From: a virus | DNA length: 38,943 nucleotides | IMG/VR virus record: IMGVR_UViG_3300034190_001847 | Location: 1-38,943 of that record | Reading direction: 5' to 3' (one strand) | Part shown: piece after piece, positions 1 through 38,943 of the stretch | How the letters are laid out: each line of letters starts with the position of its first letter | Position numbering within the stretch: position 1 is the first letter of the stretch | Notes under the pieces: model-generated | The model's database searches: none | The model's input: only the letters and a program-made list of their open reading frames with translations | What the model was told of the DNA's origin: nothing | Made by a program: the position numbers and the translations under genes

Positions 1-1517
1 CGTTCTGAGCCGTTGGTTCTAAAATTAACAGACTTTGAGCCAACCGCTTGTAACGTAAAAGTATTAACGTCATCAGTAAATATTTCACCGACTAACGTGC
101 CGTTTCTTTCAATGTCAATAATGCCGCCATTAGTAGCATTATCCAAAGTAAGTGCAGTGTAGCCAGCATAGCTGTTTGGCAAAGCAGTACCAATGCCCAC
201 GTTGCCTGACCCATCCACAGTGATGTCATCGTGGTTAGCAATACCCAAGCTGGTTAGCGTTGGGGTCGGGATGCCTGTTAAGGCAGATCCATCACCTGAG
301 AAACTGGTCGCAGTAACTGCGCCACCGGCTGTAACTGTAACTTGGTCGTGATTGGCAATTCCAAGGCTACTAAGGCTCGGGATGGTGATACCAGTCAAAG
401 CAGAACCATCGCCACTGAAGGCTGTAGCAGTCATTGTGCCATTCACAGTCACATTAGACTGGAATGTGCCACCGTTAGTAGCTGAGACCATATCAGCAGT
501 CGTGAAACTCTTGAACGCTACGATGTTGATTTCATCACCGGCGGCTGCTGCTACAGTAAGCGTAATGGTCAAGCCGTCTGTTGCTGTATAATCTGTACCA
601 TCCTCAAGAACGACACCATTCCGTGTAACGATGAGGTTGCTCACGGTATAGCTGAGTGTATTGCTGTTGTCGTCTGCGCCAGTGAAAGCAGTCTGTGATG
701 CTGTTGCAGTGTAGTTGTAGTTGATTAACGAAGCACCACCAGCAGATGAAGCAGCAATCCAGTTGCCACCATCGTAAACCCGCATTTCATTGGCTGTGGT
801 GTTGAAGTACAAAGCACCTGTTACTAGAGCGTTACCGTCATTGTCTACTATCGGGTCAGCAGCGAAGCTTCCTAAATACCGATCATCAAAAGTATCCAAA
901 GTAGCTGCTGCCGCTGCTGCGCTTGATGCTGCTGCGATCTGACTGTTCGAGGCGGCTGTGGCTGATCCAGCAGCTGCAACGACATCTAGACCAGTTTGGA
1001 CGCGGTCTGCTGCTGTTGCTACAGCATCTGCTGCTGCGTCTGCGGCTTCGGTAGCCGCAACCTGTGAATAATGCTTCGCTGAGTATTCTGAGCCGTCTAC
1101 GGTTGAGCCTAGATGGGTTGACCACTCTTTAGATGCACCAGAACCTCCAGTTACGCCTGTACCTCCGATTGCCCATGCTTTTGAAGCATAATCTGTGCTG
1201 TCTACAATACCATTGGTCTTCACGGCCCACTCTTGGGCGTTGTCGGCTGATGACTGAGATGAAATTGCTGATGCTGCGGATGCTGAAGCGTCTGAGTTGG
1301 CTGAAGCTGCGCTGTTAGCTGCTTGGTTTTTAGAAACTAAAGCTGCGGCAGCTGAAGCGGCTGCGTTGGTTTCAGACACGGCAGCATTAGTTTCTGATGT
1401 TGCTGCCGCAGCTTCGGACGCGGCGGTTGTAGTTACATAGCCGTTTAGTGTTGTTACAAGAGACTGCACTTGTTGTGGGTCTGCGCTCACAACTTGAAAT
1501 ACGGAACTAATTGGCAT
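1..1517 (-). CDS. Tail fibre protein (3' end cut by window edge)
   Basis: This minus-strand frame opens with ATG at 1517 (first residues MPISSVFQVV) and stays open to base 1, so the C-terminus is missing. The first ~190 residues are Ala/Ser-rich with repeated A-A-S-E-T-N type units, as in trimeric coiled fibre shafts. Segments of the form K-A-W-A and K-E-W-S-T-H...Y-S-A-K-H-Y are typical of T7-like and marine phage tail fibres. Two copies of an F-S-G-D-G-S-A-L-T-G-I unit, each followed by S-L-G-I-A-N-H-D, lie at about 245-317 and 355-436. It should be a distal host-recognition fibre, attached to the tail and assembled late. It follows the adaptor gene by 11 bases. The missing end probably carries a receptor-binding tip or chaperone. 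Confidence 0.8.
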   Translation of the reverse strand, partial: MPISSVFQVVSADPQQVQSLVTTLNGYVTTTAASEAAAATSETNAAVSETNAAASAAAALVSKNQAANSAASANSDASASAASAISSQSSADNAQEWAVKTNGIVDSTDYASKAWAIGGTGVTGGSGASKEWSTHLGSTVDGSEYSAKHYSQVAATEAADAAADAVATAADRVQTGLDVVAAAGSATAASNSQIAAASSAAAAAATLDTFDDRYLGSFAADPIVDNDGNALVTGALYFNTTANEMRVYDGGNWIAASSAGGASLINYNYTATASQTAFTGADDNSNTLSYTVSNLIVTRNGVVLEDGTDYTATDGLTITLTVAAAAGDEINIVAFKSFTTADMVSATNGGTFQSNVTVNGTMTATAFSGDGSALTGITIPSLSSLGIANHDQVTVTAGGAVTATSFSGDGSALTGIPTPTLTSLGIANHDDITVDGSGNVGIGTALPNSYAGYTALTLDNATNGGIIDIERNGTLVGEIFTDDVNTFTLQAVGSKSVNFRTNGSE

Positions 1518-1528
1518 CTGTTTTTACC

Positions 1529-2182
1529 TTAATTTAAAAGATCTTGTTCAAAGTTGAACGATGGTTGAACAGACGCATCAGCTGTCAAAGAGTCTGTGGC
1601 GTCAGCCAGTGAGGCGACATCCGCATAAATCTTATTGTATACGTCTTCAAATTGAGGTTTGCGCGAGTCATTAAAATAATCAGCGGCGTACATGACTGCG
1701 GCATAGACAACTAAATCTGGGCACGACACAGATAAGGTATTAGTGTCTGTGTTGTTTACTAGCGATGTGTCATCCGCAACATACATCACCCAGAATTTAT
1801 GGCCTGCTTGTGGCTTTGGTTTAAGCTCAAAAGTGTTTTTAATACGTGTGTAAAACTTTGGCTCACCAGACGCTGGATGCTTTTTGCTCAAATCTAAAAA
1901 CTTGCGAAGCGGGACGCGCTCTAAAATGCGCTCTTCGTCAAAAATGTAAATAAGTTCAAGAAAATCACCTTGAAGATAATATGTGCCTGTCGTGCTATCA
2001 AAAATAGCAGGCGTGGTTGTGCCAGCAATAATTTCGTGTTTTTGTTCAAGAGAAGGTAGGCGTAATGTTCTTAGCAGACGGCGTTGCGCTTGTGTAACAA
2101 ACGTCGCTGCAAGAGCGTCGGTGCAGTCATTGCGGTTGATTAGGTCAATGACGTCTTGCTTAAGGTCTGCAAAAGTTGCCAT
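1529..2182 (-). CDS. Probable head-tail adaptor protein
   Basis: A 217-aa protein beginning M-A-T-F-A-D-L-K-Q-D-V-I-D-L-I-N-R, with ATG at 2182 preceded by AGAGGATC. It has an N-terminal helical part with an F-V-T-Q-A-Q-R-R-L-L-R segment, then a beta-rich middle and a helical C-terminus. This is the layout of the connector/adaptor proteins that sit under the portal in SU10/phiEco32-like podoviruses. The position after portal, scaffold and capsid genes and before a tail fibre supports that role. The family assignment rests on general resemblance and gene order, not on a diagnostic motif. It could instead be another tail-completion protein. Confidence 0.5.
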   Translation of the reverse strand: MATFADLKQDVIDLINRNDCTDALAATFVTQAQRRLLRTLRLPSLEQKHEIIAGTTTPAIFDSTTGTYYLQGDFLELIYIFDEERILERVPLRKFLDLSKKHPASGEPKFYTRIKNTFELKPKPQAGHKFWVMYVADDTSLVNNTDTNTLSVSCPDLVVYAAVMYAADYFNDSRKPQFEDVYNKIYADVASLADATDSLTADASVQPSFNFEQDLLN

Positions 2183-2183
2183 G

Positions 2184-2480
2184 TTAGATCCTCTTAGAAG
2201 TCGTTATAAAATGGTCCATATCGTGGGTTTTAAGCCACTTGATGATGTCTTTGATTGGCGCTTTATAAACGTCGACACCCTCTTTGAGCATCTGCTCAAC
2301 AATGACAACTGGAATAGATGCCATTTTTAACATTTCACCGCTTTGGGTGTATCCACCAGCCGTCTTTTGATTTTGAAGTTCTTGCAGAAACTCTGATGAG
2401 ATTTCTTGACTGCGGGTTTGGTATAGACCGTCAGCGTCTTGGGCGACTGCCATATCGGCGTCGATCAATGTTTTATTCAT
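2184..2480 (-). CDS. Small conserved virion-region protein
   Basis: A 98-aa protein. The frame is open further upstream, but the ATG at 2480 follows a very strong ribosome binding site (AAGGAGATATA), and the upstream extension would run through the stem-loop at 2500-2546. I therefore take 2480 as the start. The sequence is soluble and mostly helical, with an N-terminal acidic part and a C-terminal I-K-W-L-K-T-H-D-M-D-H-F segment. It sits between the major capsid gene and the adaptor, one base before the adaptor start. No function recognised; a head decoration or head-completion role would fit the position. Confidence 0.7.
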   Translation of the reverse strand: MNKTLIDADMAVAQDADGLYQTRSQEISSEFLQELQNQKTAGGYTQSGEMLKMASIPVVIVEQMLKEGVDVYKAPIKDIIKWLKTHDMDHFITTSKRI

Positions 2481-2499
2481 TATATCTCCTTGAAAATGA

Positions 2500-2546
2500 G
2501 TGCGAGTGCCCTCCGTAAGGAGAGCACAACCGGAGGACACCCGCAC
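2500..2546 (-). terminator. Long stem-loop just after the major capsid gene
   Basis: Read on the minus strand, 16 bases (2546-2531) pair fully with 2515-2500, allowing two G-U pairs, around a 15-base loop. UCAUUUU follows. The stem begins 8 bases after the capsid stop codon and ends 19 bases before the next start. Wobble pairs on the minus strand would be A-C mismatches on the plus strand, so the RNA made from the minus strand is the folded form. T7 has its terminator T-phi at the same place, after gene 10. The U-tract here is weak, so this may be a partial terminator or an RNA-processing/stability element. Confidence 0.7.
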
Positions 2547-2554
2547 AAACTTGA

Positions 2555-3499
2555 CTAGCTCAGATAGCGGATCAAGCCTGAAGCTTTGTAGTTGGTGTGC
2601 TTCAGACCATACTCGGTTACCATCATGTGCATGTCTGCATCGCCTGTCTTCGCGAGAAGCTCACGAGTCATTGGGCGCAGTTCGCAGATCTTCCAGTTTG
2701 CTGGATCGTACATGAGAGCTACTGATGTCTTCATGAAACGGTTCATGACAACACGCTGCTCACCGTATGGTGAAATGTAGACGTCAACGACGTTCATCAG
2801 TGTGCGACCACCGTTTACGAAGTGCTCTTGACGAGCGTTGCCTGAACCTACAGCAGAGCGTGTAAAGCCAGCAATGACTGTTGAGTCAGCAGGCTTGATC
2901 ATCAATACTGATGCTTCTGCACCTTCATCATATAGCTTTTGGCCAAGGTTCAAGATGTCTTGCTCTGACAAAGCAGCTGGAGTTACGTTTGTGCCAGCGT
3001 CTTCGATTACAGCTGAGTTGATAACGTCAACTGAGCCTGCGTCTTGACCATGGATGTTAGCTGTTAAGCGTGCTGTTGAAGATGTACCAGCAGCGGCGTT
3101 GTTACCATTTGTGGTACGATCACCAACGAGGTTAAACTCGATGTCGCGCTTAAATTCTGCAGCTTTCTTCGAAAGTTGATATGCAGTTTCTTGTGCCCGC
3201 CCGTAAGCGTCAATTGCATCTGCAGTCGCTGAGATCTTGATAGTCTTTGACTGGATCTGAGTGTAGTTCGACCGCATGACGGTTGGTGTCAAAGTCAGAT
3301 CTGCAGCAGTAAAGCCTTCGACCTCAGCATTTTCTGCGGTTGCAGAAAGTGAGTCTTCTTGCCATTGGTAAAGAGTGTTTTTGACAGACTCTTTGCCAAT
3401 CGATGACAGGAAAGGTGTAGTTGTAGGTGAAATGTTTGAAATGATGTCGGAAATATCTTCTTTGATTCCGATCTGATTGTACGTGGTATATGTAGCCAT
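2555..3499 (-). CDS. Major capsid protein (SU10/DUF5309-like)
   Basis: A 314-aa HK97-fold type capsid subunit. The N-terminus (Y-N-Q-I-G-I-K-E-D-I-S-D-I-I...P-T-T-T-P-F-L-S-S-I-G) and the Y-T-Q-I-Q-S-K-T...A-Y-Q-L-S-K-K...R-D-I-E...F-N-L-V-G-D segment match the DUF5309/SU10 major capsid family. So does the C-terminal R-F-M-K-T-S-V...L-R-P-M-T-R-E-L-L-A-K-T-G-D region. This family belongs to phiEco32/SU10-type podoviruses and some siphoviruses rather than to T7. The start ATG at 3499 is preceded by AAGAGGAAT. The scaffold gene lies immediately upstream and a strong stem-loop immediately downstream, as expected for the most abundant late protein. Confidence 0.88.
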   Translation of the reverse strand: MATYTTYNQIGIKEDISDIISNISPTTTPFLSSIGKESVKNTLYQWQEDSLSATAENAEVEGFTAADLTLTPTVMRSNYTQIQSKTIKISATADAIDAYGRAQETAYQLSKKAAEFKRDIEFNLVGDRTTNGNNAAAGTSSTARLTANIHGQDAGSVDVINSAVIEDAGTNVTPAALSEQDILNLGQKLYDEGAEASVLMIKPADSTVIAGFTRSAVGSGNARQEHFVNGGRTLMNVVDVYISPYGEQRVVMNRFMKTSVALMYDPANWKICELRPMTRELLAKTGDADMHMMVTEYGLKHTNYKASGLIRYLS

Positions 3500-3523
3500 T
3501 GATTCCTCTTATAGGGCTAAAGA

Positions 3524-4531
3524 TTAGTCACTAGCAGACCATCGCGCTAAAAATGCATCCCTTGCCGCATCAGTTGTGCCAGACTTAGCAAGAGCATTCA
3601 TTGCTTGCTGCTTAGTCCGTGTTGATTGGCTTTGCGGTTTGGTTGCACCAGGTTTAAGTACTCGTTTAGGTGCTTTAGTACGCTTCTTGACGGCAACTTG
3701 TTTGCCTTGATCGTACTTCATAGCTTTCAACACCAATTTGATGGCTGCTGGATCTACAAGTTGATCGATGTCTTGCTGGCTAATGCCTTGGCTAACACCA
3801 TATTTTCTGATCTTGTTGTAGAGATCCTCTGACCAATCAGGGATTTCTTTTTGTAAAGTGTTGATCGCTTCCTCAGCTCGCTGTTTCAGTTCCTGCTGGC
3901 GAGTTGATTGGATCATCTCCAAATACTTATCTGACTCTTGATTAAGAAATTGGTAGTCGTCATATGCTGCCTGAGCTTCTTTGCGAAGTTGTGCAAAGTC
4001 TTCAGGCTCCATTTGACGAGAAGCTAGCAGCATATCAATCTCTGCGTATGGCTTTAGCTTTTCCTCAGCTTTTTCCAACAGTGATTTTAATACGACTGCG
4101 TTTTTCTGCACCTCTTGATCAAGAGTTTTGCGTAGTTCTGCTACTTGTTGAGATTTTTTAGTAAGCGACTTTTCTTGACCGTATAATCGTTTCAAGTCTT
4201 TAACAGATACTTCGTATTCGTCTTCTCCAACTTTGACTTTGGTGACAAGATCATCAGCTGCTAATTCAACTTCATATTCTTCGTCATCATAATCTTCATT
4301 TAGATCGACGTCATCGAGGTCTATTTCTTCACTTTCGACAACTTCATAGTCTTCAACATCCTCTGCGCTTTCGCTTACTTCTTCGTCAGAGTCTGTTTCG
4401 CTTTCATCTTCGAGTTCCGATGTCTCCGGTTCTGGAGAGTCTTCCCAACGTTTCATAAAAGCATTGATTGCGGTGTCCACTGATGGACCTTCAGGGTTCT
4501 CGGAGACGCTATTTTCAGTAGTCTCGGACAT
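3524..4531 (-). CDS. Capsid assembly scaffolding protein
   Basis: A 335-aa protein. About residues 1-100 are extremely Asp/Glu-rich. Then come a short beta segment (about 88-115), a long predicted coiled coil (about 125-230) and a basic C-terminal tail rich in Lys/Arg (about 280-310). Acidic start, central coiled coil and basic capsid-binding end are the usual design of phage scaffolds, which guide capsid polymerisation and then leave. The gene lies directly upstream of the major capsid gene. ATG at 4531 follows AAGGAGTAATAT. The call rests on composition and synteny; sequence identity within scaffold families is normally low. Confidence 0.75.
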   Translation of the reverse strand: MSETTENSVSENPEGPSVDTAINAFMKRWEDSPEPETSELEDESETDSDEEVSESAEDVEDYEVVESEEIDLDDVDLNEDYDDEEYEVELAADDLVTKVKVGEDEYEVSVKDLKRLYGQEKSLTKKSQQVAELRKTLDQEVQKNAVVLKSLLEKAEEKLKPYAEIDMLLASRQMEPEDFAQLRKEAQAAYDDYQFLNQESDKYLEMIQSTRQQELKQRAEEAINTLQKEIPDWSEDLYNKIRKYGVSQGISQQDIDQLVDPAAIKLVLKAMKYDQGKQVAVKKRTKAPKRVLKPGATKPQSQSTRTKQQAMNALAKSGTTDAARDAFLARWSASD

Positions 4532-4534
4532 ATA

Positions 4535-4777
4535 TTACTCCTTCGCCGAAAGGATCTGATTTTTCATCATCACCTTCTGGTTCAATGTGTTAACGATTTC
4601 TTGCATTGCCCGCGCAGAATGATAAGCGACTTCGCGCTCATCGTTTTGTAGCGGATCAGTAGAGAAAAAAAGGCTTACATATTGATCGAGTAAGCCGTTG
4701 ACGGTTTTAGTAAACGCGTCGTTTCCGAGCAGCATCTCTGCTTGAGTACCCTGCTCAATTAGTTCTTGATCTTCCAT
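4535..4777 (-). CDS. Small protein between portal and scaffold genes
   Basis: An 80-aa acidic, helical protein starting M-E-D-Q-E-L-I, with ATG at 4777 after GGAGAGACT. It ends 3 bases before the scaffold start. No motif recognised. Small helical proteins are common at this position in marine podovirus head operons and are usually left as conserved hypotheticals. A role in head assembly is inferred from position only. Confidence 0.65.
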   Translation of the reverse strand: MEDQELIEQGTQAEMLLGNDAFTKTVNGLLDQYVSLFFSTDPLQNDEREVAYHSARAMQEIVNTLNQKVMMKNQILSAKE

Positions 4778-4795
4778 AGTCTCTCCTTGACCAAA

Positions 4796-5050
4796 TTAAC
4801 ATTTCCAGCGGCGCCTGGCTGCTTTGCCTCTTTCACCTGTCCAGCTTTTTGATCTGGCGCAAAATGATTTGCGGCGCTTTGCAGCAGCGCTACCTGGCTT
4901 TGCTTTGCCGGTTACTGGGGCTTTTAAGTTGCCACCTGTTGCTCTGTTGTACTTGGCTCTGCCTTTAGCAGTTAAACCAGCACCTTTAGACGCAGGCAGT
5001 TTTTCACCTCGGCCAACAGATAGCCGAGGTTCTTTTTTCTTTGTTGGCAT
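4796..5050 (-). CDS. Small very basic conserved phage protein
   Basis: An 84-aa protein, strongly rich in Lys/Arg, beginning M-P-T-K-K-K-E-P-R-L. It carries the blocks L-T-A-K-G-R-A-K-Y-N-R-A-T-G-G-N-L-K-A-P and K-R-R-K-S-F-C-A-R-S, and ends R-R-R-W-K-C. I recall these blocks from a widespread small phage family (I believe DUF6321) of unknown function. The open frame extends upstream into the portal gene, but the ATG at 5050 lies 7 bases after the portal stop and has an AGGTG site, so I use it. The charge suggests nucleic-acid or scaffold binding, possibly inside the capsid. Confidence 0.7.
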   Translation of the reverse strand: MPTKKKEPRLSVGRGEKLPASKGAGLTAKGRAKYNRATGGNLKAPVTGKAKPGSAAAKRRKSFCARSKSWTGERGKAARRRWKC

Positions 5051-5057
5051 TATGCAC

Positions 5058-7091
5058 CTATGAATTAGGACTAATGATTGCAGTGCGATCGGTAGCAGGC
5101 GTTGATTTAGCGAGCTCAAGCTCTTTGTAACCAATGTCTGCACGTACCTCTGAATCGAAGTCTTTGCGTTCTTCAGCACTGTAAGACGCAGCAACACTTG
5201 CTTCAGCTTTAGCTTTATCAAGCTCAATGCGTGCTTGTTCAATTTGAGCTTTAAGCTGCAGTTCTTGTTCTTGTAGTGCTACTTTGCGTTCTTCTAGTTC
5301 CATCTGCTTCATCTGCATTTGCATCTGCATTTCAGCTGCTGGATCTGGTTGCGGTGGCTCTACTTTATCTGGCGAAGTAAGGTATGTGTCGACATCCTTA
5401 ATTCCAGCATTGAGCATTGCTTGCCGAACCATGGCATATTTATTTTGTGCTGTGTAAAACGGCTGTATGCCTGGATCTTGAGAAAGCATTGCGTGAAGCT
5501 GCTGAAACTTCTGAGCTTCGCGTTCAGTTTCGCCATAGCCAAGTTTAAATGATACTTCAACGTCTTTACGCTCTGCCCAATCTTGTGGATTGATCTGCAC
5601 GTAATTGCCTGCGACATCGACTACTTTTTGATAGCTTTCGTTTTCAATTGCTAAACGATAAACTTCTAAAAAGAGTGGCTTTAAAAACCCATTTGCAAAA
5701 TTACGAGCAATGATTTTCGAACGCTGCTGTGAAAGGCTGACCAGATTTTCTACCATTGCAGCAGAGTTCTGTTTGCTGACAGCGTCCTTGTTCAAACCTT
5801 GCGATAGCTTTGAAATGCCCGATGTATTTTCTGAGTCTTCTTCTAGCTGCATTATTGTTTGAAAAATAAATGGGTTTAGCTGATTTTGAAGAAGTGGTTG
5901 AACACCATCAGGGCGCGTCACATTTACGATGCCGCCAAGGCGATTGTCTAAAAGCTCCCGAGGATTTGATAATGCGCCTTTTTGAACTAGGTATCTTGGA
6001 TTTGTCGTCACAGACGCGTGATCCAAAATTGAGCGCATAAGTGCAGTGCGCGCATTTTGAGTTGGCATTAACTTATAAGCAAAGTTTTCGCCATGAAATG
6101 AATGCGGAACTGGTACAGGCGTAAATACAATAAATGGTCTTCGATCTACTTCTTCTAAATCAAGAAGTGTAGTTCCAGCTGACACTACTTTGTACAAACG
6201 TGCTTCGCCGTCACCTTCCATGTCTGCTTCGACATATGACTCATAAACCACCACTTGTTTCATTTGCTCTTGGCGGTTGTGCTCGTCTGGCGACAGTTTT
6301 TGAGGGCCAACTTGCTCATGGCGATAATAACGCTCAGAGTAATTTTCACCCAACGGGTCTTCATCGCTTGCAATTGTTTCAACAACGTCAGGATCAAAGC
6401 CCATTGCAATTAAGTCGGCTTTGCGCATTGTGCGTCTATGCGCGACAAACCCATCTGTGACACTTTTAGACATTGGGTTAATGATGAATTCTTCTGGCGG
6501 CACAATTTCAATACAAACTTTAGATTTGTTTGTGCTTTTGCGAATTACGCCAGACAGCAAACCGTCATTGTCATTGAGTGATTGAAGTCCATCAACATCT
6601 GAATTAGCCATCAAACCGTCTAATTCGTCAGAAGTAAGGTCTTCAAATTCTTCTTCAACAGTTTCTATATTGTTATCCCAATAGACCTTCGCGATGCCAT
6701 TACGAGCCATCAGTCCATCGTGAATAATATCTCTGTAAATAGAGAAACCGTCGTTCTGTCTATGGATAATATAGTTTGTGTATGTTGTGCACACACGAGC
6801 CATTTCGACATCTTCTGGACCTTGAGCAGAAAACTGAACAACGTCGGTGCCGGCAGAAAAAGTCTCAAGTAAAAGAGCTTTCAAACCTTCAACGCCATCG
6901 TACACATCTTGTGACACGTAGCTGCTGTTGCCATTAGATTGGCGCTCAGGTAGCTCTGCGTGGTAGTAACGCAGCATCTGTTGCCGTTCATGGCTAAGAT
7001 CGCCGTCGGAATATCCGATGGAGCCTTTGATCTCGTCTCTAACGAGACTGAGCAGCTCATCTTCAGTCAGTGCTGTAAAAGTCTCAGCCAT
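5058..7091 (-). CDS. Portal protein
   Basis: A 677-aa protein of the size of podovirus portals in the SU10/P22-like group. The N-terminal third has V-S-Q-D-V-Y-D-G-V-E-G-L-K-A-L-L-L-E-T-F (about 63-82), followed by D-G-L-M-A-R-N-G-I-A-K-V-Y-W (about 126-139). These are typical of portals that form the dodecameric DNA channel at the capsid vertex. Residues ~590-650 form a Gln/Met/Glu-rich coiled coil. Its start codon shares one base with the terminase stop (TAATG), so translation is coupled. Terminase upstream and scaffold/capsid downstream agree with this call. Confidence 0.85.
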   Translation of the reverse strand: MAETFTALTEDELLSLVRDEIKGSIGYSDGDLSHERQQMLRYYHAELPERQSNGNSSYVSQDVYDGVEGLKALLLETFSAGTDVVQFSAQGPEDVEMARVCTTYTNYIIHRQNDGFSIYRDIIHDGLMARNGIAKVYWDNNIETVEEEFEDLTSDELDGLMANSDVDGLQSLNDNDGLLSGVIRKSTNKSKVCIEIVPPEEFIINPMSKSVTDGFVAHRRTMRKADLIAMGFDPDVVETIASDEDPLGENYSERYYRHEQVGPQKLSPDEHNRQEQMKQVVVYESYVEADMEGDGEARLYKVVSAGTTLLDLEEVDRRPFIVFTPVPVPHSFHGENFAYKLMPTQNARTALMRSILDHASVTTNPRYLVQKGALSNPRELLDNRLGGIVNVTRPDGVQPLLQNQLNPFIFQTIMQLEEDSENTSGISKLSQGLNKDAVSKQNSAAMVENLVSLSQQRSKIIARNFANGFLKPLFLEVYRLAIENESYQKVVDVAGNYVQINPQDWAERKDVEVSFKLGYGETEREAQKFQQLHAMLSQDPGIQPFYTAQNKYAMVRQAMLNAGIKDVDTYLTSPDKVEPPQPDPAAEMQMQMQMKQMELEERKVALQEQELQLKAQIEQARIELDKAKAEASVAASYSAEERKDFDSEVRADIGYKELELAKSTPATDRTAIISPNS

Positions 7092-8665
7092 TAGATTGCC
7101 TCGCTGTAATAATCGTCATAAATTTGAACTGGCTCCCAGCCTTGCTGGTGGCCATAGTTTGCAAACGCAAGTGACATAACGCAGTCATCATGGCAGCCTG
7201 CTTCAGCTTCCATGCCTCCAGTTTCTGTCTCAATGTAAGTAAGCATTTCGCGCAAAGTCACTTTGTCGTGGATTTCAAGTTCATCCATACGCAGTGAAGC
7301 TCTGAGCTCATTGATTACAAGTGGTTTGCTTTTTGAAGTAGTAGAGAAACCTAATTTAATAGTTTCTTTGTCGCTAATTTTGTCGACCACAATTTCAGTG
7401 TGAAAGTTCGAATAGCCGTAATCTTTATATAAGCGGGTGCATGTCAAAAGACCATGTGAGTTGCTTTCACAAATAATATATGCGTCGTTAAAAAACTCAC
7501 CTAAACGCAAAAGAACATCTGCAAAATAATCAGGATGAACATGACCTCTAAATGTTGCAACGTGGCGCTTTTTGCTGTCTAGAACTTGAGCAACTGAATA
7601 GTCACCGCCTCGTATACCCATTGCGACATCTGCACCTATTGTGTACATCTCGCCTGGGTCGACGTCGTTATACAACGTTAGTTCGCCTCTTGGGTGTTTG
7701 ACCCACGTTTCATCTTCTAACGCCATGCGAGCGACAGGATCTTTAGCTTTTTCTAAAAACTCTAAGATCTGGTCTGGATTAAAAATAGGTCGACCAGAAG
7801 TTAAAAAGGCTTCATCGGCATCTGACGGATATTCTTGCCTAAATAAATCAATACCGTTTTGCGCAACTTTTTTGCGCCTAAACGCTAGCTGCTCATTTGT
7901 TAATTGGTATTTTTTTATTAACTCTTCTTCTTCAGGCGTGTAGTCAGATCCGTATACCCACGGCTCTTGATATTCGTCTTGAATATACCAAGGCAAAAAT
8001 ACTGGGATAAAACCGTTGGTGCCTTCACAGGCGCCTTTCCACAAATCATAGAATTTGCCTGAGACACCGTTAGCAGTCGACTCTACAAAGACGGCAGTGT
8101 TTGGCTTGTTTGGAACTGCCTGCATAATAGCGTTAAAGTTTTCTTCTGCAGTAGAGTGTGACCAAAAAGCTAGCTCTGATAGGTGCGCAACAGTAACTGT
8201 TTCACCTCGAGCAACAGACTCACCACCAGCTGTAGCCACGACATAAGAGCTATCTAATATGTCAAAATTTAGCTCTCGTCTTGAAGAGTATTTAGTGTGT
8301 GGTTTGATAGGATCTGGGCAATTTTCATGGTAGCGCCTTGTCATATCAAACAAGGCTCTAGTGCTGTCAGCGTGGTGTGTCACAACTAAGCCACGTTGTG
8401 CTCTGCGTTGTGACAGCCACCAATAAAGCCAACCACCGACCATTGTAGATAAGCCCATTTGGCGGGCTTTTAGAATAATGACACGAACCTTGCCCTCGTT
8501 TTGAAGCTGCTCTTCGACTTTTTGCAAAAGATTTTGTTGTGCTTCGTTAAGTTTAAGGGCAGTTACGTCGCCGTCTTTCGTTCTAATTTTTAGGACATTT
8601 TTGGAATAAAATCCAAAGTCATCCCTCAATTGCTTCCTGATCTTCTGTGCTTTCGCTGTTGTCAT
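7091..8665 (-). CDS. terL: Terminase large subunit
   Basis: A 524-aa packaging motor with both expected domains. ATPase: a Walker A variant K-A-R-Q-M-G-L-S-T at 66-74 and a Walker B V-A-H-L-S-E-L-A-F-W at 159-168 with catalytic Glu164. RNase H-fold nuclease: D346 in I-G-A-D-V-A-M-G, E400 in I-I-C-E-S-N-S-H-G, and D493/D494 in G-C-H-D-D-C. It translocates DNA through the portal and cuts it at the start and end of packaging. The start lies inside the small-subunit gene (47-base overlap) with only a weak ribosome binding site, which suggests translational coupling. Confidence 0.93.
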   Translation of the reverse strand: MTTAKAQKIRKQLRDDFGFYSKNVLKIRTKDGDVTALKLNEAQQNLLQKVEEQLQNEGKVRVIILKARQMGLSTMVGGWLYWWLSQRRAQRGLVVTHHADSTRALFDMTRRYHENCPDPIKPHTKYSSRRELNFDILDSSYVVATAGGESVARGETVTVAHLSELAFWSHSTAEENFNAIMQAVPNKPNTAVFVESTANGVSGKFYDLWKGACEGTNGFIPVFLPWYIQDEYQEPWVYGSDYTPEEEELIKKYQLTNEQLAFRRKKVAQNGIDLFRQEYPSDADEAFLTSGRPIFNPDQILEFLEKAKDPVARMALEDETWVKHPRGELTLYNDVDPGEMYTIGADVAMGIRGGDYSVAQVLDSKKRHVATFRGHVHPDYFADVLLRLGEFFNDAYIICESNSHGLLTCTRLYKDYGYSNFHTEIVVDKISDKETIKLGFSTTSKSKPLVINELRASLRMDELEIHDKVTLREMLTYIETETGGMEAEAGCHDDCVMSLAFANYGHQQGWEPVQIYDDYYSEAI

Positions 8666-9146
8666 CTAGACTTGCCAGCCACTCTTCAGCGACCGCCTTT
8701 ACTTCATGCTTGTTCACGGGCTTCTGCTTGGTGAACTCCAAAAGAGCTTTTGCTGCACCAGCTTTTGTGGTGGCAGCATCAGGTCCTTCGGCGATCTCAA
8801 GCAAAACTGTGACAGCGCGTTTGGCAATATCGTCATCAGACGGTAATAAACCTTGTTCAATCATTTGCTGTACTTTCTGTTCTGCTTTAACTCGTAATTG
8901 TTCACGAACTTCAGCAAGTTTATCGAGTTGGCGACCCCAGCCATCTGGTACTCCGACTGGTCTATGATTTTTTGCGCCGACTGTTCGAAGGTGCTCCAGA
9001 TGTCTTTCCCACCTTTCGCCGCCCTCCAGTTTCATCCGTTTTATTGGATGCATGTGCATGTTCTTTTCCGTCCATGCTGGCTTTATCTGGGGTGCCGCTA
9101 CTAGGCGTTTTGACTTCGGGTTTAGGTGCGCTTTCGGTTTGTCCAT
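8619..9146 (-). CDS. terS: Probable terminase small subunit
   Basis: A 175-aa protein directly upstream of and overlapping the large terminase gene. The N-terminus is basic and probably unstructured; about residues 65-150 are helical (K-L-A-E-V-R-E-Q-L-R-V-K-A-E..., then A-K-A-L-L-E-F-T-K-Q-K-P), and the tail is acidic. This matches small terminases that recognise phage DNA. The ATG at 9146 has a clear AAGGAG nine bases upstream, so I keep the long form although its first ~60 codons overlap another gene in a different frame. A shorter form starting at Met30 or Met38 is possible but lacks a comparable site. The call is mainly by synteny. Confidence 0.65.
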   Translation of the reverse strand: MDKPKAHLNPKSKRLVAAPQIKPAWTEKNMHMHPIKRMKLEGGERWERHLEHLRTVGAKNHRPVGVPDGWGRQLDKLAEVREQLRVKAEQKVQQMIEQGLLPSDDDIAKRAVTVLLEIAEGPDAATTKAGAAKALLEFTKQKPVNKHEVKAVAEEWLASLDDNSESTEDQEAIEG

Positions 9147-9348
9147 TTTGAACAGCTCCTTGCAGCACTGCTGCCATGTAGTTGCGCACCACCATGTATG
9201 TTTGTGCTGCGCTTTTTACTAAAGATGCTGGAGGCATAGAGTTAATAAACTCTTGCCCCATGTTAATTCGCGCTTGTTTTGTAAAGCGCTCATCTTTCAT
9301 CATTTGGTCAAAAACTTCGATAAGCTGATATAGCTCGTAAGATTTCAA
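8962..9348 (-). CDS. Small protein with TTG start overlapping terS
   Basis: A 128-aa protein read from a TTG at 9348, placed six bases after a perfect AAGGAG. Residues 1-70 are helical (Y-E-L-Y-Q-L-I-E-V-F-D-Q-M-M-K-D...). Residues ~75-128 are Ser/Pro/Lys-rich and low in complexity. The last 185 bases are also the start of the terminase small-subunit frame, which probably explains the odd composition of the tail. It lies between the 1934-aa virion protein and the terminase. No function recognised. Confidence 0.6.
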   Translation of the reverse strand: MKSYELYQLIEVFDQMMKDERFTKQARINMGQEFINSMPPASLVKSAAQTYMVVRNYMAAVLQGAVQNGQTESAPKPEVKTPSSGTPDKASMDGKEHAHASNKTDETGGRRKVGKTSGAPSNSRRKKS

Positions 9349-9367
9349 TTTGCTCTCCTTAGGTATT

Positions 9368-12300
9368 TTATGACAATGCGTAGAAGTTCGGTTCTGCTTC
9401 TTGTCCGAATGTCATTGATTTTTGCTGCTCAATTTGCTGCAGCACGTCTGCCATTGGGCGCTCTGCGGTTTGTGAGCCTTCTGGTGTCGTTATGTTGTAA
9501 CGAACAGACATTGAGTTTGGATCTAGACCGTTTGCCTCAAGTATCTTTTGATAAATAGGCTGGCCGGCAATCTCTCTCAAAATCTGCCAGTAAAGCTGGC
9601 GCATAAGTTCGCCATTTTTAGCATGCACAGCAAACGCATCGTGTGTGTGCATAAAGCCTGTTGCTCCGTTGGCACGAAGACGTTTTGCAAGTTCACGTTG
9701 AACGTAAGCATCCAAAGAGTGGTTCAAAAACGCAGCAAAGCCAGTAATAGCTTTCTTGTCTTCAAACACAGGAACAGCAATGTTCTTGTCTTTCTCAATG
9801 CTCCATTTAACACGCTTCTTTGCGCTGTCCGGTAATTTGCCTGTGTAGACAGCAACGTCTCCGTCTGGAAGAGGAACACGCACAGCAAACATATCTTGCC
9901 CTTGCATGTTGTACATTGTGCTAGCAATTGACTTTGCGACACCCTCTGCCATCGCAGCGCCTGGGAACCGTGTGTCGAACTGCAACTCAAGATCGTTCTG
10001 AATTTGCTTCAAACTGTCTTTAATTTGCTGCGGCCATTGGCCACCCTCGTCACGCTCGGCATATGCAGGCACTGACTTTGCTATCTCATCTGCACCAGAT
10101 TTGAGTGCTGTGAGCTTAACTTGGCCATAACTGCGCCGATTACTGATGAATTTCTTAGTAATTTTGCGCGTTTTAGTTTGTGGCAAGTCAAGTGCACGCT
10201 GAAGATACTCGGCACCAGGGCGATATAAATCACCACCTGGGCCATCTGGGTCCATTGGTCCAATGTTAGTTTCTTGGGCCAAATTGGCGTCGCCAGTAAG
10301 CACCGCGTGTAGCTGGTATGAAGATGATGTTCCGTCAAACCAAACAGGATAGCTTGATCTAAAGTCAGACAAAGCCTGTTGAGACTCTGGCATCATAAAG
10401 AGTTCGCTTGATGGGATCTTTTTAGCGCCTGGTATAATGTTTTCCAGATAAGATCTCATGCGCCCAAGTTCGATAGCTGCACGTTGGATTTCAAAGCCAT
10501 GGTCAGCAACGTCAAACAATGCGTGGTTCTTTTGATAGAGTGTTGTTCCACTTTGCTTGTCAAGAAACAGCTTCGGCGTGCCTCCGCGTGTGTGGCTAAA
10601 GACATAGCTACCGTCTTGACCATAGGCATTTACCAAATAGTCAATAAGAGGCATGTCTAGATCTGACTGCGGAATAGCATCGCTAGCTGGGCGACCAGCA
10701 AGCTGCATATATTGTCCTACAGTGCCAAACAAAAAGCCAACACGCTCATTGTACGGAAGTTCATTTGAAATACCGAAATGATCACGCATGCTGTGAAGCA
10801 TTTGCTCAAAGCCAGACTCGCCAAGTGGTTCCCAATTAGGAAACTCCCAAATAGCTTTACCTGCTTTGCCTTGGTACGACGCTGAGCCGTTTAAGGTGTC
10901 AACACGAAGTCTATCTTGTGCACGCCGCTTCATGAACAGCGGTGTCATTCCACCATTTTCACCTTGGTTGTCTTTATATTGTTTTAAGGCTTCTGCTGCA
11001 GCCAGCGTGTAAGCGCTGTCTGTAGTTCCGTCTTTTTTGTATATAAGATCAAGTCCACGATGTATTTGTGGTGTTGACTGCATCTTGTCCATCATCTCGT
11101 AAATTTTGTCGTTGATTACGAGAGCTTGTTTTTGTTCGCGATCAATGAACGCTTCCGTGTTGTCATAGTTGCCAAACGGATGGCCATTGATTTCAATCTT
11201 GCCGTCCCAATGGGTTGGCTTAGCTCTGTTCTCAAATTTACGGACGTTGTTTAACTCGGCTTTAGCTTCTAATGCTGGCAGCTTAGGCACAAGCATGTGC
11301 ACAGGATACATGCGACCACCGGCTGACGTTCTAAAGGCAAGGCCAAAGTCGCCAATAACACCAGCTTTTTGAAGCGCCTTAAGTAGCACTAAAAAGTCGT
11401 TGCGGTGCTGGGAAACAACTTCATCGATGTCAGCGTCTGGATCTTTGTTAACAATGCCTTGATCGTTCATTACACCAATTGCACGAAGATAATCTGCTGC
11501 GACCATACCAAGGTCAGTGTTTGGTGTGACACGCGACAAAGTCTTTTTAAGGACTTCTGGTGAAACACTTGGAAGACCAAGGTTATTTGCAATGTTGGTC
11601 ATTGCTTCATCATATTGACTATTGATTGTCGGAGCGATGGTCTTGGCGTTTTTGGCTAGCTCTTGAATTTTATCAAGTGCTGCTAGACGCTTTGCGACCA
11701 TGGGTCCGCCAGGCTTGTCCTTCTTTGCGTAGGCAATATCAGGGACATATAGATCAGCGTAATGCTCATTGATCTGACGTTGGTGCGCCTTGCCTGTGTA
11801 AACGTCATCAAGGATGTTATTTACATTGGTAAAGCCGTTACCGTCAATTAGCTGCTTGAAGGCTTCGATAAGATCTTTGATGCGCGACAAGATGTACTTT
11901 ACACGACCCATGTTTTCGCCGCGTGCTTCTTGAAGTCTAGCTGCAGTTTCAGCAAGTCCTTCAAGCATTTTGGCAGAGGTATTTAGGTCAGGATAAAGTT
12001 CTTCGACCTCAGCCATTACGTCTTTGTAAGTAGGGTGAGATTGAATAATGCTCATTTCTTCTGGTGTAAGACGATTTTCAACTGCGTGAAAAATCTCATG
12101 TAAGACTTTGCGCTTGTCGCCGTTTGAAGTCAGAGTAATGAGCTCTTGGCGTCGGTAGTAAGCATCGTCGCTTGCGTTAAACTGAACTTTAAAGCCATTG
12201 CCTAGTGCGTCAGCTACAAGCTGAGCGCGCTGCGCATCTGTAATTTTATTGCCAGCTTTGTGAAGCGAGCGAGATCTGAAAATGTCAGCTCTGTCAAGCG

Positions 12301-15172
12301 CAGTCGGTGATACAACATATTCGTTGATAGTTGTGCCAAACGGAGTTTTGTACGGCTCGGTTTTGATGAGCTTGTTGCGCTTAAGTTGCTCAAAGATTTT
12401 TTCAGGCCACATCATTGTGATGCGTCCATTGTCTTTAAGGTTTAATGTTGTCTGTGCAAACTTATCGGCGTCAGCAGGGTCGACTGCTGCAAAGACAGAT
12501 GGAGTCGAAAAGCCACTTGCGTCAATAGCTGAAGCAGAGCTTTTGCTTGTACCGTGGTTTAATACAACCATGCGGTCGCCATATAGCTCTTGACCTGCGT
12601 CCATTTCTTCTTGAATTATATCACTGCCTGGCACACCAAAACGAGACTCTTGCTTTTTCTCAACTGGCCCAAACTCTACGAGTGGGGCGACAACGTTGAG
12701 CAAATAGTCTTTGTGTTCTGGGTTATTAGCTAGTGCTTCTTCAAGTTGAGCTTGCTTAAGAGCTTTTGTGCGTGCGTTAGCAACTTTGTTGGCAAGCTGC
12801 GCAAGTTCTGGAGTGGGAGCATTGTCCACAGCCACTTGAGCTGTTCGCATAGCATTGTCAACAGTTGCTTGATAAGCGATAGGATTTCCGATACCGCCAC
12901 GCGCAAAGTTTGCCGCCATGCTATTAGGTTGCAGCATTTGGTTCTGATTAGGCGAGGCATCTTGTGAATTCCTTTTAACAAATATATCAATGTTGGCAGT
13001 AGCTTGGCGTTTTAGCTGCCTTGCGTTGTTGTAGTCTTTATTTTCAGGCAAGGCTGCTTCTAATTTTTTAGCTTCTTCAAGTGTAATTTCGTTGCGTTCT
13101 AAACGTGCGTCGATCTCTGCGGCTGCTGCATCTTTTGCTTTGCGCGCATCGTTAACAAAAAGATCAAATCCTTTTTCGATATCAATTAATTCGTCTAATT
13201 GTGCATTATACTCGTTTAGTGTAAGTGGAACTGCGTTAGAAACTTCCATCCCGAGCTCTTTTGCTCGGCCTACTATTGCGTCTTGTAGATTATAAAATTC
13301 ACGTGATTGTTCACCGACACGAGAACCTGTTTTAAGGCTTTCTTCGTAGCTCTTAATTGTCGGGGCTAAATCTGGTCTGCTGCGCTTAAGGCTTCTCAAT
13401 GCAACTGCTGTTTGCTGGCGATTAAGCCCAGTGCGCTGGCGCATTGCAGCTTCAGCACCACCTACAGAGTCATAGCCTGCTTTTAGATTAGCTATGTTCT
13501 GCTGCTGTAGGTTAGCAGCTTGAGTGGCTTTAGCGCGCGTCAGGGCTTCAGATTGGGCTGTAGCGGCAGCTTCATTTTGCTGCACTTGGCCTTGGCCTGA
13601 AGTGTCAATGCCTGCGCGGTTTGAATATTTGTTAATTGCCTTGTTAACACGGTTGCGAGAGCCTGTGGCAGCGTCAATTAAACGACCACCAACTGAAGCA
13701 GCAATAGTTCCGCCTGATGTGTAAGCAGCGAGTGCTGATGCACCTGTAGCTTGCATACCGCCTACACCGCGACCAAAAGTGCCTGACTTTTTCAAGCCTT
13801 CGATAGGGTTGAGCAAATCGGTAAATTGGCTAACACCACCTTTGACACCTTTTTGTGTAAAGCGGGTGATAACGTTGAGTTTACGTGCTAATGCTCCAAG
13901 CTCTGGGTCGACTTGGCTTAGGTAATCAATATCTGCGTTAGAGGCTTCGTTCTTAGCGCGGTTCTTTGCACGGCGCTCTGCTGTCGCAAAGTCTGCAGAT
14001 GAGGTGTCAATGCCTGCGCTTTGAGCGCGGCGCTTAGCCTCATCGAACTGCTTCATATAGGCTGTGTGAAGATCACGAAGAGTTGCGTCGGCGTCATCAA
14101 GGCTTTTGGTAGGGTTTCGATCATTGAACTGGCTTGACAGCTGCACAACATCGCGAGAGACATCAGCAAGAGCTTCTTTGTCACCGCCGTGGATAGCTTT
14201 GAGACCATCCATGTTTTCTGCGGCATTTGAGGCAGCCTTTGCTGTTTCAGATATTGTAGTGCCACTACCTCTGATAGCACCACCGGCTGCAAAGCCTGCA
14301 GCACCAGCTTCTTTCAAACGAGTGCCAATTTCACCGTCTGCAAAGTCTTTACCAGCTATTGCTTCAGTGCCAATTTTTACAGTTTCTTGTGCTGCTTCTG
14401 TCAGACCCTCGGTGGCGGCGCCAGCCGTAAAAGCTGCAGCAATACGACCCATGCCGCGCTTGTTGAGCAAATCGGCAACTTGCTTGACACCCATTTTGCC
14501 AAGAACTTCTTTAGGAATTCCTTTTAATACAACACCTGCACCTAAGTTTTCTAACAGCGTCATAATGGTGCCGCCGGCAGTTGCAAGGCGTACTCTTTCG
14601 TCGAGTGATAGCCCTTCGATGCTTTTTAAGCCTTCGTTGACTTCACCAGACATAATGAGAGGTGTGGCAATAGCTGGTGCAGCAATAGACGGAATCATTG
14701 CCGGAGCAGACTCAGCTACTTTTTGACCTGCGTAAGTAAGTGCTGACCCAAGCCCTGTCACATCATCTGTGGTAAGTGACCTGTAATTAAGATCGCCTGC
14801 TTGTTGGTTTAATGCATCAGCTTGAGCACGGTTGTTGGCTTCGTATTGAGCATTTACTTGGTCAGTGTTGATAGGATCAAAGCCAAAAAACTCGCGTACA
14901 GGATTACCAATATTTTCTCTACCGAAACGCGTAAAATCACCGAGCAGGCCATCGTCCATTGCTTGGTTTGCGTCGGCTGCGTAGTTGAGAGTGTTTGCGC
15001 GTGTAGTTAAATCGCCGTATTCAAATGCAGTACCGTAGGATGTGTCACCTTGTGGTTGAGAGGGTTGAGCCTGAAAGTTCTTAATTTCCTGCACAAGTGC
15101 TCGCGCAGCATTAGTGTCTCCAGCGCGGTCAGCATTAACTAACGCGCGCTCGAGCTCCTGCATTGTTGGCAT
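9368..15172 (-). CDS. Giant virion protein with N4-like virion RNA polymerase domain
   Basis: A 1934-aa protein, ATG at 15172 after GGAGCCGAGC. Residues 1-850: helical, with Ala/Gly hydrophobic stretches near 157-175, 200-220 and 475-500, typical of ejected internal proteins. Residues ~868-960: an ADP-ribosyltransferase-like segment (V-V-L-N-H-G-T-S, then G-F-S, then D-A-D-K-F-A). Residues 1025-1029: HEIFH, with Glu1071 or Glu1075 as a possible third metal ligand. Residues ~1160-1934: single-subunit RNA polymerase signatures, namely G-G-R-M-Y-P (R1287), motif A F-D-G-T-S-S-S-Y-Q-L-H (D1613), motif B K-x7-Y-G (K1674, Y1682, G1683) and motif C T-H-D-A-F (D1845). In T7 RNA polymerase the equivalents are D537, K631, Y639 and D812. 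I infer a polymerase packaged in the virion and injected with the DNA. The gap between R1287 and D1613 is much longer than in T7, so an insertion is present. Confidence 0.8.
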   Translation of the reverse strand: MPTMQELERALVNADRAGDTNAARALVQEIKNFQAQPSQPQGDTSYGTAFEYGDLTTRANTLNYAADANQAMDDGLLGDFTRFGRENIGNPVREFFGFDPINTDQVNAQYEANNRAQADALNQQAGDLNYRSLTTDDVTGLGSALTYAGQKVAESAPAMIPSIAAPAIATPLIMSGEVNEGLKSIEGLSLDERVRLATAGGTIMTLLENLGAGVVLKGIPKEVLGKMGVKQVADLLNKRGMGRIAAAFTAGAATEGLTEAAQETVKIGTEAIAGKDFADGEIGTRLKEAGAAGFAAGGAIRGSGTTISETAKAASNAAENMDGLKAIHGGDKEALADVSRDVVQLSSQFNDRNPTKSLDDADATLRDLHTAYMKQFDEAKRRAQSAGIDTSSADFATAERRAKNRAKNEASNADIDYLSQVDPELGALARKLNVITRFTQKGVKGGVSQFTDLLNPIEGLKKSGTFGRGVGGMQATGASALAAYTSGGTIAASVGGRLIDAATGSRNRVNKAINKYSNRAGIDTSGQGQVQQNEAAATAQSEALTRAKATQAANLQQQNIANLKAGYDSVGGAEAAMRQRTGLNRQQTAVALRSLKRSRPDLAPTIKSYEESLKTGSRVGEQSREFYNLQDAIVGRAKELGMEVSNAVPLTLNEYNAQLDELIDIEKGFDLFVNDARKAKDAAAAEIDARLERNEITLEEAKKLEAALPENKDYNNARQLKRQATANIDIFVKRNSQDASPNQNQMLQPNSMAANFARGGIGNPIAYQATVDNAMRTAQVAVDNAPTPELAQLANKVANARTKALKQAQLEEALANNPEHKDYLLNVVAPLVEFGPVEKKQESRFGVPGSDIIQEEMDAGQELYGDRMVVLNHGTSKSSASAIDASGFSTPSVFAAVDPADADKFAQTTLNLKDNGRITMMWPEKIFEQLKRNKLIKTEPYKTPFGTTINEYVVSPTALDRADIFRSRSLHKAGNKITDAQRAQLVADALGNGFKVQFNASDDAYYRRQELITLTSNGDKRKVLHEIFHAVENRLTPEEMSIIQSHPTYKDVMAEVEELYPDLNTSAKMLEGLAETAARLQEARGENMGRVKYILSRIKDLIEAFKQLIDGNGFTNVNNILDDVYTGKAHQRQINEHYADLYVPDIAYAKKDKPGGPMVAKRLAALDKIQELAKNAKTIAPTINSQYDEAMTNIANNLGLPSVSPEVLKKTLSRVTPNTDLGMVAADYLRAIGVMNDQGIVNKDPDADIDEVVSQHRNDFLVLLKALQKAGVIGDFGLAFRTSAGGRMYPVHMLVPKLPALEAKAELNNVRKFENRAKPTHWDGKIEINGHPFGNYDNTEAFIDREQKQALVINDKIYEMMDKMQSTPQIHRGLDLIYKKDGTTDSAYTLAAAEALKQYKDNQGENGGMTPLFMKRRAQDRLRVDTLNGSASYQGKAGKAIWEFPNWEPLGESGFEQMLHSMRDHFGISNELPYNERVGFLFGTVGQYMQLAGRPASDAIPQSDLDMPLIDYLVNAYGQDGSYVFSHTRGGTPKLFLDKQSGTTLYQKNHALFDVADHGFEIQRAAIELGRMRSYLENIIPGAKKIPSSELFMMPESQQALSDFRSSYPVWFDGTSSSYQLHAVLTGDANLAQETNIGPMDPDGPGGDLYRPGAEYLQRALDLPQTKTRKITKKFISNRRSYGQVKLTALKSGADEIAKSVPAYAERDEGGQWPQQIKDSLKQIQNDLELQFDTRFPGAAMAEGVAKSIASTMYNMQGQDMFAVRVPLPDGDVAVYTGKLPDSAKKRVKWSIEKDKNIAVPVFEDKKAITGFAAFLNHSLDAYVQRELAKRLRANGATGFMHTHDAFAVHAKNGELMRQLYWQILREIAGQPIYQKILEANGLDPNSMSVRYNITTPEGSQTAERPMADVLQQIEQQKSMTFGQEAEPNFYALS

Positions 15173-15194
15173 GCTCGGCTCCTAAGATTTTAGA

Positions 15195-16427
15195 TTATTG
15201 GGTGTTATACTTCTCAAAGGCTGCAACACCTTCGCTCGTTGAAAGCTGAGGAGCGCCGTTGCCTGCGCCGCCTGACATATCACCACCGTTTTGCGCAAAG
15301 ATTTGACGCACTTGATTTTCCATTGCCGCAAGACCTTGCTCCATTTGCGGGTTGTAGCCTGCAATTGAGCCGTTGTTGCTGTTGTAGTAATCAAGTTTGT
15401 TTTGTTGTGCTTTCACGTAGGCTTCAGCAAGCATAGCTGCAGCTTGAAGACGCTTAGAGTTTGTCTTTGGATCAAGCTGAGGGTTATAAGCACGTTGAAT
15501 AAGCAACATGCCTTCTCGCTGTGTAAATTGAGCACCAAGAGTTTCGCGCAAGTTCTTTTGAATGACCCCTGCAACAAGCTCTTGGGTGTCAAGACTTTCA
15601 GAGTCGACAAGCGCACGTAGTCCCATATCGCCGTCGCGATCAACCAAGCGAGCTGCAGATTTAAATGGGTTCATCCAAGAAAGACCTGTGTTGCCTTCAC
15701 CTGGCTCTTGTGTTGCAAGACCGTCTGCAATCATACGAAGCATGCCGATGTTGCCAGAAGAGGCAGTTGGATTGAACTTTTCAATGTTCTTACCGAACTC
15801 TTTGTCCCGAGCCCTTTCAGCTTCACTCAAAACACGATTGACACCAGGATTAATTGTGTTTTTGCCTGTCTGTGCTGGGTTTTTAGCGGCTTTAAAGGCT
15901 GCAATTTGTGCTGGCGTGTACTGATCAGTGACATCTTCTAAAGCACCAGTATTTGGGTTGCGCTGCATAACGCGACCAGTCTGATTGTCACCAACCCATT
16001 CAGCTTTACCGACATTATTCTGGTTTATAAGCTGAGAATTGCGGTAATTAGCAATATCTGCGCTTTGGTTAGACAGAGCTTGACTTTCAAGCTGCCCAGG
16101 CAATTTCTGGTTTGCGATGTCCATATTCTGCTGGGTGTTTTGCATGCCTAGCTCAGTTTGGCGGCGATTGAGATCATCAATGCGGCTTTGGCGCTGATCT
16201 TGCTGGCGCTGCCTAAAGCGGTTGCGAATACCATCTTGATAGTCTTGGATGCTTCCGCTTACGTCGTCACCTTTGAAAGCGCGACCTAAAAGCTGCAATT
16301 TCATGCCAGTGTCCATTTGGCGTGGATCAGTCATGCGGGTCATCATTTGGTCGTATGTAGGTGGTCCCATAGTATTTTGCTGCTGGCTGAGAGCACCACT
16401 CGTATTAAAAAAATCAAAGAGACCCAT
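15195..16427 (-). CDS. Internal virion protein, Gln-rich
   Basis: A 410-aa protein starting M-G-L-F-D-F-F. The ATG at 16427 follows GGAGGTGTGC; nine codons of open frame upstream lack a site and are excluded. Residues ~75-150 are a Gln/Asn/Arg-rich coiled region. Residues ~270-370 hold a conserved-looking block (Q-K-N-L-R-E-T-L-G-A-Q-F-T then R-A-Y-N-P-Q-L), which I recall from structural proteins of many phages. It overlaps the preceding gene by 14 bases and lies just before the 1934-aa protein. It may be an inner-core or ejection protein that travels with the polymerase protein. No enzymatic motif seen. Confidence 0.65.
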   Translation of the reverse strand: MGLFDFFNTSGALSQQQNTMGPPTYDQMMTRMTDPRQMDTGMKLQLLGRAFKGDDVSGSIQDYQDGIRNRFRQRQQDQRQSRIDDLNRRQTELGMQNTQQNMDIANQKLPGQLESQALSNQSADIANYRNSQLINQNNVGKAEWVGDNQTGRVMQRNPNTGALEDVTDQYTPAQIAAFKAAKNPAQTGKNTINPGVNRVLSEAERARDKEFGKNIEKFNPTASSGNIGMLRMIADGLATQEPGEGNTGLSWMNPFKSAARLVDRDGDMGLRALVDSESLDTQELVAGVIQKNLRETLGAQFTQREGMLLIQRAYNPQLDPKTNSKRLQAAAMLAEAYVKAQQNKLDYYNSNNGSIAGYNPQMEQGLAAMENQVRQIFAQNGGDMSGGAGNGAPQLSTSEGVAAFEKYNTQ

Positions 16428-17583
16428 GCACACCTCCATATTTACGAACAACACGGTCCATAAAGTGCTTTACGAGGCGCTTGGCTTTAGGCTTGTCTGC
16501 AATGAAGCGCGCAAAAGACGCACCATAAGTAGCGTAGAGCTTGAAGAACCAACGAGGGCTGTGAGCAAACATCCAGTGGCGGAAGATAAGCCAGCTGTGG
16601 TTATGTTGCCCGTAGACTTCGCGGGCTACCCAGCAAAATAGCGACATGCCTGTGCCAAGAATGTTAGCTACAGTGCCTATTTTGTCTGCGCCTGATGGGC
16701 CAGTTTGAGCGCCTGAGTATCCTGCACTGCCATTAAAACTAGCTAATGGGTTAAATAAGCCCATGTAGTTGCTGGCAAGCTGAAAAGGACGATCTTGCGC
16801 CATATAATATTGGTTGGCAGCATCGTCCATTGCACCTTGGTTGTATTGGTTCATGAAGTTGCCTGCGCCAGACATCATGCCTAGAGCGCTGTTGCCAAGA
16901 TTGAAGCCGTTTAGCATGTTTCCGGCAGCACTTGCATTTGCGCCTTGAAGCATACCAAGTGCGTTGGCTTGTTGACCTATGTTTGTGTTGTATTGGCCGA
17001 CACCTTGGTTAAACATGTCTTGTCGCACTTGTGCACCAATGTCTGCAATGCGGTCTCCGGCAAGGCCAGTCATTGTGCCTTCCATCATGCCAGCGCGGAT
17101 GCTGTTAGTGTTGCCGCCACCTACGGCAGTTCTATCGAGCTGGGCTAAGTTTGAGCCAAGGTTTCGTGTAATGTCGCGGCTAGAGGCGTCAATAATATTT
17201 TGGGCCATAGGCGAATTAGCTAGGCTGTTGCCCATACCAAAAGCGCCGTTAGGGTTGCTAAGCATGTTGGTAAAATTAGCGATCTGATTACCGTAGCCAG
17301 AGGTCGCGTTGTAGTTGTTTGCTGCACCAGTGCCTAAAGCGTTGGCGTTGCCCATTTGATTGCCCGCAAAATTACCAGCTTGGTTGTAATATTGCTGCTG
17401 CATTGGGTCGAGACCAGCGTAGGTTTGGCCACCGTAAGTAGGGTTAGCCATCATATTGCCAATTTGGCCGCCTAAATAGCTGCTAATTGGGTTCAACGCA
17501 TTCATATAAGCGTCGAAACCTTGTTGTTGAAGCGGATCTACAGCTTGTGTGACCTTGGTTTTGCCTTTAAAAAAGCTACCCAT
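16414..17583 (-). CDS. Gly/Asn/Met-rich internal virion protein
   Basis: A 389-aa protein. Residues 1-310 are very rich in Gly, Asn, Ala, Met and Gln, with low-complexity, amphipathic character. Residues ~317-385 form a distinct module starting C-W-V-A-R-E-V-Y-G and continuing W-L-I-F-R-H-W-M...R-W-F-F-K-L-Y...Y-G...M-D-R-V-V-R. That C-W-V-A-R-E-V-Y-G/F-R-W module recurs at the C-terminus of many phage internal or tail-tip proteins. The composition suits a membrane-inserting ejection protein. The C-terminal coding end overlaps the next start by 14 bases. Function inferred from composition and position. Confidence 0.65.
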   Translation of the reverse strand: MGSFFKGKTKVTQAVDPLQQQGFDAYMNALNPISSYLGGQIGNMMANPTYGGQTYAGLDPMQQQYYNQAGNFAGNQMGNANALGTGAANNYNATSGYGNQIANFTNMLSNPNGAFGMGNSLANSPMAQNIIDASSRDITRNLGSNLAQLDRTAVGGGNTNSIRAGMMEGTMTGLAGDRIADIGAQVRQDMFNQGVGQYNTNIGQQANALGMLQGANASAAGNMLNGFNLGNSALGMMSGAGNFMNQYNQGAMDDAANQYYMAQDRPFQLASNYMGLFNPLASFNGSAGYSGAQTGPSGADKIGTVANILGTGMSLFCWVAREVYGQHNHSWLIFRHWMFAHSPRWFFKLYATYGASFARFIADKPKAKRLVKHFMDRVVRKYGGVHGSL

Positions 17584-17876
17584 TATTTATTTCTCCATAC
17601 CCAGAGTTCTTTGCCGTCTTCAAGTGTTTCCTGATAGGCAAAGCCAAAGATTTTTATAAATTTCTTGTGTTTCTTGTCTTTGGGATCGTGCAAAGCATGG
17701 ATCGGACCGCCGTGGGCGGTAGTAACAAGATGCCAACCTGATGCGAGCATCTGTTTGACAAGTTTTGACCACTTGGTGTGGACGACACAATGAGCAAAAG
17801 TGCCATGGCCGACAACGTGCTCAAAATAAATTGTGTAGCACCATCGCTGTGCCACAGGGACTTTAAGTGAATGCAT
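17583..17876 (-). CDS. Small protein, possibly GNAT-like
   Basis: A 97-aa protein. ATG at 17876 is six bases after GGAGG and shares one base with the previous stop (TGATG). A GTG one codon earlier is too close to the site. The order V-V-H-T-K-W-S-K-L-V...G-W-H-L-V-T...F-I-K-I-F-G-F-A-Y...G-K-E-L-W-V-W resembles the last half of an acetyltransferase fold, as in the small phage DUF2833-type proteins found near T7 gp13 position. It is too short for a complete GNAT domain and I see no clear acetyl-CoA loop, so the assignment is weak. Confidence 0.6.
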   Translation of the reverse strand: MHSLKVPVAQRWCYTIYFEHVVGHGTFAHCVVHTKWSKLVKQMLASGWHLVTTAHGGPIHALHDPKDKKHKKFIKIFGFAYQETLEDGKELWVWRNK

Positions 17877-18046
17877 CACAAGCCTCCTGCAGTTAACCTC
17901 GTATCAATTTCTGTTAAGATGTCGTTGATGCGGGATAGTGATAGTTCGATTTTTTTGAGCTCTTCATCGACGTAAAACACCAAGGCTTGTGTGTCACCTG
18001 GTGGTACTTGGCGCGAGTATGGCTCTTTTTTAATTGTGTAAGTCAT
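17876..18046 (-). CDS. Small conserved structural-operon protein
   Basis: A 56-aa protein (M-T-Y-T-I-K-K-E-P-Y-S-R-Q-V-P-P-G-D) whose ATG at 18046 follows the nozzle-like gene's stop directly and whose TGA overlaps the next ATG. The pattern K-x-E-P...P-P-G-D, then a C-terminal amphipathic helix with E-E-L-K-K-I-E-L-S, is familiar from tiny genes next to tail nozzle genes in marine podoviruses. No weaker reading frame competes. Function unknown. Confidence 0.7.
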   Translation of the reverse strand: MTYTIKKEPYSRQVPPGDTQALVFYVDEELKKIELSLSRINDILTEIDTRLTAGGL

Positions 18047-19699
18047 TTAACGTTCCGAATAGACGGATAGATCGAAGTCAGCGGCACTAAATGAAAAATA
18101 CTCGCCTGATAGCTCTTCAATTCTGTAAGCAAGAAGTCTGCCTGCAGCTTTGCTGTCGATCTTGTGGTCTATGTTTGGCACAAAATTGTAGTTTGTGACG
18201 TAAGTTGGACTATCGTCGTAAGGAAGGTCAGTAAAACCTAATTTGACTGTGACTGGAGCTGCGCCAGAAACGGTGATTATCTGCGGTATCATTGACACAA
18301 CTTGCTTGTAAGAGCGCAGAGGTGCCTGAGTTTCGTCAAGATCTAAGCCTCGGCGTTCGACAAAAGCAGGTTTTAGTGTTTCTGTGTTTGCTACTGTGTT
18401 TAACAAGCCAGTGACTAAAAGATCATTAGCGTAAACTCGACCTGCTGTGATTGAGTTTGTGTCATCTCTAGCACTTACAAAAACTGATATTCGAGGACTT
18501 GTGTCTTGATAGCTGTTGTAAGGGTTTGCTGTAGCAGCATAACTTGCAGTTTGCGTTGCGTAAGAAGTGGCACTCAATGAGATGTTACTTTGACCGGCAC
18601 CAACAACGTTTGGCAGATCAACAAAAGACCAAGTTTTAGACTTCAAATTGTAAACTGCAGCACGGTTGCAATAATGTGTGCCAGGAAAGCCAATGTTTGA
18701 CTCATCTGACACGTAGCAGAAATAGACCAAGTCATTGATCTCATCGAGATGCACAAAGAACTTGTGTTTGTCTTCACGGCGAAGCTCGCGGTAAATGCGC
18801 TCTTTGACGCGACCTACCGCAATAGACTCCATAGTAATGCCATTGTGCATATAGATGTCTGTGTCACCAAAGACATAATGCTCTTTACCGGTGCTTACTG
18901 CGCAGTTTTGGCTTATCATACCATCGCGGTCGTAGAACTTACGGAACGAGAATACGAACTCAGAGCCAGTGTACTCCATGATGGCAGTTTCAGTTGTGGA
19001 GTAAATTATGAAAGCGTTGTTAAGAGGTAAACCATCTACAATAGGTGTTTTAAAGTTTGCAAGAATAGTTGCACCAGCGCTATTAGCAGCTGAAGGTGTC
19101 CAGACGACGCCGCTTGCTGGGTTAGCGCGGTACTGAACGACGTCAGTCCATTTGACCATGGTGTCGTAGACTATGCCGCTTTGAGTAACATTCAGCGCAA
19201 TAATGAAGTCCTTGAAACCTCTCATTGCGACAGCTCTGTCAGCTGAAGGCCAATCGCCTACAGACATCAAGCTGTAGTCCAGGGCTGACACATGGTCTCT
19301 GATATACGGCTCGGTTGTTTTGCGGCACAATACAGATAGTCCTGCAACCTCTGTGTGGACAAAAGGTGCGTCGTCAGAGCCTGACGTAATAGCGCCTGAA
19401 GGAGTTACATTGTCAGCGACACCATCGATATAACTTGTAACAGTATTATCGGTGTGTGCGACACATACCACGGCACCATCGTCAGGGTTGTTGTATGTAA
19501 AAGCACCGGCTAAGCCTGTGTGCTGTGCGTTTTGAGCTGTCTGATTAAACAGATCTTTAAGCACTGGAGCTCGCATAACACGGTTGTCGTTAAAGATGAC
19601 GTTTGAACCATCGTTGAATGTGTTTGGTGGCAGGTCGTTTGGGTCGATGTCAGCAACGACACCATATTGGCCTACGTTTCGAAGTGGCATATTGGCCAT
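18047..19699 (-). CDS. Tail nozzle/knob-like structural protein
   Basis: A 550-aa protein with almost wholly beta-strand character. The N-terminus contains G-Q-Y-G-V-V-A-D-I-D-P-N-D-L-P-P-N-T-F-N-D-G-S-N-V-I-F, and about residues 60-420 have repeated short-strand units with conserved aromatics, which suggests a beta-propeller. Such proteins form the distal tail knob or nozzle in SU10/phiEco32-like and roseophage podoviruses. ATG at 19699 follows AGGAGGCGTCGT. Tail fibre genes lie directly upstream. The precise structural position is inferred. Confidence 0.65.
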   Translation of the reverse strand: MANMPLRNVGQYGVVADIDPNDLPPNTFNDGSNVIFNDNRVMRAPVLKDLFNQTAQNAQHTGLAGAFTYNNPDDGAVVCVAHTDNTVTSYIDGVADNVTPSGAITSGSDDAPFVHTEVAGLSVLCRKTTEPYIRDHVSALDYSLMSVGDWPSADRAVAMRGFKDFIIALNVTQSGIVYDTMVKWTDVVQYRANPASGVVWTPSAANSAGATILANFKTPIVDGLPLNNAFIIYSTTETAIMEYTGSEFVFSFRKFYDRDGMISQNCAVSTGKEHYVFGDTDIYMHNGITMESIAVGRVKERIYRELRREDKHKFFVHLDEINDLVYFCYVSDESNIGFPGTHYCNRAAVYNLKSKTWSFVDLPNVVGAGQSNISLSATSYATQTASYAATANPYNSYQDTSPRISVFVSARDDTNSITAGRVYANDLLVTGLLNTVANTETLKPAFVERRGLDLDETQAPLRSYKQVVSMIPQIITVSGAAPVTVKLGFTDLPYDDSPTYVTNYNFVPNIDHKIDSKAAGRLLAYRIEELSGEYFSFSAADFDLSVYSER

Positions 19700-19725
19700 A
19701 CGACGCCTCCTGCGTGTTTATGTAA

Positions 19726-20445
19726 CTAAGCTGGTTGTGGAACTGAACTGAGGTTCGCTGGGTCGCCTGAAAGCATCGTGGCAAACTTTTCTGTAGCATT
19801 TGGCGATATCATGCGCCACATGTACCAGCGATGGTTGCTGTTGATGTTCTGGGTGTTGAGGCTGATGAGACCGCTGAAGCCTGATGAGCCAGTTTGCGTA
19901 AGGCTAGCGATGGAACCATCTGAGTTATAGACAAGGCTATAGCTTCTACTACCACCGCTGCTGTTGTTATAACCACCAGACCAAGCAAAGACGACATCGT
20001 TCACGGCTGTACTGCTAGTGCCGCCAAAGAGGGTCAAGGAAGCTGGTTGTGCGTCTTCATTTTGACCGTAAGTAAAACTGAGGTTCTGGCCTAAGTACCC
20101 TGTCCCTGCTCTGAAAACAGGCGAGTAAATAGTGAATGAGTTAAATAGCAAACTGCCTGAGTACGACTGAGGAGCGGCTGTGCTATTGGCTGATGTAACA
20201 CCGAAGGCACTATATGTGTGACCAGCGTTGTAAGACATCTGAACACGGATATCGCGGTTTACGATGGCTGTAGTCCCATAGAAATCCGACAGGGAAATTG
20301 CGCCAGTTGTCGGTACGGTAGTGTTTCCTGATGTGACTAGCCCCGCGTCCCTATAGTATTCCGATAGTGCATGGGGTGCGCTTCCACCAAACTCAGCTAC
20401 AATATCGCCACTGAGCCTGATGAGACCGGATGATGTTACTGGCAT
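19726..20445 (-). CDS. Tail fibre-associated beta-rich protein
   Basis: A 239-aa protein. The N-terminal 60 residues have the form S-G-L-I-R-L-S-G-D-I-V-A-E-F-G-G-S-A-P...L-S-E-Y-Y-R...I-S-L-S-D-F-Y-G-T, a phage tail module seen before variable beta domains. The remaining ~180 residues are Ser/Gly/Asn-rich beta sequence ending in a domain with H-R-W-Y-M-W-R-M. The L-S-D-F-Y-G module suggests attachment to the tail, with the C-terminal part exposed for host binding. It follows the neighbouring fibre gene by two bases and lacks a strong ribosome site, so coupling is likely. Confidence 0.65.
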   Translation of the reverse strand: MPVTSSGLIRLSGDIVAEFGGSAPHALSEYYRDAGLVTSGNTTVPTTGAISLSDFYGTTAIVNRDIRVQMSYNAGHTYSAFGVTSANSTAAPQSYSGSLLFNSFTIYSPVFRAGTGYLGQNLSFTYGQNEDAQPASLTLFGGTSSTAVNDVVFAWSGGYNNSSGGSRSYSLVYNSDGSIASLTQTGSSGFSGLISLNTQNINSNHRWYMWRMISPNATEKFATMLSGDPANLSSVPQPA

Positions 20446-20447
20446 GA

Positions 20448-20978
20448 CTAGATACCACTGAAGGCTGTGATGTCATCTTCTACGTCTAAGGCGCCTGCTG
20501 CTGTAATACGCAGCTTTACATCGCCAGCGTAGGCAAACGATAGGTTATTCGAGCCATCGATACTTATAGTCCAGTTACCGAAGGCGATAGACTGTCCATT
20601 GGTGTCAAGCTGGCCACCAAGTTGTGGGGTTGTGTCGTTGACTAGGTCGGTGTTTACGCTGCCTACAGCAGTAGTAAGAGTGTTCAGTTGTGTCTGAACG
20701 TTGCTTGTAACGCCGTCGAGGTAATCAAACTCTGTTGAAGTAACACCTGTGGCGCGTAAGTCTTTGGCGTAGTTGAGGTCGGTAACTGTACCCGTGAAAC
20801 CATCGAGTTTGTTTATTTCTGCTTGTGTAGCAGTAATAGCACCGGTGACATTTGGAAATGTAGCTTTGATTGCTGCTTTAATCAGGCGGATATGATCGTC
20901 GGCTTGTGCAACGGTGTCTGTAGCCGTAGGGTTTGTGGCTACTAAGCCATTGATATAACTAGCAGTTTCTAATGCCAT
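20448..20978 (-). CDS. Tail fibre protein, first gene of late operon
   Basis: A 176-aa protein starting M-A-L-E-T-A-S-Y-I-N-G-L-V-A-T-N-P-T-A-T-D-T-V-A-Q-A-D-D-H-I-R-L-I-K, a pattern common in fibre proteins of T7-like and marine phages. The middle carries repeats of the I-N-K-L-D-G/F-D-Y-L-D-G-V-T type that build trimeric shafts. ATG at 20978 lies downstream of GGAG. It is the first minus-strand gene after the divergent control region, so a late promoter should lie at 20979-21234. Confidence 0.75.
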   Translation of the reverse strand: MALETASYINGLVATNPTATDTVAQADDHIRLIKAAIKATFPNVTGAITATQAEINKLDGFTGTVTDLNYAKDLRATGVTSTEFDYLDGVTSNVQTQLNTLTTAVGSVNTDLVNDTTPQLGGQLDTNGQSIAFGNWTISIDGSNNLSFAYAGDVKLRITAAGALDVEDDITAFSGI

Positions 20979-21059
20979 GTTGGGGACTCCATAGGTTTGT
21001 TGGGGCGCAAATCAAGCAGGAACCCCTAACAACAACAACTCCCGACTTTTTCGAAATGC

Positions 21060-21073
21060 TCTAATGATAATCG
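21060..21073 (+). repeat. 14-bp direct repeat, copy 1
   Basis: TCTAATGATAATCG, identical to the copy at 21165-21178, 105 bp apart centre to centre and followed in both cases by a T-rich run. Position in the divergent region suggests an operator or activator site. It is not palindromic. Confidence 0.7.
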
Positions 21074-21164
21074 ATTTGATATTCGAAACGAGAAAGGGAG
21101 CCAATTTGTTCAGCAAAATCAGTATGTTATGATGGTGTGAGTGGATGTGTGATTAGATATAGTA

Positions 21165-21178
21165 TCTAATGATAATCG
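21165..21178 (+). repeat. 14-bp direct repeat, copy 2
   Basis: Second exact copy of TCTAATGATAATCG. It lies 57 bases before the first cassette promoter, on the side facing the plus-strand block. Confidence 0.7.
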
Positions 21179-21234
21179 TTTTCGAGTTGGATAAGATTTA
21201 TGGGCCAAAACGTTTTTAAGAAAATATAAACTTC

Positions 21235-21263
21235 GAACGCAAATTTATAAGCTTTATGGACAA
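21235..21263 (+). promoter_or_regulatory. Phage RNA polymerase promoter P1
   Basis: First of five plus-strand copies of an ACGC-N14-TATGGACAA element. ACGC is at 21237-21240 and TATGGAC at 21255-21261. The invariant end (TTTAT then GGAC) parallels the T7 pattern TATA then GGGA, so initiation at G21258 is likely. It lies upstream of a GGAG site and the first cassette gene. Confidence 0.75.
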
Positions 21264-21282
21264 ACGACATTGGAGAATTGTA

Positions 21283-21525
21283 ATGACATTCGACATTTTA
21301 AAGAACATGATGATCAACAAAAATGATGAGTATTATGTTGAAATCGAAACACAATTTTTGACTGATGAGTCGATTGAAGACACAAAGTATTATGATATTC
21401 GTGTTGAAACAAAAGACAGTTCGACATCACTTATTTGTGGTGACATCACGAATTTGAGTGAATACATTATCGACTTTGATCTTGGTGATGTGATTGAAGA
21501 AAATGGTTTCGACTCAAGAAATTAA
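21283..21525 (+). CDS. Cassette 1: small acidic protein
   Basis: An 80-aa protein starting M-T-F-D-I-L-K. The frame is open upstream to an ATG inside the promoter, but that ATG would precede the transcription start. The ATG at 21283 follows GGAG at a proper distance. About 20 of 80 residues are Asp/Glu against 6 Lys/Arg, so the protein is strongly negative. There are no cysteine clusters or membrane segments, and I recognise no family. Its charge and accessory position suggest a protein- or DNA-mimic inhibitor of a host system, but this is inference. A terminator overlaps the stop codon. Confidence 0.7.
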   Translation: MTFDILKNMMINKNDEYYVEIETQFLTDESIEDTKYYDIRVETKDSSTSLICGDITNLSEYIIDFDLGDVIEENGFDSRN

Positions 21526-21550
21526 GACGCTTAATTGCGTCTTTTTTTTT
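21524..21550 (+). terminator. Cassette 1 rho-independent terminator
   Basis: AAGACGC pairs with GCGTCTT around a six-base TTAATT loop, followed by a run of about nine T. The stem starts inside the stop codon of the preceding gene. Confidence 0.88.
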
Positions 21551-21561
21551 CGTTAAAGTTC

Positions 21562-21590
21562 GAACGCAAATTTTGACGCTTTATGGACAA
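21562..21590 (+). promoter_or_regulatory. Phage RNA polymerase promoter P2
   Basis: Second copy of ACGC-N14-TATGGACAA (ACGC 21564-21567, TATGGAC 21582-21588, predicted start G21585). Only 11 bases separate it from the preceding terminator, so the cassette is transcribed independently. Confidence 0.8.
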
Positions 21591-21608
21591 CAACACATGG
21601 AGCGAATT

Positions 21609-22076
21609 ATGCCAAAATTTATCGAAGTTCGTAATGACGTATTTGCAACTGGTTCAGTCGCTTGTGACTTCAAAGATCTTCGCGAATTTTATCGTGAAAA
21701 TATTGAAGACATGATCAAAGCATTTGATGAGTGCAAAAAGATCTTCAAAGTTGACGATGTCAAAATGTTCGTAAGAAATTTACGTACAGCAAAAGGTCAT
21801 TATCAACATTCAGCAAAAGAAATCGCAATTGATATTCGTGATCGTGATTTAAAAGCTGTCGTTTCAACAATCATTCATGAAATGACACATGCACAACAAT
21901 ACGCGACAAAAAAGTTGACGCAAAAAGGTGCAAACATGGTGTTTCAATCGAAAGAATTCAAACCAGTAAATGGTCGAAAAGATTTCGAAGCATACCAAAA
22001 TCAACCATGGGAAATCGAAGCGAGAAATAACGAGTCGAAATATATCGACAAAGTTATGAAAGCAATTGCGAAATGA
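21609..22076 (+). CDS. Cassette 2: small HExxH metallopeptidase-like protein
   Basis: A 155-aa protein starting M-P-K-F-I-E-V-R. ATG at 21609 follows ATGGAG; upstream in-frame ATGs lie in the promoter or form part of the ribosome site. Residues 88-97 read I-I-H-E-M-T-H-A-Q-Q, a zincin HExxH motif (H90, E91, H94). About 40 residues later comes Q-P-W-E-I-E-A (E135, E137), which supplies a third ligand in small gluzincin-type enzymes. The N-terminal half is mixed alpha/beta. It could cleave a host or phage regulatory protein after infection; no substrate can be named. No signal peptide, so it acts in the cytoplasm. Confidence 0.72.
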   Translation: MPKFIEVRNDVFATGSVACDFKDLREFYRENIEDMIKAFDECKKIFKVDDVKMFVRNLRTAKGHYQHSAKEIAIDIRDRDLKAVVSTIIHEMTHAQQYATKKLTQKGANMVFQSKEFKPVNGRKDFEAYQNQPWEIEARNNESKYIDKVMKAIAK

Positions 22077-22082
22077 AAATGA

Positions 22083-22118
22083 GAGTGAGATGACGAAAGT
22101 CGTCTCGCTCTTTTTTTT
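22083..22118 (+). terminator. Cassette 2 rho-independent terminator
   Basis: A 12-bp stem (22083-22094 with 22099-22110, two G-U pairs) capped by a GAAA tetraloop and followed by eight T. Confidence 0.92.
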
Positions 22119-22171
22119 ATCGAAAACGAACAAAAAACGCAGCAATCAGTTTATAAATCAATTTAGTTTTT

Positions 22172-22200
22172 AGACGCAAATTTCATGTCTTTATGGACAA
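22172..22200 (+). promoter_or_regulatory. Phage RNA polymerase promoter P3
   Basis: Third copy of the element (ACGC 22174-22177, TATGGAC 22192-22198, predicted start G22195). The leader continues AACTAAAGGAG into the ribosome site of a three-gene cassette. Confidence 0.82.
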
Positions 22201-22215
22201 CTAAAGGAGTTTGCG

Positions 22216-22305
22216 ATGTCAAAATTACAAGCAGTAATTGAGTTTGTTTGTGTGTCGATTATATTTATGTCGATGATGTTGTTTCTCGCGTTATGGAGTA
22301 TGTGA
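22216..22305 (+). CDS. Cassette 3a: 29-aa membrane peptide
   Basis: ATG at 22216 follows AAGGAG. The peptide is M-S-K-L-Q-A-V-I-E-F-V then a hydrophobic stretch to the C-terminus (V-C-V-S-I-I-F-M-S-M-M-L-F-L-A-L-W), so it is essentially one transmembrane helix. Its stop overlaps the next start (ATG sharing the A of TGA). Tiny single-pass phage peptides often block a host membrane function or aid superinfection exclusion. Function here is unknown. Confidence 0.6.
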   Translation: MSKLQAVIEFVCVSIIFMSMMLFLALWSM

Positions 22306-22544
22306 TGCTTACGTTCAAATTTGTAGAATCAAATGATCCACTTGTCGAAGACGATCAATATGAGTGTGTCGAACATTCACAATTTAGCATTCAATGTTTG
22401 ACGTATCCAATCGGTGCAGATCGTTTTGTAGTCAATGAATATGAATATAAAAACGACGAACTGCAAAGTGTAAGAGAACACGGCAGTTTTGTTTATCTTA
22501 AATCTGCGAAAGACAAAATAACGGAGTTAGCAAATGGAATTTAA
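22305..22544 (+). CDS. Cassette 3b: small acidic protein
   Basis: A 79-aa protein starting M-L-T-F-K-F-V-E-S-N-D at 22305, overlapping the previous stop by one base. I chose this start because the longer frame would run through the membrane peptide in another phase. The sequence is acidic, with short beta strands and two cysteines (Y-E-C-V-E-H and I-Q-C-L-T). No family recognised. Confidence 0.6.
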   Translation: MLTFKFVESNDPLVEDDQYECVEHSQFSIQCLTYPIGADRFVVNEYEYKNDELQSVREHGSFVYLKSAKDKITELANGI

Positions 22545-22671
22545 TTCAGCTGAAATCGAAAAATTGTACGAACTCGTAACAGATTTATTTTATGATTACG
22601 ATCGTATGTCGTCTGATGGCAAAAAAACGTTAGACAAACTTGCTGATCTTCTCAAAATACCAACCGACTAA
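22534..22671 (+). CDS. Cassette 3c: 45-aa helical protein
   Basis: ATG at 22534 is preceded by CGGAG and overlaps the end of the previous gene by 11 bases. The peptide (M-E-F-N-S-A-E-I-E-K-L-Y-E-L-V) is amphipathic and helical throughout. It ends 4 bases before the cassette terminator. No family recognised. Confidence 0.6.
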   Translation: MEFNSAEIEKLYELVTDLFYDYDRMSSDGKKTLDKLADLLKIPTD

Positions 22672-22675
22672 ATAT

Positions 22676-22698
22676 GAGCGCTTCGGCGCTCTTTTTTT
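22676..22698 (+). terminator. Cassette 3 rho-independent terminator
   Basis: GAGCGC and GCGCTC enclose a TTCG tetraloop, followed by seven T. A near-perfect intrinsic terminator. Confidence 0.95.
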
Positions 22699-22708
22699 CG
22701 TTTAATTC

Positions 22709-22738
22709 AGACGCATTTTTCATCTCTTTATGGACAAC
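22709..22738 (+). promoter_or_regulatory. Phage RNA polymerase promoter P4
   Basis: Fourth copy (ACGC 22711-22714, TATGGAC 22729-22735, predicted start G22732), starting 11 bases after the previous terminator. The A-rich block after ACGC is ATTTTT here rather than AAATTT. Confidence 0.82.
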
Positions 22739-22752
22739 ACAAGGAGATGCGA

Positions 22753-23187
22753 ATGTCTTTTATTTGTAATTTCGAAAATCGTCATACTCATAACTATAGG
22801 TTCAGCGTGTATACAAAAGACGATCCAGATTTGCTGCATTTAAAAATGCTAGTTGCTGCACATAATAAACGTATTCGTGACTATGCAAAACGGTTCAACA
22901 AAATGCCCAAACGTGATGGAGCATTTGGTGAACTAAAACGCGTTGCATTGATGGCACGTGGACCTCGTCAAGTAAACGGTGTTCCGTTACACCCAAACGC
23001 AGTTACATCGTTGCGTCATGAATACGCAGTTTATTTTGATGTTTATATTGCTTCTAGTTCAGAAAACGATTTGCTGCAAAGGCAGATCGAAACTGGTTTA
23101 ACGAGATCAGAACTGAAAAAGTATGACACGTTAACGTATGAAGCCATGAAACTCAGATGGCAAGGCAAGCGAAGACTTGCTGCATAA
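22753..23187 (+). CDS. Cassette 4: basic protein of unknown function
   Basis: A 144-aa protein starting M-S-F-I-C-N-F. ATG at 22753 lies six bases after AAGGAG; the ATG at 22747 touches the site and is unlikely. About 26 Lys/Arg against 15 Asp/Glu make it basic. A central stretch K-R-V-A-L-M-A-R-G-P-R precedes a beta-like segment Y-A-V-Y-F-D-V-Y-I, and the C-terminus is a Lys/Arg-rich helix. The charge suggests nucleic-acid or ribosome contact. Not recognised. Confidence 0.75.
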   Translation: MSFICNFENRHTHNYRFSVYTKDDPDLLHLKMLVAAHNKRIRDYAKRFNKMPKRDGAFGELKRVALMARGPRQVNGVPLHPNAVTSLRHEYAVYFDVYIASSSENDLLQRQIETGLTRSELKKYDTLTYEAMKLRWQGKRRLAA

Positions 23188-23203
23188 CCTTACGCACAAC
23201 TTA

Positions 23204-23227
23204 CCTCGCTTCGGCGAGGTTTTTTTT
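23204..23227 (+). terminator. Cassette 4 rho-independent terminator
   Basis: CCTCGC and GCGAGG enclose a TTCG tetraloop and are followed by eight T. Confidence 0.95.
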
Positions 23228-23237
23228 CGTCTATTTG

Positions 23238-23266
23238 AGACGCAAATTGCTGCCCCTTATGGACAA
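23238..23266 (+). promoter_or_regulatory. Phage RNA polymerase promoter P5
   Basis: Fifth copy (ACGC 23240-23243, TATGGAC 23258-23264, predicted start G23261). The downstream leader GGACAACACAAGGAG is identical to that of P4. Confidence 0.82.
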
Positions 23267-23281
23267 CACAAGGAGGTCGTA

Positions 23282-23671
23282 ATGACACAATTTTATAACA
23301 TGAGCATTGGCTTTGTCGACAACCACACAACGGTTGGAGAGCAATTCCAAAATCAAAGCCCAAGCGAGATGAAAGATTTTATTTACAGCTGTCTCGAAAC
23401 ACTTGGCGAACAGAATATCGATGTTGATGATGCTCTTAATGCAGTCGACAACATTGAGATTGTACGTGAGTTCGATGTAGCTGTTACGCTCACATTTGAT
23501 CTCATGATTAAGGTGACTGCACCAGACGAAGAAACAGCTGAGACGCTTGTTCAAGGCTTCGAAGCAGAAGATTTAGTCAGTGGTGTCACAAGTTGCTATG
23601 ATCTTGATGGCCTTGATAATATCGACATGCAGAGCAACGACATTGTCATCGATGGTGTCGAAGAAGCATGA
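23282..23671 (+). CDS. Cassette 5a: very acidic protein
   Basis: A 129-aa protein starting M-T-Q-F-Y-N-M-S-I-G, with ATG at 23282 after AAGGAGGTCGTA. I count about 29 Asp/Glu against 3 Lys/Arg, a net charge near -26, in the range of DNA-mimic proteins such as T7 Ocr (similar length and charge). A beta-strand segment F-D-V-A-V-T-L-T-F-D-L-M-I-K-V-T lies in the middle. There is no sequence match to Ocr that I can see; the comparison is of size and charge only. The TGA overlaps the next ATG. Confidence 0.75.
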   Translation: MTQFYNMSIGFVDNHTTVGEQFQNQSPSEMKDFIYSCLETLGEQNIDVDDALNAVDNIEIVREFDVAVTLTFDLMIKVTAPDEETAETLVQGFEAEDLVSGVTSCYDLDGLDNIDMQSNDIVIDGVEEA

Positions 23672-23769
23672 AGAACATCTTCAAACTGTTAGCGATGGTG
23701 GTGGGTGCAATACTCATCATCATCGGTTTAATTGTTCCAATATTGTTTCGGAGGCCAAGAGATGACTAG
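23668..23769 (+). CDS. Cassette 5b: 33-aa membrane peptide
   Basis: Starts at the ATGA overlap with the acidic protein. The sequence is M-K-N-I-F-K-L-L-A-M-V-V-G, then an Ile/Leu-rich helix and a basic R-R-P-R tail, so a single transmembrane segment. It overlaps the next start by eight bases. A second tiny membrane peptide in the plus-strand block. Function unknown. Confidence 0.6.
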   Translation: MKNIFKLLAMVVGAILIIIGLIVPILFRRPRDD

Positions 23770-23962
23770 AAAACATTATTATTTCTTCGCGCAGTGGTGT
23801 GCACACAACAACATCAGTGATCATCGTATGGATGAGCTCTGCGAGTTCTTCAAAGAAGACAACAGAGCATTCAAACGTAACATATTCATGAATGTTTATC
23901 GTGCAGCCAAGGAAGAGTATAACGAATATAACTACAACTTAGCGAACAGGCTGAGAGCGTAA
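23762..23962 (+). CDS. Cassette 5c: small helical protein
   Basis: A 66-aa protein (M-T-R-K-H-Y-Y-F-F-A-Q-W-C) with ATG at 23762 preceded by CGGAGG. Aromatic-rich start, then charged helices ending Y-N-Y-N-L-A-N-R-L-R-A. The pattern of a His/Tyr/Phe-rich first strand and short helices occurs in small phage proteins of unknown role. The stop codon lies in the loop of the terminator hairpin. Confidence 0.68.
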   Translation: MTRKHYYFFAQWCAHNNISDHRMDELCEFFKEDNRAFKRNIFMNVYRAAKEEYNEYNYNLANRLRA

Positions 23963-23980
23963 GCTCTCGGCCTTTTTTTT
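23949..23980 (+). terminator. Cassette 5 rho-independent terminator
   Basis: A ten-base stem (GGCTGAGAGC with GCTCTCGGCC, one G-U) around a GTAA loop, then eight T. It closes the plus-strand block against the convergent minus-strand genes. Confidence 0.92.
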
Positions 23981-24122
23981 ATTTCTTTTTTTTCGTTTGC
24001 GAATTTTTAAGTGCTTTCGATGTTGGAGCACCTTTCGATCCTGGCTTTCTCATTTTTTCGCCGGAACCTGCTTTAATTCGTTTACGTTTAGCGTGGATGT
24101 TATCCCAAAGTCCACGAGGCAT
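23979..24122 (-). CDS. Small basic conserved phage protein
   Basis: A 47-aa protein (M-P-R-G-L-W-D-N-I-H-A-K-R-K-R-I-K-A-G-S), continuing G-E-K-M-R-K-P-G-S-K-G-A-P-T and ending in a Lys run. I recognise the L-W-x-N-I-H-A-K-R-x-R-I-x-x-G-S-G-E-x-M-R-x-P-G-x-x-G-A-P block from many marine and T7-like phages; the function is not known. The charge suggests DNA or RNA binding. Its stop overlaps the T-run of the convergent plus-strand terminator. It lies downstream of the reductase in the minus-strand transcript. Confidence 0.8.
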   Translation of the reverse strand: MPRGLWDNIHAKRKRIKAGSGEKMRKPGSKGAPTSKALKNSQTKKKK

Positions 24123-24164
24123 TTAGCACTTACGTCCTTTGCCTTTTTTCTTTCCATATGCCAT
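24123..24164 (-). CDS. 13-residue Lys/Gly peptide ORF
   Basis: ATG at 24164 is preceded by a perfect AGGAGATAAAA, and the frame reads M-A-Y-G-K-K-K-G-K-G-R-K-C then stop. The stop codon abuts the next start. The strong ribosome site and the K-K-x-G-K-x-C composition, which I recall from other marine phage mini-ORFs, favour a real peptide. It could instead be a leader that loads ribosomes for the downstream gene. Confidence 0.45.
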   Translation of the reverse strand: MAYGKKKGKGRKC

Positions 24165-24230
24165 TTTTATCTCCTAAAAAACGCAGGTTGGTAAAACGAA
24201 TCCATTTATTTCCAGAAATGGTCCTAGAAT

Positions 24231-24267
24231 GGCCAAGGAGCACACCCAAATAGGTGCTCCTGTGGCC
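24231..24267 (-). ncRNA. Stem-loop after the reductase gene
   Basis: GGCC plus AGGAGCAC pair with GTGCTCCT plus GGCC, with one mismatched pair between the two helices and a loop of about nine bases. It begins 29 bases after the reductase stop on the minus strand. No T-run follows, so it is more likely an RNA stability or processing element than a terminator. Confidence 0.55.
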
Positions 24268-24295
24268 TAATATGTCTAGAGTGCTAAAGCCGCTC

Positions 24296-26215
24296 CTAGG
24301 CAATCTCACAGCTGCCAGCGCTGCATGCTAGTTCTTGAGTGCCTGTGGTTTCATCACTATCTTCTATCATTTCATCCCAGTTCAATTCGGCTGGCATGAT
24401 TTCGACAGCTGCATCGTATGCATCTTTGTCACATTCGGTGTACGGAGCTTGTTTGTAAGTTCCACCGTCGTAAGGCAAGAAAGAGATACCACTGATTGCA
24501 TCGAAGTTGTTCCACACCCAAGATCCGACCTGAGGCCACTCATCGTCTTTAACAGACACTGTGATGCTTGGCTTATGCTCGCACCAATGCTCCTGATATG
24601 TCTTCCACAACTCTAAATGCTCGATGGCAGTCATATCGTTGCGTGTTACACAATCATCAGGTGCTTTAACAGGGAACGAGAAGACCGTGGTGTTGTCTGG
24701 CTTCATGACGTCTGGTTCGTTAGGGACACCATTGGCGATCAAGAACTGCGTCAACGGATCTTTGTTATCCCCGCGAACTGTACGGATGTAGTACTTGCTA
24801 TGCCGAGCATGGATACCTGATGCACTGTCGACAAGCTGAGATACTGTTCCAGATGGCTTAACACAGGTAATGGCAGCAGACTGCTCAATGCCGAGCATCC
24901 ATGCCATTTCTTTATTTGCTTCGTTAGCTTCTTCTCTAAGTTGATTTAAGAAGCCAGGCAGCGTGTCCTTCTGGTGTTGTGATTTACCGTAAGTGTGTGG
25001 GTTATCCATGATACCTGTTAACGACACACCTAGCAGTCTTTCGGCTTCAGTGTTCTTCTGCCATATCTTACGAAGATACGGAAAGTGTGTGAAGGTAGAC
25101 TGAATGGTCCCGAGGATACTCGCAACTCTCACCTTTTTCTTGAGGGTACTAGGAGTATCATCTGAGCGTACGACAACCTCTGTAAGATTGCAGAACTGGT
25201 ATGGGCGCAAAATGATCTCGCTGCACGGATTGGTTCCGAAGTCGTGATCGGCGTTTCTTTTGCCATACTTTGCTGCTTGCTTCTGTGAAGCTACTCGGTT
25301 GAATATACCTCTTTCACCGCTGTGGGACTCATACAGCGCAACCCATTCGCGCATAAAAGCGCCTACATCTGGTTTCTCTGTATAGCACACACTATTGTTT
25401 GCGAGTGCTCTTTGAGAATTAAGGTTCCACCATTCGCCTGACTTAGCGTGCCTCATGCGATCGTCAGTCAGGTTAGACAGACTAATCATAGCACTTCGGC
25501 GCACACCTCCGACGACAACAACTTCACCAATCTTACACATAAGGTCATGAGCTTCGATTGAGGACAGCTTACGACCTGCAGCCTGCTTAAACATGTTTAC
25601 AGTAAACTTAAACAAATCTTCAAGCGGCGCTGGTCCTGAAGCTCGACCACCAAACTTCTTTAAGCGTGCACCTGCTGGTCTTACTTGGCTTGTGTCCCAC
25701 TTGGGGATCTCTCCGCTGTACAAAAGGGCGATTACCTGTCTAAAGGCTTTTGCCCAACCTTCTTTGCTGTCTCGTACGACAACAGTAATGTCATTGTCGA
25801 AGAGGGTGTTAGGGATCTCTGGAAGAGAGTTAATATACTGTCGTTCTACTGAGAAGCCTACACCTGTGCCGCACATAAGGATGAACATGGCTTCGTCAAA
25901 GGCTTTGATGTCATCAACGACAACATAAGAGCAGTTATAGCCGCAAGTGTTGTCTCTGGCTAATGCTTCACCTGCTGTCATCATAGCGCGCATAGACGGC
26001 ATAACTGATTTAGACAATATTGCTTCTTCTATTTCTTGTCTAAGAGCGGGAGGTAGAACGACATCATGTTTTTCTTTAATGTGGTCTAAAATGAACGACA
26101 TGTATCTGTCGACAGTCTCATGCCAATGTTCACGACGCTGTTTGTCGTCTAAATATCGTGCATAGCGGGACTTATGGATAAAGTCTTGGTAGAGGTATTG
26201 GTTGCTTAAGGTCAT
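24296..26215 (-). CDS. nrdJ: Class II (B12-dependent) ribonucleoside-triphosphate reductase
   Basis: A 639-aa monomeric reductase that makes deoxynucleotides using adenosylcobalamin. Catalytic residues: C331 and E333 in N-P-C-S-E-I, with redox partner C342 in F-C-N-L-T-E. The spacing of 11 matches C408/C419 of the Lactobacillus enzyme. The N-terminal block holds N-T-C-G-Y-N-C-S-Y (C91, C95) and M-C-G-T-G-V-G-F-S-V-E. The C-terminal shuttle pair is C631/C636 in C-S-A-G-S-C-E-I, again with the family spacing of five. It is shorter than the ~740-aa bacterial enzyme, as usual in phages. It supplies dNTPs without oxygen or an R2 subunit. The ribosome site (AAGAG) is weak; the leader holds a 15-bp repeat and a hairpin. 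Phage reductases are common in marine podoviruses. Confidence 0.94.
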   Translation of the reverse strand: MTLSNQYLYQDFIHKSRYARYLDDKQRREHWHETVDRYMSFILDHIKEKHDVVLPPALRQEIEEAILSKSVMPSMRAMMTAGEALARDNTCGYNCSYVVVDDIKAFDEAMFILMCGTGVGFSVERQYINSLPEIPNTLFDNDITVVVRDSKEGWAKAFRQVIALLYSGEIPKWDTSQVRPAGARLKKFGGRASGPAPLEDLFKFTVNMFKQAAGRKLSSIEAHDLMCKIGEVVVVGGVRRSAMISLSNLTDDRMRHAKSGEWWNLNSQRALANNSVCYTEKPDVGAFMREWVALYESHSGERGIFNRVASQKQAAKYGKRNADHDFGTNPCSEIILRPYQFCNLTEVVVRSDDTPSTLKKKVRVASILGTIQSTFTHFPYLRKIWQKNTEAERLLGVSLTGIMDNPHTYGKSQHQKDTLPGFLNQLREEANEANKEMAWMLGIEQSAAITCVKPSGTVSQLVDSASGIHARHSKYYIRTVRGDNKDPLTQFLIANGVPNEPDVMKPDNTTVFSFPVKAPDDCVTRNDMTAIEHLELWKTYQEHWCEHKPSITVSVKDDEWPQVGSWVWNNFDAISGISFLPYDGGTYKQAPYTECDKDAYDAAVEIMPAELNWDEMIEDSDETTGTQELACSAGSCEIA

Positions 26216-26278
26216 ATAGGTCTCTTATTAGGTTCTATTAGGATGTTCTTCTAGTTGTAGTAATAGAAAGCCTTTAGA

Positions 26279-26300
26279 GACCTTAAGACTCTTATAGGTC
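26279..26300 (-). promoter_or_regulatory. Leader hairpin upstream of nrdJ
   Basis: On the minus strand GACCT/AGGTC plus TAAG/CTTA form a nine-pair helix with one bulged A and a three-base loop, in the reductase 5' leader. It may shape translation or be part of a promoter region. There is no riboswitch-like core here that I can recognise, including no obvious cobalamin box. Confidence 0.4.
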
Positions 26301-26306
26301 TTCTAA

Positions 26307-26321
26307 AGTGCGGCTTCTTAA
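26307..26321 (-). repeat. 15-bp repeat shared by nrdJ and RNA polymerase leaders, copy 1
   Basis: TTAAGAAGCCGCACT on the minus strand, identical to 36564-36550. This copy lies 92 bases before the reductase start, immediately downstream of the terminator of the predicted small RNA. Confidence 0.65.
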
Positions 26322-26422
26322 CGAAAAAAAAGTCCCCCAGCCTTTCGACTGAGGGACCCTGTGGTGCAGCTTGCGCCGCACCTGGACAACTACACGGAGT
26401 GTAGTATTCTTATATATCCATC
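26322..26422 (-). ncRNA. Predicted structured small RNA, about 100 nt
   Basis: A promoter-like element (26445-26417) predicts a start at 26422; a strong terminator ends the transcript near 26322. Between them are three hairpins. The first is 26405-26389, seven perfect pairs with a three-base loop. The second is 26382-26363, eight pairs with a GCAA tetraloop. The third is the terminator, 11 pairs with a GAAA tetraloop. In the second and third hairpins the non-Watson-Crick pairs are G-U on the minus strand and would be A-C on the plus strand, so the minus-strand RNA is the folded one. There is no open frame with a ribosome site. It may regulate host or phage RNA, or be a processed leader of nrdJ. 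Confidence 0.6.
26324..26357 (-). terminator. Rho-independent terminator upstream of nrdJ
   Basis: On the minus strand 26357-26349 pairs with 26340-26332, and two more pairs close a GAAA tetraloop. Eight T follow. It ends the DUF3310/exonuclease transcript and the predicted small RNA before the reductase gene. Confidence 0.9.
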
Positions 26423-26445
26423 ATAGGGGTGTTAAATTTGCGTCT
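26417..26445 (-). promoter_or_regulatory. Minus-strand copy of the phage promoter
   Basis: AGACGCAAATTT, then TATG at exactly the same distance (ACGC-N14-TATG) as in the five plus-strand promoters; the start would be G26422. The bases after TATG differ (ATGG instead of GACA), so strength is uncertain. It overlaps the stop of the DUF3310 gene and feeds the small RNA region. Confidence 0.55.
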
Positions 26446-26777
26446 CAAACTTCAGACTCAAGTAGTTCGATGAGCATTTTGCAGTATTGCTTGGCTTTGC
26501 GTATGTCTTCTGCGCCATTTTTGTGCTTGTATCGTGAAGCGTATTTGATGATGTTGCCTGCGTAATAGTCTTGGGCAATGCCTAGTGACTCCATGAATTC
26601 TGCTGGTTCAATGCCACCAATGTTGTAGTGGCTAGGGCGGCTGATGTTGTCAGTGCGCTCTTCTTTGAAGCGGTCTGACAGCCATGAGTCAGTTCTTTGG
26701 TACATAGCATCTGACTGATAAAGAGCTTGTTCAGCGCGCTGTTGGTCTTCTAGGCTAAGATTGTCTGAGGCTGCCAT
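26445..26777 (-). CDS. DUF3310-family protein
   Basis: A 110-aa protein. Its C-terminal half has the family signature R-P-S-H-Y, then E-F-M-E-S-L-G...Y-Y-A-G-N-I-I-K-Y-A-S-R-Y-K-H-K-N...D-I-R-K-A-K-Q-Y. DUF3310 proteins are widespread in phages, often near nucleotide metabolism genes, and are sometimes annotated as nucleotide kinases without clear proof. Here it follows the exonuclease with a 28-base overlap. The first ~45 residues are acidic and Gln-rich and may be a flexible extension. Confidence 0.8.
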   Translation of the reverse strand: MAASDNLSLEDQQRAEQALYQSDAMYQRTDSWLSDRFKEERTDNISRPSHYNIGGIEPAEFMESLGIAQDYYAGNIIKYASRYKHKNGAEDIRKAKQYCKMLIELLESEV

Positions 26778-27499
26778 AGTATTACTCTCTCCTTTTTGGC
26801 GTCCCAGTCTGAGGCATGAAGTATGCGCGCTACTCTTGCTTGGGCAAGCGCATCATCTTCTGTTAAGCCTGCAGCTAGGTATGTGTTTAGTACCTGATCC
26901 CATGTGCATGTTTCAGGAGTGCTAAGTAGTGTTTCTGCTTTTTTGGCACCGACACCTGGACAGCCTTTGTAGCCATCGGCGACGTCACCAGTTAAAGTCT
27001 GCGTAAGAAAGTATTTGAAGGCTTCTTGCTCGCTTATTTCGCGCAACTCACCAAGGCGATATGTTCGACCTGGTATGGTGTATAAGTCCTTGTCGTCTGA
27101 AACGATAATGGGGTTTTTATATTTGCCGTTAGTGGCAAGAATACCTAGTACATCATCTGCTTCTAATTGGTCGTGGATCTTAGTTTGGTAAAGCTCGCTA
27201 ATGTGCTCTTTAAGCCTTTTGTAGGCCAAAGGTTTGCGAGTGTTTTTCCGGTTGCTTTTGTAGGTCGGGAGTACCGTTTTTCTGAAGTTGTCAGAGCCAC
27301 TGAAAGTGAATATGCAATCATCAGCATTTAGTTCCTCCACTATGTTTTTCATGTAGTCGTTAAAGGTGTCTAGACAGTCACTAAATCGTGAGTGAAGTGT
27401 ATGGACGTCGTTGTCCCATTGGACTTCTGTTTCGTGGCCTATTGTGATTTGAAAGACCACCATGTCTCCGTCAAACAGCAAGGTGTTAGTCTTCTTCAT
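26750..27499 (-). CDS. 5'-3' exonuclease (FEN/T7 gp6-like)
   Basis: A 249-aa nuclease of the PolA/FEN family. Metal-binding acidic residues: D10 and D12 in L-F-D-G-D; E113, D115 and D116 in L-E-A-D-D-V-L; D135, D136 and D138 in V-S-D-D-K-D-L; D172 and D175 after L-T-G-D. A helix-hairpin-helix K-G-C-P-G-V-G-A-K-K-A-E lies at about 178-189. In T7 the equivalent gp6 removes primers and degrades host DNA. The ATG at 27499 follows GAGGTGCTT; five upstream codons are excluded. It overlaps the preceding gene by 14 bases. Confidence 0.9.
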   Translation of the reverse strand: MKKTNTLLFDGDMVVFQITIGHETEVQWDNDVHTLHSRFSDCLDTFNDYMKNIVEELNADDCIFTFSGSDNFRKTVLPTYKSNRKNTRKPLAYKRLKEHISELYQTKIHDQLEADDVLGILATNGKYKNPIIVSDDKDLYTIPGRTYRLGELREISEQEAFKYFLTQTLTGDVADGYKGCPGVGAKKAETLLSTPETCTWDQVLNTYLAAGLTEDDALAQARVARILHASDWDAKKERVILWQPQTILA

Positions 27500-27824
27500 A
27501 AGCACCTCGCACAACGTCCTCTAAAAATACCAAGCCATCGCTTGTGATTTTCCAAAGGTTTGACCATTGGTCGTTTTGGACATGTGTGCTGATCAAGTTG
27601 CAGCAAGCAAGCATAGCAACGGAATCAGCGTGTTTGCGGGCAAAATTGCTTCTTGTTGTAAAGCCCTCAAAGTGAGATTTTGCGAGCACTTCAAACGCTG
27701 ACGCATCAGCCTCAGTGGGTTGTTGCCCAATTGCTTCCGATACTGAACTCGGCGTCAATTCTACATCTAAAGTTGAAGCTTCTGCCTGCCTCTTCTGCGC
27801 TTCCTCGAATGATATTACCGACAT
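27486..27824 (-). CDS. Small acidic protein overlapping the DNA polymerase end
   Basis: A 112-aa protein beginning M-S-V-I-S-F-E-E-A-Q-K-R. Its first 113 bases lie inside the end of the DNA polymerase gene in another frame. An AAGGAA site lies about ten bases upstream. Residues ~45-110 are helical (K-S-H-F-E-G-F-T-T-R-S-N-F-A-R-K-H-A-D...L-W-K-I-T-S-D-G-L), and a small winged-helix-like fold is possible. Similar small genes follow the polymerase in other marine T7-like phages. Function unknown. Confidence 0.6.
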   Translation of the reverse strand: MSVISFEEAQKRQAEASTLDVELTPSSVSEAIGQQPTEADASAFEVLAKSHFEGFTTRSNFARKHADSVAMLACCNLISTHVQNDQWSNLWKITSDGLVFLEDVVRGAYEED

Positions 27825-29424
27825 CTTCGGCTATTTCCTTCCTACAGGCGACCTGCACTTCATCGTGCACCCACGCGCAGAATACGTAGTCTTTATCCCA
27901 CCCGTGTTCGAAGCCTGATTGTTGTAAATTTTGTCGTGCTAAAACCAGCCAACGTTTTGCAATTAATGCGCCTGCACTCTGCAATAGTAAGTTGACTGCG
28001 CTGTGACTGCTGCGAGCGTGCAGCTTACGTTTATCTAATCCAAACAGATACTTACGAGTTTCCACTGCTGTTTCGACAGCACTGCGCAACTGCTTAATAG
28101 CAGGAATGGCAGCAAAGAATTTCTCGCGTATTTGTCGTCCTTCATTACGACCTTTGCCAATTACTTCACCTAGCTTCTGGTCACCAGCACCATAGATCAA
28201 ACTATAGATAAAACGCTTTGCTGCATCGCGGTCAGGAAGACCTGCAGCCTTTTGGTTCTTCGTGTGGATGTCGCCATTCAGCACTTCGGCAGAGTAGTCT
28301 CCAGCGTCCCAAGTGTGCATAAAATGTGCGAGGCATCTGAGTTCGAGACCTGACAAGTCGCAACCGACCAAGGACCACCCAGAGGGCACTGTAAAGAGTG
28401 AACGTATCTCATGGCCGTAAGGCAGCCGCATGCTTGGCACCTGTGCAATGTTGGGGGCAAAGTGTGTTGCTCTTCCTGAGACTGCTCCATTGGGAATATA
28501 TCTCCCGCGTATGTGGTTTGTTGAGTTAACAAGTTTGAGATAACCTTGGTTGCCTTCGGCAAGCATTGCTATCCGCTTTTCTAACATGAAGTATTCGGCT
28601 AAGAGTTTTGCTTCTGGGTAGTCAAGTTCGCCGAGGATTGTTTCATCGATCTTGGCTTGTCCAGCTGGTGTGAATTCTTTTGGTTTCCATCCATACTTAC
28701 TGGCGAGACGATCCCCGATTTGTAATCTGCTACCTGGGTTGAACGGCACCAGCTTTGTCTTCGTCTTGAGGCTAATGACAGTGGGTTCAAATGTTTCCTC
28801 CATTTGCTTCTTGATCGCGTTGCGCTTAGCCGATAACTCTGCATACAGCTGAGCTGCAGCATTTGTGTCAAAAACAAAACCTGTTTGCTCCATGTCAGCA
28901 CAGACTTGCGCTATTTCATGTTCTAGTTTTACTGCGTCTTCAGACGGCTCTTGTTCCATACAATGCTCATATAGCTTTGCTGTCACTCGGACGTCTTGAA
29001 GCATGTAGTCCATCATTTCTTGACTGAACTCTTCAAAGCCTTTGTCGTAATCATCTTTATATGTGCCTAGTCTAAAGCCCCACGCTTTTAAGCTGTGGCT
29101 GCCAAATAGTTTTGGGCTCATACCTTTTGATCTAGCGACAAAGTCCTTGTCTTTGATGTTCGGGAAAAGAAGTCGTGATAGAACTAAAGTGTCGATCACT
29201 TTGTCTGGTTTAAAATTTGGGTACAGTTTTTGTATTGCTAGTATGTCGAAACCAATTACGTTATGGCCACCAATTACCCCAGAAGATAAAGCGTTTATGG
29301 CTTCGTCTATCTGATCTGGGTAAAATTTGTGCAGCTTTTTAGTTTCTGTGTCCCAATAAGCCAAACAATGGATCTTTGTCATTTCGTCTAACAAGCCGTC
29401 AGACTCAAGGTCAAAGATTTTCAT
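27712..29424 (-). CDS. DNA polymerase (family A, T7 gp5-like)
   Basis: A 570-aa replicative polymerase. The 3'-5' exonuclease is present: D5 and E7 in F-D-L-E-S-D-G-L, D60 in H-N-V-I-G-F-D-I, and Y140/D144 in Y-M-L-Q-D-V-R-V-T. Polymerase motif A is V-G-C-D-L-S-G-L-E-L (D356). Motif B is R399-K403-Y407-Y411 in R-D-A-A-K-R-F-I-Y-S-L-I-Y-G. Motif C is W-V-H-D-E-V (D521, E522). It ends N-W-A-T-T-H, like the T7 terminus. It is shorter than the 704 residues of T7, and no thioredoxin-binding insertion is obvious. The residue equivalent to E. coli Pol I F762 is Tyr407. ATG follows AAGGAGAAAC. Confidence 0.95.
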   Translation of the reverse strand: MKIFDLESDGLLDEMTKIHCLAYWDTETKKLHKFYPDQIDEAINALSSGVIGGHNVIGFDILAIQKLYPNFKPDKVIDTLVLSRLLFPNIKDKDFVARSKGMSPKLFGSHSLKAWGFRLGTYKDDYDKGFEEFSQEMMDYMLQDVRVTAKLYEHCMEQEPSEDAVKLEHEIAQVCADMEQTGFVFDTNAAAQLYAELSAKRNAIKKQMEETFEPTVISLKTKTKLVPFNPGSRLQIGDRLASKYGWKPKEFTPAGQAKIDETILGELDYPEAKLLAEYFMLEKRIAMLAEGNQGYLKLVNSTNHIRGRYIPNGAVSGRATHFAPNIAQVPSMRLPYGHEIRSLFTVPSGWSLVGCDLSGLELRCLAHFMHTWDAGDYSAEVLNGDIHTKNQKAAGLPDRDAAKRFIYSLIYGAGDQKLGEVIGKGRNEGRQIREKFFAAIPAIKQLRSAVETAVETRKYLFGLDKRKLHARSSHSAVNLLLQSAGALIAKRWLVLARQNLQQSGFEHGWDKDYVFCAWVHDEVQVACRKEIAEDVGNIIRGSAEEAGRSFNFRCRIDAEFSIGSNWATTH

Positions 29425-29432
29425 GTTTCTCC

Positions 29433-31052
29433 TTAAAACGGCATCTCATCGTCAAAGTTATGCTCTTTGAGTCTGCCTGTTTCATTTTGGTAAGTTAAAA
29501 GGCACGCTTTGCCTGTTTCGCCTGTGAACCTGTTTTTCACGACGCGAACAGTGGTTTTATTTTGCTCGTCACCTTGTTGATCGCGCTCAAGGCCAATAAC
29601 AATATCGGATAGCTGACCGATGCTATGGCTGCCACGCAAAGAATTTAGTGAAACTTGCAGACCGTCTTCAAAGCCTTTGTTGCCTTCAGGTCGTCTTAGA
29701 TGAGACACAAGCAACATGCCTATGCCTGTCTCTTCGACTAGAGTGCGGAGTCTTGTCATGCATACATCTATGGCTTTCCGTTCATCCGCAATATCAAGAC
29801 CACTAATAAGAATAGATATATGGTCAAGAATAACCCAAGAACACTCGAGTCCTTTGGCCAAGTAACGTATTTTAGCAATGATATTGTCGACAGCCACGCT
29901 GCCAAAACTATCGTAAAGATAAGTGCTACCGCTGCCGAATAGCTCATTAAACGCACTGCGGAGCTCACCTTTTTCCACATTGTTTGCGTCGATGTGGAGC
30001 AGCTTGTTAAGCTCGATACCAATAAGACCGAGCGCAGTCCTTTTGACTGACTCTTCGAGGGCGATGTATCCAACGCGTTCTCCTTGTTTTATGAGATGAT
30101 GAGCGCATTCACGGACAAAAGCAGATTTGCCGATACCCGACCCTGCTGTTACCGTGATTAACTCGCCTTTGCGCATGCCTCTTGTTTTGTCGTTGAGACC
30201 GGCAAAGGGATAGTCAATGGCAGATGCTGCCTCCTGCCTGCTCACCACATCCCATAAGTCTTTGGCAGCAATAATACCGTCAGGTCTGTATTGCGGGGCG
30301 TTCCAAACTGCTTGGACAAGCTCTTTAACACGACCTGCAAGTAACATTTCATTTGCGTCTTTTAGTGGCAATTGAGCCACAAATGCTTTGCCTGGCTCGA
30401 GGATCTCGGCGCAAGCAGAAGCTGCTTCTTGACCTGGTTTGTCAGCATCAAAGCAAAAGACAACTTCAGTAAAATTTTGAAGCCACTCTAGCTCTCTTCT
30501 GACAGCCTTAGGCGCACTTTGAGCACCTTGGGGTACAGATACCACAGGCCACTTGTTACCAAGCGCCTGGGATAAAGATAGGGCGTCTATTTCACCCTCA
30601 ACAATAAACAGTCTCTTGCCTTTGCTTTGCAGCCACTGGCCAAAGAAAGGAAGGTTAGAGCCATCACCGATGACCCTAAACTCCTTGTCTTTTGTTCTTG
30701 TTTTAAGAGCAACTAGTTTGCCGTTGCGATAATATGGAGCGATTTGTCGTGAACTATCCACTCGATACCCGAAGTGTCTTGCTGTATCAGCTGAGATACC
30801 TCGGGCTTTGAGTGCTTGTGTTTGTGCTTGCGAGTATACAATGTCTGCTTCCGATGTACTTTTGGTCGGTACTTCGGTGAACGGACTTGTTTCGCTAGAT
30901 GGTTCCTGACTTTCATCGACTTCTCCATATGTTTCGCATGAGAAACAGTATGTATGTCCGTCTGTGTAAAGTGAGTTGGCGTCGCTGCTGCCGCAGTTAT
31001 CGCACGGAAGATGCGCTAAAAATGTCGCTGAGGAATCCTGTGTTTCCGTCAT
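29433..31052 (-). CDS. DNA primase-helicase (T7 gp4-like)
   Basis: A 539-aa bifunctional protein. An N-terminal zinc finger has C17, C20, C36 and C39. The TOPRIM primase core has E152/E154 in V-E-G-E-I-D-A-L and D202/D204 in C-F-D-A-D-K-P-G. The DnaB-type helicase has Walker A A-G-S-G-I-G-K-S at 303-310 and Walker B W-V-I-L-D-H (D411). The acidic tail ends D-D-E-M-P-F, comparable to the T7 gp4 tail that contacts the polymerase. It unwinds DNA and makes primers at the fork. The first 56 bases overlap the MazG-like gene. ATG follows GGAGCCAACAC. Confidence 0.95.
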   Translation of the reverse strand: MTETQDSSATFLAHLPCDNCGSSDANSLYTDGHTYCFSCETYGEVDESQEPSSETSPFTEVPTKSTSEADIVYSQAQTQALKARGISADTARHFGYRVDSSRQIAPYYRNGKLVALKTRTKDKEFRVIGDGSNLPFFGQWLQSKGKRLFIVEGEIDALSLSQALGNKWPVVSVPQGAQSAPKAVRRELEWLQNFTEVVFCFDADKPGQEAASACAEILEPGKAFVAQLPLKDANEMLLAGRVKELVQAVWNAPQYRPDGIIAAKDLWDVVSRQEAASAIDYPFAGLNDKTRGMRKGELITVTAGSGIGKSAFVRECAHHLIKQGERVGYIALEESVKRTALGLIGIELNKLLHIDANNVEKGELRSAFNELFGSGSTYLYDSFGSVAVDNIIAKIRYLAKGLECSWVILDHISILISGLDIADERKAIDVCMTRLRTLVEETGIGMLLVSHLRRPEGNKGFEDGLQVSLNSLRGSHSIGQLSDIVIGLERDQQGDEQNKTTVRVVKNRFTGETGKACLLTYQNETGRLKEHNFDDEMPF

Positions 31053-31398
31053 GTGTTGGCTCCGTCCATCCTTCAGGTTTGATTAAATCCCAGCCGCCAC
31101 TTTGTTCGCGACCAGGTTTGACACCTCGCTCTTTTGCCATGTTGGCTAAGTGCACTTCGTCCCACGCTTCTTGGATGTCGACACCTAGCAAAGCTAATGT
31201 GCCGAGAGCAAAAACCGTTAGATCAATTAGAGAATCGACAATGCCCTCATGGTCGTTAGCAGCCACTGCTGCTCCAAACTCAGAAAGCTCTTCTTCCATT
31301 TGTTCACCACGGAAATAAAGTTTTCCGAGTGTAAGTGGTTCGTGATTAAAACCGTATTTGGCCTGCAAGGCGTAAACGTCAGCTACGATGCTAGACAT
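30997..31398 (-). CDS. MazG-like all-alpha NTP pyrophosphohydrolase
   Basis: A 133-aa protein starting M-S-S-I-V-A-D-V-Y at 31398, after AAGGAGAGAGC (12 upstream codons excluded). The helical metal-binding signature is G-E-Q-M-E-E-E-L-S-E-F (E32, E35, E36), then D-S-L-I-D-L (D55, D59). The C-terminal K-P-G-R-E-Q-S-G-G-W-D-L-I-K-P-E-G-W is typical of phage members. These enzymes hydrolyse NTPs or dNTPs to monophosphates; T4 gp56 dCTPase belongs to the same superfamily. The gene is locked between the kinase (8-base overlap) and primase (56-base overlap), so it belongs to the DNA-precursor operon. Confidence 0.85.
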   Translation of the reverse strand: MSSIVADVYALQAKYGFNHEPLTLGKLYFRGEQMEEELSEFGAAVAANDHEGIVDSLIDLTVFALGTLALLGVDIQEAWDEVHLANMAKERGVKPGREQSGGWDLIKPEGWTEPTHDGNTGFLSDIFSASSVR

Positions 31399-31903
31399 GC
31401 TCTCTCCTTTTAGGTTTAGCGAAAGCCTCGACAAATAAATCTATGTCGTGCTTTTCGTAATCAAACAGTATGTAAGTGCCGTGTCTGCCTTCACTTGCTA
31501 GCTTGTCAAACGTGGTCAGCACAGGTGCAATGTTTTTGAACATCTCAGGACGTTCTGATTTCATGCGGTTGTGCGTGCCAATTGCTGAGTCAGTGCGGCA
31601 TAGTATGAAAGTTGGATTGTAGGCTTTGATGGCTTCTTGGCTTAAAGCAGCAGTGTCGTAACTTGGACCATCTCGGTAAGTTGTGCCGTATGCTGCTTCA
31701 CTCAAAGCCCATCTATCAATGACGCAAGGAACATTTGCCATTTCTTCTAGCTTGCCTGCACTATGCAAAAGCAAGCGATGGTAGGCTTTTATGTTCCAGC
31801 TATCGTGATAACTGCAGTGGATATATTGAGCGTTTTGAAACTCACATATCTTTTTTGCTAATGTTGTTTTTCCTGTGCAATCTGCACCTTCAATTATTAT
31901 CAT
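31391..31903 (-). CDS. Deoxynucleoside monophosphate kinase-like protein
   Basis: A 170-aa P-loop kinase. M-I-I-I-E-G-A-D-C-T-G-K-T-T gives the P-loop at residues 6-14, and C-V-I-D-R-W-A-L-S-E follows near residue 62, the D-R-W/S motif of thymidylate kinase-like enzymes. L-C-R-T-D comes further on. The start ATG at 31903 forms an ATGA overlap with the ThyA-family gene. A TTG two codons upstream sits on the ribosome site and is rejected. It should phosphorylate a dNMP made by its coupled neighbour. The base it prefers cannot be read from the sequence. Confidence 0.82.
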   Translation of the reverse strand: MIIIEGADCTGKTTLAKKICEFQNAQYIHCSYHDSWNIKAYHRLLLHSAGKLEEMANVPCVIDRWALSEAAYGTTYRDGPSYDTAALSQEAIKAYNPTFILCRTDSAIGTHNRMKSERPEMFKNIAPVLTTFDKLASEGRHGTYILFDYEKHDIDLFVEAFAKPKRREHV

Positions 31904-32673
31904 GGCCAACCTCTAAATTGGTCAGCAGCACGTTGCAAATTTGTAATGAAATCGCCTGGATTTAAACACGAACAAGCAGTGTAGTATTTCTTTTCTGCAT
32001 CGTTTGTTTCTTGTGTTTCCAACCATTTTTCGGCGTCATCAAAGTGGTGCTCGTACAAATGAAATGAGCCAGCGCGCACATAAAGATTTCCTAGTGATAC
32101 GCCAATGCTTTTGACCATCCACAAATACACTTGCATGTATTTACCAATGGCCGAAAATGTGAACATGTCGTAAGGCATACCCCACACAACATCTTGGCTG
32201 CGCATATTTACGACAACATGCAGCTTGCCATCACGCAACAAAAACTGGATGCCTGTTGTGCATGGTATGTCTTTTGAAGGACCTGGTCGCTCTCGCCAAA
32301 TGTTGATGTAACAACGTCTGCTGTCTGGATCATTGGCTAATTCTTGGGCTGCCCAACTAATTTGATCCATAACTTTTGGACCATAAGCGCCATTTAAGGT
32401 CATTCCGTCGTCACTAAAGCGCTGGTAGTTTTTCATGTACGGCATAATAAATTCTAAATCATTACGCCCTGACAAAATCCATGCTGCTTCGACAAACATA
32501 AATGGGTAGTTTAATTTTCTGCCTGAGTGAGTAACTACAGGCTGGTTCATATCGATTGAGTAATTGTAGTTAATTAGTTCTTTGATTTTCTGTTCGCGTG
32601 GGTTGCTAATAAAGTCGTAATTGTGAGCGGCTTTATTTAGCCCTGTAATCCACGCTTCATTTGGTGATGTCAT
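31900..32673 (-). CDS. ThyA-family enzyme, predicted dCMP-specific (hydroxymethylase-like)
   Basis: A 257-aa thymidylate synthase fold. Nucleophile C138 lies in D-I-P-C-T-T-G-I-Q-F. Phosphate and folate site: M-R-S-Q-D-V-V-W-G-M-P-Y-D (R158, S159, D161, D169). S-F-H-L-Y follows (H205, Y207). In true thymidylate synthases the last position of that block is Asn (E. coli N177), which selects dUMP. Here it is Asp, as in T4 dCMP hydroxymethylase (D179), whose P-D-S-R-R and M-R-S-N-D-V-V-F-G segments also match well. I therefore predict action on dCMP. ATG at 32673 follows AGGAG; the GTG at 32679 is too close to it. Many annotation systems would call this thyA. Confidence 0.8.
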   Translation of the reverse strand: MTSPNEAWITGLNKAAHNYDFISNPREQKIKELINYNYSIDMNQPVVTHSGRKLNYPFMFVEAAWILSGRNDLEFIMPYMKNYQRFSDDGMTLNGAYGPKVMDQISWAAQELANDPDSRRCYINIWRERPGPSKDIPCTTGIQFLLRDGKLHVVVNMRSQDVVWGMPYDMFTFSAIGKYMQVYLWMVKSIGVSLGNLYVRAGSFHLYEHHFDDAEKWLETQETNDAEKKYYTACSCLNPGDFITNLQRAADQFRGWP

Positions 32674-32685
32674 TGACACTCCTAC

Positions 32686-32713
32686 AAAAGAAAGGAGCGC
32701 CCGAAGGCGCCCC
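32686..32713 (-). terminator. Terminator between HTH gene and ThyA-family gene
   Basis: On the minus strand an eight-base stem (GGGGCGCC with GGCGCTCC, one G-U) encloses TTCG and is followed by TTTCTTTT. It lies 13 bases before the ThyA-family start, so it may attenuate transcription into the nucleotide genes. Confidence 0.85.
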
Positions 32714-32721
32714 TAAATTAC

Positions 32722-32940
32722 TTAAACAGCTTGCTTATAATGCGGCTTGCCTAGGTAATATTCTGTGTATGGTGTTCCACGCGTATCTAGCTTGCTGCGC
32801 TTTTTGACGTTTAGTCCTTTGCTGACTAACCGGCTGATGGCTGCAGTTAGATTTTGTAAGTCAAACTCGTGCATTGCAATAAGCCGTGTTACTTTACGGC
32901 CTTGCTTCAGGTGTTTGATTAGTTGTTCTTGCTTTGTCAT
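32722..32940 (-). CDS. Small winged-helix/HTH protein
   Basis: A 72-aa protein starting M-T-K-Q-E-Q-L-I-K-H-L-K-Q-G-R-K-V-T-R-L-I-A, followed by N-L-T-A-A-I-S-R-L as recognition helix and a C-terminal strand pair with Y-T-E-Y-Y-L. This is the pattern of the small phage HTH_39-type domain. The ATG at 32940 follows GGAG; longer forms would run through the endonuclease gene. It could be a DNA-binding regulator or a recombination accessory factor. It is the only clear HTH protein in the window, but it is not a typical lysogeny repressor. Confidence 0.72.
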   Translation of the reverse strand: MTKQEQLIKHLKQGRKVTRLIAMHEFDLQNLTAAISRLVSKGLNVKKRSKLDTRGTPYTEYYLGKPHYKQAV

Positions 32941-33322
32941 AAATCCACTCTCCTGGAATAAGTTTGTCGGCATATTCAAACCCGTGTTTTTCGCACCAAT
33001 CTCCGTAGCTAGTCTTGCTGCCTTTGTTGATTTTTGATGCGCTGCGGGTGAACACAAACCGAATGTCTAAGTCTGGATTTTGTTGTTTCACTAGACGCAT
33101 TTTGCGGCGGTCTTCACTTGTGAACCGCCCTTTGCATTCAATTATAACGCCATTTGGTAAAACAAAATCGGGGATGTATTTGGCGTCTATTTGATATGAG
33201 ATTTTGTGTTTCTCGTATTCAAATAAAACACCGAGCTCATTGAGCTGTTCAGCTACCGTAGCTTCAAGTCCACTACGGTAGCCGTTTTCAAATTTGATGT
33301 GTCTAAAAGTCGAAAGCCGCAT
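32894..33322 (-). CDS. Holliday-junction resolving endonuclease (T7 gp3-like)
   Basis: A 142-aa protein close in length to T7 endonuclease I (149 aa). The signature is G-Y-R-S-G-L-E (with E near 20), then Y-I-P-D-F-V-L-P (D near 55), then I-I-E-C-K-G-R (E and K near 65-67). That is the PD-(D/E)xK core. It resolves branched DNA during replication and packaging and helps degrade host DNA in T7. The long upstream frame lies in the SSB gene; I use the ATG at 33322, which overlaps the SSB end by 20 bases. It overlaps the HTH gene start by 47 bases. Confidence 0.9.
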   Translation of the reverse strand: MRLSTFRHIKFENGYRSGLEATVAEQLNELGVLFEYEKHKISYQIDAKYIPDFVLPNGVIIECKGRFTSEDRRKMRLVKQQNPDLDIRFVFTRSASKINKGSKTSYGDWCEKHGFEYADKLIPGEWIYDKARTTNQTPEARP

Positions 33323-33818
33323 CGTTGCCTTTTGTTTCTTCTGGTGCTGCGTGGACATAGCCGTCTTCAACAGGCTCAAAGGTTGTCCCACCAAATTCAA
33401 CGAGGTCGATAATTTGCACGGCGTTGAGATACATAGTGACACCTGTGTTTCCTCCTGCGTTGTACGTAGACATAACGCCTGAGACTTTAATCCCTGAACC
33501 ATTGCCGACGTTGAGGTCTTCTTTAATCACTGAACCTGCAGCATCATAAAGAACTGGCTTCTTAGCTGATTTAGCTCTGATGCGGACACCTCCGCTTTCT
33601 TCATCGATTTCAAATGGCCACTTGGCTTTTGGCAACGCTTTGTCGCCGTATTCTTCTACAAAAATTTCTTTGGCTTTAGCCATAATGGCTTGAGCTTGAT
33701 CTTTGGGAACCATAAGATCGGTTTTGTAGACACCTTCAGCATTGTAGCGTGTGTCTGGGTTACTCAACCACGGCCACACAGCACTACCTTTAGGCGTCAC
33801 AAATTTTGCTTTGCTCAT
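33303..33818 (-). CDS. Single-stranded DNA-binding protein (T7 gp2.5-like)
   Basis: A 171-aa OB-fold protein. It starts M-S-K-A-K-F-V-T-P-K-G-S-A-V-W-P-W-L, has V-Y-K-T-D-L-M-V-P and V-R-I-R-A-K-S blocks, and ends in an acidic tail D-A-A-F-D-F. A C-terminal Phe in an acidic tail is the hallmark of phage SSBs that contact polymerase and helicase. The family is DUF2815-like, and the position next to endonuclease I matches T7 (genes 2.5 and 3). ATG follows AAGGAGTGCTTT. Confidence 0.88.
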   Translation of the reverse strand: MSKAKFVTPKGSAVWPWLSNPDTRYNAEGVYKTDLMVPKDQAQAIMAKAKEIFVEEYGDKALPKAKWPFEIDEESGGVRIRAKSAKKPVLYDAAGSVIKEDLNVGNGSGIKVSGVMSTYNAGGNTGVTMYLNAVQIIDLVEFGGTTFEPVEDGYVHAAPEETKGNDAAFDF

Positions 33819-33829
33819 AAAGCACTCCT

Positions 33830-33997
33830 TTAATAAATTTCATTTTCTAAAATTGAGGCTGCTTCTCTGAAGAGCCAATTGATATTCACACCAAGCTCAT
33901 CAAGCTCTGCCAGAATATCCACAGGTACAGGAATATCGTCCTGTATGAGGCTTACTGCACGCGCAATAAGATCCTCACGTCGTTGCTCGTACGACAT
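33830..33997 (-). CDS. Small conserved protein after RNA polymerase
   Basis: A 55-aa protein (M-S-Y-E-Q-R-R-E-D-L-I-A-R-A...P-V-P-V-D-I-L-A-E-L-D-E-L-G-V-N-I), ATG at 33997 with GGAGTTAGC upstream. Its end lies just before the SSB ribosome site. The pattern of an R-R-x-D-L-I helix and a D-I-x-A-E-L-x-x-L-G-V helix recurs in a tiny gene between RNA polymerase and SSB in marine T7-like phages. Function unknown. Confidence 0.78.
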   Translation of the reverse strand: MSYEQRREDLIARAVSLIQDDIPVPVDILAELDELGVNINWLFREAASILENEIY

Positions 33998-34024
33998 GCT
34001 AACTCCTATTAGTGTATGTGGGGT

Positions 34025-36520
34025 TTAGGCGAAGGCGTAGTCGCTAGCTAAAACTTCTCTAAGATTAAGATTTCCGCGTTCTGGTATATCGACCATAGCC
34101 ATACGACTCTTGTCGTTTAACTGGCTAAAAGCGGAATTGTATAATCTTTGAACAACGTCAAAGTGCTCGTACATCGCAACAAATTGTTCTCTAATTAAAT
34201 ATGAGAACTTTTGTGTGTCAGCTGCTTGTGTTCCAAAGCTGTCATGGATCAACATAAAGTCTTCCATGCCTTCTTCTAGTCCAGCTAAAACGCTGAACAT
34301 CAAGTGGCTGGCATCAAGTGAGTGGATAAAGTTTGGTGCTGCAGCATTGCGCTGCTTCATTTTATCCAAAGTGCCTTTTGGTGTTGTGCGTAAATTCAGC
34401 ATTATGCAGTTGTACACGTCACCATCAGGTGTGACCTTGCTGTTTTGTGAGGCTTCAGAAGGTCTTATTGTTTTGTCGTATAAGAATATGCGGACGCGGT
34501 TGATGTTGTAGTCCTCATACGCATGCACGACTGGTAGGCCAATTGGTGAAGTCCAAATTAAAGGCTTAGCTTCGTGTGCACATAACTGTGCGCACTTTTG
34601 AATAAACCGCATTCCTTCTGCTGCTTTTTGAACAACATCATTAACGGCTTCCCAAACTTCACCTGCCATAAAACTGGCACATTTAGATCCATTGTCTTCG
34701 CCAAATGGGTGTGCTTCTCTTATGCCCTCAAGAACATCGTCTTCAAGAGGTTTCATAAGATCTTCCATGAGCTGTTGCCTAAACCCAAACTTCTCGCTTG
34801 AGTAAGCAAAAGTCATGACGTTGCGTTTAACAACTTTGCGCGACACACCGTATTCACGCCAAGCTGCTGCTTCATCTGAAGTGTCAGAAGCAATAGCATC
34901 GTTAACTCTGTCTGCAACAATCTGGTAAACATCAGCAGGCTTTTCTGCGTATGTTAAGTTAACTGTTGCACCACCTTTTTCGTCTCTGAGTGCAGCACTG
35001 TAGTGTTGAACACCACTGTTAGCACCATCAACTGAAGGTGGTATGTGAGAGATGTGATCGTCACCATTTTCGACATAGCCAGCAAAGTCAATGCAAGCTG
35101 CTAAGAATAAAAATGGTTTGTCGGCTTTTTGCCATAGGCTTCTTGTTAACCCTGGCTTTTTGCCAATTAAGTACAAAGCACGCTGGTTTTCATTAACCCA
35201 TGCAATGCGGTCATTTAGTGATTTCTTACTAACTTTGTCGAAGTCGCCGGTATTAGCAACGTTGATGCAAAGCCAATAAGCACCAGTAGGTCCTAGTTTC
35301 TTTCCGCGTGCAAATTGAAACAAAGCACGTATGTGGTCCGCTCTTTGGTGGTTGAATGTTGGTATAGGGTAAAGACGACCACGGAAGTCTAGGTTATGAG
35401 GCAAGTAAAACTTGTCGTGTTTAGCAAGCTCTTTGGCGGTGTTAAGATCTGTAGCCATGTTGACAACATCAGCATCAAAAGCTCTGTTGCGAAGGATGAT
35501 CTTTTCCTTTGTCTTTTTGACGTGCTTGCGTTGCTTGCTATCAAGCTCGTCCCAGTTTTTAGTTTTGCCTGGAACTTTTAATTTTGCTTGTCGTGGAAAC
35601 TTGTTGATAACATCACCGCGTTCCCATGAAGCAATAACTTGCTCAAGTACTGGTTTGTTGATCGCAAAAGGAGTTGACTGAACAGCGTTAAGTGCTCTCG
35701 TAATCCGATCCATAGATCCAGATTTGAACGCCGTGTCAATCAGCTCCTTTTGCTTGCTGTTAGCTCGTCTTACCAGAGGGACAAGACTAGCTAATTTAGG
35801 ATTATGGTAGCAGCCACTGTTGAAAGACGTCCAAGGTTTTGGCTCTGACAACATTGGTTTAAACAATGGTGACATCCACTGAATTTGATCAGTGAGGTCG
35901 TCTACTAGTTTTCTGCCTACTTCTGTCAAACCTAAGTTTTTGACGAAGAACTTCTTCTTTGGTCTATCATAAACTTCAAACAAGCCTGATCCTGCTATCA
36001 CAGAATTTAAAACTGCTTGGCCTACGTTGACTAATTGTTCAGCAGTCCATCTATCGACACCAAAGCCTTCACGACTCGCCACAGCAGACATAGCTTTTAG
36101 TCTGTGGCGGCTTGAGTTGTGGTTTTTGCGGGCCATCTCAAAGAGACGCTTAAAGAGCTTTGGGTTTTTAGATGAAAAATCTAGAGCCCATAATTCGACA
36201 CAAACTTGCTTACCAATGTTAGTGCATATGTTCGTTAAATCTGTAAATTGGCCGACACCAATAAAGGCATAATTCAAGCCTATGTATGCTATTGTGTCGT
36301 TGTTCAAGTTATCTAATGCGTAGAACCAGAAGGGCTTGCTAGTAATGCGGCTTGTTAAGTTTAAGTCTTTAGAGATCTGTTCAGAAACTAAAGGAATTGC
36401 TCCTTTAACTAATTTTGTGTCTACGGTTCCTAAGATCCCGGTTTTAGAAAGTTGATCTTCTTGAGTTAGGAATCTGTCTATTCCATCGTCAAGCATAGAG
36501 ATCTCATTTAGAGAGTCCAT
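34025..36520 (-). CDS. T7-like single-subunit RNA polymerase
   Basis: An 831-aa polymerase. Motifs: D-F-R-G-R-L-Y-P (about 378-385), motif A V-D-G-A-N-S-G-V-Q-H (D498), motif B R-K-V-V-K-R-N-V-M-T-F-A-Y (K565, Y573) and motif C I-H-D-S-F-G-T (D760). It ends A-S-D-Y-A-F-A, like the T7 F-A-F-A terminus, which lies at the active site. T7 itself has 883 residues. It should transcribe phage genes from promoters of the ACGC-N14-TATGGAC type found in this window. ATG at 36520 follows AAAGGAGGTGCA; a GTG six codons upstream is rejected. A sigma70-like promoter lies about 95 bases upstream, so the host polymerase can make it. Confidence 0.96.
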   Translation of the reverse strand: MDSLNEISMLDDGIDRFLTQEDQLSKTGILGTVDTKLVKGAIPLVSEQISKDLNLTSRITSKPFWFYALDNLNNDTIAYIGLNYAFIGVGQFTDLTNICTNIGKQVCVELWALDFSSKNPKLFKRLFEMARKNHNSSRHRLKAMSAVASREGFGVDRWTAEQLVNVGQAVLNSVIAGSGLFEVYDRPKKKFFVKNLGLTEVGRKLVDDLTDQIQWMSPLFKPMLSEPKPWTSFNSGCYHNPKLASLVPLVRRANSKQKELIDTAFKSGSMDRITRALNAVQSTPFAINKPVLEQVIASWERGDVINKFPRQAKLKVPGKTKNWDELDSKQRKHVKKTKEKIILRNRAFDADVVNMATDLNTAKELAKHDKFYLPHNLDFRGRLYPIPTFNHQRADHIRALFQFARGKKLGPTGAYWLCINVANTGDFDKVSKKSLNDRIAWVNENQRALYLIGKKPGLTRSLWQKADKPFLFLAACIDFAGYVENGDDHISHIPPSVDGANSGVQHYSAALRDEKGGATVNLTYAEKPADVYQIVADRVNDAIASDTSDEAAAWREYGVSRKVVKRNVMTFAYSSEKFGFRQQLMEDLMKPLEDDVLEGIREAHPFGEDNGSKCASFMAGEVWEAVNDVVQKAAEGMRFIQKCAQLCAHEAKPLIWTSPIGLPVVHAYEDYNINRVRIFLYDKTIRPSEASQNSKVTPDGDVYNCIMLNLRTTPKGTLDKMKQRNAAAPNFIHSLDASHLMFSVLAGLEEGMEDFMLIHDSFGTQAADTQKFSYLIREQFVAMYEHFDVVQRLYNSAFSQLNDKSRMAMVDIPERGNLNLREVLASDYAFA

Positions 36521-36535
36521 TGCACCTCCTTTAAA

Positions 36536-36553
36536 CACTAATCTGCTTTAGTG
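36536..36553 (-). promoter_or_regulatory. Hairpin at RNA polymerase ribosome site
   Basis: CACTAA and TTAGTG pair around a six-base loop, ending four bases before the TTTAAAGGAGG ribosome site region. It overlaps the 15-bp repeat. It could tune translation of the polymerase. Confidence 0.45.
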
Positions 36554-36564
36554 CGGCTTCTTAA
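36550..36564 (-). repeat. 15-bp repeat shared by RNA polymerase and nrdJ leaders, copy 2
   Basis: TTAAGAAGCCGCACT on the minus strand, exact match to 26321-26307, placed 30 bases before the RNA polymerase start. Confidence 0.65.
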
Positions 36565-36612
36565 AGTCTTGACTTTTATGCTGGGATGTGCGTTGTGTTC
36601 TTGCTTCGTTCT

Positions 36613-36642
36613 ATTTTACTAAATGCTTTTTTTAAGTGTCAA
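36613..36642 (-). promoter_or_regulatory. Sigma70-type early promoter for RNA polymerase
   Basis: On the minus strand a perfect -35 TTGACA (36642-36637) and a -10 TAAAAT (36618-36613) with an 18-bp A-rich spacer. It is the best host-type promoter in the window and sits directly upstream of the phage RNA polymerase gene. Confidence 0.75.
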
Positions 36643-36655
36643 GATGTTATGTAAA

Positions 36656-37147
36656 CTAGGCAGCTTTGCGCCACCATAAGGGTGTTTTAGAGGCACGTGC
36701 CCATGAAGCAAAATATGCCTTTTCACCTTTGTAATAGCGTCTGTAAGCGGTAACGGTGTTTGGGTGCTTGTATGCATCAGGCATGCATTGAGGTGGTCGT
36801 TTAAAGCCGCTTTTAGCAATTGCACTTGGCAGCTGCTTAAGTGGTTTTACGAGCGACCAGTATTTATGCGTCGTGCCATAACGTTTCTTGTGCTCATTGA
36901 GCAAAGCGACAAAAAGACCATAAGCCCACTTGTAGTTCTCAGACCCTGCACGTACCCATTGAGTAGATGGATGGTTTAGGTGCGCTATTTTGCACAGAGA
37001 GTGCTTGTCTGCGTATTGGTCGCCGTCTAGTGCTCTGTGAGCAGTTGAGAGCATCTGGGCAGTCTCTAGGACCATTTTGACAGCATGCTTATCGCAGTGC
37101 ATTTCCGCAGCCGTCGTGTAGTCATTTGAGAGAAAGAATATGTTCAC
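36656..37147 (-). CDS. Conserved early phage protein (possible DNA glycosylase family)
   Basis: A 163-aa protein starting at GTG 37147, five bases after AAGGAGG. The signature is M-N-I-F-F-L-S-N-D...C-D-K-H-A-V-K-M-V-L-E-T-A-Q-M-L-S-T-A-H-R, then H-L-N-H-P-S-T-Q-W-V-R, R-Y-G-T-T-H-K, and R-P-P-Q-C-M-P-D-A-Y...A-Y-R-R-Y-Y. It is a family I recognise from many marine phages. Some annotations call it pyrimidine-dimer glycosylase, and the helical N-terminus with conserved His/Glu and W-x-x-G is loosely compatible, but I cannot confirm that activity. It lies between the integrase/attP region and the RNA polymerase promoter. Confidence 0.7.
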   Translation of the reverse strand: MNIFFLSNDYTTAAEMHCDKHAVKMVLETAQMLSTAHRALDGDQYADKHSLCKIAHLNHPSTQWVRAGSENYKWAYGLFVALLNEHKKRYGTTHKYWSLVKPLKQLPSAIAKSGFKRPPQCMPDAYKHPNTVTAYRRYYKGEKAYFASWARASKTPLWWRKAA

Positions 37148-37185
37148 GTAGACCTCCTTAACGACAAAAAAGTTTTGTGTTAGAA

Positions 37186-37291
37186 AATCTCGTGATTTGC
37201 AGCTGGATAGAGCACTAGACTACGAATCTAGGGGTCGGGAGTTCGAATCTTCCCGAGCGCGCCATTCTTGCACTGCTTTAATCACGAGATT
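37186..37291. repeat. 12-bp inverted repeat flanking the attP candidate
   Basis: AATCTCGTGATT at 37186-37197 and its exact reverse complement at 37280-37291 enclose the tRNA-derived segment with 82 bases between them. The right arm is four bases from the integrase stop. They are good candidates for integrase or excisionase arm sites, or for a long stem bracketing the tRNA-like sequence. Confidence 0.75.
37200..37264 (+). other. attP candidate: 3' part of a tRNA-Arg(ACG) gene
   Basis: From CAGCTGG to CCA the sequence matches the D-loop, anticodon arm (loop CTACGAA, anticodon ACG), variable loop, T-arm (GGGAG-TTCGAAT-CTTCC), 3' acceptor strand CGAGCGC, discriminator G and CCA of a tRNA-Arg. 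The 5' acceptor strand and 5' D-stem, expected as GCGCTCG then TAGCTC, are not present. It is therefore not a complete tRNA gene. A tRNA 3' segment directly downstream of a tyrosine integrase is the classic attP core; integration would rebuild the host tRNA gene. The exact crossover cannot be fixed without the host sequence. Confidence 0.82.
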
Positions 37292-37295
37292 GTCA

Positions 37296-38120
37296 TTAGG
37301 AATTGACGGCTTCTAGCAAGTCTTGGTCGTCAATATGAGCATAACGTAGTGTTGTAGTTATGTTTGAGTGACCAAGCATTCGCTGTACCATCGCTATATT
37401 CTTAGTCTTTTTCAGCATGCGCGTCGCAGTGGTGTGCCGCAGCGTGTGTAGTACAAATTGTGCATCCTTTGAAAGACCTACATCCTCACGAACCTTAGCC
37501 CAAAATCTGTGGACTTGATGCCTTTTGATCTCAAATGGTACGTGAGTTTCTAGTAAAGCGCGTGCTTCAGGTGTTAAAGGCACTGAACGCGCTTTGCCTG
37601 TTTTTGTTTTCCACAGTCTAACCCAATCTCCATCAAGATTTTCTTTGGTTAGACCAAGAACTTCACCTCGACGCATGCCTGTGTCTATAAGGATGCGTGC
37701 AAGTGCTTTCATTTCTTGCCTATGTTTTCTTGCTATCAAGTAGTCAGCAGAGTCTATAGCCGCAAATACTTTCTCCTCTTCAATAGGAGACAGCCAGCGA
37801 ACACGATGGGGTGAAGGCTGCTTGCGTGAAAAATAAGGCATTTTGTCTATTAGGTCTCTTTGTTTTGCGTAACGCAGCAAAGTGCAAAGGACGCTAATGT
37901 TGTGGTTAATAGACGAGCCAGTCATAGGCTTGCCACGATGCGTAATTACTTTTTCAAGACCAGCTACATATTTGTCGACCATCTGTGTATCGATGTCTTT
38001 AATGTCTGGATCTTCAAGTATATCTACACATCTGCGAGCTTGTGAATGAAAGGTATGACAACCCTCTTTGTCTTTCCACAACTTCATACCAGCTTCGTTT
38101 AGAAGCTCACTTAGTTTCAT
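37296..38120 (-). CDS. int: Tyrosine-family integrase
   Basis: A 274-aa site-specific recombinase. An N-terminal SAM-like core-binding domain (~1-100) is followed by the catalytic domain with R150 in T-G-M-R-R-G-E, K173 in K-T-K-T-G-K, H225 and R228 in H-T-L-R-H-T, H251 in L-G-H-S-N and nucleophile Y260 in L-R-Y-A-H. All six catalytic positions are present. The real start is ATG 38120 after GGAGTAAAACA; upstream open frame would enter the terminator and endolysin region. The tRNA-derived attP candidate is 31 bases beyond the stop. It makes the phage a likely temperate member of a mostly lytic lineage. Confidence 0.95.
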   Translation of the reverse strand: MKLSELLNEAGMKLWKDKEGCHTFHSQARRCVDILEDPDIKDIDTQMVDKYVAGLEKVITHRGKPMTGSSINHNISVLCTLLRYAKQRDLIDKMPYFSRKQPSPHRVRWLSPIEEEKVFAAIDSADYLIARKHRQEMKALARILIDTGMRRGEVLGLTKENLDGDWVRLWKTKTGKARSVPLTPEARALLETHVPFEIKRHQVHRFWAKVREDVGLSKDAQFVLHTLRHTTATRMLKKTKNIAMVQRMLGHSNITTTLRYAHIDDQDLLEAVNS

Positions 38121-38141
38121 TGTTTTACTCCTTCTAAATTG

Positions 38142-38171
38142 AAAAAACACCGGTCCGTGATTGGACCAGTG
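38142..38171 (-). terminator. Terminator between endolysin and integrase
   Basis: On the minus strand CACTGGTCC pairs with GGACCGGTG (one G-U) around AATCAC, then six T. It isolates the integrase gene from late lysis transcription. Confidence 0.9.
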
Positions 38172-38199
38172 CATTAGATGGTAAAAATTGCGTCTGAAG

Positions 38200-38625
38200 T
38201 TATTGCCAGCTACCTGTGCGCATTTGGGCTGCAAGCTCTTGTGCGCGCGAGCCAACTTGGGTGGACCAGCGACTGTTGAGCAGCTCGGCTGCCGCTGTGT
38301 CGTAGTCCGACTGTTTTAGCGCTGCCATTGCGTTTTCGAATTTGAGTGCTGTTCCTATACCCACATTGAAGACAAAGTTGATCAATGCCGCACGCCGGAC
38401 AGGATCTAGTGTCTCTGACCACGGCATGTAGTGCTTGAGTTGTTGCTCTACGTTCCTGACGTCGTTTTCTAACAGCACTAAGGCTTCTTCTTTTGTGATG
38501 CCAACGTCTTGTAGGTTCCGACCAACGCCTATTGTCAACTTGTCTGATGTGCATTTATAGGGTTTTAACTCCATGCCTTCGTGTCTGATTAGTTGTTCAA
38601 GTAGTTTATCGATGTGCTGCTCCAT
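38200..38625 (-). CDS. Endolysin, phage lysozyme (GH24)
   Basis: A 141-aa muramidase. The catalytic block is R-H-E-G at 14-17 with E16, then C25, then T31 in L-T-I-G-V-G. It follows the E-8aa-(D/C)-5aa-T rule of T4/P22-type lysozymes, with Cys in the second position. Further family blocks are R-R-A-A-L-I-N-F-V-F-N-V-G and R-W-S-T-Q-V-G-S-R-A-Q-E. There is no signal or anchor segment, so it needs the neighbouring holin to reach the cell wall. It ends 29 bases before the terminator. It starts three bases after the holin stop. Confidence 0.92.
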   Translation of the reverse strand: MEQHIDKLLEQLIRHEGMELKPYKCTSDKLTIGVGRNLQDVGITKEEALVLLENDVRNVEQQLKHYMPWSETLDPVRRAALINFVFNVGIGTALKFENAMAALKQSDYDTAAAELLNSRWSTQVGSRAQELAAQMRTGSWQ

Positions 38626-38628
38626 TTA

Positions 38629-38943
38629 TTATTTGCTGACCCCTTTGATCTTTTCTGCTGTGCGAAGACCACCAAGGCCAAGCATACCAAGCAAGACAGT
38701 CATAAGGCTGTCCATGTCAAATACTGGTAGTTCTGGAATTTCAACGCCGAGATATGCACAGACAAACATGGTGACTGGCGCAAATATAAAGTGCCAACCC
38801 ATAGCACTTGCCAAAATCCATCCTAAAAATGGACGCCAACCAGCGACAAAAATAGAACGGTGTTGAGCTTCTGCTTTGTTTATTTCGAGTTGACCCTTAG
38901 CTAGCTCTTGAGCGTGTCTTTGCGACATCGTTGCGATTTCGTG
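38629..38943 (-). CDS. Holin, 3-TM type (5' end cut by window edge)
   Basis: The frame stays open to the last base. An ATG at 38928 exists, but it has no ribosome site, and related holins usually have a longer N-terminus, so the true start is probably outside the window. The visible sequence has E-L-A-K-G-Q-L-E-I-N-K-A-E-A-Q-H, then R-P-F-L-G-W-I-L-A-S-A-M-G-W-H-F (first membrane segment) and F-A-P-V-T-M-F-V-C-A-Y-L (second). A third hydrophobic stretch M-T-V-L-L-G-M-L-G-L-G-G-L-R-T-A-E-K is followed by a basic tail. This is the 3TM holin family seen in phages and gene transfer agents. It pairs with the endolysin. Confidence 0.8.
   Translation of the reverse strand, partial: HEIATMSQRHAQELAKGQLEINKAEAQHRSIFVAGWRPFLGWILASAMGWHFIFAPVTMFVCAYLGVEIPELPVFDMDSLMTVLLGMLGLGGLRTAEKIKGVSK

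Follow-up and report, generated by a model that had tools for sequence, protein, structure and literature searches.

In phages N4 and DEV the third ejection protein of a three-gene operon is the virion RNA polymerase (vRNAP; PMC12633501), the literature describes single-chain virion RNA polymerases as confined to N4-like phages (PMC5512222; PMC12633501), and the survey of Iyer et al. (2017) recorded virion RNA polymerases only in N4-like phages and prophages (PMC5512222). The vRNAPs of the N4 type have lengths of 2842-3820 aa and are defined by means of the motif ExDGxxxG (PMC10654107), and fusion with zincin-like peptidases has been noted for them (PMC5512222). Besides its vRNAP, gp50, which has about 3500 aa and carries the polymerase in its middle, N4 has the enzyme RNAPII, whose large subunit is gp16 (RNAP2). 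RNAPII is a soluble two-subunit enzyme of the middle genes and is not packaged. The T7 RNA polymerase (RNAP) is not packaged either, and the T7 gp16 and P22 ejection proteins are without polymerase, the entry of T7 DNA relying on the host RNA polymerase.

The locus described here lies in a virus record of 38,943 bases, analysed over its whole length (the window), and consists of a minus-strand ORF at 9368-15172 encoding 1934 aa, with its ATG at 15172 and its stop codon at 9368-9370. The initial annotation of this DNA had delimited a real ORF, leaving unstated that it is on the minus strand. Its product, referred to as the giant protein, resembles N4 gp50 and the vRNAPs of Schitoviridae in being a giant late-operon protein encoded by the third of three ejection-type genes and in joining an RNAP to a long N-terminal part and a HEXXH zincin-like motif, and the phage, like N4-like phages, encodes a further single-subunit RNAP. 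It differs from them in its shorter chain, in having the polymerase at the extreme C-terminus, in motif A (DGTSSS as against ExDGVTNG in N4 vRNAP) and motif C (THDAF as against FDG), and in its background, a phage of about 39-42 kb with a T7-type RNAP, an integrase and a LUZ24/phiEco32-type head. Regarding the large subunit of N4 RNAPII, motif A (YPxxxDxTSSxxQLxAxLTGD) and motif C (HDxF) are nearly identical in form, whereas the polymerase is here part of one chain inside an ejection protein. The T7-type RNAPs (Autographiviridae), including the one encoded by the same phage, share the predicted fold and the order of motifs but form a clade separate from the giant RNAP, and the T7 gp16 and P22 ejection proteins are similar in being the last of three. 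Polyvalent proteins (PMC5512222) are large injected multidomain proteins with which the giant protein, itself presumably injected, shares a zincin-like motif, a possible ADP-ribosyltransferase (ART)-like motif and an RNAP. The features of the giant protein are as follows.

9368-15172, minus strand: ejection-type giant protein with C-terminal RNA polymerase, 1934 aa, 211 kDa, last of three consecutive ejection-type genes
12545-12556, minus strand: HGTS, residues 873-876, possible ART-like motif, without profile support
12077-12100, minus strand: HEIFHAVE, residues 1025-1032, HEXXH zincin-like metallopeptidase motif, assigned at motif level
9371-11635, minus strand: single-subunit RNAP domain, residues 1180-1934 (AlphaFold2, Foldseek, hhalign)
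11303-11320, minus strand: GGRMYP, residues 1285-1290, named in the initial annotation, R1287 not conserved
10904-10915, minus strand: DRLR, residues 1420-1423, proposed counterpart of T7 DxxGR, D1420 and R1423 invariant
10289-10351, minus strand: motif A, residues 1608-1628 (YPVWFDGTSSSYQLHAVLTGD), catalytic D1613, aligns with GYPVALDATSSGLQILACLTGD of N4 RNAPII
10124-10168, minus strand: motif B, residues 1669-1683 (RKITKKFISNRRSYG), K1670, K1673, Y1682 and G1683 invariant
9710-9724, minus strand: NHSLD, residues 1817-1821, counterpart of T7 VHSQD (H784 region), aligned by hhalign
9629-9655, minus strand: motif C, residues 1840-1848 (FMHTHDAFA), with the catalytic H1844-D1845, unchanged in all 18 relatives

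The RNA polymerase domain

The presence of a C-terminal single-subunit RNAP, which had been proposed from the sequence at the outset, was borne out by profile searches, by AlphaFold and Foldseek and by the conservation of motifs A, B and C. The Pfam profile RNA_pol matches the giant protein (3.8e-8, 33 bits, cut-off 22) as well as seven of seven relatives scanned, PHROG RNA polymerase profiles match it at 1e-9, and a profile of the giant-protein family searched against the PDB matches yeast mitochondrial RNAP (4.9e-5) and N4 RNAP2 (4e-4) with motifs A and C in register; given these matches and those of Foldseek, a chance origin of the motifs was rejected. Residues 1180-1934 were modelled with AlphaFold without templates, using only 26 diverse rows of the family as input (pLDDT 76.7, pTM 0.72), while an earlier run with the shallower alignment of 10 close relatives had given a pLDDT of 50 and no match in the PDB. 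The initial annotation had suggested a structural check of this kind, and the model matches yeast and human mitochondrial RNAP (mtRNAP) and T7 RNAP: all 50 of the PDB matches listed by Foldseek are mitochondrial or T7 RNAPs (E 1.9e-12 to 6e-9, about 1e-11 for T7 RNAP), and motif C forms a strand-turn-strand. Among viral models the top matches are phage RNA polymerases, with Schitoviridae vRNAPs lower (5.6e-8 and weaker). The model is also matched by the BFVD entry A0A7S5FRK7, an unnamed viral protein (E 2.5e-11, TMq 0.51), whose length of 1463 aa suggests another fused RNAP.

The motifs named in the initial annotation are all found at the residues given there (GGRMYP at 1285, FDGTSSSYQ at 1612, KKFISNRRSYG at 1673 and THDAF at 1843), and the order of motifs is that of single-subunit RNAPs, a D followed by K...YG and then by HD. 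In the 18-row alignment of relatives D1613, K1670, K1673, Y1682, G1683, H1844 and D1845 are invariant, and N1817, H1818 and D1821 of NHSLD are likewise invariant among relatives. Of the motif B residues named at the outset, Y1682 and G1683 are among the invariant ones, whereas K1674 is T in contigs L061 and L062. The arginine R1287 of GGRMYP had been regarded as diagnostic, but among 16 relatives this position is R in eight, V in seven and K in one, and it is therefore not the diagnostic catalytic arginine.

Because R1287 varies, D1420 and R1423 are preferred over GGR1287 as the counterpart of T7 DxxGR. Without gaps, T7 DxxGR...K441-x-LL would correspond to Q1419-D-R-L-R1423...K1439-A-I, a stretch that does not vary within the family, and Q1419-DRLR1423-V...K1439-A-I, together with the block GKAIWEFPNWEPLGESGFEQ that comes after it, keeps the T7-like register. 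This block was aligned by the family profile, weakly and co-linearly, with ARALLEFAQGRPLGPHGLDW of human mtRNAP, and it was also aligned with T7-type RNAP in a suboptimal hhalign hit; GKAIWEFPNWEPLGESG, downstream of DRLR, was aligned with human mtRNAP and with T7-type RNAP. A competing suboptimal hhalign alignment pairs GGRMYP with RGRLYP, and the AlphaFold model is of low to medium confidence between residues ~1380 and 1435. The mapping of residues, made by inspection, is on account of this competing alignment and the low confidence around residue 1420 put forward with reserve, with D1420 and R1423 as the apparently better counterpart.

Lineage, conservation and gene order of the giant protein

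The polymerase had initially been described as N4-like, a description that the profiles do not sustain, since they favour N4 RNAPII and T7-type enzymes. The best hhalign profile match of the giant RNAP was to the large subunits of N4 RNAPII (97.4%, E 1.1e-11), the T7-type RNAPs gave 95.6% (E 1.2e-8), and the vRNAP domain of N4, LIT1 and EE36 (N4 gp50 family) gave 0.2%, no match; six unrelated phage proteins included as controls gave no match. In a control comparison the T7-type and RNAPII profiles each find the N4 vRNAP domain at only about 12%; the N4 vRNAP profile is thus weak, and the lack of a match to it does not by itself count as strong evidence. The motif ExDGxxxG, confirmed in the vRNAPs of N4, LIT1 and EE36, is absent from the giant protein, which has W-F-D-G-T-S-S-S at motif A; motif C reads HTHDAF as against IFDGM in N4-type vRNAPs, and the length of 1934 aa is below the range of 2842-3820 aa of the N4 type. 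In an unrooted tree the giant, T7-type and RNAPII rows are separate, the first two as clades with full support, and the phage's own T7-type RNAP falls inside the T7-type clade, so that the giant RNAP is not a recent duplicate; a derivation from that enzyme by duplication was rejected on the basis of these separate, fully supported clades. Because the tree is unrooted, no sister relationship with RNAPII is claimed. Judged by its sequence, the giant RNAP is outside the N4 virion-RNAP lineage, whose defining sequence characters it lacks, and is of the RNAPII/T7 kind.

In IMG/VR, relatives of the giant protein are encoded by ~33 distinct loci, with 60-100% identity over the C-terminal 335 aa. An assembly artefact was rejected, since open frames of 1599 to 2012 codons are present in many independent contigs. 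A tblastn search with the whole giant protein against 50,697 phage records gave no match, and no cultured phage with the protein was found; none was detected in the species genomes scanned with the RNAP domain, and a degenerate HTHDAFA pattern searched across IMG/VR occurred outside the giant family in chance ORFs only. The giant protein is under purifying selection: dN has its lowest values in the zincin-like region and the RNAP region and its highest in the linker at 540-840 (RNAP region 0.04-0.09 versus linker 0.22-0.26 in the two nearest relatives; in L006, for example, 0.037-0.069 in the zincin-like and RNAP regions versus 0.216 in the linker), although selection ratios are rough because synonymous sites are near saturation.

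Regarding the two motifs upstream of the polymerase, H1025, E1026, H1029 and E1032 of the zincin-like motif are invariant in the relatives, one member of the family matching SprT-like at 1.9e-4, and the HGT of the ART-like motif is invariant where present, the region being missing in the G008/G010 clade; neither region had a solid match in Pfam, PHROGs or the PDB. The relative L008 (6045-12080) carries an additional insertion upstream of the HGTS motif, in which HGT occurs a second time within the stretch YHGTPILSNEVIYTSADPTQAEVYA, as if the HGT region had been duplicated.

The following genes precede that of the giant protein in the structural operon.

15195-16454, minus strand: 419-aa neighbour, putative second ejection-type protein, order conserved, no family match
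16414-17583, minus strand: 389-aa protein, PHROG 'DNA ejection protein' (phrog_4287, 6.3e-11)
18047-19699, minus strand: 550-aa virion structural (tail tube-type) protein, LUZ24/phiEco32-type (phrog_3287, 5.5e-72)

The gene order is tube protein, 98-aa ORF, 389-aa 'DNA ejection protein', 419-aa protein, giant protein, small ORFs, terminase and portal, and around the giant protein it is largely conserved in the four relatives G001, G002, G008 and G010. The portal, tube and major head proteins match LUZ24/phiEco32/7-11-type phages, and a T7-type head and tail module, as in Autographiviridae, was not found in the window. The combination of T7-type replication genes with an SU10-type head, recognised in the initial annotation, is in agreement with this head of the LUZ24/phiEco32(SU10) type, and the view that the RNAP ends an internal virion protein also holds, the giant protein being the last in the ejection-type cluster, before terminase. 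Its place as the last of a three-gene ejection cluster makes ejection with the DNA likely, and, from gene order, the giant protein is likely to be packaged in the virion. The ejection proteins did not match gp41-gp43 of pelagiphage HTVC106P; in the comparison with this phage the tube protein alone gave a match. Phages of marine Roseobacter and SAR11 carry the nearest counterparts of the primase-helicase (about 50-53%). The virus is small and probably marine.

A second polymerase and two promoter-like families

Beyond the structural operon, the features that bear on transcription and on the lifestyle of the phage are as follows.

34025-36538, minus strand: complete 837-aa T7-type RNAP (PF00940, 5.7e-96; phrog_414, 7.8e-203)
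37217-37261, plus strand: attP-like 3' part of a tRNA (ACG anticodon context), flanked by the genes for the integrase and the T7-type RNAP
37296-38255, minus strand: tyrosine integrase (PF00589, 4.8e-23)
36546-36557, minus strand: promoter-like family A with the T3/T7-like core GCCGCACTAAAG, directly before the T7-type RNAP gene, kept there in relatives
26303-26314, minus strand: family A (GCCGCACTTTAG), upstream of the ribonucleotide reductase (RNR) gene, position conserved in relatives
21237-21263, plus strand: family B copy 1 (ACGCAAATTT-N5-CTTTATGGACAA), before an 80-aa ORF
21564-21590, plus strand: family B copy 2, before a 159-aa SprT-like ORF
22174-22200, plus strand: family B copy 3
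22711-22737, plus strand: family B copy 4, before a 146-aa ORF
23240-23266, plus strand: family B copy 5, before a 129-aa ORF

The T7-type RNAP of its own that characterises Autographiviridae is thus present at 34025-36538. It had been missed in the initial annotation, whose account was right about the RNAP ending the giant protein and incomplete in this respect, and the second polymerase changes the biology of that reading. Both polymerases are encoded in the window, G001, G002, G008 and G010; PF00940 was searched for in HTVC106P and not detected.

The integrase gene next to the 3' part of a tRNA points to a temperate lifestyle, and similar tRNA-part copies are present in G002, G008 and G010. 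The 45-base tRNA stretch has exact matches in 31 alphaproteobacterial stretches, many from SAR116/Puniceispirillum and some from Devosia, Emcibacter and Rhizobiaceae, and the exact matches in many SAR116 genomes suggest SAR116 or a related alphaproteobacterium as host. In the SAR116 contig L181 the tRNA 3' stretch occurs twice in direct orientation, at 3946 and 6754; the copies lie 2.8 kb apart and are possibly the ends of an integrated element.

In the relatives checked, family A (GCCGCACTWWAG, with the T3/T7-like CACTWWAG) is found before the genes for the T7-type RNAP and RNR; the RNR (24296-26215, minus strand) has B12-dependent (class II) domain matches in Pfam. Family B comprises five plus-strand copies at 21.2-23.3 kb, located 6-19 bases ahead of start codons in four of them, and in both the window and G001 the five are near-identical 27-base elements directly before ribosome-binding sites, the 12-mer CTTTATGGACAA alone having four exact copies. 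Hits with a score matrix reach 37-41 bits versus at most 11 in shuffled versions of the window, a gap that arises partly by construction because the matrix was built from the same sites. Five copies each are present in G001 and G002 and related, more divergent copies in G008/G010, and intrinsic terminators lie between several family-B units. A conserved hairpin like those of N4 vRNAP promoters was searched for in family B and not found. Most of the small divergent genes at 21237-23266 (plus strand) have a family-B element, and among them the ORF at 21573-22076 is SprT-like or metallopeptidase-like.

A sigma70-like promoter (TTGACA-18-TAAAAT, 11/12) is present upstream of the T7-type RNAP gene of the window, so that host RNAP could set the cascade going even if no virion RNAP were involved. 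All IMG/VR contigs with family B belong to the same phage clade, several of them ending just before the giant protein and L150 and L161 holding its N-terminal part, and because the contigs are all of one clade, co-occurrence cannot assign family B to a polymerase. A family-B-like element with a terminator hairpin immediately after it (GCACTGGTCCAATCACGGACCGGTGTTTTTT) is found at 38167 (minus strand) in the window, at 39490 in G001 and at 28833 in G002; conserved in these three genomes near the start of the integrase gene, it is possibly a small RNA or an attenuator. The conserved block GCATTTCGAAAAAGTCGGG, at about 21020-21070 (minus strand) upstream of the structural operon, is shared by the window, G001 and G002 and may be a late promoter of a third kind.

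Proposed scheme and alternative explanations

The scheme as a whole, considered fairly probable, is that of an active, packaged and ejected RNAP in a probably temperate podovirus, with early transcription from family B followed by transcription from family A. The giant protein would be the third ejection protein, at the inner-membrane end, of a phage with a head and tail of the LUZ24/phiEco32 type, and the polymerase fused at its C-terminus, of the T7/mitochondrial/N4-RNAPII kind, would be active and probably works like the N4 virion RNAP. Packaged and ejected together with the 389- and 419-aa ejection proteins and the DNA, it would begin to transcribe in the cell ahead of the synthesis of any phage protein and may also assist in drawing the genome in. 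In the most economical scheme the ejected RNAP would, by hypothesis, read family B, whose elements precede the small divergent genes between 21.2 and 24.2 kb, and the T7-type RNAP, once synthesised, would then read family A, ahead of its own gene and of the RNR gene.

Rather unlikely is an alternative in which the RNAP is active and packaged with a chiefly mechanical role, non-specific or terminus-proximal transcription pulling the genome in, with the T7-type or the host RNAP reading family B. In T7 the genome is drawn in by host RNAP working as a downstream motor (PMC12633501), and a mechanical role would be consistent with the lack of N4-type hairpins in family B and of an independent link between family B and the giant protein; however, families A and B are clearly different conserved sequences, which fits two specificities better than one, and family B is unlike a sigma70 promoter. 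The location of the gene in the late structural block would also suit an RNAP made late for work in the cell, in late transcription, and not packaged, but this is improbable given that the gene is the last of the ejection-protein cluster, in the same operon position as the vRNAP of N4 and DEV (PMC12633501), and encodes a chain of 1934 aa that includes a zincin-like motif and an extended N-terminal part. That the domain is catalytically dead or vestigial, contributing no more than structure or DNA binding to an ejection protein, is very improbable: the variable R1287, the K1674T replacement in two relatives and the full RNAP that the phage already has would agree with such a role, whereas none of the other catalytic positions varies, even in relatives with as little as about 58% identity, and the catalytic region ranks with the best-conserved parts of the giant protein. 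A genuine N4-type (Schitoviridae) virion RNAP gained by horizontal transfer is scarcely credible, for although the operon position is the same, as is the joining of an ejection N-terminus, a HEXXH motif and an RNAP, and Schitoviridae vRNAP models are among the weaker Foldseek viral matches (E 5.6e-8), the N4 gp50 family gave 0.2% as against strong matches to N4 RNAPII and T7-type enzymes, ExDGxxxG is absent, motif C is THDAF and not FDG, and the order of domains differs, the RNAP being C-terminal rather than in the middle.

The new transcription strategy put forward in the initial annotation is plausible. A tentative extension, for which the case is less than even, is an independent origin of a virion-ejected RNAP from the RNAPII/T7 branch in a small temperate podovirus carrying a T7-type RNAP, with family B as its own early promoter class and a two-polymerase cascade possibly working without host RNA polymerase. 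If true, this would be a second virion RNAP, from another branch and in phages of ~40 kb, and the fusion of RNAP and ejection protein would have evolved more than once; with 1934 aa it would provide a much smaller model for the passage of a polymerase through a phage tail, and it would explain a start of phage transcription independent of the host, the division of labour suggested by the two promoter-like families being directly testable in vitro.
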